Origin: Cymbomonas tetramitiformis
Taxonomy: Eukaryota; Chlorophyta; Pyramimonadophyceae; Pyramimonadales; Pyramimonadaceae
Direction: 5' to 3'
DNA length: 64,000 bases
Assembly (NCBI GenBank): GCA_001247695.2
Contig: LGRX02025988.1
Span: forward strand, 20,997 to 84,996
Shown here: piece by piece, positions 1-64,000 of the stretch
Numbering within the stretch: the stretch's first letter is position 1
Layout of the letters: the number at the start of each line of letters is the position of its first letter
Translations under genes and position numbers: made by a program
The notes under the pieces: generated by a model
Database searches by the model: none
The model's input: only the letters and a program-made list of their open reading frames with translations
What the model was told of the DNA's origin: nothing

Positions 1-168
1 CCCCGACATACCCTCAATCAAGATCCGACGGCTGGGAGCAGCCCGTGAACGATGACCGTCGGATCGTGCACTTAGCCCCAGCATTCGGGAGAGGTATCTC
101 ACCCCCGACATACCCCCAATCAAGATCCGACGGCTGGGAGCAGCCCGTGAACGATGACCGTCGGATCG
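1..168. repeat. Direct repeat of a hairpin-forming unit
   Basis: A 66-base segment occurs at 1-66 and again at 103-168, a period of 102 bases with one difference in the first bases compared. Each copy holds a perfect 10-bp inverted repeat, GATCCGACGG and CCGTCGGATC, with a smaller GGCTG/CAGCC pair inside it, so each can fold into a stem-loop. The left edge of the window cuts the array, so more copies may lie upstream. No coding content is evident. Confidence 0.85.
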
Positions 169-545
169 GGGGGAAGGTTTCTGGGTTCTGCTTTCGACCA
201 CTGAGACCATACTTAAGGCTGAGTCCAAACGGGTTAACCCGACATACAGGTACGAGCATGAATACCAAGAGCTCGCATATTCAAAATGCTATCGTATACT
301 ACTTACACCGAGAGAGCGTCTCCTCGCAGGTTTCCCCAGAAAACGTTTATCATTTACCCAACGCTGTCAAGGGTAAATCGCTGAAGAAACATTTACCTTC
401 AATCCAACGGTCAAAATTCGCAGCCATTCAGGAAGGAGATTACATCAACGGTGGTTGTGGATAATCCGCAAACCCAAGCGAGCTTGAAAAACTATAGATG
501 GGTACGGGTAAGGGTATCTTCTATTCAAAAGTTCAAAACACCAAA
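169..545. other. No gene seen
   Basis: This stretch holds only a continuation of a frame that starts in the hairpin repeat, with no recognisable domain. I see no RNA gene or promoter motif in it. Confidence 0.5.
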
Positions 546-559
546 CATCAAAAGACCCC

Positions 560-960
560 CTCAATGAGTACGGCTAGATGGCCCAAAATCCCTGTTTTCT
601 TAAATACAGTAAACACTCGATTTTAAGAAAACAAGAATTTTAGGTCAGCCTAGCGAATTTCTTATTTATACAGAGATCTTAAATATGGGGTGTTATGTGT
701 TAAATATTGTGAATAAAAAAAAGCTGGCTACTTTCTTATTACCGAGTGATCACTGTATGGGCGATTACTGTATGCCCTCCGTATACAGTAATACCTTACA
801 TTTAAGGAAATGCTAGGTTAAGGAACCAGCCAGCTTTGGGGCATCGTCCACAATATTTAACATATAACACTCCATATTTAAGAACGTTATGAAAATAAGA
901 GAATGGCTGGGCTGAACAAGAGCGATTCTTAAGAGACACCTTTCGGTAGGTGTGGGAATT
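560..960 (+). repeat. Palindromic MITE-like repeat, copy A
   Basis: Two 34-base arms at 678-711 and 849-882 are near-perfect reverse complements, and the pairing extends to AGCTGGCT/AGCCAGCT further in. The segment from 563 (TGAGTACGGCT followed by AAAATCCCTGTTTTCTTAAATA) matches, in reverse, the repeat at 47490-47820, which makes this a dispersed family. Motifs of the type GATTACTGTATG / TACAGTAAT recur in both copies and may be the terminal inverted repeats. No transposase is present, so if it moves it must be moved in trans. The exact ends are uncertain. Confidence 0.55.
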
Positions 961-1255
961 TTGTGGAAGTGATATCTCCACTGCTTGCATCGAATGTACT
1001 ATAATTGATAGGTCTTATAACATTGCGTCTTTCAAATTCCCACCCTTTACAAAAACTATTTTTCTTAAATCAAGCTCAAAATCGTGCGATGTTCCGTACG
1101 AACAAATATTGTGTGCGTCACGCGTGCGCGTGACATCTCACGCGCGTACGGAACCTTGACATTCGGAAGCAAGGCTTTTTTTGCGCGCAAATTGTAGATA
1201 TCTTCCGCCATTCGGCATACGTGTGGCGAAAGCACGATTATCATCAGCGACGCGC

Positions 1256-4102
1256 TTAGATGTTCAGGTAACTACTGCTGCCGGTCTTACGTTTCGGATA
1301 TGCGGAGGAGTTGATCAATCGTTTAGCCTTTTGCTCGGGCTGCGACAAAAGCCAGTAACCGGCCTGTCCGGTACGGATCGCGTGGACCTTCGATGCCATC
1401 GAGGCGAGTCCGAGTAGCACCATGAGCAATCCTACGATGCATATCACAAGCACGACTATCAACACTTTTTTCAGCTTGCTTGAATCGTGATCGTCGTGTC
1501 CGCCTGATTCGTTGATGTGGGTCGTCACGTCGATGTTGGCGGTTGTGGAACTAGAGGTGACGGTGTACGAGGAACGAGAGGATCCCACTAGATCCACTTT
1601 GTACTCGCTCTCGACGTTTCCTGAAGGTTGAGTGGCGGTGTCGACGGAGCGACTGCTCAATCCTAGAGAACCTGTGGTGTACCCGAGCAACTTTCTTTTG
1701 CTGGAGCCGGTGCCGGAATCGGTGAGTGAGCAGGCCCCGTCCAAGACGCTCACGATGGATGTGCTGGTCGCCGTGTTGGCACGGCGGCATTGACATTGCG
1801 TTTCGGAAGTGCACTTGATCGGGGTGATCACGTCCGGCAGGATGGCTCGATTGTAGGCGTAATATCCGGGATCGTTTTCACCTCCGGCCACCTTGATGCA
1901 GCCAGAAGGCTTCGAAGTGTCGCTGATCACCACGTAATTTTGGCTCTGGTAGACTTGTTGACATTCGGACATATCCAGTTGCACGGAGTAAATCGTTTGA
2001 GCGCAGGTGATGCCGATTACGCGGAGCTTGAACGTTCCGTCATCCACCTTATGGGGATCCAGGCAAATGTAAGTGCGATCTCCCGCACTTGTCGAGGTTG
2101 CGATTTTTGTGGACGGATTGAAACCGATTTGAGTTATCACACCCGGTTGAGTAGCATCCGAGACGCCGTAGCAACCGAAGGGTTTGTCGTCCTCCGAAGC
2201 GACTCCGCCAAGCCAGATGGCGGCGTTTTGTATGGCGAGCGCGTTGCAGGTGACCGCCGTAAAATCTTGGTACGAGCTTCCGCTCGCGTCGGGGACATTT
2301 TCGGATTGTGCCGCCTCCGCGAGAAGTGTGCTCATGTCGTACCCGGAGTCGTGCTTGGTCGCGACCGCTCCCAGGAAGCAGAAAGACAGCTCGAAGGTGG
2401 TGTTGACGCCGGTGTAGTCGAGATCGAGGTTGTTGATCATCTGCCAGGAGAGGGACGAAGTTTCCAGATCGAGGCCGCCCTTTTCGTGCACGGGCAAGAA
2501 ATCGTCTCGCAGGGAACTGGACACGTAGATGTGAGGCGATTGCATGAGGTCGCGGAGCTGGGAGTTTACGGATCCGTAATGGGAAAACTCGCTCAGAGAC
2601 ACCGCGCTGGGGTTGACGAAGCTGCTGTCGGACGCGCTGATTCCGTCTTGGAACAACCCTTGGTAGATGGGCACCAGCTTACCGAAGTCGTCGAAGGCGC
2701 TCAGATCGGTGGCCATCGACGGGGTGATTCCGCAGAGGTCCTCTTTGGGGCCCTGGATGCTACCGCCCGTGCTTTGAAGGCTGCTGCTGGATTGCAGCGT
2801 CTCTTGGTCGGCGTCGCGCAGCTTCAAGATGGCGAAGAGCGACATCGGATAGAGGACGTACTGGCGACGCATGGTGTAGTCGGACAGATACGTGGTGAGA
2901 CGGAAGCGCTGCTCCCGCTCGATGCGGTTGCTGACGGTGCCCGTGCCGTCCACGATGGATCGCAAGGTGGAGAGACCATCCGAATTTTCGGCGTGGTACT
3001 CGCTCCAGGTGGGCATGGTGTCCGAGGTTTGAAGAGACTTGGGCACGTCGATCTTCATGGTCACACCGAAGTCCTGGAACGTGCTCGCGGAGTCCGTGGT
3101 GACCGAAATGGTGGTGAAGTGTGAAGTTTCCTCGGGGGCGAGAGGGTCCACGGTAAACAGGCCGCCGCTTTTGACGATGGACGTAGTTCCAAAACGGATG
3201 TGCAGGCCTGCCCACTTCTCGACGTTGTCGAAACACGCGTAATCGCGGTCGAAACAGTTGAACTCGAAATACTGGTTGGCGAACTCGTGATACTCGTTGG
3301 TCATGAACTGCTCTTCCGATCCGGAGATTCCGCTGTCTCCCGTCGCTTGGCGCAACAGGCGGCATTTGATCGCGTCGACCGCGTCGAAGCGAGCGTCGTT
3401 GAGGCCTTGGAAAGCGTTGGTGGTGAACGACGCGTCGTCCGCGTTGAGGATGTACATGTCGCCCGTGGATCCCGGAACCTCCGTGATTCCGTCGCTGAGC
3501 TTTCCATACACGGGCTTGCCGAGCGCGCGCAGCTCCGGGTCGAAGGACGGATTGGTGCGCGTCGAATCGTACCTCGCGATCGGATCAACGAGGTTGTACT
3601 TGCGCGGTGTGGTGGTGCCCACGGGTTGGGACACGCACATGCGAGTTCCCACCTCCACCACGGATCCGTACGTGGAGTGGTCGTATTGCACGGTAACGTC
3701 CAGCAGTCGGTTGATCGCGGGGGGGACCACCGCGGACTGCGCGGAGAAGCTCATCACGTGCACCGAGTAGGTTTTTATGTAGAGCGGATAGAAAATGTCT
3801 CGCTCGATGGTGTTTCCGCTTTGCATATGAAGCTTGTGGCTCATCAGCAACTGCGTTTTGTGCGTGTAGGACCCTGCGAAGTCCTGCCGCGTGATGTGGT
3901 AGGGGGAGGCGTCGCTCGTGAGGTCCAAGAAGTCCGACAACATCCCGGAGAAACGCATGTGCATGTCCACCGCCTCGCACTCGGGCTGGGTAAGCGACGC
4001 GATCGGCGCTCCGGTGTCTTGATCGACGGGATACTGAGCGTCCTCGGGGTTGGTCGCCCATTTCATGGAGGCGTCGGTGGTGCAAGTTTGTTTCGTTTTC
4101 AT
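1256..4102 (-). CDS. Large single-pass membrane protein, unknown family
   Basis: An uninterrupted intronless frame of 948 residues from the ATG at 4102; the frame stays open to 4171. A single strongly hydrophobic segment lies near the C-terminus (core KVLIVVLVICIVGLLMVLL), followed by a basic tail of about 55 residues, so the predicted layout is a long ectodomain, one membrane anchor and a short cytoplasmic tail. The last third of the ectodomain is cysteine-rich and ends in a serine/threonine-rich stalk. No signal peptide is obvious at this start. The gene is clearly richer in G and C than the AT-rich viral-type genes immediately upstream. I do not recognise the family. A viral surface glycoprotein or a host cell-surface protein are both possible; its position next to viral genes favours the first, as inference only. 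Confidence 0.7.
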   Translation of the reverse strand: MKTKQTCTTDASMKWATNPEDAQYPVDQDTGAPIASLTQPECEAVDMHMRFSGMLSDFLDLTSDASPYHITRQDFAGSYTHKTQLLMSHKLHMQSGNTIERDIFYPLYIKTYSVHVMSFSAQSAVVPPAINRLLDVTVQYDHSTYGSVVEVGTRMCVSQPVGTTTPRKYNLVDPIARYDSTRTNPSFDPELRALGKPVYGKLSDGITEVPGSTGDMYILNADDASFTTNAFQGLNDARFDAVDAIKCRLLRQATGDSGISGSEEQFMTNEYHEFANQYFEFNCFDRDYACFDNVEKWAGLHIRFGTTSIVKSGGLFTVDPLAPEETSHFTTISVTTDSASTFQDFGVTMKIDVPKSLQTSDTMPTWSEYHAENSDGLSTLRSIVDGTGTVSNRIEREQRFRLTTYLSDYTMRRQYVLYPMSLFAILKLRDADQETLQSSSSLQSTGGSIQGPKEDLCGITPSMATDLSAFDDFGKLVPIYQGLFQDGISASDSSFVNPSAVSLSEFSHYGSVNSQLRDLMQSPHIYVSSSLRDDFLPVHEKGGLDLETSSLSWQMINNLDLDYTGVNTTFELSFCFLGAVATKHDSGYDMSTLLAEAAQSENVPDASGSSYQDFTAVTCNALAIQNAAIWLGGVASEDDKPFGCYGVSDATQPGVITQIGFNPSTKIATSTSAGDRTYICLDPHKVDDGTFKLRVIGITCAQTIYSVQLDMSECQQVYQSQNYVVISDTSKPSGCIKVAGGENDPGYYAYNRAILPDVITPIKCTSETQCQCRRANTATSTSIVSVLDGACSLTDSGTGSSKRKLLGYTTGSLGLSSRSVDTATQPSGNVESEYKVDLVGSSRSSYTVTSSSTTANIDVTTHINESGGHDDHDSSKLKKVLIVVLVICIVGLLMVLLGLASMASKVHAIRTGQAGYWLLSQPEQKAKRLINSSAYPKRKTGSSSYLNI

Positions 4103-4292
4103 GTATGAATTTAATATCGTTCTGGTAGCGTATGTCTGACCCGATATGCATGGTCTCAAGCGGCGATTCAACGCTGCCTATAGTTTGACACACCACCGTA
4201 TCGCAAGTGAGTGTATCAGTTGGACCCGTACCATTTACAAATGGTTTACCGTTAATTTCTTTCACAATTAAATTGGAACCAAAAGCTGACAT
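4103..4292 (-). pseudogene. 5' end of a small AT-rich gene, truncated or fused
   Basis: A reading frame starts at 4292 with M-S-A-F-G-S-N-L and continues in AT-rich sequence for about 65 residues before running into the out-of-frame GC-rich gene, where codon composition changes abruptly. The N-terminus resembles that of the next gene (M-S-S-F-G-N-E-L at 4702), so the two are probably paralogues in tandem. Either this gene was cut where the GC-rich gene joined, or it is the true N-terminus of that gene separated by a frameshift near 4100-4190. Function unknown; small repeated structural proteins are common in virus late clusters, but that is inference. Confidence 0.4.
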
Positions 4293-4317
4293 TATATATT
4301 ATACACGATTTATTAAT

Positions 4318-4702
4318 TTACGGTGGAGGAGGGTCTGGTCTTGAGATTAGTTTCATAAAGATTTGTACAGGTAGAGTATCTGCAGTCCGATAACCATACA
4401 ATCCATTAACCGGAACTTCGGCGTCAAATGGAGGTGTATTTGTCGCTCCCGTTACAACCGGAAGATTCTCAATTCTGAACTTAGAAGTTATCCCTGCCAT
4501 GTTAAAGAATGCTATGCCTGGGTTTCCGCTCTGACTTGCATCAAAATAAAAAAATGGCTTCAGTTCCTAACAAATTAATTTGAGACTTTGTTTGAGGTAT
4601 ACTACCATTTCTACCATCACGACCGATTGTCATCCCTTTACCATAGAAATCGGTTGATGCCGTAACTTTTGTTGCATTTAGTTCATTACCAAATGAAGAC
4701 AT
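4318..4702 (-). pseudogene. Small protein with M-S-S-F-G start, frameshifted
   Basis: A frame of about 48 codons begins at 4702 and ends in a stop just after a run of seven T residues near 4541-4548. The neighbouring frame continues from that point for about 75 codons to a stop at 4318, ending in D-P-P-P-P. Removing one T would give one continuous protein of about 125 residues, so this looks like a homopolymer indel, either real decay or an assembly error. Its start resembles that of the gene at 4292. Function not recognised. Confidence 0.5.
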
Positions 4703-4765
4703 GTTGATATATATATTAACTTATGAAAAAAAACAAAGGTATAGGTTGTAACAACCGACTATTCA

Positions 4766-5620
4766 ATGGATGCTCCATCGGGAAATGGAACATTTCCATC
4801 TTTTGAGAAAGCTTTTCACCATGCCCTAAAGTATAAGATTTGTATCCAGCCAGAGGATGAACGTTGCTTATCCTACATGAAACAAAACAATGCTTTAGAC
4901 AGACTTATCTTGGTGTCACCTACTTATCACAACAATATGCATTATTACAAAGACTTACCACTCGAAGAAGATGATGTGCTGGAGCCTACCGTAGATGTTC
5001 CAAATCGGATTGAAGGTATCCTTGACACCGAAGCTCAAGAGTACGATGAATATCAAGAGAAGATGGAAAGGTACAAAAAGCTTATGAAAATGTTGAACAA
5101 TCATAATATAAGTGTGTATGAGATTCCCGGTGAATTGATGTTGGAATTTGGCGATGAGAATGGAAACATCCTTCCTCCCCAACACAAGTATGGTGGCAAG
5201 ATGCCCGTGATCGCGGCATTCTTTGACGACACACAAGACACTGACATGATGAGACCATAAAGCAAGCTTAGCAACATGGTTATCAAACATAGACATCTTG
5301 GGAAGCTTAAGGACGGAGCCCTTGGGGTGACATTACTCTTCGCGACTCAGAACTACACCTCAAGCTCAGGAGGTCTCTTGAAATCTATAAGAGGTAATCT
5401 TACACATATGTTAGTCTTCCGCAATAAGAATCAAAAGGAGATTGATAAAATAGGGGAGGAGGTTGGGGGTGAGATACCAATAGAGGAATTCAACTCGGTG
5501 TACAATCAAGCAATTCAAGGGCCACACGATTTTTTATTTATTGATCTTCATCGGAAACCTAGTCATCCTTCAATGTTTAGAAGGAATTTCAATGAATGGA
5601 TTGTCCCCGGTCCACTATAG
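4766..5620 (+). pseudogene. A32-like (FtsK/HerA-type) DNA packaging ATPase, degenerate
   Basis: The order of motifs fits viral genome-packaging ATPases, which pump DNA into the capsid. There is a P-loop-like start APSGNGT, a strand LILVSPTYHNN, a Walker B strand ending AFFDD near residue 155, then the ATQNY sensor region and the C-terminal LFIDL segment typical of the family. Two defects are visible. The Walker A segment lacks the lysine expected between GNG and T, and an in-frame TAA at 5258-5260 splits the gene into 164- and 114-residue frames that are otherwise in the same phase. The gene lies just before the methyltransferase on the same strand. Such ATPases are hallmark genes of Polinton-like viruses, virophages and giant viruses. 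Confidence 0.75.
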
Positions 5621-5622
5621 GC

Positions 5623-5676
5623 TGTCATAATTAGAAATTGATGTATATAGTAATATTAGATCTCAGTTTGTGACAA
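5623..5676 (-). repeat. 54-base palindromic element, reverse copy, 3' of ATPase
   Basis: Starts two bases after the ATPase stop. The arms TGTCATAATTAGA and its partner ending TTTGTGACA are imperfect reverse complements around a conserved, non-palindromic core read here as TGTATATAGTAATATTA. Same family as the copies at 5724, 6397, 6475 and between 12290 and 14740. Confidence 0.8.
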
Positions 5677-5723
5677 AAGGCCCAACGGTCTTCCAATAGT
5701 CTCTATATCGTGCATTTTATAAG

Positions 5724-5777
5724 TTGTCATAAAGTGAGATTTTATTTTACTATATATATCAATCTCTAATTATGACA
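5724..5777 (+). repeat. 54-base palindromic element, forward copy, containing the methyltransferase start
   Basis: Arms TTGTCATAAAGTGAGA and TCTCTAATTATGACAC flank the core TTTACTATATATATCAA. The ATG of the methyltransferase at 5772 lies inside the right arm (TTATGACA). The element therefore supplies either the promoter and start region or a flanking repeat of a gene cassette. The core contains a TATATA run. Confidence 0.8.
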
Positions 5778-6416
5778 CCGAAACGTGTCTTACAGCTATT
5801 CTCCGGGACGGCATCGGTCAGCAAAGTACTTAAGGAAATCTATAAAAATTGCGAAATTGTATCGGTGGACATACTGCCCGATCATGATCCAACTCATATT
5901 GTTGACATATTAAGCTGGGATTACACCATATATCCACCAAAGCACTTTGATATGATCTGGGCCAGTCCACCATGCACGGAATATAGTAAGGCCAAGAGAT
6001 ACCAACCACGAAACCTGGAGTTGGCTGATAGCATAGTTGAGAGAACATTGCAAATAATGGACTACTTCAAACCTACATATTGGTGCATTGAGAACCCAGC
6101 AGATGGCGGCTTAACGAGACATAGACCGGTGATGCAACACATGAACAAATACATCCACATATGCTGCTATTATCAATATGGATTTGAGTACAGAAAAGCA
6201 ACTAACATATGGACTAATCGGGATGGATTAGATCTGAAGATGTGTTACAAACACAGCACACCGTGCCCTATGATGAAGTTATATGGGAAGCATATGAAGT
6301 CGGCTCAGTTTGGTCAAAGTTCATGTGCATCCCATGGGACCGGGAGAGGAAAGGTTGAGAATGTGTATAGCATACCTCGTGAGTTGATCATAACTCTTGT
6401 CACTTTTAGAGAATGA
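5772..6416 (+). CDS. Cytosine-C5 DNA methyltransferase, virus-type
   Basis: An intact 214-residue frame. Visible C5-methyltransferase motifs are the S-adenosylmethionine loop LFSGTASV (residues 9-16), an acidic turn VDILP, the catalytic loop WASPPCTEYS (cysteine at about 68), and IENP at about 106-109 in place of the canonical ENV. A YQYG-x-RKAT-x-IWTN block follows. This is the compact single-domain form also seen in phages and algal viruses, which would methylate cytosine in its own or host DNA. Surrounding viral genes are broken but this one is not. The start lies inside one 54-base palindrome and the stop inside an inverted copy. It is clearly related to the C-terminal domain of gypsy element 3 at 57.8-58.4 kb. 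Confidence 0.88.
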   Translation: MTPKRVLQLFSGTASVSKVLKEIYKNCEIVSVDILPDHDPTHIVDILSWDYTIYPPKHFDMIWASPPCTEYSKAKRYQPRNLELADSIVERTLQIMDYFKPTYWCIENPADGGLTRHRPVMQHMNKYIHICCYYQYGFEYRKATNIWTNRDGLDLKMCYKHSTPCPMMKLYGKHMKSAQFGQSSCASHGTGRGKVENVYSIPRELIITLVTFRE

Positions 6417-6552
6417 TGTATATAGTAATATTAAGTTTCACTTTATGACAAGTTTACAATACCATTGGATTGATTTGTCACTTTTAGAGAATGATGTATA
6501 TAGTAATATTAAGTTTCACTTTATGACAAGTTTACAATACCATTGGATTGAT
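6397..6552 (-). repeat. Tandem duplicate of the 54-base palindromic element with its spacer
   Basis: A 78-base unit is present twice, at 6397-6474 and 6475-6552. Each unit is a reverse copy of the palindromic element plus a 24-base spacer (TTTACAATACCATTGGATTG). The two units look identical, so the duplication is recent. The first contains the methyltransferase stop codon (TGA at 6414-6416); the second abuts the 3' end of the helicase remnant on the other strand. Confidence 0.85.
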
Positions 6553-8100
6553 CTTTTTCCAAAATGCTACGCTCACCAAATGATCCCAAAGCTCAACCCT
6601 CTTCCTTAATTTAATTTCCTCCTCCGATTCATCCTCGTCAATAAATTGGTATTCTCCATTGAACCATCCAAAATTCTTGAAGAGCTGAGGTTTCCTAAAT
6701 CCCAACAACGTTTTGTGTTCCTCCAAAATCTCCGGCACAACCTCATAGGTGTATCCTCGCTTGTCTTTGTATCTCACTTGCTTACCTATAGTGAATCCAT
6801 CTCCGAACAAGTGGTGATAGATCTTACTCAGCAATGCATCAATATCTTTCTTTTGAGTCAGATCGTACCCCTTTGCTTTCTTTGTCGGAAACATGTTGAA
6901 ATACTCTTCATTGCATGTGTCACTCTCCTCTTGTGTCAAAGTCTTTTTTGAATCAATGACATTCTTATCCAAGTTCTCAACCATTTCTTGAAAGCTTTGT
7001 AACCACCACACCTTTGCTTGATCAGATCGTACCAGATTTACAAGAAAATCATTGCCATTCTTCAGCTTTTCTTTCATTTCTGCTCAGTCATATATCCAAA
7101 AGTAGCGAGCGACATTGAAGTGCTTCTTCAATAAGTGGTCAGCTTCGTAGTATTTCCTAAAGGTTTGTAGGTCATCCTTGGGCACTTCCAACATCTCATG
7201 AATTCTTTTGTAAACCTCACATGCCATAGGGTCAAATTCTTGTGGAACCTCGGTTTCATCTTCTATTGGTTTGCTCAACCTTTGTGCTTTAAGATATCGG
7301 TTCTCAAATACGAACCCCTGATTTCTCATTATGTTAATGAAATGGGCTCGTTTATTAGTCTCGTAACAAAGCTTCTTATACTCAAACCTTGCAAGACATT
7401 CTAAATATTCATCGGTCATATCCTCGGGATATGCCGACATATTAAAATATTGAATCCCCATTTTTTTAGTCTTTTGTAATCGTTTCCTTACATCATCTAA
7501 TGTACTCGGGTTTGCTTGATATTGTTGTTTGAAAAAGAAGACGTACACACATGTCGGATTTCTCTCTCTCATCACTTGTTGAGCCATGCCTAATGGGTTG
7601 ATAGTATGCTCCTTGTATAATGCAAACACAGGTCGTTTTATTTCAGTGTTGCTATCTATTCCATAGACTACTTTGGGACTATAGATGATCCTATTGGTAG
7701 TGTTAAAATTAGGTATCTTGTCGGTCTTCTTGGTGACTAATTCTAAATTGGGATGGTGTGGTTTTAAATATGTATACAATTCTTCGGCCAAGGTAGCGGA
7801 GTCCATTGGGGTCAAGTACTTCTCGTGTTTTAATATCAACTTTCTAAAATCTTCCTCCCTTTCAATCTCATAGATCGGAACGCCCGAAACATGTTTGTGC
7901 TTGTTGTAGACAAATATGTATTCCTTGTTAATCGTATTCAAAAATTCAATAGAATCGTCACATATGTCTTGATCAACCGCTATGTAGTTTTTACATTTGT
8001 TGAGCACGTCATGTTTTAGATAATAGTAAAGACTTGCTCTAACGGCATTCATTGTTTCACTTCCGATTAAATGATCATATATTGAATTCCACTCATCCAT
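6532..8100 (-). pseudogene. Superfamily 2 helicase, C-terminal part (herpes origin-binding type), interrupted by a stop
   Basis: Two frames in the same phase, 8100-7084 and 7077-6532, separated by a single TGA. The first opens with a Walker B-like segment MDEWNSIYDHL and has the helicase C-terminal pattern IIYSPKVVYGID followed by MAQQVMRERN, matching origin-binding-protein-type helicases of large DNA viruses. The second is a lysine-rich tail with no motif I can name. It belongs with the 8130-8938 and 11565-11946 fragments as one ancestral minus-strand gene of roughly 930 codons. Decayed: stop at 7084, frameshift at 8100-8130. Confidence 0.7.
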
Positions 8101-8129
8101 AAAAATTGTGTAGTCTTTGAAATTAAATT

Positions 8130-8938
8130 TTAAAGAGCTAAATTTGACAAGCTATCTATGGTAATGATGATATTGTCTCCTTGTTTCAATGACTCATCCT
8201 TATCCTTGTAGATTTTGCAACTAATTCCCGCTTGATTAAAGTCATCATAATGCTTTTCCGCTAAAACTACTCTTGATACAATGCTAATGATCTTCATTCC
8301 ACTTCGCTTTTGAAGATTGGCTTTGACGTGATCCATGAAAGTTGTTGTTTTTCCCGTTCCACATCCCGATTTAATGATGTATGATGTATCACGTGCTAAA
8401 ATGTCCGATCCTTGCTTCTCTTGTAATTTAGGACGTCTTATGGCCTTATGAGGTTTGATCTTGTTCCTTGGAAGTCTTTTCATTTTATGATGATTGACGG
8501 CTATCTTCCTCTTTGCTTTGGAAAGTAGCCATGTGATTGAATCGAACTCATTGGGTTTGCATGTATTCCATATCTTGATGTTGTTATCATGGTCATACTT
8601 CGGTTTGGTCTTTGAAAATTCTTCCCATTTTGTAAGTTGATTCAATCCCTTCATGGCATTCGTAAAGAGCCGAAAATCTTGGTATGTATCAATGATATCA
8701 TGAGGTAGCATGCTCAATATGTTATCAATGTCTTTATCGCTTAAGTCATAATACACCTCTCCTTCTTGAGTGTATTCCTCTTGAGGCTTGATCTCAAACT
8801 TTCCGGTTTTTTCATTTTTTTAGAAGTGGATGTGTAAATGTGTTCCAACAAGAATTGCGTTATTGCCTCCGGCATTTCCTTGATGGATGTATCATGATAA
8901 ACGGTGTAGTCCTTGTGAATGATGCCCTCTTTTATGTC
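8130..8938 (-). pseudogene. Primase-helicase, middle part with helicase motif I, frameshifted
   Basis: The 208-residue frame ending at 8130 contains the P-loop SGCGTGKTT and motif Ia IISIVSRVVLAEKH, followed by IIITIDSLSNL. Upstream, the frame running from 8938 (IYDIKEGIIHKDYTVYH) is shifted relative to it at an A-run near 8815-8825; the alternative frame there joins smoothly into the helicase. At 8130 another frameshift leads into the DEWN segment. The upstream end stops abruptly at 8938 because an LTR element was inserted there, and the missing N-terminal half continues at 11565. Role when intact: unwinding DNA and priming synthesis in viral replication. Confidence 0.72.
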
Positions 8939-8943
8939 ATATA

Positions 8944-9118
8944 TGCTGGAAACAGCTGAACAGGCAGTGGGGACCCGCTGCCGACGGAACAAACGGATCA
9001 CTAAGCTCGGATATACGAACGATATATACCCGAGATGAGTGACACAGGCTGACCACCGAAGATGACATACAGGAATGACACTAGACTGTACGAACTAGTC
9101 GTAGTGTCAATTCCAGCA
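8944..9118 (-). repeat. LTR (3' LTR in element orientation)
   Basis: 175 bp, nearly identical to 11385-11559, with TG...CA ends. Flanked outside by the ATATA target duplication and inside by CACCACCTCA, the complement of a short purine tract. Confidence 0.9.
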
Positions 9119-9441
9119 CACCACCTCATCTGAGGTGGACCAGCTAGTGACACTCACCACCCTAGCTACTAGAGTTTACAGAGAATGTAAAGAAATGTCA
9201 ACTCTAGGAAGCTAGTCAAAGTCACAGGTGGCAAGATGAATGTACAGGCTAGCAAAATAATACTGCTAAGCCTAGGAAATTGCTAGGACCAATTCCGGCC
9301 TGCTAAAATTAATGCTCTGCCAGCTAGTGGTGGGTGCTCCCACAGATCTCGCCTGTCTGCATGTGATGGAGAATGTAAAATAAGTCTGCCTGTCGGTTTA
9401 ACTTCTGACTTCTGCGAACTGCAAAGGTCTCCTGCCTATAA

Positions 9442-10106
9442 TGCCTATTCTACGAAGGGTGGGTATACCCACCGTAAGAGGTGCTTACGGTGGGTATACC
9501 CACCCGAAGGGTATCAATAATTACCGATGATTGGCTGCGAATCACGGCATGTCACCAGTGACCAACTTGTTCTGGACACTCCCGTAAATCTCTATGGAGC
9601 CTCCACATGCGCCAGAAATGACTTGATAACGGGCCAAACGAACCCAAATACCCAAACCCTAATATCATCGGAATGCACTGTGTATATAGTATATTTGCTG
9701 TGCATTTTACCTGATTTTGAATGTGCAAGTGTCGGAGGTCTGCGAGGTGGCAGCACATATTGTACCAAAAAGTACGTCGGTTATATACCAAAATCAAAGT
9801 ACATATCGAAAAAATAAGTATATTGATGTTATACCAAGCTGCAGAAGTCTGCAAATAGAGTTGAATGGGTATACCCACCGTAAGCGAAGTTTTCTACCCA
9901 CCGTTATTTCCCCAACTTCAAGGTGGTGTAATGTGCCCAAAACTTATCGGAGTCGTGTAAATTAAGTTTCCCGTCCTTTAATCAACCTCTTGGGTCACAG
10001 AAAATCCATATGTTTAACCCCCGCAACCTACTTGTGCGGTCGGTACGAGCTTGCAAAGTTTGGCGTTACGGTGGGTATACCCACCGTAATATTTTTAGAA
10101 TAGGCA
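9442..10106. mobile_element. 665-bp MITE with palindromic ends, copy 1
   Basis: Terminal inverted repeats begin TGCCTATTCTA and the element is flanked by a 4-bp duplication, ATAA, at 9438-9441 and 10107-10110. Just inside each end lie perfect or near-perfect palindromes of the type TACGGTGGGTATACCCACCGTA, two on the left and two on the right. A second copy of almost the same length (669 bp) with the same architecture sits at 54464-55132. No protein is encoded, so it depends on a transposase elsewhere. Small frames inside it look like chance. Confidence 0.85.
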
Positions 10107-10234
10107 ATAAATCGTCCGTCTTAATCTTGAAAAGCTGCCCGCAAGTGGTGAGAAATAAATAACACTCTTCTGTCCAAAACTACAGCAAGTGGTGGAGAAA
10201 TGCCAAAAGGAACACCGCCTGTCTGTTTAAAGAA

Positions 10235-11230
10235 CTAATAGTAGTCATCCTCAGAATCGCAACTAGCATCATCCTCACAATAAGAATCTTCATCATAAAA
10301 TTCTGCACCACCAGTTCCAACGGAATCGTGGGCTCCTGCCTCCCAGGCAGCCCATTCTTCTGCGGTGTAGATGTCCTCGTCATGCTCGTACTCAACGGCA
10401 GGTTCATTCTCAAAAGAAACTCTGCCAACTGAAAAGCCATTTTGCGGTAAAAACTCTTCTCCAAGTGGGGCCTCGAAACCTCCGCCATAAGAATCCTGCT
10501 GAAAACCTGTGTCCAGCTCGGAATCCCGTTCCAATCGTTCGGTCGAAAAATGTGGAGCGGCCAAGTGGCCATAGTGCTCCTCCTCTACCTCACAACTGCC
10601 ATCGGAATCGTCGAAATACCCAAGTGGGTACTCCGATTCATCCTCTTCTTCACTACTCAAATACACTTCATAATCTCGCCGCCCAGAGCCCATATAGGAA
10701 GCTGCAACTGGAGGTGCATGAATGTAATGAACTTCGGTCACCACAGGAGGGGCCTGTGGCACCATCTCGCTTGCCCTAGTGGCACTAGGCAAGGGTCTAG
10801 TGGTGGAAATCTGAGTCGAAACTGATTGTTGCGCCAAAACTGCCGGCGCATCGCCCACTCCTATTTCGCAAAACTTTCCGTTCGAAATTCCAGAACCAGC
10901 GGTCTCGGACGAGACACCACCAACTTGTGGCTCACTAGCCACCAAGATGTTCAAAACTATCGGAGAATTCTCGGTCGAAACTGCTGAAATCTGAGCCGCC
11001 TCACGGAAATGCGAAATAGCTAAATGCATGGAAGAGCATAAAGAGGTGAGCTGTGATCTCTTGAGAGTTGAGATTCTCGCAAAACCAGTGTCGATAGATT
11101 CCAAAAGAGCTAGGAGCTCTTCACTCTCCAAAATCTGCGATGAAGTCATAATCGAATAAAGAAACGAATACAAATCCAAATAGAGATCGCAAATGAAAAT
11201 AGCCGACGAGTACCACTCCGTCGAAATCAC
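10235..11230 (-). CDS. Acidic protein of the non-autonomous LTR element, gag-like position
   Basis: A 331-residue frame; an internal ATG giving an N-terminus M-T-S-S-Q-I-L-E is a plausible start about 27 residues in. The C-terminal half is extremely rich in Asp, Glu and Tyr, ending CDSEDDYY. There is no CCHC zinc knuckle and no protease or polymerase motif. It is the only sizeable protein between the two LTRs and lies downstream of the 5' LTR in element orientation, where gag would be. I do not recognise it. Confidence 0.55.
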   Translation of the reverse strand: MISTEWYSSAIFICDLYLDLYSFLYSIMTSSQILESEELLALLESIDTGFARISTLKRSQLTSLCSSMHLAISHFREAAQISAVSTENSPIVLNILVASEPQVGGVSSETAGSGISNGKFCEIGVGDAPAVLAQQSVSTQISTTRPLPSATRASEMVPQAPPVVTEVHYIHAPPVAASYMGSGRRDYEVYLSSEEEDESEYPLGYFDDSDGSCEVEEEHYGHLAAPHFSTERLERDSELDTGFQQDSYGGGFEAPLGEEFLPQNGFSVGRVSFENEPAVEYEHDEDIYTAEEWAAWEAGAHDSVGTGGAEFYDEDSYCEDDASCDSEDDYY

Positions 11231-11384
11231 CCAAAGCCGTAAGCAGCCGCCTCCAGAAAATACGTAGAATCTGCTCCGAAGCGTCCCACAAGGCGTGGAG
11301 ACGCTTAACCGAAAGATAGGGCGGAAATAAAATAAAATTCTACGCTAAAATTCAGTTCACGCGAACGTGAGAGGGACCATAACC

Positions 11385-11559
11385 TGCTGGAAACAGCTGA
11401 ACAGGCAGTGGGGACCCGCTGCCGACGGAACAAACGGATCATTAAACTCGGATATACGAACGATATATACCCGAGATGAGTGACACAGGCTGACCACCGA
11501 AGATGACATACAGGAATGACACTAGACTGTACGAACTAGTCGTAGTGTCAATTCCAGCA
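11385..11559 (-). repeat. LTR (5' LTR in element orientation)
   Basis: 175 bp, partner of 8944-9118. On the minus strand it is followed immediately by GGTTATGGTCCC, the position of the tRNA primer-binding site; the same start GGTTAT is found after the left LTR of the element at 34166. Confidence 0.88.
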
Positions 11560-11564
11560 ATATA

Positions 11565-11946
11565 TGTGAGAATGTGGGGCCACAATGTATCTTCTATTTG
11601 AGATGATATCAATTGCATTGGCACTCCTTGAACGGGGGAAATCCTTGTCATATTCAAGATACAAGTGAAATCCTCCTCTACACGATTGAGCGGTATAGGT
11701 ATTGAACACCCTTGGATCTTTTCCAAACGCAAGAGTCCATGGATGGTTGTCCATGTCCCACTTGTTGGTATCCAAGTCTACCACAATCATGTCGTTGACT
11801 TTACCACCAAGGATACCCACATTGTATTTTTTGTTTGGTTCTATACCTTTGAATTGCTTGCTTTTGTCTTCATAGAAACCTATGCTATCGCTCGTTGGTG
11901 CTTTAGAAATTAGAATTGGGATTCAACTTGATCTTGATCATATCTT
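11565..11946 (-). pseudogene. Primase (AEP / prim-pol type), N-terminal part of the split gene
   Basis: The frame ending at the LTR insertion carries archaeo-eukaryotic primase signatures in order: MIVVDLDTNKW (metal-binding D-x-D), CRGGFHLYL (the s-x-H motif) and RRYIVAPHSHIY. Across the LTR element and its ATATA duplication the frame continues directly into IYDIKEGII at 8938, so the gene was whole at this point before the insertion. Upstream the frame lacks an ATG and is shifted near 11900-11910 from a start-like segment at about 11946. Role when intact: RNA or DNA primer synthesis for virus replication, fused to the helicase downstream. Confidence 0.75.
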
Positions 11947-11960
11947 GAAGGGGACGAGTA

Positions 11961-12185
11961 TCATCCTACATAGTGACAACACTTTGGTAGGACATCTTTC
12001 TTATATACATGTACTTCTCTTTTCTTTAAGTAGTTTATAGACATGGACGAAACGGAAAAAATCAATATTTGCAAGATTTTTTCTCCCTCTTTTTTCAGCC
12101 TATACATTTCTCGTCTTTTGGCATTGATCTCATCCTTATATAGGGCGTAAAATCTCCTTGAAGACTTTTTTACAAGCTCTCTCAC
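11961..12185 (-). CDS. Small basic protein, unknown
   Basis: A 74-residue frame directly upstream of the primase on the same strand. The first half is lysine/arginine-rich with a heptad-like pattern around YALYKDEINAKRREMYRLKK, resembling the charged repeats found in many small viral proteins. No domain can be named. It could be a genuine small viral gene or a remnant of one. Confidence 0.35.
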   Translation of the reverse strand: MRELVKKSSRRFYALYKDEINAKRREMYRLKKEGEKILQILIFSVSSMSINYLKKREVHVYKKDVLPKCCHYVG

Positions 12186-12289
12186 TTGATCTATATGGGT
12201 GTCTCTATACCGCTTTGGGGCGACTTCGCAAGGCTTCGCTACGAGCCATTATTGGTATATACATGCAATATAACCTTTAAGTTTTTTAT

Positions 12290-12642
12290 TTGTCATAAAG
12301 TGAGACTCAAATTTACTATATACATCAATTTCCAATTATGACAAGGTCTTTAAGTTGAAATCGCAAAAAATGAGCCGGAGATTTTAAACCCTAAATGACC
12401 AATTAGGGTTTGTCACAAATTGGGAATTAATATTACGATATAGATCAATCTCTAATTGTGACAAATGACGCCAAAGACAGTCAAAAGTGGCTCAAACATG
12501 ATCAAAAAACTCGAAAAATGACCCTAAAATGTCAAAATCGCAAAAAATTGAGCCGGAGATTTTAAACCCAAAATGACCCATATGAGGTTGTCATAAAGTG
12601 GAACTTAATATTACTATATACATCAATCTCACTTTATGACGC
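12290..12642 (+). repeat. Three forward copies of the 54-base palindromic element
   Basis: Copies at 12290-12344, 12409-12463 and 12588-12642. Each has TTGTCAT/CA-type arms ending in a TGAC(A)A or TGACG partner around TTACTATATACATCAAT or a close variant. The first two spacers carry a repeated block, so the unit of duplication was larger than the palindrome itself. Confidence 0.8.
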
Positions 12643-12827
12643 CCGCGAAAAATACTGCCTAAAAATGGGCGAAAACAGAGCCTTAAAACGTCAAAAACTG
12701 CAGCCTGCAGATCGCGAAATGTTTTCATTTTTTCTCTACCTTTTCAGAGTCAGAACTCATATGACAATTTTCCACAACTGTCATCATTTTTTTACCGTCC
12801 GGTTGATCACCCGAGTGATCATCCAAC

Positions 12828-12910
12828 CGACTCGCAAGCGACTCGCAAGCGACTCGCAAGTGACCCACAAGTGACCCACAAGTGACCCACAAGTGACCCG
12901 CAAGCGACTC
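12828..12910. repeat. 11-bp tandem array
   Basis: About seven to eight units alternating between CGACTCGCAAG and TGACCCACAAG forms. No coding role apparent. Confidence 0.8.
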
Positions 12911-13025
12911 ATTCCGGCGATTTGGTTTAAAATTTAGAAATTTGCATATATGAACGTCAACGATTGGTTATGCATACTGATATGATTTATTTGATCGTTA
13001 CCTGGATGCACATATCAGTGCCATG

Positions 13026-13096
13026 TGGATCGTCACTTGGATGATCACTTGGATGATCACTTGGATGATCACTTGGATGATCACTTGGATGCTCAA
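13026..13096. repeat. 12-bp tandem array
   Basis: About six units of GGATGATCACTT, the first and last slightly changed. The unit contains TGATCA and is related in sequence to GAGTGATCATCC at 12813. Confidence 0.8.
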
Positions 13097-13988
13097 GATT
13101 ATAGAAATAGTTATGGATATCATGACGAGTTGTAATATTTATACTATAAATTTGAGATGAGAATATATACAAATAAGAATTCGCTTGCTTAAATTTTGTA
13201 TAAAGAAAATTTCAGGATGTGATATCTTCATGTATTTATATCGCGGTAGATCTTCCGAATGCATACATTTTCTTTGAATAATAATATATAAAAGATATAG
13301 TGTAGGATAGAAATATATAAATACAAAAATAAACATGCCAAGAATTTTTCAAAATTTACGTGGAGAGGTATTGAAATTCAATCTAAAACGAATCGCGAAA
13401 TTCTATTTATATCACAAACATATATAAATTTTAAGTTACGCCGATTTTTATAGAAATATAAGTATTTATATTGCTTTGCCGATTCTATAGAAATGTATAT
13501 ATAACTATTATAAACGTATATTTCAGTATTCATATATAAAAGTCCTAGTAACATCAAATGCGAAATACTTATTTCATTATTCGTTCCACCGAAATTCTAT
13601 ATTTATATGTCAGACTTATTGTAAACCACAAGATCTGTACATAGATCTGACGATTCATAAATTTATTCTGCACGCGGAATTAGAACAGTAAAACGAAATC
13701 GCCCGAACGAATCAGAGAGAGGCATCGTCTGTATTTAGCAAAACAAATCAAAATAAATGCATAAACAGTGCAGGAAAAATCAATATAAACAGCATGTACA
13801 CTTTGACCGTATTGGACACACGTCCGTTGTGAAAGTACACGTTTTAGGGTTGCCTAGCTTATGTTTCAACGATGAAAAGCGAAGTTTACACTTTAATAAC
13901 CGTATTATGAACTCCCCCAAAAATTCTATGTCGTCATAAGATAATGAAAGAGAAAGGAGAAAAAGGAAATATGGGCGTCGATCAAGTT

Positions 13989-14043
13989 TTGTCATAAAGA
14001 GAAACTTAAAATTACTATATACACCATTCTCAGTTTATGACAA
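13989..14043 (+). repeat. 54-base palindromic element, forward copy
   Basis: TTGTCATAAAGAGAAACTTA at the left and TTTATGACAA at the right, core ATTACTATATACACC. Confidence 0.8.
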
Positions 14044-14190
14044 GGATCGCGATCGCAAAAAAAGCATGAAACGCCAAAAGCAACAAAAGGAACAATCGGA
14101 GATTGTTCCCCGGAAAGATTGTTGCCGATATTTTAGGTAACCATTGCCTCACTTTTTCAATAAATCACAACTAATTTCTGCAGCTGGTGC

Positions 14191-14245
14191 GTGTCAGAAA
14201 GTGAAACTTAGATTTACTATATAGACCAATTTCTAATAATGACAA
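14191..14245 (+). repeat. 54-base palindromic element, forward copy
   Basis: Left arm GTGTCAGAAAGTGAAACTTA, core TTTACTATATAGACCAA, right arm TAATAATGACAA. The arms are more diverged than in the copies next to genes. Confidence 0.7.
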
Positions 14246-14372
14246 GCATGGCAACCCGTAATCTCATCAGCTCCGATCACAGATCTGGGTCAAATCGCAC
14301 CGTGAGGGAAAATCTACATAAGTTCACATGCTGTGTACATAAGTTCACAGATCAATCTACACAAATTCACAG

Positions 14373-14740
14373 TTGTCACAAACAGAAACTTATATTTACT
14401 ATAATACTACTTCTCTAATTATGACAAACTATATTCCAGATCACAGATTTCCAAATCGCAGATTTCCAGATATCTACCACTGGACTGTGTCACAAACAGA
14501 AACTTATATTTACTATAATGATGATTCTCAGATAATGACAAAAGCAACAATCATAGATTGTTGCCGGAGTTGTGTTTCCAGATCGCAGATTTTTCAGAAA
14601 TCTACATAAGTTCACAAACCATGGTAAAATCGCAAAATTCCAGAAATCTACATAAGTTCACAGCTCAATCTACATAAGTTCACAGTTGTCACAAAGTGGA
14701 ACTTATATTTACTATAATGATGATTCTCAGATAATGACAA
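14373..14740 (+). repeat. Cluster of three forward copies of the 54-base palindromic element
   Basis: Copies at 14373-14427, 14487-14541 and 14686-14740. All share CACAAA(C/G)(A/T)G(A/G)AACTTATATT and TTTACTATAAT, a sub-variant that has lost the second TA of the TATATA core. The last copy ends five bases before the gag of gypsy element 1, so that element probably inserted into this array. Confidence 0.78.
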
Positions 14741-14809
14741 ACCGCGAGGCCACCCCCAACGCCCAGTGGGCCACCACCACCACCACCTCCTCCTGGTAGC
14801 GCGTTTGCG

Positions 14810-16817
14810 TTGCCAGCGCCAGGGCATGATGGTGGAGGTCGTGATGGGTCACCAGAGAGACCTCCCCTTCCCCCTCCTTCTGGTCAAGGTGGGTATCGAG
14901 GGCGGGCTCTACTGGCCACTCGAGATGGGCACACTCTGTGGGTACCGCAGCCTTGGGGGAACACTGGATACCCCCTCGGAATGCCGACGGCCACGGTCAG
15001 ATCGGCTGCAGATGGGGGCCTTGACCTCTTCTACAAGGCTATCCTCATGCTGGGGGTATCACTGAGGGAGTACCTTGACATGGGGGGCACTGTGGCACAG
15101 CCACCAGTCATGCTAACGACCCCGGAGATGGAGACGCATGCGTGGGTGGTGGACCGGGGCGTGGTGGACGCGGCCCTCCTGGCATACCGCAGTAGGCCTG
15201 CGGGCTCAGGAAACCCCCGCCCGGAATGGAAGCACGTCTCCAGTACCCCTGAGTCCGAGACTCACCTCCTGGATCCCGACTGTCTTGCAGCATGGGCCGA
15301 GGTGGAGCAATCGGAGTGGTATCGGCAGCTGCAGTCACAGTCAGCTCCTACGCCAATTCCGACTCCAACCCCGCCTCCATCTGATGGTCGAGCCCATTTC
15401 CTAGCTCTGACAGCAGCCCCCACCTCTGTACACCACCCGACGACCCCCGCGCCTGCGACGGCTCCGACTGACCTTGGTCCACGTCATCATCCTCGACCTC
15501 ACCTTTCACCTAACGCAGCGACCTTTACTCCTGCAGCTACTTCATCGTCCACCGCGGGAGAGCCCAGCAGCCGTGACCTCAGGCGAGCAGAAGGTGGAGG
15601 ACGCGCTAATGAAGCTCGTGAACAAGCTGCCGAAGTTCCCTTCAGAAGGTGATCTGTCCGAAGACGACAAGGTCAACCAGCTGGAGGCCTTCTCTCGAAA
15701 GGTCCAGAACTTACTGGACAACAAGCTGGTGATGAGGGCGTGCCGCCAAGCTAGCTGCACCGGTGAGGGATACATTGCCTCCGTCCCTGACATCATGTGG
15801 ATTGTGGCGGAGGAGTGCTTGCGAGGTGAGCAGCGGGAGTTTGTGGAGAAGGCCGCGGGATGTGTCGGCACGTCAGCGGGGTGAATACAGCGGTACGCCG
15901 ACGCTGACATATTCTTCGGAGACCTGGCCCTCAGCCTGCTGGCTATTGAGAAGCTGCAGAAGCTGCGTGACGGACTCACTCGAAGACAATCGAGCAAGGA
16001 GACGACCAACGCTTACCACTCGCGACTGTCTGCGCGGCAGCGCACCGTAAACTTCCTGGCCAAGGTAGTGCCTGGTTGTGTGCCCGTCTCCGACGAGGAT
16101 TTCGGCCACCACTTCTGGCGGGGGTTGGTGCACCACAGCAAGGTGGGGCTGGAAATGAGGAGGGTGAACCTGGATCTCAATGATCCAGGGGAGTGGGAGA
16201 ATCGGGCACGTGCTGAAGGGCACAGCCGAGGCGTTACCTCGGCTGTTCTCAAGGTGCTCGAATTCGCCAGTGACATCGAGGCGAGCAAGGCATCCAAGGC
16301 GGCAGACGCAGCCAGCAGAAGAGCCCCAGCACCTTCTGCACCTTTCTGGCAGCAACGTCGAGGGCGTACCCTAAATGCACTGACGGAGTCTGAGCTCGAG
16401 CTGGCCGCGACATCCACACCTCCTCCTCCACCTGGACTGCCCCCTCCTGGTGCTCCACCTGGCCTCCCGGCTCCAGAGACACGGGAGTGCTACGCGTGTG
16501 GAAGGCGTGGACATCTGGTGCGGGATTGCAAGGACGCGGCCAAGCTGGCTGCGTGGAAGGCGAACGCTCCTAAGAGGTTGTCTCGAGACAGGCGGCAGGT
16601 GACCGCTATGTTCTTCGCCATGGCACACGATGAGGACATCTCGTGGGCACCGGTGGAGCTGCGGGGGGAAGTGGAGGCCCTTGCAGCCGCAGACGTCAAC
16701 GCTGTTCTAGAGTTGGCGGCTCTCACTGATTGTACAGATCTGGTGGAGGGCATCATTGAGGCGCAGCGGGCGTCCCCGGCGGCCAGCGAGCTGCCGGCCG
16801 ACTCGGATCGGCAATAA
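14810..16817 (+). pseudogene. Gag of gypsy element 1 (zinc-knuckle nucleocapsid)
   Basis: Gag would form the particle that packages element RNA. A proline-rich first frame runs 14810-15652; the second frame is open from about 15474 to 16817 apart from one TGA at 15882-15884, which is in phase with both halves. A CCHC zinc knuckle CYACGRRGHLVRDC lies near the C-terminus, preceded by a proline-rich linker. The frame change near 15.56-15.64 kb and the stop show decay, so this copy should not make a full Gag. GC-rich, in sharp contrast to the AT-rich viral array just upstream. Confidence 0.8.
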
Positions 16818-16998
16818 GGTCTAAGGACCCTTTCGGCTGAGGGGCCAGAACGTGACACTGGACGTCGCTCTCTTGCCGAGACCCCTCAACCGGCTCCCGC
16901 AGCGGCGGGGGTAACCCCCATCATCGACGACCCCATGCCCAAGCACTACTCCGTGCTAGAACCCTGGGCCTACCTACGAGGGTATCTACAGGCCCTGT

Positions 16999-18261
16999 TT
17001 GGCCGCAGTGTCTGACCGTCTGAATGCTTGGCACTTCAGGCGGCCAGCGGGGGCGCTTTCCATGGAAGTGTTGATGATGCGACTACGCAAAAGCCTGAAG
17101 CGCAAGTCGACGACGGGGATCCGTTCTACACTGGAACGGATGCAACAAGGTCGTGGCATGAGGTCGTTTGCCGCGCCAGTAGCTCGGAGGTACAAGAGAC
17201 GGAGCGAGCTGGATAACGTCGGGAATGAGGTGGACCTGATGCACCTGCAGAAGCAAGCCCCGGCCCACCACACTCCGTTGGGCACGCTGCCACTGCCGAC
17301 GCAGCAGCAGCGCATGGTCGAGCACGTGTCGGCACTGTTGCAGGGCCCTCCGAGGTCACGTGGGATGTGCAACGACTCCCCGCAGGTCCGTGCACTGGAC
17401 CTGGCGGAGACACGGGCCCACGATCTATGCCTTGCGTGGGACGAGATGACTCCGGCGGAGCAGGCTGACGCCTTGGAGCAGGATACCCCGATAGGGCACC
17501 GCGCGTGGGAGGCGGAGGGCCTTCTGCGCTGGCGCGGCCGACAGCGTGGGATGCCGGCGGAGGAATCACTGGCCGTCATGGACTCGCCCCCCTACCCTTG
17601 GGCTACGGGGGATGTTGGTGGAAACTCCGTGGGAGTGCCCGCGGCTTCTGTTTCGGCCACGGGGACCATTCCTGGCACAGGGGGGGACATCCCCGGGATG
17701 CCGGATGCATGGTGCAGCTTGTACAGAGTGCACCAGTACCGTGAAAGGCAGTCGGCGGTGACTCCTGCAGAGATGAGGGCGGACCTCTTTGGTGAGCAGC
17801 CGGAGCAGCAGCCGATTGAGATTACACCGCCTGATGCCGTGACTCCTGACGAAGTACTGGAGGGTGGACCAGTGAACGAGTCTCCGGAGCACCTGGAGGA
17901 CAATTTGACCCAGCAAATGGCTACAGACGGGGGCCAGCAGCGGGGTGCAGACCCGGCGGCGCCGGACGCTGGTGAGGTCGAGGACAGCATGACCCAGCAG
18001 CTGGCCAAAACTGGGGCCCCAGAGGAAATTCACGCACTGGACACTCATCCCCTGCCGGGAGACACTGAGGAAGAAGACATGCTCACTCACCCACTAACGG
18101 AGAATGATGATGGCGACGATGATGGTGATGAGGAGTGTGGGGGTGACAACGACACGGGCATGGGTGTCGGCCGTTGCAAGCGCATCCTGCGTGACGGGGG
18201 TGTGCTGTGGGCATCTCAGCTCGCTGTGGCTCACGTGATGAGGAAGGAGCACTGCTGTTAG
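16999..18261 (+). CDS. Linker region between gag and protease of gypsy element 1, unknown function
   Basis: A 420-residue frame with no polymerase or capsid motif. The N-terminal third is basic, the C-terminal third strongly acidic, including repeats of the type NLTQQMA / SMTQQLA / DMLTHPL spaced about 30-50 residues apart. It overlaps the protease frame by about 55 bases in another phase, which would allow expression by frameshifting or may reflect decay. Present between gag and pol, so probably part of the element rather than a host gene. Confidence 0.45.
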   Translation: MAAVSDRLNAWHFRRPAGALSMEVLMMRLRKSLKRKSTTGIRSTLERMQQGRGMRSFAAPVARRYKRRSELDNVGNEVDLMHLQKQAPAHHTPLGTLPLPTQQQRMVEHVSALLQGPPRSRGMCNDSPQVRALDLAETRAHDLCLAWDEMTPAEQADALEQDTPIGHRAWEAEGLLRWRGRQRGMPAEESLAVMDSPPYPWATGDVGGNSVGVPAASVSATGTIPGTGGDIPGMPDAWCSLYRVHQYRERQSAVTPAEMRADLFGEQPEQQPIEITPPDAVTPDEVLEGGPVNESPEHLEDNLTQQMATDGGQQRGADPAAPDAGEVEDSMTQQLAKTGAPEEIHALDTHPLPGDTEEEDMLTHPLTENDDGDDDGDEECGGDNDTGMGVGRCKRILRDGGVLWASQLAVAHVMRKEHCC

Positions 18262-18809
18262 TCTTCTACGCGTATCTGCGTGGCAAGCTTGTCAAGGTGC
18301 TCGTGGACTCTGGTGCCTCGGACAACTTCGTGTCTGAGGACTGCGTACGACGTTGTGGCCTACGCGTACGGCAGGGTCCGCGGATGAAGGTCACGCTGGC
18401 GGACGGGTCGGTGAAGACCACAGGGGCTGTGGCCTACTCGAAGTTCACGGCCCCCACCGCAGCGGGCTCCACCTATAATGAGTCGGCCATGGCCATGCGG
18501 GTGTTGCCACTCGGGATCCAAGTGGACGTGGTGCTGGGGGGGAAATGGCTGCGTAGCCTTTCTCCCATCATGTTGGATTACGCCGGTCACGGCTCCGTGT
18601 CCTTCGCGCGTAGGACGAAGGGGGGGGGTAAAGAGCTCGTGACCATCGCTGGCTGCAACCCGGGTAAAAGCGTTGGTGGGCGCGGAGACAACCGTGCCGG
18701 ACTCATCGATGAGGTCTTCCTGACGGCTGTGCACTGCGCAAGCACCTCCTGTACGCGGAGACGCAAAGGCTCACGGGCGACGCCTCCGCTCAGCCGGCGT
18801 GGCTTATGA
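18207..18809 (+). CDS. Aspartic protease of gypsy element 1
   Basis: Contains the retropepsin active-site triad in VLVDSGASDNFVSEDCV near residue 35, followed by the typical ADGS turn and a VLGGKWL segment (usual family form ILG-x-x-WL). The protease would cut the Gag-Pol polyprotein. Its frame ends at 18809 where the reverse transcriptase frame has just begun in a different phase. Confidence 0.75.
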   Translation: MGISARCGSRDEEGALLLVFYAYLRGKLVKVLVDSGASDNFVSEDCVRRCGLRVRQGPRMKVTLADGSVKTTGAVAYSKFTAPTAAGSTYNESAMAMRVLPLGIQVDVVLGGKWLRSLSPIMLDYAGHGSVSFARRTKGGGKELVTIAGCNPGKSVGGRGDNRAGLIDEVFLTAVHCASTSCTRRRKGSRATPPLSRRGL

Positions 18810-19691
18810 TGGCGCGCAGGGACGGCAGCGAGCACGATTCGGCCTACGCTGCCACTGCAGCCGGGGATCATCCCGACGCGGAACTCCTCGCGGTCGAGGC
18901 CGAGGCAGTATGCCTCTCGGTGGACACTGCAGCTGATGCGAAGCCTGTGGCCAGCACTCAGGGGAAGCTGGAACCCCCGGATACTGGGGGCACCGCCAAA
19001 GACATCCCGCAGGACACGAGGGACGCCAAGGTGGCACCCCGCTGGAAGGAGAAGTTCCGGGCACTCTTCGAGGAGTTCTCCGAGGAGCTGCGTGACGCCC
19101 TCCCCATGATGTCCAAACTGCGGCGGTCGATGGAGGATGAGGCCAGAGTCACCCTTAAGCCGGACAAGGAGGGAGGACCCCCATTTCGCCGTCCCTACCG
19201 CATGTCTGTGGAAGAGCTTCGGCAGCTGCGGGAACGCATCGAGCAGCTGGTGGAGAAGGGCTACATCAGACCCTCATCCAGTCCTTACGCGGCACCATGT
19301 CTCATGGTACCCAAACCGGGCCAGCCTAACACGCTGCGCCTGGTGGTGGATTACCGCCAACTGAACTCTCAAACAGTGAGAGATCGGTACCCGCTGCCGG
19401 ACATTCAGTTGATGTTCGACGAGATGCAGGGCGCCACCCACTTCTCCTCCTTCGACGCCGTGGATGGATTCTGGCAAGTCCCCATGGCTGAGGAAGACGT
19501 GGAGAAGACAGCGTTCACCACCCAGATGGGCTCCTACGAGTGGCTGGTGATGCCACAGGGATTGCAGAATTCCCCGTCACAGTACCAGCGGAGGATGCAG
19601 AGAGCCTTGGGACACTTACCTTTCGTCCGAATCTTCATCGACGATGTGGTGGTGTTCTCGAAGGGTGGAGTCCAAGAACACTACGACAATG
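18806..19691 (+). pseudogene. Reverse transcriptase of gypsy element 1, 5' part, cut by hAT insertion
   Basis: Motifs in order: PFRRPYRMS, KGYIRPSSSPYAAPCL, LRLVVDYRQLN, FSSFDAVDGFWQ, MPQGLQNSPSQYQ and the catalytic FIDDVVVFS. The frame is interrupted at 19691, within the codon after EHYDN, by a hAT transposon. The same frame resumes at 22038 with RTFLQTCREKGVYL, so the gene was intact here before the insertion. Confidence 0.85.
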
Positions 19692-19944
19692 CAAGGCATT
19701 GCATGAATACTTTGAATTGAATATGAATGCACCGCCGAAAATACATTCATGAGTATGAATGCACCATGAAAAATGTACTCATGAGTATGAATATTAATTT
19801 CTCATTTTATTCATATTCAACTCAAATTACTCAAATAATTTCGGGAAATGTTGATAAACATGACTTAGTGTATTACGAGCTACGTGAGTCGTAATATCAA
19901 TTAGAATTTTAGACTCCAATTTTGGTTTGCAACATATCCTAATC

Positions 19945-20285
19945 TCACCGCGACATAACATCTCACCGCAATATCCCATCCCACCGCGACATAACATCTC
20001 ACCGCAATATCCCATCTCACCGCGACATCATAACATCTCACCGCAATATCCCATCTGACCGCGACATAACATCTTACCGCAATATCCCATCTCACCGCGA
20101 CATCATAACATCTCACCGCAATATCCCATCTCACCGCGACATAACATCTTACCGCAATATCCCATCTCACCGCGACATAACATCTCACCGCGATATCCCA
20201 TCTCACCGCGACATAACATCTCACCGCAATATCCCATCTCACCGCGACATAACATCTCACCGCAATATCCCATCTCACCGCGACA
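19945..20285. repeat. 36-bp minisatellite inside the hAT element
   Basis: About nine units built from TCTCACCGCAATATCCCA followed by TCTCACCGCGACATAACA, some with a three-base insertion (CATCATAA). The minus strand has a repetitive open frame (VRWDIAVRCYVA), which is a consequence of the repeat and not evidence of a gene. There are no unique spacers between units, so it is not a CRISPR array. Confidence 0.88.
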
Positions 20286-20651
20286 TATCAATTGATTTTG
20301 ATATTCCAATTCACATATCAATTAATACTAATGTCGTAATGTGACCTGAATTATTGTAATTGCATATCTGAAGCCATACACTGTCAATAAGTAAAACAAA
20401 CCACTGCTAAATAACTGAACAAAGTGAAATTACATAAGTTACCGCGCAACAGGTAAATTACCATATGGAATATGACTATTCCATTATTATTGTAACCCAT
20501 CAATGTTTTTGGAGGCAAACATAACAAGTCATGCAGGTGTCATATTCTTATTCCTCTATCATATAATTATAGTTCAATTTCGGGTTTCTAAACAGAACCA
20601 CACATACAAATACAAACAAAGCTAGCACTCTGGCTCAGGGCTAGGTATCGT

Positions 20652-21768
20652 TCACTCCTCCTCACCTTTGCCACGATACAGTTCAACATATTTGCTTTTT
20701 ATGGCAGGGATTTGAGGATTGTATGCGGCCTTGTTGATACCGCAGGGAACCAATGTTGCCAAAGTGTGCGGTGCCATATTAGGATCAGTCAGAAACCCAG
20801 CCCTTGAAAAAACCTGCTCACAGTTAGCCTCGTGGGGAAGATGGCAAGCGGTCTGCTTGAACACTATCAGGTGCAGAGGGAACTGTTCTCGAAGCTGCCA
20901 CATCATTTGGAACTCGTTAAGCAGTCCATTCTCCCGGGAAAACCGCTCATAGTGTTCCAGTGCCAGGTTATCCCAACGCTTCCTTTCATCGGTCACGACA
21001 TCAAAGGCTACTATAACGTTGTCTCCGCCGACAAAACCTACTATCTCAGACTCTGCAGCTGGCAACACTTTTGCTCCTCTGAATAGGCTTTGCACATTCT
21101 GTTTCTTTGGAGCTCGTTGAACATCCACCCCACTCTGCTGGGTAGTTAAACTCCGGGTGTAGATGGGCAATGTCGCGGCCTCTCGGAGTGCTGCCAAGTA
21201 CAAAGTTCGTGCGAGCTCATACTGATTGAGAGATAAGTATTCCTTTGCATCTTGCTGCTTCGACATGAAGCATTGGATCAGACGAGAGTTTGATGGGCGA
21301 TTCTCGAAGGCACGAGTGTGCAATTCCTCCTTCATATCTTAGCGTGCCGTCGTCGTCATGCTGTACAAATCCTCACCCTCACGCAAGAGCACAGCACGCA
21401 CGCTCACGCTGTGCAAGGCTCAAGGATGAAGGGATCTCTTTCACCTCGAGTTTAGCTTCCGCGCGGCAGCATTTCTCTTTCAAGTCGTGGAGCAGTGTCA
21501 AAGCTTGGCTCCCTGTGCAGATCCCCGCATGTTCGATAGTTTCCTTGATATCATAAGGATATGCAAGAAACGCCTCGATCTCCTGACTCTGGTCCCACGC
21601 AAGAGTGTCGAGTCCGATCTCACTCGCTGCCACAGCCTGCCCTACCTTGCTACCTCCTTCTGACTCGTCGTTCTCAACTGTAGACTTCTTCCTCCCCATG
21701 ATGGCTTTTCGTTTGTCGGCTGAGACGACACGGTATGAATTAGGTTTTTCTACTTGCGCGGGTGTCAT
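20652..21768 (-). pseudogene. hAT transposase fragments
   Basis: Two frames, 21768-21379 and 21335-20652. The second contains the hAT C-terminal dimerisation region: WQLREQFPLHLIVFKQTACHL, then the ANCEQVFSRAGFLTD block. The first carries a mid-protein helical segment with no named motif. The frames are in different phases and the second has a stop just upstream of its ATG, so either an intron or decay separates them. The DNA-binding BED finger and catalytic acids are not visible, so this copy is probably inactive. Confidence 0.7.
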
Positions 21769-22037
21769 CTGGGTATTGTCGCACTAGTGTCACAAAGTGA
21801 GTCGCAAGAGAGCCTGTGAGTTATTACTGGATGACGGGGCGTGCAGTCGAGGGGGGACTGTATTATTCAAATTAGTTAAGTAATTTGAGTTGAATATGAA
21901 TAATAAATCAATTTTACATTCATGAGTATGAATGCACCATGCCAATCGTACTCTTGAGTATGCATATTAATTTTGGGGGGTATTCATATTCATATGCATG
22001 AATAATAGTCGTGCTCATGCAGTGCCTTGCGACAATG

Positions 22038-23036
22038 TCCGTACCTTCCTTCAGACCTGTCGTGAGAAAGGAGTATACCTCAAGGCCTCTAAGGCGCAGA
22101 TGCTGAAGGAGTCCTTGAGGTTTCTTGGGCACACCCTGTCCAGCGAGGGCTGCAAGCCGCAGCACGACAAGGTGGCGGTAGTGCGGGACTGGCCGGCGCT
22201 GGAGAACGTCACTCACGTCCGGCAGTTCCTGGGCCTAGCCGCCGGTTATTATCTCCGACATCGCGCAGTCCCTCACCATGCTCACCAAGAACGAAGTGGA
22301 GTGGAGATGGGGCCCTGAGCAGCAGTGGGCCTTCGAAGAGCTGAAAACAGCACTGGTGGACGCCCCCGTTCTGGCCCTGCCGAACGTGAAGGCCGCAGCG
22401 GACGGATCAGCCCCCTTCGTAGTGCAGACCGACGCGAGCGGGGTGGCGCTGGGTGGAGTCCTGATGCAGGACTGTGGTGAAGGACTTAAGGCGATAGCCT
22501 ACGAGAGCCGGCAGTTCTCCGCGGCTGAGCAGAACTACCACACGGGCGAGAGGGAGCTCTGCGGACTTCACCACTGCACCACGGTGACCTGGCGGCACTA
22601 CCTGATCTTCACCGCCTTCAAGCTGCAAGGCGACCACCGGCCACTGGAATGGCTGATGGAGCCGGGGAGGGAGCTGAGTCGGCGGCAGGCACGATGGTAC
22701 ATGGATCTCGTGGAGGTGGGGGTCCCCCGCATGGAGTACGTGAAAGGGGCCCTGCTACTGGTACCAGACGCCTTGTCACGGCGACCCGACTACTCTGCGA
22801 AGACGCCTCGGGAGGGCTTGAAGGAGGCCGGCATTCTCGACGCTAAGTCGGACCTCCCGAAAGACCCCCTCTCTGTGTTAGATACCTCCGACCTCTTTGA
22901 GGAGGGCCCAGCCTTGGGCACCCTGACCCAGCTTGCTGAGGTGAACAGCTGGTTGGACGCGGTGGACACTCTGCAGCTGGCGGAGTTGGCTATGGAGTCC
23001 CAACTCGGCGCTAAAGAGCTTCGAGCCCCGCACCAT
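22038..23036 (+). pseudogene. Reverse transcriptase thumb and RNase H of gypsy element 1
   Basis: After the hAT element the frame resumes with LRFLGHTLSSEGCKPQHDK and HVRQFLGLA. A small deletion and frameshift near 22240 follow (GYY then out of phase), and the frame from 22278 carries RNase H: VVQTDASGVALGGVLMQD (first catalytic Asp), ERELCGLHHC and GDHRPLEWL (last Asp region). The following linker, LDAVDTLQLAELAM, matches MDALHTLQLAETGY at the same place in gypsy element 3. No integrase follows. Confidence 0.82.
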
Positions 23037-23442
23037 TGCGAGGACCTCCCAATAGAGGTCACAGCGGGTGCTGGGGGGTGCAGACGCAGCACCCTGGCGC
23101 GGATCTCCCGACGGAGGTCACATCAGACGCTGGAGGGTCGCGGGCTGAGCACTCTTGCGAGGACCTCCCGGTAGAGGTCGCAGCAGGCGCTGGAGGGGTG
23201 CAGATGCAGCACCCTGGCGCGGATCTCCCTACGGAGGTCACAACATCAGACGCGGGAGGGGTGCAAACTGAGCACCCCGGCGCGGACCACCTGACGGAGG
23301 TCACAGCAGGCGCTGGAGGGGTGCAGATGCAGCGCCCTGGCGCGGATCTCCCGACGGAGGTCACATCAGACGCTGGAGGGGTGCAAATTGAGCACCCCGG
23401 CGCGGACCACCTGACGGAGGTCACAGCAGGCGCTGGTGTTAA
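23037..23442 (+). repeat. Coding minisatellite, 60-bp unit
   Basis: About six to seven imperfect units, each encoding roughly 20 residues of the form HPGADLPTEVTSDAGGVQ, open in the frame 23036-23509. It joins in a shifted phase to the end of the RNase H linker. Period is kept as a multiple of three, suggesting it expanded while translated. Confidence 0.8.
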
Positions 23443-25327
23443 GCTGAAAATTTGGCCAGGGCTTCGCGACACGATTTTGGTCAACGTGCTGGTCAACGGA
23501 ACCCTCTAAATACAGTAAAAGTAGCCCAAAAGACGGTTTCCAGCCGTGATGTAACCAAGTGAACGGTGGGTTTCAGCAAGTTAGGAACCAACAAAAATAG
23601 TTACATAACCCCTAGGAAGGTTGTAAAAGCGTTACAAAGTCTCTAGGGCAAAGATGTTAACTTCCATCTTTGCACGAAGTTGGTCCAAAGTGCCCCCAGT
23701 GTTAAGGAACGTCGAAAGGTACTTTTGGGGGATATTGTGAGCAATTCTGGACGTCAGCAGCTGCAAAAAAAACGTACGTATTGCTGGTAAAATTGCGCCA
23801 AGGTTCCTCAAAGTACATCTCCTCCCCCCCAGTGTGCTGGCCACACTAAAACGCAGGTCCGTGGTTACGCAAGTCCGTGCGCAGACGCAACGGACAACCT
23901 CAAAGATACCAAATTGTCCCGGTGTTGCAGGGACATCATTCTATTATGTCTTTTTTGTTGATCCAACGAAACGAGATCTTTTTATTATATACTGTACACT
24001 GAACGAAATGTCAGGTTGAGCTTTGTATGCAAACTGTAAACTGATTTATGAGGCCGAAGACGTTTCCGTCTACACCTTTATCGATTGTCACAACACAACT
24101 CTGTGACCCGAAATGTACAACCCCGAATCTTTCATCATATCTCGATTCGTCATCAATTCCAATCTCGATCTCGTTCGTTCTGTCAAAATCTGACACGATG
24201 CCAGGCTGTCATACTGACACGATGTCATACTGGCATACTATCATCGTGTCATACTTGCCATTTTCTCGGAACTTCTACATCTCTCTGTCGAATCTTGACA
24301 TGATATCAGACTGTCATACTGTCACGATGTCATACTGTCATCGTGCCATACTGTCATGCTGTCATACATGTCATTATTCTACATCTCTCACGTCTCAGTT
24401 CATACTATCAGCCATACGCATGACCCGTCACACTCGAGATATCACAGCCGTCGTGCCCACCGGCACAAATACAGCCGTGTGCCGGGGTTGTAGCTTACAG
24501 GATGTTACCGCTGAGTACGATCACAAACAGTGAACTCTTAGTTAGTACCGGTAATAAGAACCGTCTCGGTCGATCGCGGTGCTTGTCTCGAACACTAGTC
24601 GATCCGATGACACCCGCCGAGCCCAGACTGGCGAAATGCCCGCAAGATTGGCCCAGTGCATTTTGTTTAAAACCGCTCCCGATCGCCTGCAGGGCGGAAT
24701 GACAAAGTGCACCCAAATCGGTATCTTGGTTGCCCCCCTCGGTGGCTCACCAAGATCAAGGTAGGGCAAAGAGTGAGGCTGCCACCCCACCCTGCCTCTC
24801 CTTGCAGAGAAGCAGACTATCCTGTTCATTGCCTTAAAAGGCAGTACCAGTCAGAAATGTACCACGGGGGCATCCACACCAAGTCACGCATTTCCAACCA
24901 GTGGCTGTCCCCATTAACAACGAAGTGCCGTTGCCTCAAATCCCGGTTTAATTGCGAACACAAGTCCCCTGGCAAATGTAACAAGCCAGAGTCAATGGAC
25001 AATAGAGAAAAAGAGAGACCGCAAACTGCAAAGTCCTTCAAGAGCCTCCGCCCCCCACACACATGCAAGTACAAATATAACATCATTGAATTTGAATTGT
25101 ATCACGTCATGAGCAGAGCTGGTTGTCAGGAACAGCTCTTACTAAAATTGAATATGAGTTTACTAAGAAGTTGCTTGGCAGTCATCACACCTACTGTCCA
25201 GAGCACCAACATCTCATTGTATATTTCACATGCTGTGAAAACTTATTTCCCACCCGACTGGAAGAGTTCTGATCATCTTTTCTAGTTTCATTTGGGATCC
25301 ATCCAAATGTGGGACTCCTCATTCCCC
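23443..25327. other. No gene recognised
   Basis: Contains degenerate CATACTGTCA/CACGATGTCA repeats at about 24190-24370 and several short frames without any domain, including 24707-25285 (plus) and 23632-23844 (minus). This is the 3' flank of the acyl-CoA synthetase, whose last exon ends at 25328. Confidence 0.5.
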
Positions 25328-28300
25328 TCATTCCGCATATAGAGTTGAGATGACGGATTCATATTTAGAGCAAACAATGTCACGTTTCAACTTCATGGTC
25401 GGAGTAAGCTCGCCTCCTGGAATGCTGAAGTCCTGTAGCTCATGCAACAACCCGACTCCTGTTAAGAGATTCTCATTAATGTAAAAACTCTGCCGCCCTT
25501 CCCTTACACAAGGCACCACCTTTTGGGCGGGTGCGATGGACCTATACAGCTGTCAAAGCTCTTGACCAAGATGCCAGAGCTCGTTTCACCGGATTGAAGG
25601 TGTTGAGGCAGGCGTGCGGTGAAGATTGTACACACACATCACAAATGCACGAGCCGTTCATGCATCTAGTCTTAGAGATCTCAACAAACATTTCCCGTGA
25701 GTTGCCCAACAGCACTTGAACAACATGTTTGCGGCGGCTAACAAGGACGCGTGGATTGCACCGTGTGGCACATTGACGGGGTCCTCGCATTTTCAAACAG
25801 CTCGACTGTGGCGCATGGCAGCGACCTACCGAATCAAGGATAGCAAACTTTTGAACCTTTTGTGCATTTGAAACACAGGTCTCGCCACTGTTGTAGGCCT
25901 TGATGCCGGCCTCGATGTATTCCTGCACTCACACAGCGCAGATGACAACATAAAGAGGAGGATATGCACGCGCACGCGTCCCGCAGTGTGCAGACGAGCA
26001 AGATATATGCGACGCATCCGCATATAGAAGAGACCGAAGTTTGTTTCGCGCTCGCGTTCCTGGTGCGAATATATCATGCCCCAAGCAGTGTGTGGCGCGC
26101 ATGGTAAGTGAGACCGCCAATCTTATAATACTCCACATGGGGCACCCGGAATCGTTCATAGGCACAGGGTACCATCTGCTTCTCTGCATAGCATAGTTCA
26201 CGCATCAAAAAGGCGCACCTTCCACTTGGGATCGTTCTTCGCCTCGGCCACAGTCTTCGACGCGTCACTCACAGTGGTGGATGCTCGCTGCCAGCAGCAC
26301 ACCTCACGCCGCAGTGAAAGTGCCACACACCCTTCACCTCCCATGCTGTAAGTTCCATGTCCGATGGCGGAAGCAGGGCATGAAGCTCCTGAAGCAAAAA
26401 ATCAAGGGTTGGCAAAGAGCTACCTACCACGAGCTTGTCGGTGAATCCACCCTCACCATCATCTTGCAGCATGAGCGTGATGAGGACGCTGTTGTACTGC
26501 GAGACTCTCAGGCACACCCATGAGGGCAAATGCACAACAAGTGCAGTCCACACTTTAGAGAAACATGTGACGTGTGGGATCTTGGTAGGGGACTCTTCCA
26601 CACATTCACACTGCACGTGGTGCCGATGTTGAGATATGTGGCATCGACTAGTGAGCATCTCCATAAAAGAAAACACAGTCCCTTACGAACATGACGAATA
26701 CACCACAAGCGGAACACGATGCGCGCTTTATCTAAGACCACGAAGGCGTGCATGGGGTTCGCGTTGCATCAGGTTTGAACCTGGCAAGCGCGTCCAGGAT
26801 CGACAGGACCGCTCGTTGCACAAGGTCAAAATAAGTTTCCTACGCAGACTGGAATGCGCACATACCTTCTGGCGATCGCCAACAAGCATGACGTTGGAGA
26901 CAGCGGGCACCAGCTTCTTGATCGCTTCCTCGATCGGAACAGGCGCAATGTTCTCTCCGCCAGCTGTGATGATCAGCTGGGGGAAGGAAGGAGGGAGGGC
27001 AAGCCTTGGCGCCTCAGAAGCCACCGCAAAAGGTTTCCGCACTGGCAGGTGCGCAGCATCGTGCAATCCTGTGCCCGAAATGAAAGGCAGGTGTGCAGCA
27101 TCGTGCACTCGTGTGCCCGAATGAAAGGTAGGTGTGCCATTGTGCCGGTGTAAAAGCCATACGGCTTAGCTGCGCACCTCTTTAATGCGACCGGTAATTT
27201 TCAAAATGCCTGTCGCAGGATCGACGCGGCCGACATCTCCCGAGTGCAGGTATCCTTCGGCATCAATCACCGCCTTGGTCTTCTCGGGATCCTGTCACAG
27301 CAGAGGCGGCTCTCTGCGTCAGGTCTACTGTCCCGGGGCTGCTTCAACACTGCGCACTCAGCATGACAGCATCTGCAGCGAGGTGGTTCACACCGATCTG
27401 CAATGATACCTTCATGTAGCCGAGCATGACGTGGCGTCCGCGCATACAAATTTCGCCCTCCCCTTCGGGATCTCTGCCCGCAACGTGATCGATTTTGGTT
27501 TCAACGCCTGGGAGGACAATGCCGCAGGTTCCTGCAATGAAGTAGTCGAATTTGCCTGCACACTGCGCACCGCATCCGCGCACCATCAGCAATGGGCACT
27601 CCTCAAAACCACCGGCAGCAAGCATGAGCTGGGGCTATCACGGAGTGCCTCCGTGCAGCGGCGACTGTACTCACATGAGGACCCGTGTTCTCGCTCATGC
27701 CGTACACCTCCTGAATGTAGATGTTCAGCTGTCCGAAGTACTCCAAAGTGGTCATAGAAATGGGAGCAGCACCTGGAAAGGAAAGCTCCACCACTTGTTT
27801 CACCAGCGAACCTCCGAGCCAGCAGTGTGGCTCGTCACAGCAATGGTAAGATCATTGAACATTCGGAAAGTTGGCGGCATTTGCATACGTTTGAGAAGAG
27901 CTCGCCACGGCAAAGTGCAGCTTCCCACAAAGATCTCGACGGCTTGGCACATAGATGCAGTTACTGCTTCACAGATCGGTCCTAAAGCGATCCTTTCTTG
28001 AATTTTGACCACTCACCAGATGCGAGCTGCATGCAGCGGTCCAACCCGAGGGCGGCCTTGGCTTTGCTGAAAACCAGCTTGCTTGCAATCGCATGCCCGA
28101 AGGGACTCCTGGTCCGCCGGGTGTCGAGCTGCAGCACAAGCCCTCTCAACAGTGCGCCAAAATATGCACCGTGCAATCGTCACAAGTGAGAGGTTTCTAT
28201 GACGGACACTTTTAGGAGTCATTGGGAAGTCAGAACTTCCAAGTGCACAGTTTTGGGAGATGCAGTGGGAGTGAAATGTGAGGGAGGACACAGCAGTGAC

Positions 28301-31300
28301 CATGGCTGTATCCCATAGCATGCCCAATGAATGTTGTAACCCTATCACGGTGAAAGTGGGCAGAGCCCCCGAAAGGTGGTGCCTAGGCGTACCTGTGCTG
28401 TGTCGTAGCCTTTCGCACCAAGGCGCTTGCCCCAGGCAGATATCTTTGCCTTGGTACCTTTAATCGTTGCGCCCACAGCTTTCATACCTTCGGCAAACTG
28501 TGTTTGGACCACCACAAGATACTCAGTTTACATTCCCAATTGAGATGCCATAAAGTGCCTGCCAGGTGGACTGCGAACTGACCCACCGAAACAGCTGATG
28601 ACTACTCCAAGTGACCTCTTTCGGCCTGAGATGCTCTAACGTGAGAGGATCAAGTGCGGAGGCTGAATGGAAATCGGCATACCTTCTCCCAAACCCGCGG
28701 CACACCAAAGAAAAGTGTAGGCCGAGATGCGACGAGGGTGTCCTTCAACGAGCCCTGCAAACAGACTTCGGAATTTCAGCGCCGAGCAGGCTCCTAAAAA
28801 TAGCACCGTATAAACAGCTAAGTAATATAGCCACGTTACAGGTTTTCGTTCCAGGGGATGCAACATAAGACAAGTTGTTGGTGAAGAAACCTTGAGAGCA
28901 TCTGGGCGCGCGAAGGTCACAAGGCATTCACATCCGAGGCGCGCAAGGGTCTGGGGCAGATGGATGTCCAAGCTCTGTATCCACCAGAAGGCACAGGAAC
29001 AGACACCGTCAGTGATGAGAGACAGATAGCAAAGCAAAAAGTGAAATTCCCGATAAACTGTGAAAAGGACAATAATAAAATTCTCAAGCGCAAAAAGTTG
29101 GGCGTTTACGGCACTTCAGCAATACATGATGAAGCAATATCACGATCTGTTTCAAAGCTATAAGATGGCTCGAAAAATGAGAAGTTTGCACCTGCGCAGC
29201 AATATGGCTTAGGGGAAGATACGACACGATGGCGTGCTTCTTCTCCTTGAGGAGATGTGGAGAGTGGAGGATAGTGCCCTTTTGGGTCCAGGTCACGTTG
29301 TCGTGGCTCAACATGACGGCCTTGGGAGGTCCAGTTGTACCACTCGTATAAATCAGAGTGCAGAGGTCACCCGGCTTTTGGCCATCAATGCGTGCATTAA
29401 CATCGGTCTCTGTACTAGTTGCACACGCCCGAGCTTCAAGTAAGCAGACTGGAAAGGTTCGTGCACTATTAAATGGAATATTCAAAGAGCTTGGTCGCAA
29501 GCTTACCAGAAACAGCAGATCCCAGCTCCAAGAATGCTTCCCATGAATATACGGGAACCTTGCCAGCCTCGTTTGCAGAATCTGTGACCAAAAGGACGGC
29601 ATGAGTATGAGGGAGACCACCTAACCAAACATCCTGCCCAGGCATCTAGTGCCTTGAGGTGCGCCGAACGAGCGTAGCCCGAGAATCAACCAAAGCAGCA
29701 GTTTACGTGTGAGCGGTTGCTTGCCCACACATATCCTCAACCCAACTATTAGCCTAGTGGCTAAAAGGACCTGTCAAAGATGATTAGCCAAGTGCACTAG
29801 TTTAGACAAAGGTAATACTCCGTAGAGCATCTGCAGCACATCACAGAAAAAAATAGAGTTTCAGGAGTCAGCATCCTGTGGCTTAAAATGTTTGACACGT
29901 AAAGTGGTCCTCATGCAAGATAACAAAATAGCAGCGTACACCCAAGGGCAGGCGCCGGAGTGGTCCCCACCCAACTGACAAAAAGAGGATGAAACTAGCC
30001 ACCCGCCGCCCGTCTTCGCCACACAGAGTAGGCGACAAACAGATCCGTATTACCCACATAGCGGAAACAACAGCCAATAAGGCACCAAAAGGAAGCGTTC
30101 GTTTTGTTGCCTCCCACCTCCAAGCTAGCTTCCTCACACGCAGCCAAGGCCCAGACATAAATCAGAACAACAGCACAACACCACGCCCAAACACGGAGCA
30201 GTAAGAGGCACGCCAACCAAGGTCAGCCCGTTATCATCCTGGAGAACGAACGAAGCATGCGAGCCCGCGCCCATGACATAGTACGACGCACTGAGAGACT
30301 GGAGGCAACTAGAAAAGCGACTGGAGGAGCACCCAAAACCCGAGCACTCGGCCAGCGAGGCGTGAACCTTGCCAGAAGAAGCTTGATAACTGCCGTACAA
30401 TACACAACGAGTGGCACGTGCGCGAAGGCGGTAAAAATAACGTGCACACATAGATACATTTCCGGACTGAAGGAAACCGGTGCAATCAAGCGGCGAACGT
30501 CGATTTATTGTTGTGTGGGGTAAAGCTTCACAAGTAGAAGTCAACAAACCGTATGACGCGAACAATGCCAACCAAAATTCGCCGGACCAACACAAAACAC
30601 TAGGCATCGGTCGAGTCCGTCACACGAGAGGTGTCACCACTGTGAAGCTAGCAGAAACGTGGAACTACAAACCTGGCACGGCCTCTCCGTACACGACGAG
30701 TGCAGCCAGGCTGGGGAGAGAATCGCGAATCGTCAGAAACTTCTTTAGTTGCGCAACGCCCTCGACCACCACCACCTTTGCATTACTGTGCGCTGAAATG
30801 TACTGTGGAAACGTAGGCAGCCCGTGAATACAAATGAAAAGATGATTTCAAGAAACATACTGTCGTTCAGAAAGTCCTGTTACTAGTGGTCAAGAACAAA
30901 CTAGGCAAACCTACCTTGCAAGCGTCAGGAAGATTAGTCGTGTAAATTCCAGCAGCTACGCCACCAGCCGCAATAGCTCCCATATTTGCGAGATGCCATT
31001 CAGGAGAATTGAAGCCGATGATGTTCACGCAGTCGTGTGACTGAACATAGTCGCAAAATTTAATATTGACCGTTTGGCGAATTTGCTACCGAGTAAAAGA
31101 CAAACAGTTGCAGCTGGTCTTACAGGTCCACATCGCGAAAAAACACAGGCTATGCCATACTTTCCAGCTCTAGATCACACGGAAACTTTGCAGAGTTAAA
31201 GATGGATAAAGATACATACCTGGAAGCCAAGATGGATTAAAGTTTTAGAAACCTTGATAATGTCAGCATAGTACTCGCTCCAAGACCAGATCTTCCAAGC

Positions 31301-32120
31301 GGCCTGTGATCAGCACCAAAATGTGCGAAGAATCACGCCTCAGATCTGGACTTTCAGACATAAACAACGCTTGGAAGATGTTTTACCACAAGATATTCTG
31401 GTGGTTATGATCTTGTCAAGCACCAAGGGCGTAAGTACTTTCGGTTCCCCCCTTTCCGAGCTAAGCTTCCGCAAGAGAGGAAATTAGAATTGCACCGAAA
31501 GTACTTCAAAGATTCGCTTAAATGTTGTAAAGAGTCCATACAAAGCGCATGCTCATAGATATCTAAATGAAAAACGAAAACCAAAAGGACAGAGGAGGCT
31601 TGCGACTTACAGTCGCTGGAGATTCTTTGGGGTCTTTTTGCTGACGAAGTGCAGGAGTGTCTTTTAATGGACCAGCGACAATTTCCTTAAGAACCTGTTT
31701 TTATCCACAAGGGGTCTTACTTCGAGGAGTTTCAAGGTATTCGTGACTGATTAAATCTTTTTCAACCTTGTGTGTACGACTGCATGCAACCATCACATTG
31801 AATCCCGTGATTCTGTAAAGGAAGAGTTCAAGTGCTACGCTTCCGTGTGGCTTCATACTAAGAGTTTAAAGTTGGTCATACCTGCATCACAGTCACTGGT
31901 GCTTCTGCAGCAGGACCTTCACTAGAGAGGACAATGGGCCGTGTCTCATTAGGTTCTGTAACGAAGTGAACGCCCGTACTGTACTGCGGTAGCTGGGCAG
32001 TTGTTGAGGGAGTATACGATGCCTGTATTTCAAGTTCAATCACACGGATCTTAGCATCAGAGGCATCGCAGTCTCTGCGTGTACAGTTCGTGAGCTTAAA
32101 ATACTCACCTTGCGCACCAT
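25328..32120 (-). CDS. Long-chain acyl-CoA synthetase, bubblegum (ACSBG) type, about 21 exons
   Basis: Activates long-chain fatty acids to acyl-CoA through an acyl-AMP intermediate, for lipid synthesis or breakdown. Exons, in gene order: 32109-32120, 31882-32022, 31611-31694, 31220-31303, 30911-31040, 30673-30792, 29507-29620, 29192-29433, 28891-28974, 28683-28754, 28393-28497, 28017-28128, 27675-27772, 27410-27562, 27178-27291, 26866-26976, 26428-26496, 26338-26345 (8-nt microexon), 26219-26267, 25830-25922, 25328-25432. All have GT-AG borders and phases agree, giving about 699 residues, normal for the family. Key motifs: VNIIGFNSPEW, YTSGTTGPPKAVML (AMP-binding loop), VSYLPLSHIAAQ, FFGVPRVWEK, VYGMSENTGP, HSGDVGRVD, TGRIKELIITAGGENIAP, and GELTPTMKLKR with the conserved C-terminal lysine. 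No stop or frameshift seen, so probably functional. The first exon and the microexon are inferred from splice sites and phase only. Confidence 0.88.
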
Positions 32121-32470
32121 CTTCGGTTATTCTCAATTTGACAGAAATAAAAATGTGTAAGTTGTATGAACTCTGCTGCAGTAAAGTTTTGGCACCTCAC
32201 ACACCTATTCCCTCAGGCAAAACTGGTTCTTAACACCTTCAGAGAGCTGAACAGTGCACAGCAACAAGTTCAACTCGGCACCAGTTCGCCCTGATTTCGT
32301 AGACGCAGGTACTTCGGAATAGCTAATAGGTGTCCAGTCTGTCCAGTCACAGGTTTAGAAACCATCCACGAATCGCAACCAATCGAATCCCCTGTGACGG
32401 TATCCTGGAAACTTAAAAAATCCCGCGCGTCCGAAAGTCCAATCGAATTGCTCCTCCTCGATGACATCTT

Positions 32471-32499
32471 GGCATGGCATGGCATGGCATGGCATGGCA
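32471..32499. repeat. (GGCAT)n microsatellite
   Basis: Five to six units of GGCAT about 350 bases upstream of the synthetase start, possibly in its 5' leader or promoter. Confidence 0.85.
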
Positions 32500-32567
32500 A
32501 TGGCAGATTCACATGACAATTTTGACATTATAGATTATTGAATGCGTTCGTCACACACGCATAGGCA

Positions 32568-32626
32568 TACTGTACTGATACTCGATACTGTAGATACAGT
32601 ACCGTAACTGATACAGTTACAGTACT
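32568..32626. repeat. TACTGTA / TACAGTA motif cluster upstream of the synthetase
   Basis: At least six interleaved forward and reverse copies of TACTGTA-type motifs in 59 bases (TACTGTACTGATACTCGATA and onward). It lies about 450 bases 5' of the synthetase start and could be promoter sequence or a degenerate palindromic repeat; related TACAGTAAT motifs end the repeats at 560 and 47490. Confidence 0.4.
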
Positions 32627-32659
32627 CCTCCGATCTCGATCTGACAACTGACATGCCAT

Positions 32660-34160
32660 CTCATCTTCGATCTTGCATCTTCGGCACGCCGCACTGAAGC
32701 GTTTATCGTAATGTGTTAAATATTGAAGGGGAGCGGAGGGAAATGAGGGGGTTTATATCCACCCACCCTTGAACGTCATAGAGATATAATGTGACCCAAT
32801 AATTGGCAAGCCAATAGCAATATCATGGTCGAATATCATTGTCAATTGTGTCATCCCTGGTGCGCACCCGCACCCGCACCCCTCCGCTCGCCTGCATGCG
32901 GTTTGCGGTAGGGGTGCCCAACTAAAGTTGAGCCATCCAAAATTTTTAGATTTTGAACATCGGAAGGTCCGAAGAGATTCCTGGGGAGCGACGAAGGACT
33001 GTGCTCTAATGTTTAACTATCATTGGTTAACTATGACTAACTTTGACTATCTGTCATATTTGATATTAAATTATGACAGGGGTGTCAGCGGGGGTCTGTA
33101 AGGGCCGCCAGGGGGTCTGAAAATCAGTTTTGGCCGTTTTAATCGGCCGTGGAGGCCCCCCTATCGTGACCCCTCTATTTTTTGTGTGCATTCAGGGTTT
33201 AGGGTTTAGGTTTGGCAGAATTATGTCAGAATTATGTCAGAATTACGTCAGAATGTGTCATAGTGGCGGCTACGCCGCCGCCGGTGCCGGTGACTGTGGA
33301 ATTTGAATATGTCTTATGTGTTAAATATGGGCGTGCTATAAGAAACGGCGCGGCCTTAAATTACTATATTTATATATACATATATTTTTTTCATTTAATA
33401 AAATTTAAAAAGGGAGGTGGGAGGTGGGAGGTTGCCGTTTTCAGAAAGTATTTTAGAAATTAAATAAATAATCTAATATATTTCATTTTCATTATAAAAA
33501 AGTTTTCAAACAGTAGCACCTCCCACCACCCAACCTCCCCTTTTTTTAAAAAAATAGATTTAATGAAAATGAAAAAATAAATTCGATAAAAATGAAAAGT
33601 AAATTCAATAAAAATGAAAAATAAATTCAAAAAATGAAAAATAAATTCAATAAAAATGAAAAATTAATATTAAAAATAATCGGTGTGCGGAATGGCGTAG
33701 TCTATTAATATATCTATCATTTTTTAACAAAAAAAAAGTAGAAAAGGGAGGTGGGAGGTGGAGGTTGGGTAATTTCAAAAAGTATACCGGAATATCCTAG
33801 TACCCCAGATATCAGATAGTCCCGTACTCAGTCTGGATAAACTCTCTAGATAAATAAACCCTAAGCTAGATATACCAGTGTCGCAATCGGTTTCGGTTGA
33901 AACCGAAATACCGACGACGGTTTTAATCTCGCTCGATGATCCGTCATCAACTGTCCCCGACAGGACCCTGGGTGCTTTCGATCCGGACGGCACCGATCCC
34001 GACGGGGGGTTGAGAAATTTTGATCCGTCTCATCCCGATCCCGATGAGATTTTCCCGAAATTGAACCGCATTGTCCCGATCCCGATGGTGTGTTAGCCAT
34101 CAATGAACCGTGCTCGCATTCTCGATACTGTATGGCGAAGAGGACGCCGATGAGAATTGT
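32660..34160. other. No gene seen; low-complexity sequence with inverted GGGAGGTGGGAGG tracts
   Basis: AT-rich from 33370 to 33780, with tandem AATAAATTCAATAAAAATGA-like units at 33560-33665. Purine tract AGGGAGGTGGGAGGTGGG at 33411 is repeated at 33744 and faces an inverted copy at 33516-33545. At 33884 the sequence CAGTGTCGCAATCGGTTTC resembles the reverse complement of a segment near 48200. Confidence 0.5.
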
Positions 34161-34165
34161 GAGAG

Positions 34166-34418
34166 TCACGGGGAGCCCAATCTTGCCACCCCCACTGTAA
34201 GGGGGGGGCACAGTGGGTCTCCTGTCTGTCACCCCTCAGCCCGATGTGTCACCAGTGTCCGTTGTCACGTGTATCACGGTGTGCTATAAAACACCTATCA
34301 CAGTATTTTATATCATCTTAGTATCCGAGAGCACGAGCACCTGCCCCTGCGAGACAGTTTCGCTCCTCAGCGCCTGACATATATATATCCTTATATATAT
34401 ATTTCTCACTTCCTCTCA
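34166..34418 (+). repeat. 5' LTR
   Basis: 253 bp, contains CTATAAAACACC (TATA-like, about 34285) and a run of TATATATA near the 3' end; nearly identical to 35932-36184. Confidence 0.88.
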
Positions 34419-34494
34419 GGTTATCGGCCACCACTTGTGGGTGCTCGTGTTTTACTTTTGATCCTTGGAGGGCGAACCGAACTTCCTCGAATCC

Positions 34495-34770
34495 GCCGCA
34501 CACCGCCGGCAGCTGTTCCGTCCTTACGGCAGCGACTTAAACCAGACCCCGGCCACCGTTGAAGATCGCGGCCGAGTCCAAAATTTTATCACCAAACCGT
34601 GGGCAATTTGGGCCAAAGTTGAGCCCTGTTGTTTTTGCGTATTTTCAAACAATCCCGACCGCCGCAACCGACGGCAGTTGTTTCGTCCTTACGACAACAA
34701 CTATATCACGACCCCGGCCACCGTTGAAGATCGCGGCCGCGACCAGAATTTATCACAGAACCGTAAGCAA
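34495..34770. repeat. Internal imperfect repeat of the small LTR element
   Basis: A block centred on CCGGCCACCGTTGAAGATCG occurs at about 34505-34590 and again at about 34680-34760, preceded each time by TTCCGTCC/TTCGTCCTTACG. Further decayed repeats of CTGGACAGCAGCGCC follow at 34840 and 35010. Confidence 0.7.
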
Positions 34771-35931
34771 ATTGGGCTACAATTGTGCCCTGCCGCTTTT
34801 ACGTATTTCCGACCATTCACAACTACGTGCCCTACACTCTGGACAGCAGCGCCCGAACTGTGGCGAAACTGGCTTACCGCACGTTGTTTTTGACCTCACC
34901 GCCGTTTTCCTCGTCGAATTTCACCCCAATTTGGCTTTTACATCGCCCGATTTGGTTAATTTTACGAAGAGTTACGTTTTCGACACGCACCCAAACGCGC
35001 CCTCGCCTTTCTGGACAGCAGCGCCGCTCCTGCAGGACAACTGGCTTGCCGCACGACTTGTTTGACGTCACCGACGTCTTCCTCGTCAAAATCTACCCCA
35101 ATTTGACTCATCCATCGTTGGATTTGGTTCATTTTTCAGAAAGTTATGTCTTCGCTTGAGAACCCTAACTTGGCGTTCGCGGAATTATCCAGCCAGCGGT
35201 CAGCCACCATGTCCGCTGACCGCCAGAATGCGCGCATGCCCGCTGTTCATTCAGCGTTGGCATCTTTTCGAGTCCATCGACGGCATCCTTCACATGGCTA
35301 TGGTCTGGTGGTGTCTGGTGGTGCTTATGCACCAGACACCAACATCGAGTCTATCGCCTTCGCCAATGACGACAACTCTGAGCACAACGAGTTACGTCCG
35401 CAGCATCCTCCGCTCTCCGCTCCACCCTTCGTGCCCCTTGGCCACTGCGTGGTGGTGTGCGGTGGTGTTACAGCACCAACCCCACCGGTTCTCCCCTCTG
35501 CTTGCGCGCTCATTGGCGGCAGAGTGGGGGCACGCCGCATTTTTCACCTTCCATCCCCCTGCCCCCTCTTCGTTGACGCATCCGCTCTGGTGGTGCCAGG
35601 CCGCTTTTGGCTCTGGCATCGCACCGGCGTTGGTTGAACGTTGTAGGGGTGAGTATTGCCTCACTGGCGCTTGACGCATGCGATCGGAGTGACGCCGCCC
35701 CAAGCAAGATTGAGAAACAACATCACAGTTCGGAAAAGACCCTTCTCCATGCCTACACGGCTTGTGATTGACTCTCGAGGGAGCCGAACTCTTTAGATTT
35801 AGTTAGCAACGGACTTTTGGACATCTTGGGATGGCACATGCCGGACTACTCGGGCCAGTTTGGCCCCTAGACCCTGCAGTGCTTCTGTCTCTTTGCCTGG
35901 TGACACCTCAACCCCACGGGGTGAGGTGGTG

Positions 35932-36184
35932 TCACGGGGAGCCCAATCTTGCCACCCCCACTGTAAGGGGGGGGCACAGTGGGTCTCCTGTCTGTCACCC
36001 CTCAGCCCGATGTGTCACCAGTGTCCGTTGTCACGTGTATCACGGTGTGCTATAAAACACCTATCACAGTATTTTATATCATCTTAGTATTCGAGAGCAC
36101 GAGCACCTGCCCCTGCGAGACAGTTTCGCTCCTCAGCGCCTGACATATATATATCCTTATATATATATTTCTCACTTCCTCTCA
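35932..36184 (+). repeat. 3' LTR
   Basis: 253 bp partner of 34166-34418, followed by the GAGAG duplication. Confidence 0.88.
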
Positions 36185-36189
36185 GAGAG

Positions 36190-36649
36190 CCATAAATGTT
36201 GAAAAAATAGTAGGAATTATATAACTCGGAGCCGTTGGAAAACGAAAAGTTAAAACCTAAAATTAAAAAGAAAAATTAACTCACGACCGAAATCTGCACC
36301 TGTTACTTTTTTCTAGCAATTATTTCATAAACCTCATTTTGGAATTAAAATCGATAAAAGGTCCAAAGTAGATGCCGATACTCGTTTCATCAAGGCCGTT
36401 CCTTCTGTGGAGGTGCTTGAACAACCTGACAATGAAGACGGTACCGACGAGGAGGACCATCAAAGGGCACGAATCGCAGTTTACAAGTATGTCCCCAAAT
36501 GTAGTCACATGTATGTTATTTTATTCGACTGCCGGCGGGTTTCCTTTCGTTCAAATATCGGTTGCCTGGTTGTCTTCGCTGGCATGCGTGTACGTCGTGG
36601 TCTCTGAGATCATCGAGCAGCTCTGCGAGTGCACTGCGCGTGCTTTCGT
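36190..36649. other. Flank of the split hAT gene, no domain recognised
   Basis: A frame around 36370-36540 (VDADTRFIKAVPSVEVLEQP) is acidic and open but unrecognised. It may be an earlier part of the hAT transposase gene that continues at 36650. Confidence 0.4.
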
Positions 36650-36783
36650 GCAGATGTGGGTTGCTTGAATGCAACCTCGTCAAATGTTGAGTGCACGTTT
36701 AGTAGTGCCGGTAGCCTGCTTGCAGACTTTCATGCCCACAATAATCTAGGCAGTGATTTGTTAGAGGCATACATGACCATTAT
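36650..36783 (+). pseudogene. hAT transposase C-terminal fragment, left part
   Basis: NATSSNVECTFSSAGSLLAD is the hAT dimerisation signature (pattern S-s-x-x-E-x-x-F-S-x-a-G). The frame is cut at 36783 by gypsy element 2 and continues after it at 47351, where about 43 further codons run to a stop. The host of the insertion was therefore a readable transposase gene at that time. Confidence 0.72.
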
Positions 36784-37381
36784 TGTTAGGGCTGAAGTGC
36801 GAGCCCACAAATATTATACAATATATCAATTAAACACTGTGCTGTTGAACGGCACACACAAGTGTAACAATCAAGCGGGTTGTGAGTTGCAGTCTCTGGA
36901 TCAAGAACTGCTGAAGCACAACGCTTCCTCACTTTGTACCATACGTCTCCCATCATCTTAGATGGTACCGCCATTGGGTTGTGAACCCGAGACGTAGGTT
37001 GAACGACCCGTATTGTAATAACGACTAGTTCGTTCATACTGTGCATGCGTGTTCCGCACATGCTTAAAGCAAGATGGTTCTTGTTTGTATTCAAGATGTA
37101 TCTTTGCTTTGCCATCTTCGAGTTCGACGTACGAACTCTCGATGACAGGATGACAGATGATGTGACATTATCATCTGGCGACATGTACAGTCATCGTCGA
37201 CCGTACTGACGACTGTCATAATAATATATGACGCGACTCGACATGTACAGTCATGGTCGACCGTACTGACGACTGTCATAATAATATATGACACGACATG
37301 ACATGACATGGTATGACATGTCTGACAGGTATGACACGTATGACATGTATGACACATATGTCATCGGTCATGACCCTGACA
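36784..37381 (-). repeat. 3' LTR of gypsy element 2
   Basis: 598 bp. Includes an internal direct repeat of about 80 bases (GACATGTACAGTCATCGTCG and TGTCATAATAATATATGAC blocks, about 37180-37290) and a run of TGACA motifs near its outer end. Confidence 0.92.
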
Positions 37382-37394
37382 GATCTCCCCTCTT
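37382..37394 (-). promoter_or_regulatory. Polypurine tract of gypsy element 2
   Basis: On the minus strand AAGAGGGGAGATC lies immediately before the LTR start TGTCAGGG. It would prime plus-strand DNA synthesis. Gypsy element 3 has AAGAGGGGAGGAG in the same position. Confidence 0.8.
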
Positions 37395-38332
37395 AAAAGA
37401 GTTGTGACCTCACAACGGGCATACCTTTGTATATGTCTATGATGTCTTTGTTGTTGTCGCTTCTTGCTGGTACCAGTCTTCTTACACCGATTTGAGGCGT
37501 CCCTCATGGTGTTTTTAGGTTATTGGGGGGAACTGAGTCCACTTTAGTCCCTCACCTTAGGCATTTAGCCCTACAGTTCTTAGGATGTAGCCCCCATGAA
37601 TTGCGTATCGTATTTCAGAGTGACGTTTCAAGGTATCTTCCGAGGTTTACGTTACGGATAGATATTTGCGCTTGCCGTCGACACCTTCGATGATCGACGA
37701 TTTAACGAACGATTCTCGGCTATAATGCATCCACCTCTTCCTCCCTTCAGAGAGCTTACTCCCCCGAAGTTCACAGGAATACTATGGAGAGCCCCTTCCG
37801 AATATTTCGACATTACGGCTTGTTTTTAATGCAGCGGAGGAGGCCCTGCTTACGAGATATCGGAGGGTCTTTATAAGTCCACTTTAAATCCTCACCCGTC
37901 TGCCAAACTCCCTTTTTTCGGTCCGGTACGCGCGCTTTGACGAACATCTATCGCGATGAGTGAGAATGGATTCGTCACGTACTAATGTGAAATTTGTTTA
38001 GTTATGTTTGTCAAGCACAACTCAGGATCACAACTCCGTCTACCTCAATCTCCGGTAGCTGCGGATGATTGGCCAAAAGTCCGATGACAAACCACGGCTG
38101 GCAAAGGTAGCATTAGCAGTTTTTATTTATCCACAGATATGATATCTCGCATGTGTGCGTATCTGTGCAAGGGTATGATTTTGAACAAGGCTCACTACAC
38201 CTTTAGCAAGGAAGGATCAATTTCCCGCTTCTATGCAACATAATGATAAAACATTAAGAGCAAGGTTATATAGATGATCGACATGTATTAGTATATATTA
38301 CAAGAAGTAAGGGCACGAGGCTTAATAAATGT
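37395..38332. other. 3' untranslated part of gypsy element 2
   Basis: Between the pol stop and the purine tract. No gene or RNA structure recognised. Confidence 0.6.
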
Positions 38333-41300
38333 TTAGCCTTCATAGGCAGCTATAATGTCTGCTGCATTGGTCAGCTCTGTGGCTTTGACCCAGGTGTCAT
38401 GCTCAGGCCCGTAGCCTGCATATCGCACTAAATAGTATTTGACACCTCTAGTGAACTTATCCGAGAGTATATGTGATATCTCAAATAATGGTTGCCCTTC
38501 TTCGGTGATCATCTGTGGCAGAGGCAAAGGTGCTTGGATCGAGTCGTTGTACAGCTCTAATCTGGAAACAGGCTGTACCGGATGAATACGGATATCAAGA
38601 TTTCCGAAATCTAACTCGTATGCACGCCCATGGCTAAGCACTTTATTTGGAGATGGTGAATGGCCCAATAAATGGCTGCTTAAAGTGTCTGCCTGCCTCT
38701 GTCAAACCAGTCCATTGAATAAACTCGGTCCGTAAAAGAACTTTCTGCCCAACTGCAAACTGCTTAGGCATGTGAGTCTTATTGAATCTGGCTTGGCTAA
38801 TTTCTGCTGCTCGGGAAATGTTGTCTACCGCGTTGGCATGAACAGCCGAGTACTGGTCAAAATGATCTCGAATAGCTCTTTGTATTGGAACAGGAGCTTC
38901 TGGCGGAATAGTGATAACCAGGTCATGAGGCGAAAGTGGTTGCGACATCGAGTCGAGATAAAATGGTGAATAACCAGTTGATGCAGAAACGGTATTGTTA
39001 ATTGCAAACTCCACCAAAGGCAACGTGTCCTCCCACGAATTGGCTGAAGTATCATTGCAACAACACCTGAGGAAGAAAAAATACCATCTAATCAGTTTAT
39101 AAACCAGAGGATGGTGAAATCAAATCATGAATCAACAATTTGAAAAGTACCTGAGGATATCCTCGATGAAGGCATGGCTCCTCTCATTGGCAGCATTCGA
39201 CTGTGGATGGTGTGATGACGTCATGGACAATCTCGTACCAGTAGATTTCCACAATGTCTGCCAGAATGTAGAGGTGAATCTGGGGTCTCGATCTGAGATG
39301 ATGTTCCTCGGAAGACCATGGAGCTTGAAGATATGCTGCATATAGATAGAAGCAGTATGCTGAGCTGTCCAGGTCATGCTGAAGGGGATGAGATGACAGC
39401 GATGAGAGAATTGGCACATTACCACAAATATACTGTCGTGCCCATTAGTGGTGATAGGCAGGTCAGTGATCCAATCAAGAGATACATCTAGCCATTTTGT
39501 CTTAGGCACGGAATATCGTATATGTGCCTGACCATAAGGCTTGTGTCGCCTCGTTTTCTGGCGCTGACAAACGGGGCACTCCCGAATGTACTTGATGGCT
39601 GCCGTTGTCATTCCTGGCCAATAATACCGGCTACGCAGAAGATGAAGCATGCGATTTTTGCCTACATGACCAGAAATAGTGGCTGAGTGGCACTCATGAA
39701 GAAGAATGTGGCGAAGTTGTGTGATCTCACCGTCATCCGTGGGGACTTTAGCTGTTGGTGGAATGTACAGCTGTCTGCCATATATGGTCTTACGATAGAT
39801 CAACCCCTGAATGAGCTCGAAGCTGTAGCTGCTGACTGACTGTGATGAAGTCGATGATGTCAGCTTAGCCAATATAGTCTGTGCAAATGTGTCACGATCA
39901 TACTCGGATATAATGATGTCGTGTAGCTGATGAGCTGATGAAGAAGATATAAGAGCAATGAATGTAGGATCTGCAGATGGCATGACCTCGCTGATGTCCA
40001 TGTGCTGAAGACAATCAGTGAGTTCAAAAAGTGCAGAGATACGAGTGAGTGCATCTGCAACCTTATTCTTCTCGCCAGCAATGTGCTCTATACGGAAGTT
40101 GTACTCGGAGAGCTCATCCAACCACCGTGCCTGTTTGGGGCTCAGTGTGGATTTGGTCTGGAAATAAACCAGTGGCTGATGATCTGAGCGTACAATAGTC
40201 TCAGGAGCTCCCAACAAGATGTGGCGAAAGAATCGGAAGCCTTCTACAATGGCAAATAGCTCGATCTCAGGAATAGGCCAACGTCTCTGTGTATCGGATA
40301 GAGTGACGCTGTGATAGCCACATGGCTTCATACCTTTTCCTTGATCCTGGAGTATCACTTGACCAACGTGTGTGCCTGATCCATCGACCTCCATAATAGA
40401 TGGCAGTTTCTGATCTGGGAGCTGCAATACTGGAGCGTTACAGATGGCACTTTTGAGATTATCAAATGCCTGCTGCTGCTCAGATTCCCAGACAAACTCT
40501 GCATTATCTTTAAGGAGACGATTGAGCGGCTCGGCAACTTTGGAGAACTTTGGTATGAATCTCCTGAATTGACCGACCATGCCCAAGAATGACCGAAGGG
40601 ATGACTTGCCATCTTTAGCCATACGGCGTAGAGGCTGCTTTCCAACGGTAGGACCATAAGACACTGGAGGCTGAATTGCCATGACTGCTCGGATTCTGTC
40701 TTCGATGATGGATAGGCCTGCTTCAGAGATGTGATGTCCGATAAAGTCTATAGATCTGACGAACAACTCCACCTTGGAAGGCCTGATGTAGAACTGGTGA
40801 TCTCTGCAACGCTGGAGGAACTGTCGAACATGCTTCACATGGCTGTCAAAATCTGGACTGTATACAATAGTGTCGTCCATGAATATGACAAGGAACTGGT
40901 CGATGAAGTCAAAGAATGCCCGGTTTCCTACACGAAGTGCTGTTGCAGGAGCATTGGTCAATCCGAAAGGCATAACTGTCCATTCATAAGAACCGTATCT
41001 GGTGCGAATAGCAGTTTTATGAATGTCGTCTGGATGAATGGGGATCTGGTGGAAAAACTGGTTGAAATCAAATCTACTGAACCAGCGTGCTCCCTTAAGC
41101 TGTTCAAGAAGGGTATCATGGGGTGGCAACGGATATGTGTCCTTTATGGTGATATTGTTAAGGGCACGATAATCGCAACACATCCTCCACTTTCCCCCTG
41201 GCTTAGGAGCGAAGATGATTGGGCACCCATATGGTGATGATGATGGACGAAGGATACCCAACTCGACATATTTAATGATTTGCCGTTTGAGCTCCTCCAT

Positions 41301-42254
41301 CATGGGTACTGGAATGGTACGTACTGGCTGTGATGGTGGCTTATGCCCAGGTTCAATGTTGATTCGATGATAACCACCTTCAAACCGTTCTGGCCTATGA
41401 CCAGCTGGAAGATCCTCCTGGAATATGTCTGAAAAGTCTTCTCTCACTTGATCACGTGCTGCTGTGACCTCGGGGTCTTCCATAGTGGTGTCTGAGTCTG
41501 ATGCTGCAAAGACCAGTTCACCGTCGACCTCTGAGAGAAAGAAGAGATAAGCTACGGCTTCTTCAGCCGAACCACTGGATCGAATGCGACGAAGGTGCTT
41601 CCTCATGGTGGTGGCGCTGACCAATTCCATTTCAGGAAGGTCATCTGAGTCTGGAGTCTGCTCAACTCTGGACAATACTGTGCGAATACTGGAGCCTGAT
41701 GAATGCTTCCTAGTGATCGTCAGATTTTTGGTCTGAAAGTCAATGTGTGGATTCCTCCTCTCCAACCAATCTTGACCCAGAATGACAGTGAATGGTTTCA
41801 TGTCAATGATGTAGAAATCTTCTGTATCCTTATACTTGCCCAGCGAAAATGTAGCCTTGGGAAGATAGGATGTGCATGGTAGTTGGCTTCCTCCAGCCAA
41901 TCCCACTGAAAATGATGAAGAATCTGTGGGAGCTATACCAAGCTGAGCAGCAAACTGTCTGTCGATGAAAGACGATGTGGCTCCTGGATCTACCAAAATG
42001 TGAGTACTCTGTCCATAAACTTTCCCTTTGTACAACAACAGCTTCTTCTGTGATTTCAGCTGTGCTGTTTGAGACTGCATCTGTGCGATGTGCTCTGAGG
42101 GATTGTCCATCTGCTGAAACTGTAATGTCAGACTGGAAAGGACTTCTTCTGAGATACTCTCAACCCGGCCACTTGCTTCAGTGGCATCTTCAGGCTGATC
42201 TACCCTCGGGGTGCTCTCAACACCGGTACCTGTGCAGTACCCTGAGAGTTTCCC
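38333..42254 (-). CDS. Pol polyprotein of gypsy element 2
   Basis: Read from the -1 frameshift site: protease (HILVDPGATSSFID, with D-P-G instead of D-S/T-G), reverse transcriptase (WRMCCDY, FSRFDFNQFFHQI, MPFGLTNAPA, VIFMDDTIVYS), RNase H (MEVDGSGTHVG, HQPLVYF), integrase zinc finger (ECHSATISGHVG ... CPVCQRQ) and catalytic core (SLDWITDLP, ISDRDPRF, ANERSHAF), then a C-terminal chromodomain (ISHILSDKFTRGVKYYLVRY ... DTWVKA). An 84-bp GT-AG intron (39067-39150) sits just after the integrase core; removing it keeps the frame. Near 38650 a 4-base insertion (AAAT) shifts the frame between the integrase tail and the chromodomain, the only visible defect. Confidence 0.9.
39067..39150 (-). other. 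Spliceosomal-type intron in integrase
   Basis: On the minus strand the frame reads to CCTCAG, then GTACTTTTC ... TTCTTCCTCAG, then GTGTTGTTGC. Splicing joins EDILR to CCCND and on to LVEFAINN, the normal integrase continuation. If unspliced, the protein ends nine bases later... about five codons into the intron, at TGA. Confidence 0.75.
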
Positions 42255-43624
42255 TGAGGAGCTGGAGCTGATGGAACTGGATCTGGAGTTGCAACTGCTG
42301 CATTGATGCTGTGCTGACTCTTCAGTTCATTGACCAAGGTGTTGATCGAATTGACGAGTTTGCCAGACCCATCCTTAGCACCCTGATTCTGCTGCTGCTG
42401 TCTCTGATTCGGGAAAGGATTCTGAGCTGGTGGCTTTCCCTTGATCTGTTTTCCATCATCGGTCTTGGTGGCATAACAATCCTTCTCGATGTGACCAGGA
42501 CGACCACAACGATGGCAAGTCTTATTATTATGTGATTTTCCTTTTCCTTTTCCTTTGCCCTTGCCTTTACCACCTTTTCCTTTATTCCGATTCTGATTGG
42601 AGTTCTGGCTGCCACTCTGATTCCAATTCCGATTTCTGTTGGATCTGTCATATGGCTTCTGGCCACGTCCTCTGTCCTTATCCTTCTTGGCTGGACCTCC
42701 AGATGACTGCTCCTTCTGACCCCGATAATGAAGGGTTTCTGATTGCTTTGAGTGAATGACGTAGTTCAAATCAAGCAATACCTGTGTGGTTTCTTGCCAC
42801 GACAGATTGTTCCTCTGCTCTTCTGTCAGATATCTGAGCTGGAACTGTCTGCGGAGATCAGAATCCATACTGGTGACGAATCTGTCCGTTATCAGCACAT
42901 CATTTAAATCAACTGCTGCTAGAGAAGCCAGTGATGTAAATGTGCGCAAATAATCTGCAAAGGTTTGGGTTCCTTGAGTCAGTGCCATAAGGTGTTTCTT
43001 GGCTACTGATCTCTTATGAGGATTACCAAATTGTCTGAGGAATGTCTGTCTGACCATCTCATAAGTGGTATATGGCTGTTTTGCCAAGACCTGAAAATAG
43101 TGTCTATCATTATTCTGTATGAGAGTAAGAAACACTGTGATCAAATCCTTATCATTGACACCTGGATAAGTGAACTGGAAATATCTGTCCACTGTATCCA
43201 ACCAGACCTCTGCGTCCTGTCCTGTTTTGAATTCCCTAGGTGGTGTCATTTTCACCTTGGGAACCAAACTGGGTGGAGCTGGTGGAGCTGGTGCTGGTAC
43301 TGAATCTGCATCTGGATCTACAAAGACCATCGGAGGACTGTCTGCTGTATACTCTGCTTCTGGTGCCTGAGGCTCATTGGCAGGATCCTTGTACCGGCTC
43401 ATATCTGGTTTCATGCGACTGACATTGTCATAATAGCCTATATGGTCATATCTGGTTAGTGTATCGGCATAACCAGCGATCCACTTCGGGATTTTAAACC
43501 GACTGTATGCATCGTATGAACCGAGTATGTCGAAAAACCAAGTCGAATGATCTGGGTTGATATCAGGAATCTCATCGGCTCTTCCTCTTCGATAGTAACC
43601 ATCTAAAAACAAAACACAGCACAA
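42200..43624 (-). CDS. Gag of gypsy element 2
   Basis: A 474-residue frame. Central segments such as WLDTVDRYFQF and FLRQFGNPHKRSVAKKHLMA are typical of the retrotransposon gag capsid domain. A lysine/glycine-rich stretch precedes the zinc knuckle CHRCGRPGHIEKDC (C-x2-C-x4-H-x4-C). The first eight or so codons are doubtful: a splice acceptor TTTTTAG at 43603 suggests the coding exon begins at 43602 with an upstream leader exon supplying the start. Gag forms the particle and binds element RNA. Its stop at 42200 lies 48 bases after a slippery heptamer. Confidence 0.85.
   Translation of the reverse strand: MCCVLFLDGYYRRGRADEIPDINPDHSTWFFDILGSYDAYSRFKIPKWIAGYADTLTRYDHIGYYDNVSRMKPDMSRYKDPANEPQAPEAEYTADSPPMVFVDPDADSVPAPAPPAPPSLVPKVKMTPPREFKTGQDAEVWLDTVDRYFQFTYPGVNDKDLITVFLTLIQNNDRHYFQVLAKQPYTTYEMVRQTFLRQFGNPHKRSVAKKHLMALTQGTQTFADYLRTFTSLASLAAVDLNDVLITDRFVTSMDSDLRRQFQLRYLTEEQRNNLSWQETTQVLLDLNYVIHSKQSETLHYRGQKEQSSGGPAKKDKDRGRGQKPYDRSNRNRNWNQSGSQNSNQNRNKGKGGKGKGKGKGKGKSHNNKTCHRCGRPGHIEKDCYATKTDDGKQIKGKPPAQNPFPNQRQQQQNQGAKDGSGKLVNSINTLVNELKSQHSINAAVATPDPVPSAPAPQGNSQGTAQVPVLRAPRG
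42248..42254 (-). promoter_or_regulatory. -1 ribosomal frameshift slippery site, gag-pol
   Basis: On the minus strand the gag frame reads CAG GGA AAC, which gives the heptamer G-GGA-AAC, a canonical X-XXY-YYZ site. The -1 frame is open from here through the gag stop and into protease and reverse transcriptase. A downstream RNA structure has not been checked. Confidence 0.7.
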
Positions 43625-46600
43625 AAAATACCTTCAGCTAATTGCCTAACTGAGTGTGTGTGATTTATATGTTATATGTGGTATATCGGTATGTTTACAT
43701 ACATGTAGTATATTCATAAATAATAATGAGGTAAGTATATATACATATCCACCTTCTTCCCCCCTCAAGAGAGTGTGTGATATAGTGGCAGTTGTCAATT
43801 GCCAATACCTCAAAATAGCATGCATTCCATATAGGAAGCATCTGTCACAGTTCTTGGGTTGTTGCCCGATACATAATCATGTTTGTGTCGAAAACAGCAT
43901 GATATGTTAATGCTAAATACGAAGTTTATCGAAATTATAGTAGCATTTTAGGGCATGTAATGTTACAGTGGCCCATACACCCAATAGTATGATTAGGGTG
44001 TTACATGGTATCAGTAACCCTAAAATAGGTAAAAAATAAGCAGTATAATTTTTTTGCAAAGGTTTTAAAGCAAAACTGCATTTAATACCTAAATAAATGT
44101 AAGGTGGTTTTCAGAGGGTACGTTACACCCCTGACACACACATTTAATTTTAGGGGTGTTACAGGGTGTTACAAGTGCTGTATAAATCAGGGAATATTCA
44201 GATATAGCTGAATAATCAGATCAGCAAAAAAAATCCACACACATTTTTCATTTTGAAATCATGCGTGGAGGATTTTTACGTATTTTGTTACAGTCAACAT
44301 GTATACCCCTATATATTACACACCTAATATCTAGGGTGTTACACGAGATATGACCATGGTCATTATGTTTTTCTGATACCTTAATAGGTATAGAATCATA
44401 ATTTAAAATAAAATGGGCACACATTTTTCATTTTGAAATCATGCGTGGAGCATTTTTACCCATTTTACAGCTTTTTCGGCTATCTGATATATTGCCTCGG
44501 TGACATATCTCAGTGTATATGTGGAATGTAAAGTACAGAATCACTGCAATAAACTTCACTTTGGCACATGATAAATTTCATGGCAAATAAGTGAATTGTG
44601 CTGTATATCAACATCTATGGTTGATAGCATTTCTGGGTTTTACTGATTTAAACCCATAGCAGTAAATGTACATTCTGGTGATATATAAGTTATCAACTTA
44701 AGTGGGAACATCCAATTAGGAACATCCACTTTAGTGATATTTGTCAATCTATGATCTGTTCTGAGCATAGGTCTGTGCTCTAAGATTTATCAAAATGATA
44801 TTTCTTATTTAGAACATATCTGGACATTGCTTGATACAATCACAGCAATTTAACACAACACATTTGTATGTGTGTGTTGTCCTTAACAACTATTATCAGA
44901 TGTCATGTAGATACTGATCTGAGAGTTGCATGCATTTGAACTGATCAGATCTGAATCAACTGTCAATATGCAACGTAGTTGTTGTTATTGCTCCAGCGAT
45001 GATATGTGGAATGACGAGTGGACTGCACCCAACAGTTACCAGCTGTTTCATGGGTGCAGTATCTTGCCTTCGGGTCTGGAGATAACTCCATCCAGCCCTA
45101 CAGCATCTTGTCTTATCCTGCTCCCTTATCTATCGCAATCACTGACATTTTCCACGCACATGTGTTTGGAAAATGGTATGTACATTATCATACACATAGT
45201 AGATATTTAAGTTAATCAATTCACTTTGAATCAGTGAATGTTAATACATACAATGCAGTGTGTGTGTATGCATGCAGTGCTTACTGATTAGCACTTTTGT
45301 CAGTGTGTGTGTGTGTGTGTGTTAACTTTTACACACTTTACAGTAGGATATGTTCTGGATATTACAATATCCTAGACAATTTATCATGTAAGATAGTCAG
45401 CATACCATGCACTGAATACATCTAACATGATATATCAAGTTTAGGGATTATTGTAATTCCATAATAATCTCATTACAAAATGAGTTGCTGGGTATTTTTC
45501 ACATACAGCTCCGGTGAGTATCCTTTCAGTAATCCACAGTAGAACAATATGTTGTCCGAGGAGTATCTCGACTCCACCGGGTCATATTGAGCTAATTACT
45601 ATGTTAAGATTACTGAACAGGCACCTTATACTGTATGGGTTCTAATATAGTTTAGCATGCACTGCAATGTGCTTATGCAATGTTCATGTATCACAGCATG
45701 ATGCTAATATACCAGTTGCTAACGTGATCAAACTGATATATATACACTACAGCTGGTATCGTGATCAAGCTGTATTATTAATGCATGCACAATTCACAAT
45801 GTTGCAATCACTCAGCATAAAATGTATACATGGTATAATAATGCATGTACTGCATGTTGGTGATTGCTGCAAGTGATGTGTGTGCATGTGTGCATGTGTG
45901 TATGTGTATGTGTTGATCCACTCACATATATTGTGCACACATTATTATATTTCTGATGAGCATGAATGCTGATGATTAAGAACATTTGTGCAGTTGATCT
46001 TAGCAACATCTCGACATCATCATCATCGCAAATTGTAATCTTTCATAGCACGCTGCAAATAACTTATGCAAAAGAGCGTGCTGCTGATGAAAAGCATGTA
46101 TTGTCGTCGCCATTAATCAGTGCATTATACGAGCGCTAACATGAATACGGATCAAAATTCCGTCGATGACCACTATGCCATATATCATTCTGAACAATTT
46201 TCGAGCGTGATTCATACAAGCGCGCGCATGTAATTGGCATGCATGCTGTAAGCTGCGATCCACTTCTGCAAAAATATGCGACCATCGCGCATGCTGCCAA
46301 CTGCAGATTAGTATATCGCGCATCAACATGTATGAAGCCGTACAAAAAGCAATTTGGTGAAATCACGAAAATTTGTAATGCTGCGCTGATGACTTTCCGC
46401 GCGGAAACGATTCCGCTGATGATTATGCTTCCACGTCGCATCTGCGAACATGTATACATTTGCGAACCATTTATGCGAATACGTCTCATTGCTGCGCAGA
46501 TGTATGCCATTTGCACACCTTATCGTGTAGTGTGTGCGATCAGCTGTTTCTGCGAGTGCGCTTCTGTGAACGCGAAAATTTTCTCGCACGTTATCTTCGC

Positions 46601-46746
46601 TATTGCAGCAGATATATCAATATTCAATTTATGCGAGTGCGTCGCCTTATGTGCTCCGCAACCTGTCAACACAAATTAATGATATCTATGCGCTGCACAC
46701 AATTGGGTTCTCGTTCGTGCCTTGACGAGCTTTTAGAATACCATTA
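43625..46746. other. Long leader of gypsy element 2
   Basis: About 3.1 kb without a supported gene between 5' LTR and gag. Contents: repeated GGTGTTACA motifs at 43990-44345, a direct repeat of about 42 bases spaced by 180 (44238 and 44418, core CATTTTTCATTTTGAAATCA), and TG-rich microsatellites at 45300-45322 and 45878-45915. A GC-richer part at 46130-46680 has overlapping frames in both strands that look like chance. Confidence 0.6.
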
Positions 46747-47345
46747 TGTTAGGGCTGAAGTGCGAGCCCACAAATATTATACAATATATCAATTAAACAC
46801 TGTGCTGTTGAACGGCACACACAAGTGTAACAATCAAGCGGGTTGTGAGTTGCAGTCTCTGGATCAAGAACTGCTGAAGCACAACGCTTCCTCACTTTGT
46901 ACCATACGTCTCCCATCATCTTAGATGGTACCGCCATTGGTTTGTGAACCCGAGACGTAGGTTGAACGACCAGTATTGTAATAACGACTAGTTCGTTCAT
47001 ACTGTGCATGCGTGTTCCGCACATGCTTAAAGCAAGATGGTTATTGTTTGTATTCAAGATGTATCTTTGCTTTGCCATCTTCGAGTTCGACGTACGAACT
47101 CTCGATGACAGGGATGCCAGATGATGTGAAATTATCATCTGGCGACATGTACAGTCATCGTCGACCGTACTGACGACTGTCATAATAATATATGACGCGA
47201 CTCGACATGTACAGTCATGGTCGACCGTACTGACGACTGTCATAATAATATATGACACGACATGACATGACATGGTATGACATGTCTGACAGGTATGACA
47301 CGTATGACATGTATGACACATATGTCATCGGTCATGACCCTGACA
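46747..47345 (-). repeat. 5' LTR of gypsy element 2
   Basis: About 599 bp, partner of 36784-37381. On the minus strand it is followed by TAATGGTATTCTAAAAGCTC, whose TGGTAT may be the primer-binding site. Confidence 0.92.
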
Positions 47346-47350
47346 ATTAT

Positions 47351-47480
47351 ATGCAATTGGAAGTTTCCCTTTTTGCGTCCCTCAACTGAACAGATCTTAG
47401 AGAGGTACCAAAAGAAATATGGTGCCACTGCTCCAGAAGACAGCGGCGAGAGGAGTCTGACTCTGATAGCGTGTGAGTGA
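47351..47480 (+). pseudogene. hAT transposase C-terminal fragment, right part
   Basis: Continuation of the frame cut at 36783. It reads CNWKFPFLRPSTEQILERYQ and ends at TGA 47478-47480. Phase is exact once the gypsy element and one ATTAT copy are removed. Confidence 0.7.
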
Positions 47481-47489
47481 ACACATTCG

Positions 47490-47820
47490 TACAGTAATCG
47501 CCCATATTTAAGAAAACAGGGATTTTCGGCCAGCCAGCCAGCCGTACTCATCCCCCCGCCGTCGTCATAAGAGAACTCGAAGAATAGTAAGCCATTTTCT
47601 TTCAATTAGCCAGCGATTTTCTTAAATTTGCATTGATAAACCCTTAAAACGGCGATAATTTCAGGAAAAATCGCACGCGCCAGGCACCACGGTTTCTTAT
47701 TCGGGAAATTTCTTAGCCGAAAAAGCCGGCCTACCGCACTCATCGAGTTGGGTACCCCCAAACGCCCAATTTGCTTTCTTAACGTCGGGTTTTCTTCAAA
47801 GTGCGTGAGTGATTACTGTA
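47490..47820 (-). repeat. MITE-like repeat, copy B
   Basis: 331 bp between TACAGTAATCGC and GATTACTGTA, short inverted ends. Its left part, in reverse, matches the repeat at 560-620 (GAGTACGGCT and CCCTGTTTTCTTAAATA). It directly follows the stop of the hAT transposase remnant, so it could also be part of that element's 3' region. Confidence 0.5.
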
Positions 47821-47830
47821 TGACGTTAAC

Positions 47831-48275
47831 TTATGTGCAGGACAATCTTAATATTTGCAGCCTGCATGCATAACATTAATTCTGCCTAATAGACATTATG
47901 TATTTCGGTTTGTGTGACTAGTATGATGTCATATTGTAACACAATATATTCACACGACATTCACGGTAGATTTAGACTTTTGAACCGTGTAGAACCGATA
48001 GTATCGGTAGATTTAGACTTTAGAACCGCGTAGAACCGATCTTCCCGGTATATTGCAGCACGTTGATCCGTAAGCGACCGATACCGATAGGACACCATCC
48101 AGCATTAAACCGTTCGGGACCGATACCGTCAAGTAGATGGCACCAGTTAAACCGAGGCAAACCGGCACTGTTGGTAGGATATGCTCATTTGGTCCCATCG
48201 AGATCGGTTTGCAACCGATTGCGACACTGAGATATACCCGGAACGGTCTCGGACGGTTTCGGAGTCTAGCCTACC
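47831..48275. other. No gene; short direct repeat
   Basis: A 36-base segment beginning GGTAGATTTAGACTTT and ending GTAGAACCGAT occurs at 47965 and 48005. Several CGATACCG/CGGTATCG palindromic motifs follow. No coding content recognised. Confidence 0.5.
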
Positions 48276-48401
48276 TGTGACACAGCGTGTGTCACAGCAC
48301 GAACCTACAAATCAGTCAGCAGTCCAGTGTTGGTCCTAGGAGTCTGTCATAGGGGCCTGCACCGGGACTCCCGGTCAGGGCTGCCTATACAGATTTCAGC
48401 A
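48276..48401 (-). repeat. Solo or orphan LTR-like sequence
   Basis: Read on the minus strand it starts TGCTGAAATCTG after a purine-rich GGGGTGGTG and ends GCTGTGTCACA, the same layout as the 3' LTR of the 8944-11559 element. A matching second copy was not found near 52.5 kb, where only a TGCTGAAA start is similar. The gag-like frames at 51.0-52.3 kb lie on the same strand and may belong to it. Confidence 0.4.
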
Positions 48402-49194
48402 CACCACCCCAGCACCAAGGTTAGGTATCGGTTGGGACGACAGTTATCAATCGATTCCGATTTTTTCATGTTACCAATCAATTGATTCCGATTTTTACCT
48501 ATTTCCGATCAATCGATTTTGATTTTTTAATACTGCTAATCAATCGATTCCGATATTTCAAGCACATGCATCAATCGATTTCGATTTTTTCGCCCCATTA
48601 TCAATCGATTCCTATAATCGCAAAAGAATTCCGATATATCGATATATCGATATATCGATATCTCAAAGCGGTCACCTACAAGAATAGACAACAGTGGCCA
48701 AATAGAAATTGTAAACTATAGGGAAACACATATCACAATCAATTTTGCGACCTATTGAAACACCAATCACAATCCCTACTATCAAGCCGTTACGGTAGGG
48801 GCTTGTTTCGGTGCACACCACTGAGGATTTCTGTTAATAAAGTGTTAAAAAGTGTTAATTATGTGTTAAAAGGTGTTAACGGGTAGGAACTGTTAATAGT
48901 GGTGTTATAAATCCCGGTGGTACTTATTGATTGGCTTGGGCGAAAGTTAAGGAATTATGTAATTCATGTTAACAGAATGTTAACATAATGTTAAATTAAC
49001 ACAATTTTAACAGAATCGGAGGGGTGCCGGAGGGAGTTGAAATAGGCCCCCCTAACGAGATCGTTACACATGTAAGGAATATTAACAGAAAATTAACACT
49101 TTTAATAGGAATCATACACGTGGCACTCGGATTAACAGTTTTGCCGGATACTAACACTTGGCAGACTGTAAACGGTCATAAATTAACAGATTTG

Positions 49195-49345
49195 ACCGGA
49201 TCGTCCACGTGGCATGACTATTAACACTAGCACCACTAGATATTGACAGAAATTCCAGATTGTTCCACGTGGCATGTCTATTAACACTAGCACCACTAGC
49301 TATTAACAGAAATTCCAGATTGTTCCACGTGGCATGCTAAGAGGG
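49195..49345. repeat. Tandem repeat, about 68-bp unit
   Basis: Two full copies and one partial of a unit containing TTCCACGTGGCATG, ATTAACACTAGCACCACTAG and CAGAAATTCCAGATTG. Confidence 0.8.
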
Positions 49346-49599
49346 ACTGCCGATGCTAATAAAAGTACCACTGGAACAGATACGTTCCATGTGGCAAGCA
49401 GGCATTCGCAATCTACACAGAGCAATTGGACGGAGCTGATGAAGCTGCGCTGGCGTTCGGTGTCCTCCTTCGATTGCTGCGCAAAGCTGATGAAATAGCT
49501 TGCGCTATTGCTTCTTGCAACGTACCGCTTTCATCCCCGGCCATAGGTAAGTGGCGTGTAGAGGTACGCGGTTTCCAGGTGAGCCGATCCGCCGCCTGA

Positions 49600-49935
49600 T
49601 CCGGCCGCCACGATCCAGCCCCTCCACCCACGATCCAACCCCGCCCCTATCCAAACCCTCGCCACGATCCGGGCCTCACCACGCATCCAAATTTCCTCAC
49701 GATCCAACCTCTGCCCTATCTCAACCCTCACGATCCAGCCTCGCCGCCACGATCCCGCTGCCACGATCCAACAGCCGCGACGATTCTTGCTACGAAAACG
49801 ATCCACCTCGCCACGATCCATCCTACCGCCACAGATCCGCCACGATCCGGCCGCTGATCCACCGATGTGCAACCCCACGATCCACCGCCACGATCCGCAC
49901 CGTCATGATCCATCCCCTGCCACGATCCATCCCAG
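49600..49935. repeat. Degenerate CCACGATCC-rich array
   Basis: Roughly fifteen or more occurrences of CCACGATCC or a near variant in 340 bases with irregular spacing. Open frames on either strand here follow from the repeat and show no domain. Confidence 0.75.
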
Positions 49936-50690
49936 AGCACGGTTTTGGTCTAATATATAACTAATACCTTGTTCTAGTGCCAGGAGACCCTCATCACGCA
50001 CGGTGGCTGCGCTGGGTATTAACACTTTTCAAATGCATCGGCGAAACAGGCGTGTGTTCTGGCTCCAATATAATTCCCAGCAGCGTGATTATACCGCGAT
50101 TAACAGATGCAGCCTTCCGTTAACACTCCTGAACTGCCCCATTAACACTCCCTCGCCAACGGTTAACACTTTCTTCACACCTCATTAACACTTTTCCGCC
50201 TATAATATAGCCCATTATGAAAATTTTCGCGTATTAACACTAGATTAACACCCAGTTTCCACATTAACACTATTTAACACTCGATTAACATTTTTTAACA
50301 CATCATTAACAGTTTTTAACACAAATCCTTCTTAGTGTGGTGTCGCGCCGCTGTCGCCATCCAATAGGAATCTTTGGAGGTTTGAAGGATGGATCCGGAG
50401 AGGCAGTTCTAAGCCAATGAGGCACTTTGTAAAATTGGTTTCGATAATCGATAAGTCAAAATCCATAATCGATTATGAAAATTCAAATTCCAATCAATCG
50501 ATTCCGATATATTTCTCTCGGTAATCAATCGATTTCGATATATTTCTCTCGGTAATCAATCGATTCCGATATTTTCCCGTCGTAATCAATCGATTCCGAT
50601 TTTTCCATCTCGTAATCAATCGATTTTGATATTCCGATAAATCGATTTATCAGAATATCGGACCAACCGATACCAAACCTTGCCCAGCAC

Positions 50691-51001
50691 TATGGGTGGT
50701 GATTGACTAGGAGAGTCAGAAAATGTAAAGTGCAAGTGTTAGGGCAGGAGCCAGGGTGACAAGGCCCAACTGCTAATCTAACTGTGCAATTCTGATACAC
50801 AAATTAGAACCCTCTAGCCAGCACAAGAGCAGAAACACACGAGCAATGAAGGTCTCGCTAAACTACTGAAAGGCTCTGTGTCAGCAAGTCAAATTGAAGA
50901 TTTCAAAGGTGTCAAAGTAAAACTATAAACCAGATAAATTGTTGAAGTCACCGGAGTTCCGCACACCACCATGTCGGTGTGCATCCAGAGTGAACAATAA
51001 G
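50691..51001. other. No gene seen
   Basis: Continues the sequence interrupted by the hAT element and leads to the stop of the gag-like frame at 51002. No motif recognised. Confidence 0.5.
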
Positions 51002-51670
51002 TCAATCGACGGCACCAAAGCAGTCAGCGGCGGCCTCACTCAAGTCCGATCCGAAGGGAGGATTCCCGAACGGACCTCCCTCCCGTAGAGCCATACCGTA
51101 AAAGAAGGCCATATCGAAATTCAAATCTGCTTGAGCAAGGTCCTGAAAGAGGTCAGGGGGCTCAGGCGGCTCAAGCGGTGGCACATTGTCAGCCAACAAG
51201 AAACCATGAGCCGGGTTCACTGAATCAACAAAATCATTCGTAAAGTAAAATGACGGAGTCTCCCAATCGAGATCACCACCAGGCGAAGGCCCCTCCGTAG
51301 CCGATGCAGAAGCCGACACGGCAGAAGCCGCGGAAGCCGAAACAACCACACCTGCAAAAGAAATGCAAAAGAGGGAAAGCACCGCGAGAGCCCCGATCGC
51401 CGGCTTGCCAAAGCCGAAAGGCGGCACACCGCACCCGACAACACCGGCCGGAGCCCGCGGCTTCACCGCGAAAGTACCGTCCGCGAAATCCTCGTAGTCG
51501 TCCGTGTGATAGCCTGTCAGGTCAGACGGGTGGACGGCGGCGTGATTTACCGTCTGCACGAAGCCTCCGAACTCACCGCATGTCGCCTCCGTGGTGGTCA
51601 CCCGCGCCGATTGAGTTGGCGCGGGCTCCACATCCTCCACCTGCGAAACAGGCATAGCAGGGGCCGGCAC
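51002..51670 (-). pseudogene. Acidic protein fragment of an LTR-type element, unknown
   Basis: A 222-residue frame with one hydrophobic stretch (AIGALAVLSLFCISFAGVVV) and an acidic C-terminus rich in PPEPP. It overlaps the end of the zinc-knuckle frame upstream in another phase, so the two were probably one protein before a frameshift, or are adjacent products of one element. No named domain. Confidence 0.4.
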
Positions 51671-52257
51671 GGCGGACGCCGATACCGCCGCACCACCTGC
51701 CGGAACCTACCCCTCCGGTGTGATCCCCACCGCACCGGCAGGGCCACACACCAGAGCCGATGCACGCCTCTCCGCTCCGCTCCCAGGAATGAAAGATGCG
51801 TGGGTAAAATGTACCTTTTCTTGGGCGGCCTGAACCTCGGAGGTGAGGGCATCAAGCCGCCGCAAGATGTCCTCGTCGTCGGTTCCGCCAGAAGGCGGAG
51901 GCGGTACGCGGAGAAACCGTAGGCCGCAACGTCGATCCCACCGACGCCGTCCGTGGAGAGCACCGCGGGCGGACCGTACGCCAACGCCGCATGCGAGAAG
52001 GCCTCCGGCCCGATGTCTGCCGCGTCCTGGAAGACCTGCACGAGTGCTAGAGCGTGCAGGCCCTCCGCGTCCTCCTGCTCAATGGGAATGCAGAACGCCG
52101 CGGTTGTGGCTGGCGAGTGTTGGCGACCGCCAAGCGGGCAGTCGCGGTACGGGTGATACACCTCACCTTTACCGGCCTTGCGGCAGCGGTGGCACAGCGG
52201 CTTCGCCTTCATGCTGTCGCGGTCGAAGCCGACCGCGGGGGGGTTGCCTGCACCCAC
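51598..52257 (-). pseudogene. Gag-like fragment with CCHC-type motif
   Basis: Near its N-terminus the frame has CHRCRKAGKGEVYHPYRDC, a C-x2-C...H-x4-C arrangement like a retrotransposon zinc knuckle but with a longer loop. The rest has no recognisable domain and its last third is arginine-rich, suggesting a shift out of the true frame. Probably nucleocapsid of a decayed element related to the small LTR elements in this window. Confidence 0.45.
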
Positions 52258-53459
52258 GCGAAACCCCCTCGGATGCTGCTTCCCCCGATGCTGCGGTTGC
52301 GTCTGCTGTCCCCCGCCCGCACCCCTACGTTTCTAGACGGGTCCAATACACGTGTTGAACACGTATTGGAGGCATATTGGAGGCATATTAATAATAATAA
52401 AACATTTACGCTAGCAAAGGGGACAAAGTCCTGAGAGTGCGGTAACCCTGCAAAGCAGGCTAGTGAAAACACCAGGGGCTACTCCCTCTGCTATAGCGCG
52501 CCCACAAAGGGGCTCAGCCCACTTTTCAGCAGGGTGACATCTAGAGAAAAAGCTAAGTGCTAGGCAATAAAAAACTCTAGAAGATGGAGAAGCAGCCATG
52601 GCCGGGTGAGTGGAGGGGTGGCTGAATCTGAGCGGTGGGGAGGGAAGTCGAAGAATTAAGGGGGTTTTGGAGACGTTGAGGAAGGGGGTCGTGGTGGGCG
52701 GGGGGAGAGGGGGGTGGCGGGGGAGGGGAGGGGGGGGACGGCCCCTCCCCTTGGGGACACGGAACCATCTTATATTGCAAATTTTTGAGAATTATTGCAG
52801 GAGGGTTTGAAGAAAGTCGTTTGACTGTTGCACAGCTTCTGTTTCTGTCATGGCTTCACTGCTCGAGATGTCAACTGTATGCGGGTCAGTGTTTAAGGTG
52901 GTGGTGGTGTTTAACAGAAACACGTCTCGCCTATTTTTGGTGTGTTGCCTACAAATTCTTGAAAGTTTTTTAAGGAGAGGTTTAATCTTGCCACGGGGAA
53001 CACCTATCGTGTTGAGGACAGTACCAAAAAGAGGAGGGAGGTCTCCCATGAGTGTAAGAACTTTGGGCCATTTCACGGTGCTTATAGACACAAAAATTCC
53101 AGACGTTTCTTGATAGTTTTTTGTCGTTTGGAACCTGGTCCCGAGACCTGGGTCCTCATAGATCGCTACATTTTAAATTGGGATGGCCAACCGGCACGGC
53201 AGAGCAAAATTAGACAAATTTGAGCCCATCAGACTACATAGAAGGAAACGGGAGCCCAGACGGATAGTTTTCTATTTTTTTATATTCTTTGAAGGAAAAA
53301 AATAGTCTCCAATACTGGGACCTGGCCAATTAGTCTGGATTGCTCCGGGATGGCCGCCAAGAAATTAGCCAAACTGCCGATCAACACTCAATTTTTGAAA
53401 TTTGGCCACCAAAAACTGCATTGCACTCTGGAAAGCATATTTCTTTGTTCACCACGACT
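52258..53459. other. No gene seen; G-rich tract
   Basis: At about 52690-52745 the plus strand has many runs of three or more G (for example GGGGGGAGAGGGGGGTGGCG), which could form G-quadruplexes. A minus-strand frame at 52792-53091 is open but unrecognised. No promoter or RNA gene identified. Confidence 0.45.
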
Positions 53460-53464
53460 TCCAC

Positions 53465-54463
53465 TGCTACGTTTTGTAAGAATATTCCTGGACGATTGTA
53501 TCCTCTTCAGCAACACCTTGGAGGAGCATCTTTCCCATCTCCAGCAATTTCTCGAAGTCTGTGAGAACCAGGGTATCTACCTCAAAGAGTCTAAGTGTCA
53601 ACTATTGCAGACCCAGATACGCTTTCTGGGGCACGTGATCTCACGGGAAGGAAGTCAACCTCAACATGACAAGCTGGCCGCCATCAGGGACTGGCCCGCT
53701 CTGGAAAACGCCACGCATGTGCGCCAATTTTTGGGGTTGGCTGGGTACTACCGGCGGTACATGCTGGGCTTCTCTGAAGTAGCACAACCTTTGACTCAGC
53801 TCACCAAAGGGGATGTCGCTTGGCTATGGGGACCCATGCAGCGTTGGGCCTTCGAGGAGATTAAGAAGGCGCTATGTTCTTCACCCACTCTGGCGCTACC
53901 CGATATGAAAGCGGCGGCCGAAGGACGGCATCCTTTCGTGGTACAAACTGACGCCAGTGGAGTGGCACTAGGGGGAGTACTGATGCAAGACGTAGGAAAT
54001 GGATTGCAACCTATCGCCTTTGAGAGCAGACAGTTTAATGGAGCCGAGCAGAACTACCATGCTGGCGAAAGAGAACTCTGCGCTCTCCATCACTGCACTA
54101 CGCAAACTTGGCGACACTACCTCATCTGGACCGAGTTCCAATTGCAGGGTGACCACAAGCCCCTAGTCTGGTTAATGGCACCCGGACAACCTCTCAGCCG
54201 ACGCCAAGCCCGATGGTACATGGATCTAGTGGAGGTAGGGGTACCCGAGATGGAGTACATCCCTGGGGCGCTACTCTGGGTTCCCGACGCTCTGTCCAGG
54301 CGACCCGACTACAAGGAAATTTCCGCGAGAGAAGGACTGGTAGAAGCTGGCTTTGTGCATCCGGTTACTGGGAAACCGCAGCGACCTCCCTCGGCCGCAG
54401 ATACTGCCAGCAAGTTTCGACCTGCAGCTGGTAAAGAGTCTCGCCAAGGACGCGCGCCCCTGG
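53465..54463 (+). pseudogene. Reverse transcriptase C-terminal part and RNase H of gypsy element 3
   Basis: Begins at FVRIFLDDCILFS (the catalytic Y/F-x-D-D box), then IRFLGHVISREG, HVRQFLGLAGYYRRYM and RNase H motifs VQTDASGVALGGVLMQD, ERELCALHHC and GDHKPLVWL. The upstream palm and fingers are absent. The frame is interrupted by a MITE at 54464; across the MITE and its CTGG duplication it continues in phase at 55137. Confidence 0.85.
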
Positions 54464-55132
54464 TGTCTATTGGGCGCACCTTACGGTGGGTTAACCCACC
54501 GTAAGAGGTTTTCGGAAACCGCATGCTGGTGCTAGTATATTGTGACAACTTGGCAAACCCATGCTTTTTTACACACCTTAGGGGTTATATTAGTGCATCG
54601 ACTTGCAAAAAATACGAGACATATCGTATAGGTGTGTCTTATATACGCCCTAGTACCAAGGGGTCAAGCAGAAAAATGCCCCAAATTCTTACGGTGGGTT
54701 AACCCATTTTTTCATCTATGGGTAGATTTTAAGAACGCAGATCGCATCTGGAACATGCATATTAGAATTTTTCTATCATCTGTGACACCTAGGGAACCTC
54801 TCGTAGATGGGGTTCAGTTATCATCTGATTATAGACGGAATTCTGAGGCGGTTTACACGAGGGGGTATGGCTTGAAAAATGCACTGAATATGTATTTTTC
54901 AGGGTGTTTCGTTGTTTTCGCTTGCGGTGGCGAGTTTTTTCTACCCTGTCGGCGATCTAGCGGTATATTTTCCATTTCACATGGTGGATATGAGTCTAAA
55001 GGCAATGTGTGTCACGTGTATGACCCGATATAATGCTTCAGAATGATAATAAATAGCTAAGACCTTAGGGTATGGTTAACCCACCGTAACGCCTCGTTAC
55101 GGTGGGTTACCCCACCGTATCCCCAATAGACA
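54464..55132. mobile_element. 669-bp MITE with palindromic ends, copy 2
   Basis: Terminal inverted repeats begin TGTCTATTGGG. CTGG is duplicated at 54460-54463 and 55133-55136. Palindromes TACGGTGGGTTAACCCACCG lie just inside both ends, two on the right. Same architecture and length class as 9442-10106, and both show 4-bp duplications. Excision in silico restores the host reading frame. Confidence 0.88.
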
Positions 55133-55136
55133 CTGG

Positions 55137-55950
55137 GAGTGGTAGATCCCAACAAGTTGAAGGAGCGCAAGTCCAACAGCGCCAAGACCAAAGATCCTGA
55201 ACCAGTCCTCGCGTACAGTGGGACTCTCACCTGGATGGACTCCCCTCAACTCTGGATGGACGCCTTACATACCCTGCAGCTGGCCGAAACTGGGTACGAG
55301 AAAGCAACCCTGGCAGTTCAGACGCGCTCTGGCAAACTGACAGCATCCTCGCCCCCTTCTCCCAGGAAGACCCCTGTTGATTACTCAGCAACGCCGAAGT
55401 GCAGCGAGGCCTCAACCAGACTCCTGGAGCCCAGCGATCGACAGGACTGGAAGTTCCGTGCGGACATGTTCGACTTCTTGAGTCAAGAATATGGACCTTT
55501 CGAGGTGGACGCCTGTTGCGACTTGGGAGGAAAGAATCGTCAGGTCAACCGCTACTGGACGGACTGCTTGAAGGAAAACTGGCGAGGGTTGAACGTCTGG
55601 TGCAATCCTCCCTTCTCCTCCAACCATTTGACCATCGAGGCCGTACTGAGGAAATATGTGGAAGAATGGCGTCTGGACCCTGAGAATACTTCAGCTCTCT
55701 TCGTCCTTCCTGACTTTCAGTCTCGCATGCCACAGTGGCGGCAGTTGTTCAGATCTGCGGGAATGAGAGTGGAGTACATTATTCCTACTACCCATGACGC
55801 TCAAGGAGAACCTGTGCAGATGTTCGCCGCCCCGGATGGAGCCCTTCTGGATCTTCCTTGGCCCCTGCTAGTGGTGTACGCCCCGCCAGCTCGACAGCGT
55901 GTCAAGCGGGAAAGGAAACGAGTTCCCCCCCTCCTATCGTGCGTACTGGA
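55137..55950 (+). CDS. Adenine-methyltransferase-like (Dam/PF05869-type) domain of gypsy element 3 pol
   Basis: Downstream of the RNase H linker (MDALHTLQLAETGY) a domain of about 150 residues spans roughly 55440-55890. Visible features: FLSQEYGPFEVDACCDLGG (the start pattern of phage N6-adenine methyltransferases), then NRYWTDCLKENW, and LNVWCNPPFSSNHL containing an N-P-P-F catalytic motif, followed by LFVLPDF and a second pair of strands. N-P-P-Y/F is the signature of amino-methyltransferases. DIRS-type retroelements are known to carry Dam-like domains; one between RNase H and integrase of a gypsy element is unusual. The frame passes to the integrase phase between 55.92 and 55.96 kb. Activity is not established. 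Confidence 0.65.
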
Positions 55951-57227
55951 GAAGCGGCCAGCGTTCGAGACCTGCATCAGCAGATATCAGGAGGCCAGTT
56001 CCTCAAAGCGCTGCAAGCGGAATATGGGCGACCTGGTCCCCTTCAGACTTTAAGGAAGGAAATCCAAGAAGCTCCGCATCAACGCACTCGTGACTTCTGC
56101 GTAGTGGGAGATGTGTTGTGGAGGGTGAGCGCTGGGCGCTATCAGTTGGTACTGGGAGAAGATTCACCCCTCCGTGAGGTAGTGCTGCAAGAGGCGCATG
56201 CATCTGTTTCAGCTGGACACGCGGGCAGGGACAAAACTCTGGAACGAGTACTGCGACGCTTCTGGTGGAAAGGGGCAGCAGAAGATGTGGGACGCTGGGT
56301 TTCATCTTGCACTATCTGTCAAGCGGTGCGACCGAGAAATTCCTACCCGGATGGATTGCTGAACCCACACACTATTCCTACGCGACTATGGCAAGTGGTC
56401 AGTGTGGACTTTGTCACTGGACTGCCAGTCACGGCGCGGAATCACGATGCCTTTGCTACTTTCACATGTAAGCTCAGCAAAATGGTTCACATCATCCCGT
56501 TGAACTTCCAGGACAGCTCCGCTGAGGTTATCGCTCGAATCTACTTCGACCACATCTGGAAACTACATGGCACCCCTATGAAGATTGTCTCTGACCGCGA
56601 CCCTCGTTTTCAGGATGCTATGTGGAAGGAATTGATGAGACTTATGGGAACTAAAGTGGCCTCCACCACGCCTTACAACCCTCGTTCGGACGGACAAGCT
56701 GAACATACCAACCGCGTGGTAGAAGACATGCTAAGGTCCTTCGTAGGCAGCAATCCAGAGGACTGGGATTTGTGGTGTGCCAACGTAGAGTTCGCCATAA
56801 ACGATACGCGGAGCGATGTAACCGGCTTTACCCCGTTTGAGTTGGTCTTGGGGCACTCGCCTATGTCGCAACTGGACTTGTTCCTGCAAGCGGCTGCTGG
56901 ACAACACTCCAAGCGTAAGGGTGGAGAAGGTACGGCACACGAGATGGCTAGTAAATTCGCGGCTCAACTAGAGGACGCCCGCACTAAGCTAGAACTGGCA
57001 CAGCAACGCCAGCGACATCAGTTTGACCAGCGTCACACCGCCAAATCCTTTCAGTTGGGAGACTTGGTCTGGGTAGATGCCAAGCATCTCACGGAAAATA
57101 TCATGAACCGCGAATCCTTCAGGAAGCTGGGACCTCGCTGGCACGGGCCCTTACCCATCACCGAGAGGTTCTTCAGTGACCAGCAGCGAGAGCTACCCGA
57201 AATTGACAGAGGTGCTCCGGTGGCTTA
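55950..57227 (+). CDS. Integrase of gypsy element 3
   Basis: Inserts element DNA into the genome. N-terminal zinc-binding H-H-C-C pattern: HASVSAGHAG ... CTICQAVRP. Catalytic core with VSVDFVTGLP (first Asp), IVSDRDPRF (second Asp) and GQAEHTNRVVEDML (Glu), followed by VEFAINDTRSDVTGFTPFEL and the C-terminal LGDLVWVDAKHL. The catalytic triad is complete. At about 57227 the frame shifts; the next frame continues with RLKLPPKWRIHDVF, the usual integrase-to-chromodomain linker. Confidence 0.85.
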
Positions 57228-57353
57228 CGGCTCAAGTTACCCCCTAAATGGCGTATCCACGATGTTTTTGCGCAGCATCGCCTCAAGGAATACCGCACTG
57301 CGGATGAAGCCTTTGCGCTGCGTCGACAAATACCTACTCCTGCTAAGGTTCTC

Positions 57354-58436
57354 GTGGATGGACAATCCCAGACCCATGTGTCTAAGATTCTGGCTCGAAG
57401 AGTGAAACCTATGAAAGGAGGCAAGGAAGTAGAAGAATTTCTGGTTCGCTGGACTGGGTACTCTAATGCTCATGACTCCTGGAAGACCCGTGAGTCGTTG
57501 AACTACGGGGGTGAACTCGAACAGCTCACGGAGTTCGAACAACTGAGACTATCACGAGAAGGACAAGCCCGGGAAAAAGCCTTACAGGAGGTCAGAATGC
57601 AGCGGAAGCAAAGGCGGGAACGCGCCAGAGCTCTAACTTTCCTGGATACTTCTGATGAAGGGAAACTCACTTCTCTGGACAACTGCCTACCTTGGGAACA
57701 ATACTGTCGCTCCTCTGACGCCTTTGTGACGCATCTAGCTCTTCTGGACTCTGTGGTCTCGACACGCGAGTTGCGACTACTAGTACTTTTCAGTGGTACA
57801 GGAAGTGTGGAGAGAAGTTTCATGTCATGTTATCCGAAGAGCACTGTGGTCACCGTCGATCATGATCCTCGCTGGCAACCTACCTACGCTGAGAAGGTTC
57901 AGGACTGGGACTTCAAGCGTTACGCGCCTGGTTACTTTGACGTCATCTGGGCTAGTCCACCGTGCACCGAATACAGTCAGGCTAAGACCACTGGGGTGCG
58001 ACAACTGCGACAGGCTGATGCCTGTGTACGCCGAACGCTCCAAATTTTTGACTTTCTCAAACCCCAGCATTGGTTTATGGAAAATCCGATGGGCAGGTTT
58101 CCCTTTGCGCTGCGATTTCGACCCGTAGTTCGCCGGTTACCTACCCCGTTGTATTGCTCTTACTGTATGTATGGTACTGGCTATCGCAAGCCTACTTGCA
58201 TCTGGACGCAGTCGCCTCCTCCAGTGGATCTACGGTACTGCACGATGGATACTCCTTGTCTTCACCAACGGACTCTGGGATCACATCCGGAAACTGCTCA
58301 ACTGGGACCTCATCCAGGGCAACAAGGAGCGGGAGTTTCCACTGCTGTATACCCTCTGCCCGCTGGATTGCTTCGTCAACTCTTCGAGCACCTGTTCGAT
58401 CAGAAAAGCATATCACGCATCCATACGCATGGCTGA
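57354..58436 (+). CDS. Chromodomain fused to a cytosine-C5 DNA methyltransferase, C-terminus of gypsy element 3 pol
   Basis: Intact 360-residue frame, preceded in phase by the end of the integrase linker. Residues about 7-60 are a chromodomain (VSKILARRV, EEFLVRWTGYSNAHDSW), which in chromoviruses guides integration by binding histone marks. A charged linker follows. Residues about 140-350 are a C5 methyltransferase: LVLFSGTGSVE (SAM loop), VVTVDHDP, WASPPCTEYSQAK (catalytic Cys about 204), FMENPMGRF, CMYGTGYRKPTCIWTQ. It ends 66 bases before the purine tract, so it is the true C-terminal domain of pol and not a neighbouring gene. It shares many residues with the virus-type enzyme at 5772. 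Retrotransposon-borne cytosine methyltransferases have been reported in dinoflagellates and a charophyte alga. Confidence 0.88.
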   Translation: MDGQSQTHVSKILARRVKPMKGGKEVEEFLVRWTGYSNAHDSWKTRESLNYGGELEQLTEFEQLRLSREGQAREKALQEVRMQRKQRRERARALTFLDTSDEGKLTSLDNCLPWEQYCRSSDAFVTHLALLDSVVSTRELRLLVLFSGTGSVERSFMSCYPKSTVVTVDHDPRWQPTYAEKVQDWDFKRYAPGYFDVIWASPPCTEYSQAKTTGVRQLRQADACVRRTLQIFDFLKPQHWFMENPMGRFPFALRFRPVVRRLPTPLYCSYCMYGTGYRKPTCIWTQSPPPVDLRYCTMDTPCLHQRTLGSHPETAQLGPHPGQQGAGVSTAVYPLPAGLLRQLFEHLFDQKSISRIHTHG

Positions 58437-58502
58437 TCTGTGTCTGGATCTTAGCTGCTGTACAAATGACTCTGAGTTATCATCTCTTTGTACTAACAAG
58501 CT

Positions 58503-58516
58503 AAGAGGGGAGGAGT
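58503..58516 (+). promoter_or_regulatory. Polypurine tract of gypsy element 3
   Basis: AAGAGGGGAGGAG directly followed by T and TGTGCCAGGG, the likely LTR start at 58517. Same form and position as the tract of gypsy element 2. Confidence 0.7.
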
Positions 58517-58568
58517 TGTGCCAGGGAACAATAGCCCGGCCAAGCCATTCGATTGGCATATTGTATTT

Positions 58569-59570
58569 ATGCATACTGGGGCAGTGAGATGGCAATGGGC
58601 TCGGAAGGGGACTCCCGAGCCATTGACTTCGTACTATGGGGAGCGAAAGCCTGGACTTGATTATAGCTGGCAGCATATTATCGTACACCCTTCTGGTGCG
58701 CTACGCCGCTGGGAGCGTAATAGGGGCGGCGGCTGGTTTCTAGAAGACGCCACTCAGTTGAAGGCGCCGGTAGCGCCATTCTCATTACCGATCAGCCGCG
58801 TTGGGATCGCGTACTGGAATCCGACGATTGTGATTGACGACGACGAATATCATGGAATTCCCTACCAGGGGCGTAAGCCTACACACTCAGCGTCTACGAA
58901 CAGTGAAGATTCGGGTACAGGCGCTGTGTCCTGGAGTAAGGAGAAGTTACCAGATTCTGATGACAATGATGACGCAGGTGTCACTAACAGTAAGGAGAAA
59001 CTACCAGGTTCGGATGACAAAGATGACGCGGGTGTCATATATGGCATGGACACTGCCAGTCCGAAATGGGAGCCAACTTCGCCTGAATATGATGACACCG
59101 AGGATGACGTCAGCGAGTTCGATGACTTGGTAGCTGACGATGATGCTGAAGAACAAGCTGAAGCTCGAAGGTTGAAGAGACTGGGACTGCAATTGATCAT
59201 GGATGAGAAGGGTGAACTTCACTGGGTACCAAAGGGCACCTCCCCGACCTCACCTGTTCAGCCCGATGATCAGCCTATTACCGAGCAGAAGTCTGAGGCC
59301 ATATCTGAGGATGCCCCAGCCTCTGTGGTGGAAACTGTTCATGTACCACCAAAGAAACCATATGGGTCGGATACTGGATTGACTTCAATGGTTGAGAATA
59401 AGGCTGGGGTGTCTGAAGAGACGAAGAGGCAATCTAGGAAATATCCGAGATGTTGGACACATGAGTATATCACTCATTTGAAATGCACCATGAGCAGTGA
59501 CAGTGATGAAGAAGAAGTGCTGGACGTGGCTCCTCGTAGGAAGAAGGCAAAGATCAGCAAGGGACAATGA
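58569..59570 (+). CDS. Acidic protein encoded within the putative 3' LTR of gypsy element 3
   Basis: A frame of 333 residues from the ATG at 58569; it stays open upstream to 58518. N-terminal part has repeated aromatic segments (FMHTGAVRWQW, IIVHPSGALRRWERN), possibly two copies of a short beta unit. The middle has two near-repeats of KEKLPxSDDxDDAGV and is very acidic. The C-terminus is basic (APRRKKAKISKG), a likely nuclear localisation signal. It starts just after the purine tract, so it lies inside what should be the LTR. Not recognised. It could be an accessory gene of the element or an unrelated gene placed there. Confidence 0.5.
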   Translation: MHTGAVRWQWARKGTPEPLTSYYGERKPGLDYSWQHIIVHPSGALRRWERNRGGGWFLEDATQLKAPVAPFSLPISRVGIAYWNPTIVIDDDEYHGIPYQGRKPTHSASTNSEDSGTGAVSWSKEKLPDSDDNDDAGVTNSKEKLPGSDDKDDAGVIYGMDTASPKWEPTSPEYDDTEDDVSEFDDLVADDDAEEQAEARRLKRLGLQLIMDEKGELHWVPKGTSPTSPVQPDDQPITEQKSEAISEDAPASVVETVHVPPKKPYGSDTGLTSMVENKAGVSEETKRQSRKYPRCWTHEYITHLKCTMSSDSDEEEVLDVAPRRKKAKISKGQ

Positions 59571-59833
59571 AATCAACTGTCTTGATTAGGATTGTCCAAA
59601 TGCAGATTCTCTGATTAGGATTTGTATAGGTGGCTGATGATGATATGCCAGCCGACATGGGACAGATCGATTAGAGATATGAATTGCGCGCCTTGAAAGT
59701 ATAAGACATGAATATTGCCCATTTGGAGGCTGTTCTAACTTGAAGTAACTATTTGGAGGAGCTGTTGCTCAACCTGTTAATTTACTGGTCAATCTTTCCT
59801 GCCATAAAGATATTGCAATTGCTTGAATTGTAG
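59571..59833. other. Boundary between gypsy element 3 and the LINE
   Basis: No gene. Somewhere here the gypsy 3' LTR should end with CA; the exact point is not visible without a second LTR. Confidence 0.4.
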
Positions 59834-62800
59834 CCTTGTTCACACAAAGTGGTCAAACAGCACTGGAAACGAGCCAAGCAAAGGCACAATGACAAAACGG
59901 TAAAAGAATACTGGAACAACCAAAAAAGATACCACAAAAGGATATATGCCAAAGCGCAAGAAACAGGCCATGCCCCCACGGCGAACATACAGGCCCTGCA
60001 GGACAGGGAGGGCAACCTCTCTGTAGGCCACGGGAACATTGCAAACGCGCTAGCAGACCACATGGCTCACTCAGCGCCATACAAGATGGAGCACCGTAGT
60101 CTGCCCGACCCGAAACCCCCGCCATGGGAAGACCCAGCTCATAGAGAACGCCTCATAAAAGCACCAAGACCAGACCCCACGGGACTGGACCTCACAATAA
60201 GTAGACAGGGCTACAGCAAGGCGGTGCACACCTTAAACAACAACAAAGCACCAGGCCCCACCAGGACCCCGAACGAAATTCTCAAGTACATGCCAGAGGA
60301 CTTCCACGACGCCCTACACGCGCTCATGCTGGAAATGTGGAACAGCAAACACGTCCCCCTCACCTGGAAAAAAGGGACATTCTGCTTCCACCACAAGAAA
60401 GGGGACGTCACCTTACAGCAAAACTACCGACCCATAGCCCTACTTGAGGGGGTATTCAAGCTGTACACCTCGCAGATAGCAAACATGCTCTCCACGTTCT
60501 GCGAAACGCAAGGAATACTAGCCCAGGCGCAGGAAGGCTCAAGGGAAAAAAGGAACACACTCCGACAACTCACCAGAGTAACCAATGCGATAGAGGATGC
60601 AAACGTCTCGGGACGAGAACTGCATGGCCTGTATGTAGATTTCGAAAATGCGTATGGCTCAGTGGACCACAACAAACTACTGCACACGATGCAATACCTC
60701 GGAATACCCGACGAACTCACGCAGGTGGTGCGAGATGTCCTGGGTACACAAAGCCACGACACCATGTCAATGAACACCAGGGTAGGAGGGGAAACCTCTC
60801 ACAAAACGGTGCAGGTGCAAAGAGGACTCCTCCAAGGAGACAGCATGAGCCCCCTCCTTTTCATAATATACCAGGAACCGTTGTTAAGGTGGCTAGAGGT
60901 GGGGGAGCATGGATACCAGCACAAATACGCAGCGGAACAGGAAAGACTGGGCCCCCTCAGGACAGCAGCAGGGGCGTTCGTCGATGACCTGCTCATACAA
61001 TGCCCCACGATTTTCCACATGCGAGCTCAACTGCACAAACTGCAGGCATTCTCACAATGGAGTGAACTCAAAATTAACCTTACCAAGTCAGCCATAACCG
61101 GCATAAAAAATGGGGTTTCCATACCCGAGCAACTCCATAAAGACCTCAAAATGGTGGGGGTGGACGGTAAGCTAAGCCACTTCAAGATACTCAAACCAGA
61201 CGACACATACAAATACCTGGGAGTACTACTGGCATTCACAGGCAGGTGGGACAAGGAGAAAGAAGCTGCTAGGGAAGAGATGAACCACAGAATACAAGCA
61301 CTACTGCGCTCCCCACTAACGCCGGACCAAAAAGAATACTCCCTTCACTCTGCAATACTGGGGAAGTTCGGGTATGGACTGCACCTAGGGCTCTACACAG
61401 CGGGCGAAATAGACGACTTCAACAAAATAATAGGTGGGGCCACAAAGAACATACAAGGCCTGCCCCGCAACGGAACGCCAAACATTTTCACCACGCAGGA
61501 AAAGGAAAGGTTCGGCTTGGGCATGGTGCCACTCCAGGCAGTCTACGCCCAGTCGATTTGGAGCGGACTACTGGAGGCCATGCACAGTGAAGAGGACAGA
61601 GGAGCAGTACGGGGCCCGGCGTGGAGGCAAATAAACCTAAAGTCAAGGCTCAGAATGTCCCACGTCAGCAGGTCCACCAGAGGGCTGGTAGAATACCACT
61701 GCACCGCACGCATGAATTGCGCAGACCTCGACAAACTCTGGGGAGGGCACCAGACAAAACACAACACACTAAGAAAACTCAATGCCCTACTCAGATACAA
61801 CATTACGCCCCAGGGGACGGAGGGGATGCTCAGACAGCTCCAAACCCCGGCACCAAAGATAATGGAGCAGCTGAAAGGGGCGACCAGAAGAAAGTCTGAC
61901 AAAGAGATGGAAGGAACAACAAGGAAAACGAAAGCAGGCAAAATAATTGATGGGGACCTACCGGCACCTCCAGACTGGCAGGCGATGTGCACAGACCAAA
62001 CCGCCAGGCTCACAGTACCCAAGGACACGCCAACTTCGATAAATTTCACAACGTGCCTCAAACTATTCACACACTTCCCAGACCTAGCGTTCCTTACTAC
62101 CCGGGATGGCCAACATGCGATTAGCCAGGTAAACGTCAGGGAACAATGCACAGATGCAGCCCTCAAAGCAGACCGCAGTGCCATAGCAAAAGGCCTGGCA
62201 CACCTGTACCCATACCTATGCGAAGCCCAGCCTAGAGACATTGCGAAGCCGGGGGACTTTTATGATAGCAGCACAAACCGGCGGCTGAAGCAACAATACA
62301 GGAGTATACCCTGTGAGGGACCGCTGGACCCCCACACAATGCGAACCAACCTCCCGCGCCTCAACCCGGAACAGCTACGGGCTAAAATGACGGACTGGGA
62401 GGCGAGGCTGGTCCCCAGAGAAGAGATTCACAGGCAACTCTCCCTGCACCCGCTTACAAGGATTAACGAGACGGAGACTACCGGTCCAGTACAGGGGGAG
62501 GAGGATGAGGCACCACAAGACCTCCACACGCGCCCGCAAACTAAATGGATAGACGAAATAGACCCTATGGCCGAAAAAATGGAGACAGGCTGCTTCGAGA
62601 AAGGCCAAACAATAGACAAGCCGAAGGAAATTGTAGCAGTAAGGACCCTACTCATTGACCCGACGGACCCCCACTCCCTAGTAACGCAATACAGAACCCA
62701 GTGGAGGCACTCGGAAGGAGATGACTCCTACTCATGGAGTACAAGGGAAACCATAACTGACTACCTAAAACTAGCTAAGCGGAGGGGCCAAAGCGCAACC

Positions 62801-64000
62801 ACCTTCCCGAGCCTAAAAAGAAGGCTGCAAGCAAGAGGCACTCAGGTAACCCACCCCACAGGCCTCAGAAAAATATTGGCTGGAAGGCCGCACCTGGGGC
62901 AGGCCTGGCCCACGCTACATGCAGGAAACCTTTCCCTGGACCCGACAGAAACCAACCCAGAGCAAGACATTGCGGACAACAGGGAACACCACTGCCAATT
63001 ACGGCTGGAGGGGGAGCTCGCCCACAGCTACCACAGAAACGGGAAATACATAGGCACCCTCACTAAAGAAAAGCTTCTCAGGCTACACGAGAGATACACC
63101 CAGGCAGTGGGTACCACACGCCACCAAACCCCGCACCAACGCGCACTGCGCATGGAAATGTGGGAGGACCATAAGATACAGGTCTCCACGTTTGAGGAGG
63201 AAATAGGGCACCTCCTCATTAGGTACTCAAGCAAAGAAGAAAAAGAGGAACGAAAAAAGAACCTACAGAACCACTGGACATTCCCTGCCCAGATGCAAAG
63301 GGCACTACAACAGGCGTTCGGAATTACCACCGAACTATTTGCCTCACCCCTCCTCAATGTTCACCACAACACCACGAAATACTACGCCAAGTACGACAGA
63401 GACAAGGTGTTTGGGGCCAGGGGCTCAGCCTGGACGACAAACTGGATGAAATTGGGGGCCTACCAGTTCAACCCAGAATACACGCCACAGGACCTCAAAA
63501 AGGCGCTGGACTTTGCCATTGCGGCCACCACCACGCAAGACCCTGTGTTCGGAGTCGGAGTATACCCGACATATGAGAAGACCCCATACAGGAAACTATA
63601 CAACACACACGCAGGGCACTTAGTCCATGAACTGTTTGAAATACCACAAGACAAATTCACATTCCTGCCCCCTGACCACTGGATGGGTGCTACTCACCAG
63701 CAAGCGAAACAGTGCAACTGGAACCTCAGGGTACTGATTGTCGCCAACAAAGCAGGGTGGCAGGCCCACTGCATGGACCCAGATGCCGCTGCGGACTGCA
63801 TAAGAAACGCGCTCACAACTTGCCCGCAGAGTAAGGTCCGCACAACCACGGCCGTCGGACAGCCAAGGAGGGAGGCGAACCTGCACGACAGGAACGAACC
63901 AAACCTAGAAGGACGCACCCTCAGTGTGGACTGTGTGGTAGACACAAGACCATGGCAGCGATACGAACTCCCGGAGGTCAAGACAAAGGACATGACAAAT
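59834..64000 (+). CDS. LINE-type retrotransposon ORF2, 5'-truncated, open to window end
   Basis: One uninterrupted frame of 1389 codons with a stop just upstream (TAG 59831-59833) and none before the window ends. It begins between endonuclease and reverse transcriptase, as expected for a 5'-truncated LINE. Reverse transcriptase motifs: NNNKAPGPTRTPNEILK, NYRPIALLEGVFKLY, LYVDFENAYGSVDH, GLLQGDSMSPLLF, and the catalytic AFVDDLLIQ near 60975-61000. After the thumb a segment at about 62620-62770 (VRTLLIDPTDPH ... YRTQWRHSEGDDSYSW) resembles a chromodomain. Around 63330-63770 a further domain begins TTELFASPLLN, with YQFNPEY and VFGVGVYPTY, resembling Dam-like methyltransferase domains but with N-P-E-Y in place of N-P-P-Y. 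The codon choice is A-rich on this strand, typical of LINEs. The last two domain calls are inference. Confidence 0.8.

Follow-up and report, generated by a model that had tools for sequence, protein, structure and literature searches.

Retroelements with a C5-cytosine methyltransferase have been described in several classes. The closest case is KnitGypsy-Dnmt3 of Klebsormidium nitens, which, like the element reported here from Cymbomonas tetramitiformis, is a gypsy element with a C5 methyltransferase inside Pol that evolves under purifying selection; however, its C5 domain is described as Dnmt3-related and its repeats as DIRS-like, and the published description, as far as available, mentions no adenine-type domain, whereas the Cymbomonas element combines a compact virus-type C5 domain with a Dam-type domain (PMC5890265). 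SymbioDIRS-Dnmt3 and SymbioLINE-Dnmt are likewise retroelements with a C5 methyltransferase, but they belong to other element classes and are described with a single methyltransferase type each; two SymbioDIRS enzymes methylate CG in yeast (PMC5890265). A Dam-type domain (PF05869) is found in DIRS elements right behind RT and RNase H, the place it also takes in the Cymbomonas element, yet DIRS elements are described with a tyrosine recombinase and without DDE integrase or protease, while here the Dam domain is followed by a gypsy integrase, a chromodomain and a C5 domain (PMC3783388).

High-copy Cymbomonas repeats with a chromodomain, RNase H and a cytosine methyltransferase, on scaffolds with >10,000x coverage, received one sentence in 2015 (PMC5741210). 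They are very likely the same element families, although that account, in the part available, mentions neither a Dam domain nor how the element is built or what it does. Among the top-ranked results in open-licence papers we found no element with both methyltransferase types, and the original prediction that such an arrangement is undescribed holds for this literature, the 2015 mention of the C5 domain apart.

A decayed copy with both domains

The window, i.e. the whole 64,000-nucleotide stretch of Cymbomonas tetramitiformis DNA that was analysed, includes a Ty3/gypsy chromodomain element at 53085-59842, and this copy is dead. Its 5' LTR and the part from gag to early RT are missing, it carries a 669-bp insertion, and it has three frames where one is expected. 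The features are as follows.

53085..53471, + strand: leader remnant, 93.6-98.7% match in 7 of 10 compared copies; other copies have this region downstream of their 5' LTR
53472..54463, + strand: end of RT and RNase H, in frame 53293-54501 (Pfam RVT_1, RT_RNaseH, RT_RNaseH_2)
54464..55132, no strand: foreign insertion, not part of the element; inverted ends GTGTCTATTGGG, internal palindrome, 4-base overlap at the joint
55130..56050, + strand: frame of the Dam-type N6-adenine methyltransferase, domain at ~55400-55912 (PF05869 3e-10; family profile 250.7 bits; model pLDDT 85.7)
55798..57402, + strand: integrase frame, H2C2 zinc domain at ~56164-56337 and DDE core at ~56392-56682 (PF17921 2.2e-19; rve 7.9e-6, below cut-off)
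57207..58433, + strand: chromodomain (~57375-57509) and C5-cytosine methyltransferase (~57774-58409) in one frame (PF00385 1.5e-7; PF00145 3e-5)
58503..58515, + strand: polypurine tract 5' of the 3' LTR, by direct reading; same tract in another copy
58517..59842, + strand: 3' LTR (TG...CA), present at both ends of other copies
5733..6413, + strand: stand-alone C5 methyltransferase gene outside the element, 41% identity to the element's domain (profile 263.2 bits)

The shortened RT is joined to the piece of 5' leader at 53471|53472, and similarity to other copies starts at 53472, or further on in two of them. The insertion separates RNase H from Dam and is missing in all 10 compared copies. Dam, integrase and chromodomain-C5 each occupy a separate, overlapping frame. 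The predicted fusion of chromodomain and C5 methyltransferase in one frame was borne out (family profile 290.8 bits; model pLDDT 86.9), and both methyltransferase types proposed originally are present, with PF05869 at 40.5 bits (E 3e-10, cut-off 28.1) and PF00145 at 24.1 bits (E 3e-5, cut-off 22). Amongst the other Pfam matches of the window frames are RT_RNaseH (1.9e-28), Integrase_H2C2 (2.2e-19), Chromo (1.5e-7) and rve, the last at 26.5 bits and under its cut-off of 32.6; a PHROGs search agrees with Pfam (phrog_111 1.9e-12; phrog_757 7.4e-16). The element had been thought to end at 58516, but its real end lies beyond this, with the 3' LTR. A 357-codon frame after C5 (58497-59567), without Pfam match, was considered as an extra internal gene and rejected on its position, mostly inside this LTR.

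Intact copies and the order of Pol domains

Other copies in the same assembly are 15.3 kb long; their TG...CA LTRs measure 1.32 kb and their target duplications 5 bp. The LTR pairs of five copies are 99.2-100% identical and target duplications (CATAT, GTCAG, ATGTA) were seen in the three copies with both outer ends visible, which together show that transposition was recent. Two direct LTRs, as expected of Ty3/gypsy, are found in these five copies, but not in the window copy, which has lost the one at its 5' end. Judged from such copies, the element is a numerous, recently active Cymbomonas family, probably with thousands of young copies.

The Pol order is shown to be protease - RT - RNase H - Dam - integrase - SH3 - chromodomain - C5 methyltransferase, and one frame of 2,516 codons runs through the full set of Pol domains (PR-RT-RNaseH-Dam-integrase-chromodomain-C5). 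Both the Dam (PF05869) and C5 domains are complete in a single open frame in 11 of the 16 other copies examined. A second subfamily, with ~51% identity in both domains, keeps the same domain order. The expectation that both types share one gypsy Pol is therefore upheld by other copies and by the second subfamily, although not by the window copy with its three frames; copies in the same genome also carry both domains between matching LTRs, as had been anticipated.

Intact frames show the order protease - RT - RNase H - integrase with an H2C2 DDE integrase (rve core at 25.1 bits, under the cut-off of 32.6) and a chromodomain on its C-terminal side (PF00385 29.0 and 31.7 bits, cut-off 25.1). With this H2C2/rve integrase in Pol, and with direct LTRs, the element falls outside DIRS. 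The same frames match PF05869 at 36.8 and 34.3 bits (cut-off 28.1) and PF00145 at 21.8 and 19.4 bits, slightly below the cut-off of 22. We also looked for copies lacking one of the two domains, which would have spoken against the arrangement, and the outcome favoured it. The region reaching from the tail of Dam to the end of C5 is full length at 99-100% in 36 of 40 scored places, the window included; these 40 were the top-ranking ones among 4,101 loose candidates, so that the sample is biased towards complete copies.

Relationships and conservation of the two methyltransferases

The match of the Dam domain to PF05869 is limited to the first half of the profile, and an NPPF/NPPY motif is present in most rows of its alignment. 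Amongst the structural matches listed, the predicted fold is closest to adenine-N6 enzymes, and the closest solved structure is an RNA-cap enzyme. In a tree, the domain clusters with Dam domains of other retroelements, where the label 'DIRS-like' is taken from domain order; it is a domain that other retroelements share. Searching PDB sequences with the Dam frame or the Dam alignment returned no credible match, and in a scan of viral contigs the frame found two distant loci and the alignment none. Homology to the PCIF1 domain of a neighbouring LINE was considered and rejected (hhalign probability 0.35 on the percent scale, E 0.17).

The C5 domain contains PPC and ENP motifs and matches DNMT folds at E about 1e-8. 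Among solved folds, DNMT3A/B match it best, but a viral protein matches far better still, and the FastTree tree is without Dnmt3 rows. The best viral structural match is Tetraselmis virus 1 A0A2P0VN45, which is similarly compact (~218 aa, 35% identity, target-normalised TM-score 0.88), although it is a stand-alone giant-virus gene whereas the Cymbomonas domain is part of Pol. We class the C5 domain as a compact enzyme of virus type, probably acquired from a virus-type gene. For the gypsy and DIRS cases in the literature eukaryotic (Dnmt3-type) domains have been proposed, whereas this one looks viral in origin. The stand-alone C5 gene in the window adjoins a virus-like primase/helicase-like gene (PriCT_2/ResIII). 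Scans of viral contigs with the chromodomain-C5 frame, the stand-alone C5 gene, the helicase frame and a 973-aa frame found no relative, and a scan with aligned C5 relatives picked up five distant loci. The FastTree domain tree was built after removal of 34 of 123 rows with domain coverage below 80% (two phage rows included) and of one more for its length; its branch supports are moderate (0.64-0.95) along the path to the retroelement group.

Both domains are better conserved than the linkers, and the alignment columns around SPPC, ENP and NPPF are some of the best conserved. Comparison of the two subfamilies gives a pS of 0.85 for Dam and 0.93 for C5, with pN of 0.34 and 0.38, respectively; inside subfamily A, dN/dS of C5 is 0.09-0.31. 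On these substitution patterns, purifying selection is shown to maintain both methyltransferase domains in two subfamilies.

Possible roles of the two enzymes

The most likely reading, to which we give an even chance, is that the window holds a decayed copy of a two-methyltransferase element whose enzymes mark its own DNA at two stages and so shield the copy. The adenine enzyme, beside RT and RNase H, would mark new cDNA, and the cytosine enzyme, on the integrase tail behind the chromodomain, would mark the copy or the chromatin at its landing place; a marked copy may thereby be protected from nucleases or sensing, or may resemble quiet host DNA. The roles put forward originally, self-marking, chromatin targeting and evasion, are likewise hypothetical. 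CpG o/e ranges from 0.70 to 0.84 by part of the window copy and is 0.79 and 0.83 for the two subfamilies in pol; for comparison, it is 0.86 in the whole window and 0.54-0.64 in methyltransferase-free retroelements. There is thus no clear decay of the kind that CpG self-methylation might leave, and CpG decay was rejected as a sign of self-methylation.

A methyltransferase-free gypsy element thrives in the same window, which counts against the self-marking explanation, as do the RNA-cap substrate of the solved structure closest to the Dam domain among the matches listed and the PF00145 scores slightly below cut-off in intact frames.

It is unlikely that the Dam-type domain acts on RNA (genomic RNA or cap) and leaves the marking of DNA to the C5 domain alone. 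The nearest solved structure among the matches listed does work on RNA caps; however, a fold in common is no proof of function, by sequence the domain falls in PF05869, a family whose named representatives are DNA adenine methyltransferases from phages and DIRS elements, and profile comparison showed no similarity between it and the PCIF1 domain carried by the neighbouring LINE. Similarly improbable is a main target in other DNA, with the enzymes marking the host genome or guarding both host and element against restriction by the many giant viruses and polinton-like viruses of algae, and a host benefit partly keeping the element. Endogenous viruses fill the host genome (PMC10675990), an anti-viral role has been proposed for retroelement methylases (PMC6338049) and the C5 domain is of virus type, but the location of both domains inside Pol suggests that they work in the particle or the integration complex of the element itself.

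We give an equally small chance to the view that the domains persist because Pol uses them for DNA binding or folding, catalysis being no longer needed. For the nearest published gypsy C5 domain, methylation was undetectable in yeast, a result its authors call inconclusive (PMC5890265); the conservation around SPPC, ENP and NPPF and the purifying selection on both domains speak against this explanation. That a single copy was fused by chance or misassembled, as the insertion, deletion and broken frames in the window might suggest, is refuted almost beyond doubt since genome copies carry both domains: the region from Dam tail to C5 recurs full length at 99-100% in 35 other places (best of 4,101 candidates), single frames exist in two subfamilies, and independent, overlapping gene models and metagenome proteins cover the domain joints.

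Within the self-marking reading, a more specific and more tentative proposal is a two-mark kit, in which an adenine enzyme coupled to RT/RNase H would act on nascent cDNA and a virus-derived cytosine enzyme, steered by the chromodomain, on the copy or landing site. Plant chromomethylases also combine a chromodomain and a C5 methyltransferase in one protein, with the chromodomain inside the enzyme and reading H3K9me2; in Cymbomonas the chromodomain precedes a virus-type C5 domain on the integrase, a likeness in plan that does not imply descent.

What appears to be new here, judged by the literature cited above, is that a single polyprotein, encoded by many young copies, combines two chemically different methyltransferase domains. 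Retroelements that carry a single methyltransferase have been described before, and the question of why such enzymes are kept becomes testable in a family with two of distinct chemistry. If the two-mark proposal is true, the element would possess a self-made chromomethylase and could influence how 6mA and 5mC are distributed across the entire host genome.

Methyltransferase domains in the window copy

The decayed Ty3/gypsy chromodomain element in the window carries both methyltransferase types, as the original prediction had it: the Dam domain (PF05869, predicted N6-adenine methyltransferase) scores 40.5 bits against a Pfam curated cut-off of 28.1, the C5 domain (DNA_methylase, PF00145, predicted cytosine methyltransferase) scores 24.1 bits against 22, and PHROGs agrees with both assignments. 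On searching the family profiles of both domains against the six window frames at E-values up to 10, the sole extra match was a stand-alone C5 gene at 5733-6413. The features discussed here are as follows.

1-9000: virus-like block with a 973-aa frame at 1259-4177 (-), the stand-alone C5 methyltransferase at 5733-6413 (+) and a PriCT_2/ResIII frame at 8133-8819 (-)
About 18195-23500 (+): broken-up relative of the element that retains protease, fragments of RT and RNase H (69% identity to the element) and breaks off in the linker preceding Dam
36784-47345 (-): apparently complete gypsy element lacking both Dam and C5, with gag, pol, ~0.6-kb LTRs that share 99% identity, and a weak match to the chromodomain
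53085-59842 (+): element copy, comprising leader remnant, RT end with RNase H, 669-bp foreign insertion, Dam frame, integrase frame, chromodomain/C5 frame, polypurine tract and 1,326-bp LTR
54464-55132: the foreign insertion, MITE-like, bounded by inverted ends GTGTCTATTGGG and containing a palindrome around TACGGTGGGTTAACCCACCGTA
59834-64000 (+), running off the window: LINE-type frame with reverse transcriptase and PCIF1_WW (PF12237, 2.1e-15)

The window copy has a truncated RT and lacks gag, protease and 5' LTR. It could not yield the full protein, since its Dam, integrase and chromodomain-C5 parts are spread over three overlapping frames. The insertion is missing from all 10 other copies extracted, with a 4-base overlap at the joint. 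An open frame of ~350 codons within the LTR (58497-59567, +), also present at both ends of another copy, gave no match in a Pfam search. Tandem repeats occur at the broken-up relative (19918-20350 and 23060-23485), and a viral-contig search for three genes of the virus-like block found no relative. PCIF1_WW is the family of a cap adenosine methyltransferase; judged by title and abstract start, none of the literature matches listed describes PCIF1 in a retrotransposon.

Young copies with a single pol frame

The assembly (851.7 Mb, 25,745 contigs; the window is C17102:20997-84996) was searched with a 2.7 kb query extending from the tail of Dam to the end of C5, and the best 40 of 4,101 loose candidates were scored, a sample biased toward complete copies. 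Full-query matches of 99-100% identity were obtained at 36 of these 40 places, window included; among the other four, one match extends to base 2,657 of 2,737, another is split in two, and the last two end at 2,106 and 1,944. Stretches around 10 copies were extracted for LTR and frame comparison, and five of them hold two LTRs, whose aligned parts differ at 0/1,324, 1/1,323, 1/1,030, 2/1,278 and 6/1,283 positions, the last pair also having four gaps and two of the 5' LTRs being cut by the stretch end. Such near-identical pairs show that the element transposed recently. 5-bp target duplications (CATAT, GTCAG, ATGTA) flank all three copies with both outer ends visible, which measure 15,296, 15,274 and, in a shorter form, 8,254 bp. 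On another contig (C17991, stretches L038/L039), a frame matching nearly all of the C5 profile (positions 1-200 of 208) follows shortly after the 3' LTR of an element copy, outside the element.

Frames were compared in 16 copies, namely the 10 extracted and the places L014-L017, L019 and L020 (L018 coincides with one of the ten). In 11 of them, one frame contains Dam and C5 in full; the remaining five have a frame break in Dam (2) or C5 (3). One copy has a pol frame of 2,516 codons, along which Pfam finds aspartic protease, RVT_1, RNase H, Dam (36.8 bits), H2C2, rve (25.1 bits, under its cut-off), SH3, Chromo and DNA_methylase (21.8 bits, slightly under the cut-off of 22). With all Pol domains in this one frame, the pieces in the window belong to a real single polyprotein, and the earlier claim of both domains in one gypsy pol holds for the protease-to-C5 arrangement. 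A 1,239-codon frame upstream, in a different phase, is presumably gag; 1,164 of its codons were scanned and gave no Pfam match.

Second subfamily, selection and wider relatives

Using P0150, a protein match spanning Dam tail, integrase and chromodomain, as query (C5 lying outside it), 68 of 14,521 loose candidates were scored; identities were 91-100%, 67 of the 68 were free of stops within the match, and in several the surrounding open frame is at least 2,750 codons. In the one stretch analysed from this second subfamily, a single frame carries Dam and C5, in the order found in the first; Dam scores 34.3 bits and DNA_methylase 19.4 bits, below cut-off, while an in-house C5 profile gives 298 bits. 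Identity between the subfamilies is 76% for RNase H, 67% for integrase, 51% for both Dam and C5, 45% for the chromodomain (over 42 aligned residues) and 36% for the RNase H-Dam linker; the chromodomain-C5 linker gave no match above threshold. With pS near saturation (0.85 Dam, 0.93 C5), pN is 0.34 for Dam and 0.38 for C5 versus 0.50 for the RNase H-Dam linker. In four pairs compared within the first subfamily, C5 differs by 2-11 synonymous and 2-4 non-synonymous changes (dN/dS 0.09-0.31) and Dam by 1-4 and 0-1; the chromodomain-C5 linker has ratios of 0.67-1.36 (three pairs with a computable ratio). These figures rest on few changes in pairs that are not independent. The low pN relative to pS and the low C5 dN/dS show, at the level of sequence comparison, selection maintaining both predicted methyltransferase domains.

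Close protein matches come from gene models of Cymbomonas tetramitiformis: CYMTET_37851, for example, is 97% identical over 76% of the Dam frame, and CYMTET_6747 and CYMTET_6748, both assigned to a 55,430-base contig, hold chromodomain-C5 (C5 partial) and Dam. A set of metagenome proteins and separate gene models spans the joints: RNase H-Dam (P0140, P0141, P0144), Dam-integrase (P0120, P0121, P0139), Dam tail-integrase-chromodomain (P0057, P0028, P0150) and integrase-chromodomain-C5 (P0001, P0002, P0005, P0009). The environmental matches from ENA and JGI indicate that relatives occur in nature. In two metagenome proteins Dam stands ahead of a copia-type RT (P0163) or a weak RVT_1 match (P0165), which suggests that the domain passes between different classes of retroelement.

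Possible roles and published systems

Catalysis and target are inferred, and we consider it an evenly balanced question whether both domains target DNA of the element itself or the site where it lands. Dam directly follows RNase H, as in fungal DIRS with their RT-RH-Dam order (PMC3783388), and would thus act near RT/RNase H, where nascent cDNA or template RNA is the nearest substrate. We regard an RNA role of Dam as improbable. C5 sits behind the chromodomain, at the end of the integrase, and should therefore accompany the integration complex, unless the protease cleaves it off.

Architecture, recent transposition and selection are established by these comparisons, and the original interpretation is supported in part. 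In pol, the two subfamilies have CpG o/e values of 0.79 and 0.83; the LINE (0.60), the methyltransferase-free gypsy (0.64) and one flank (0.52) lie lower, the window overall (0.86) and its stretch 24000-36700 (0.89) higher. This pattern counts against CpG self-methylation; young copies may be too recent for CpG decay. That the enzymes act mainly against other DNA appears unlikely, and a non-catalytic role of the domains is similarly doubtful. The gypsy at 36784-47345, which lacks both domains, shows the methyltransferase kit to be optional.

C5 enzymes have been described by De Mendoza et al. 2018 (PMC5890265) in a gypsy of Klebsormidium as well as in SymbioLINE and SymbioDIRS; the authors cite Dam domains in DIRS, and their main text does not mention Cymbomonas. 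Other papers report three very-high-coverage Cymbomonas scaffolds with chromodomain, RNase H domain and cytosine methyltransferase (first genome paper, PMC5741210); gypsy elements with chromodomains, together with numerous viral insertions (long-read genome, PMC10675990, whose main text lacks the word 'methyltransferase'); gypsy and DIRS elements, also from green algae, that bear Dam or C5, with no both-in-one element mentioned in the text covered (PMC6338049); and, as another accessory-domain case, an RNA demethylase domain in a gypsy element of an orchid (PMC9289625). Among the leading matches in the open-licence literature, no single element with both types came up. Methyltransferase-bearing retrotransposons are known, and two types in one element is the new aspect, as far as that literature was searched. 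The element is notable for this double kit, its likely copy number, the youth of its copies and a virus-type C5 domain.
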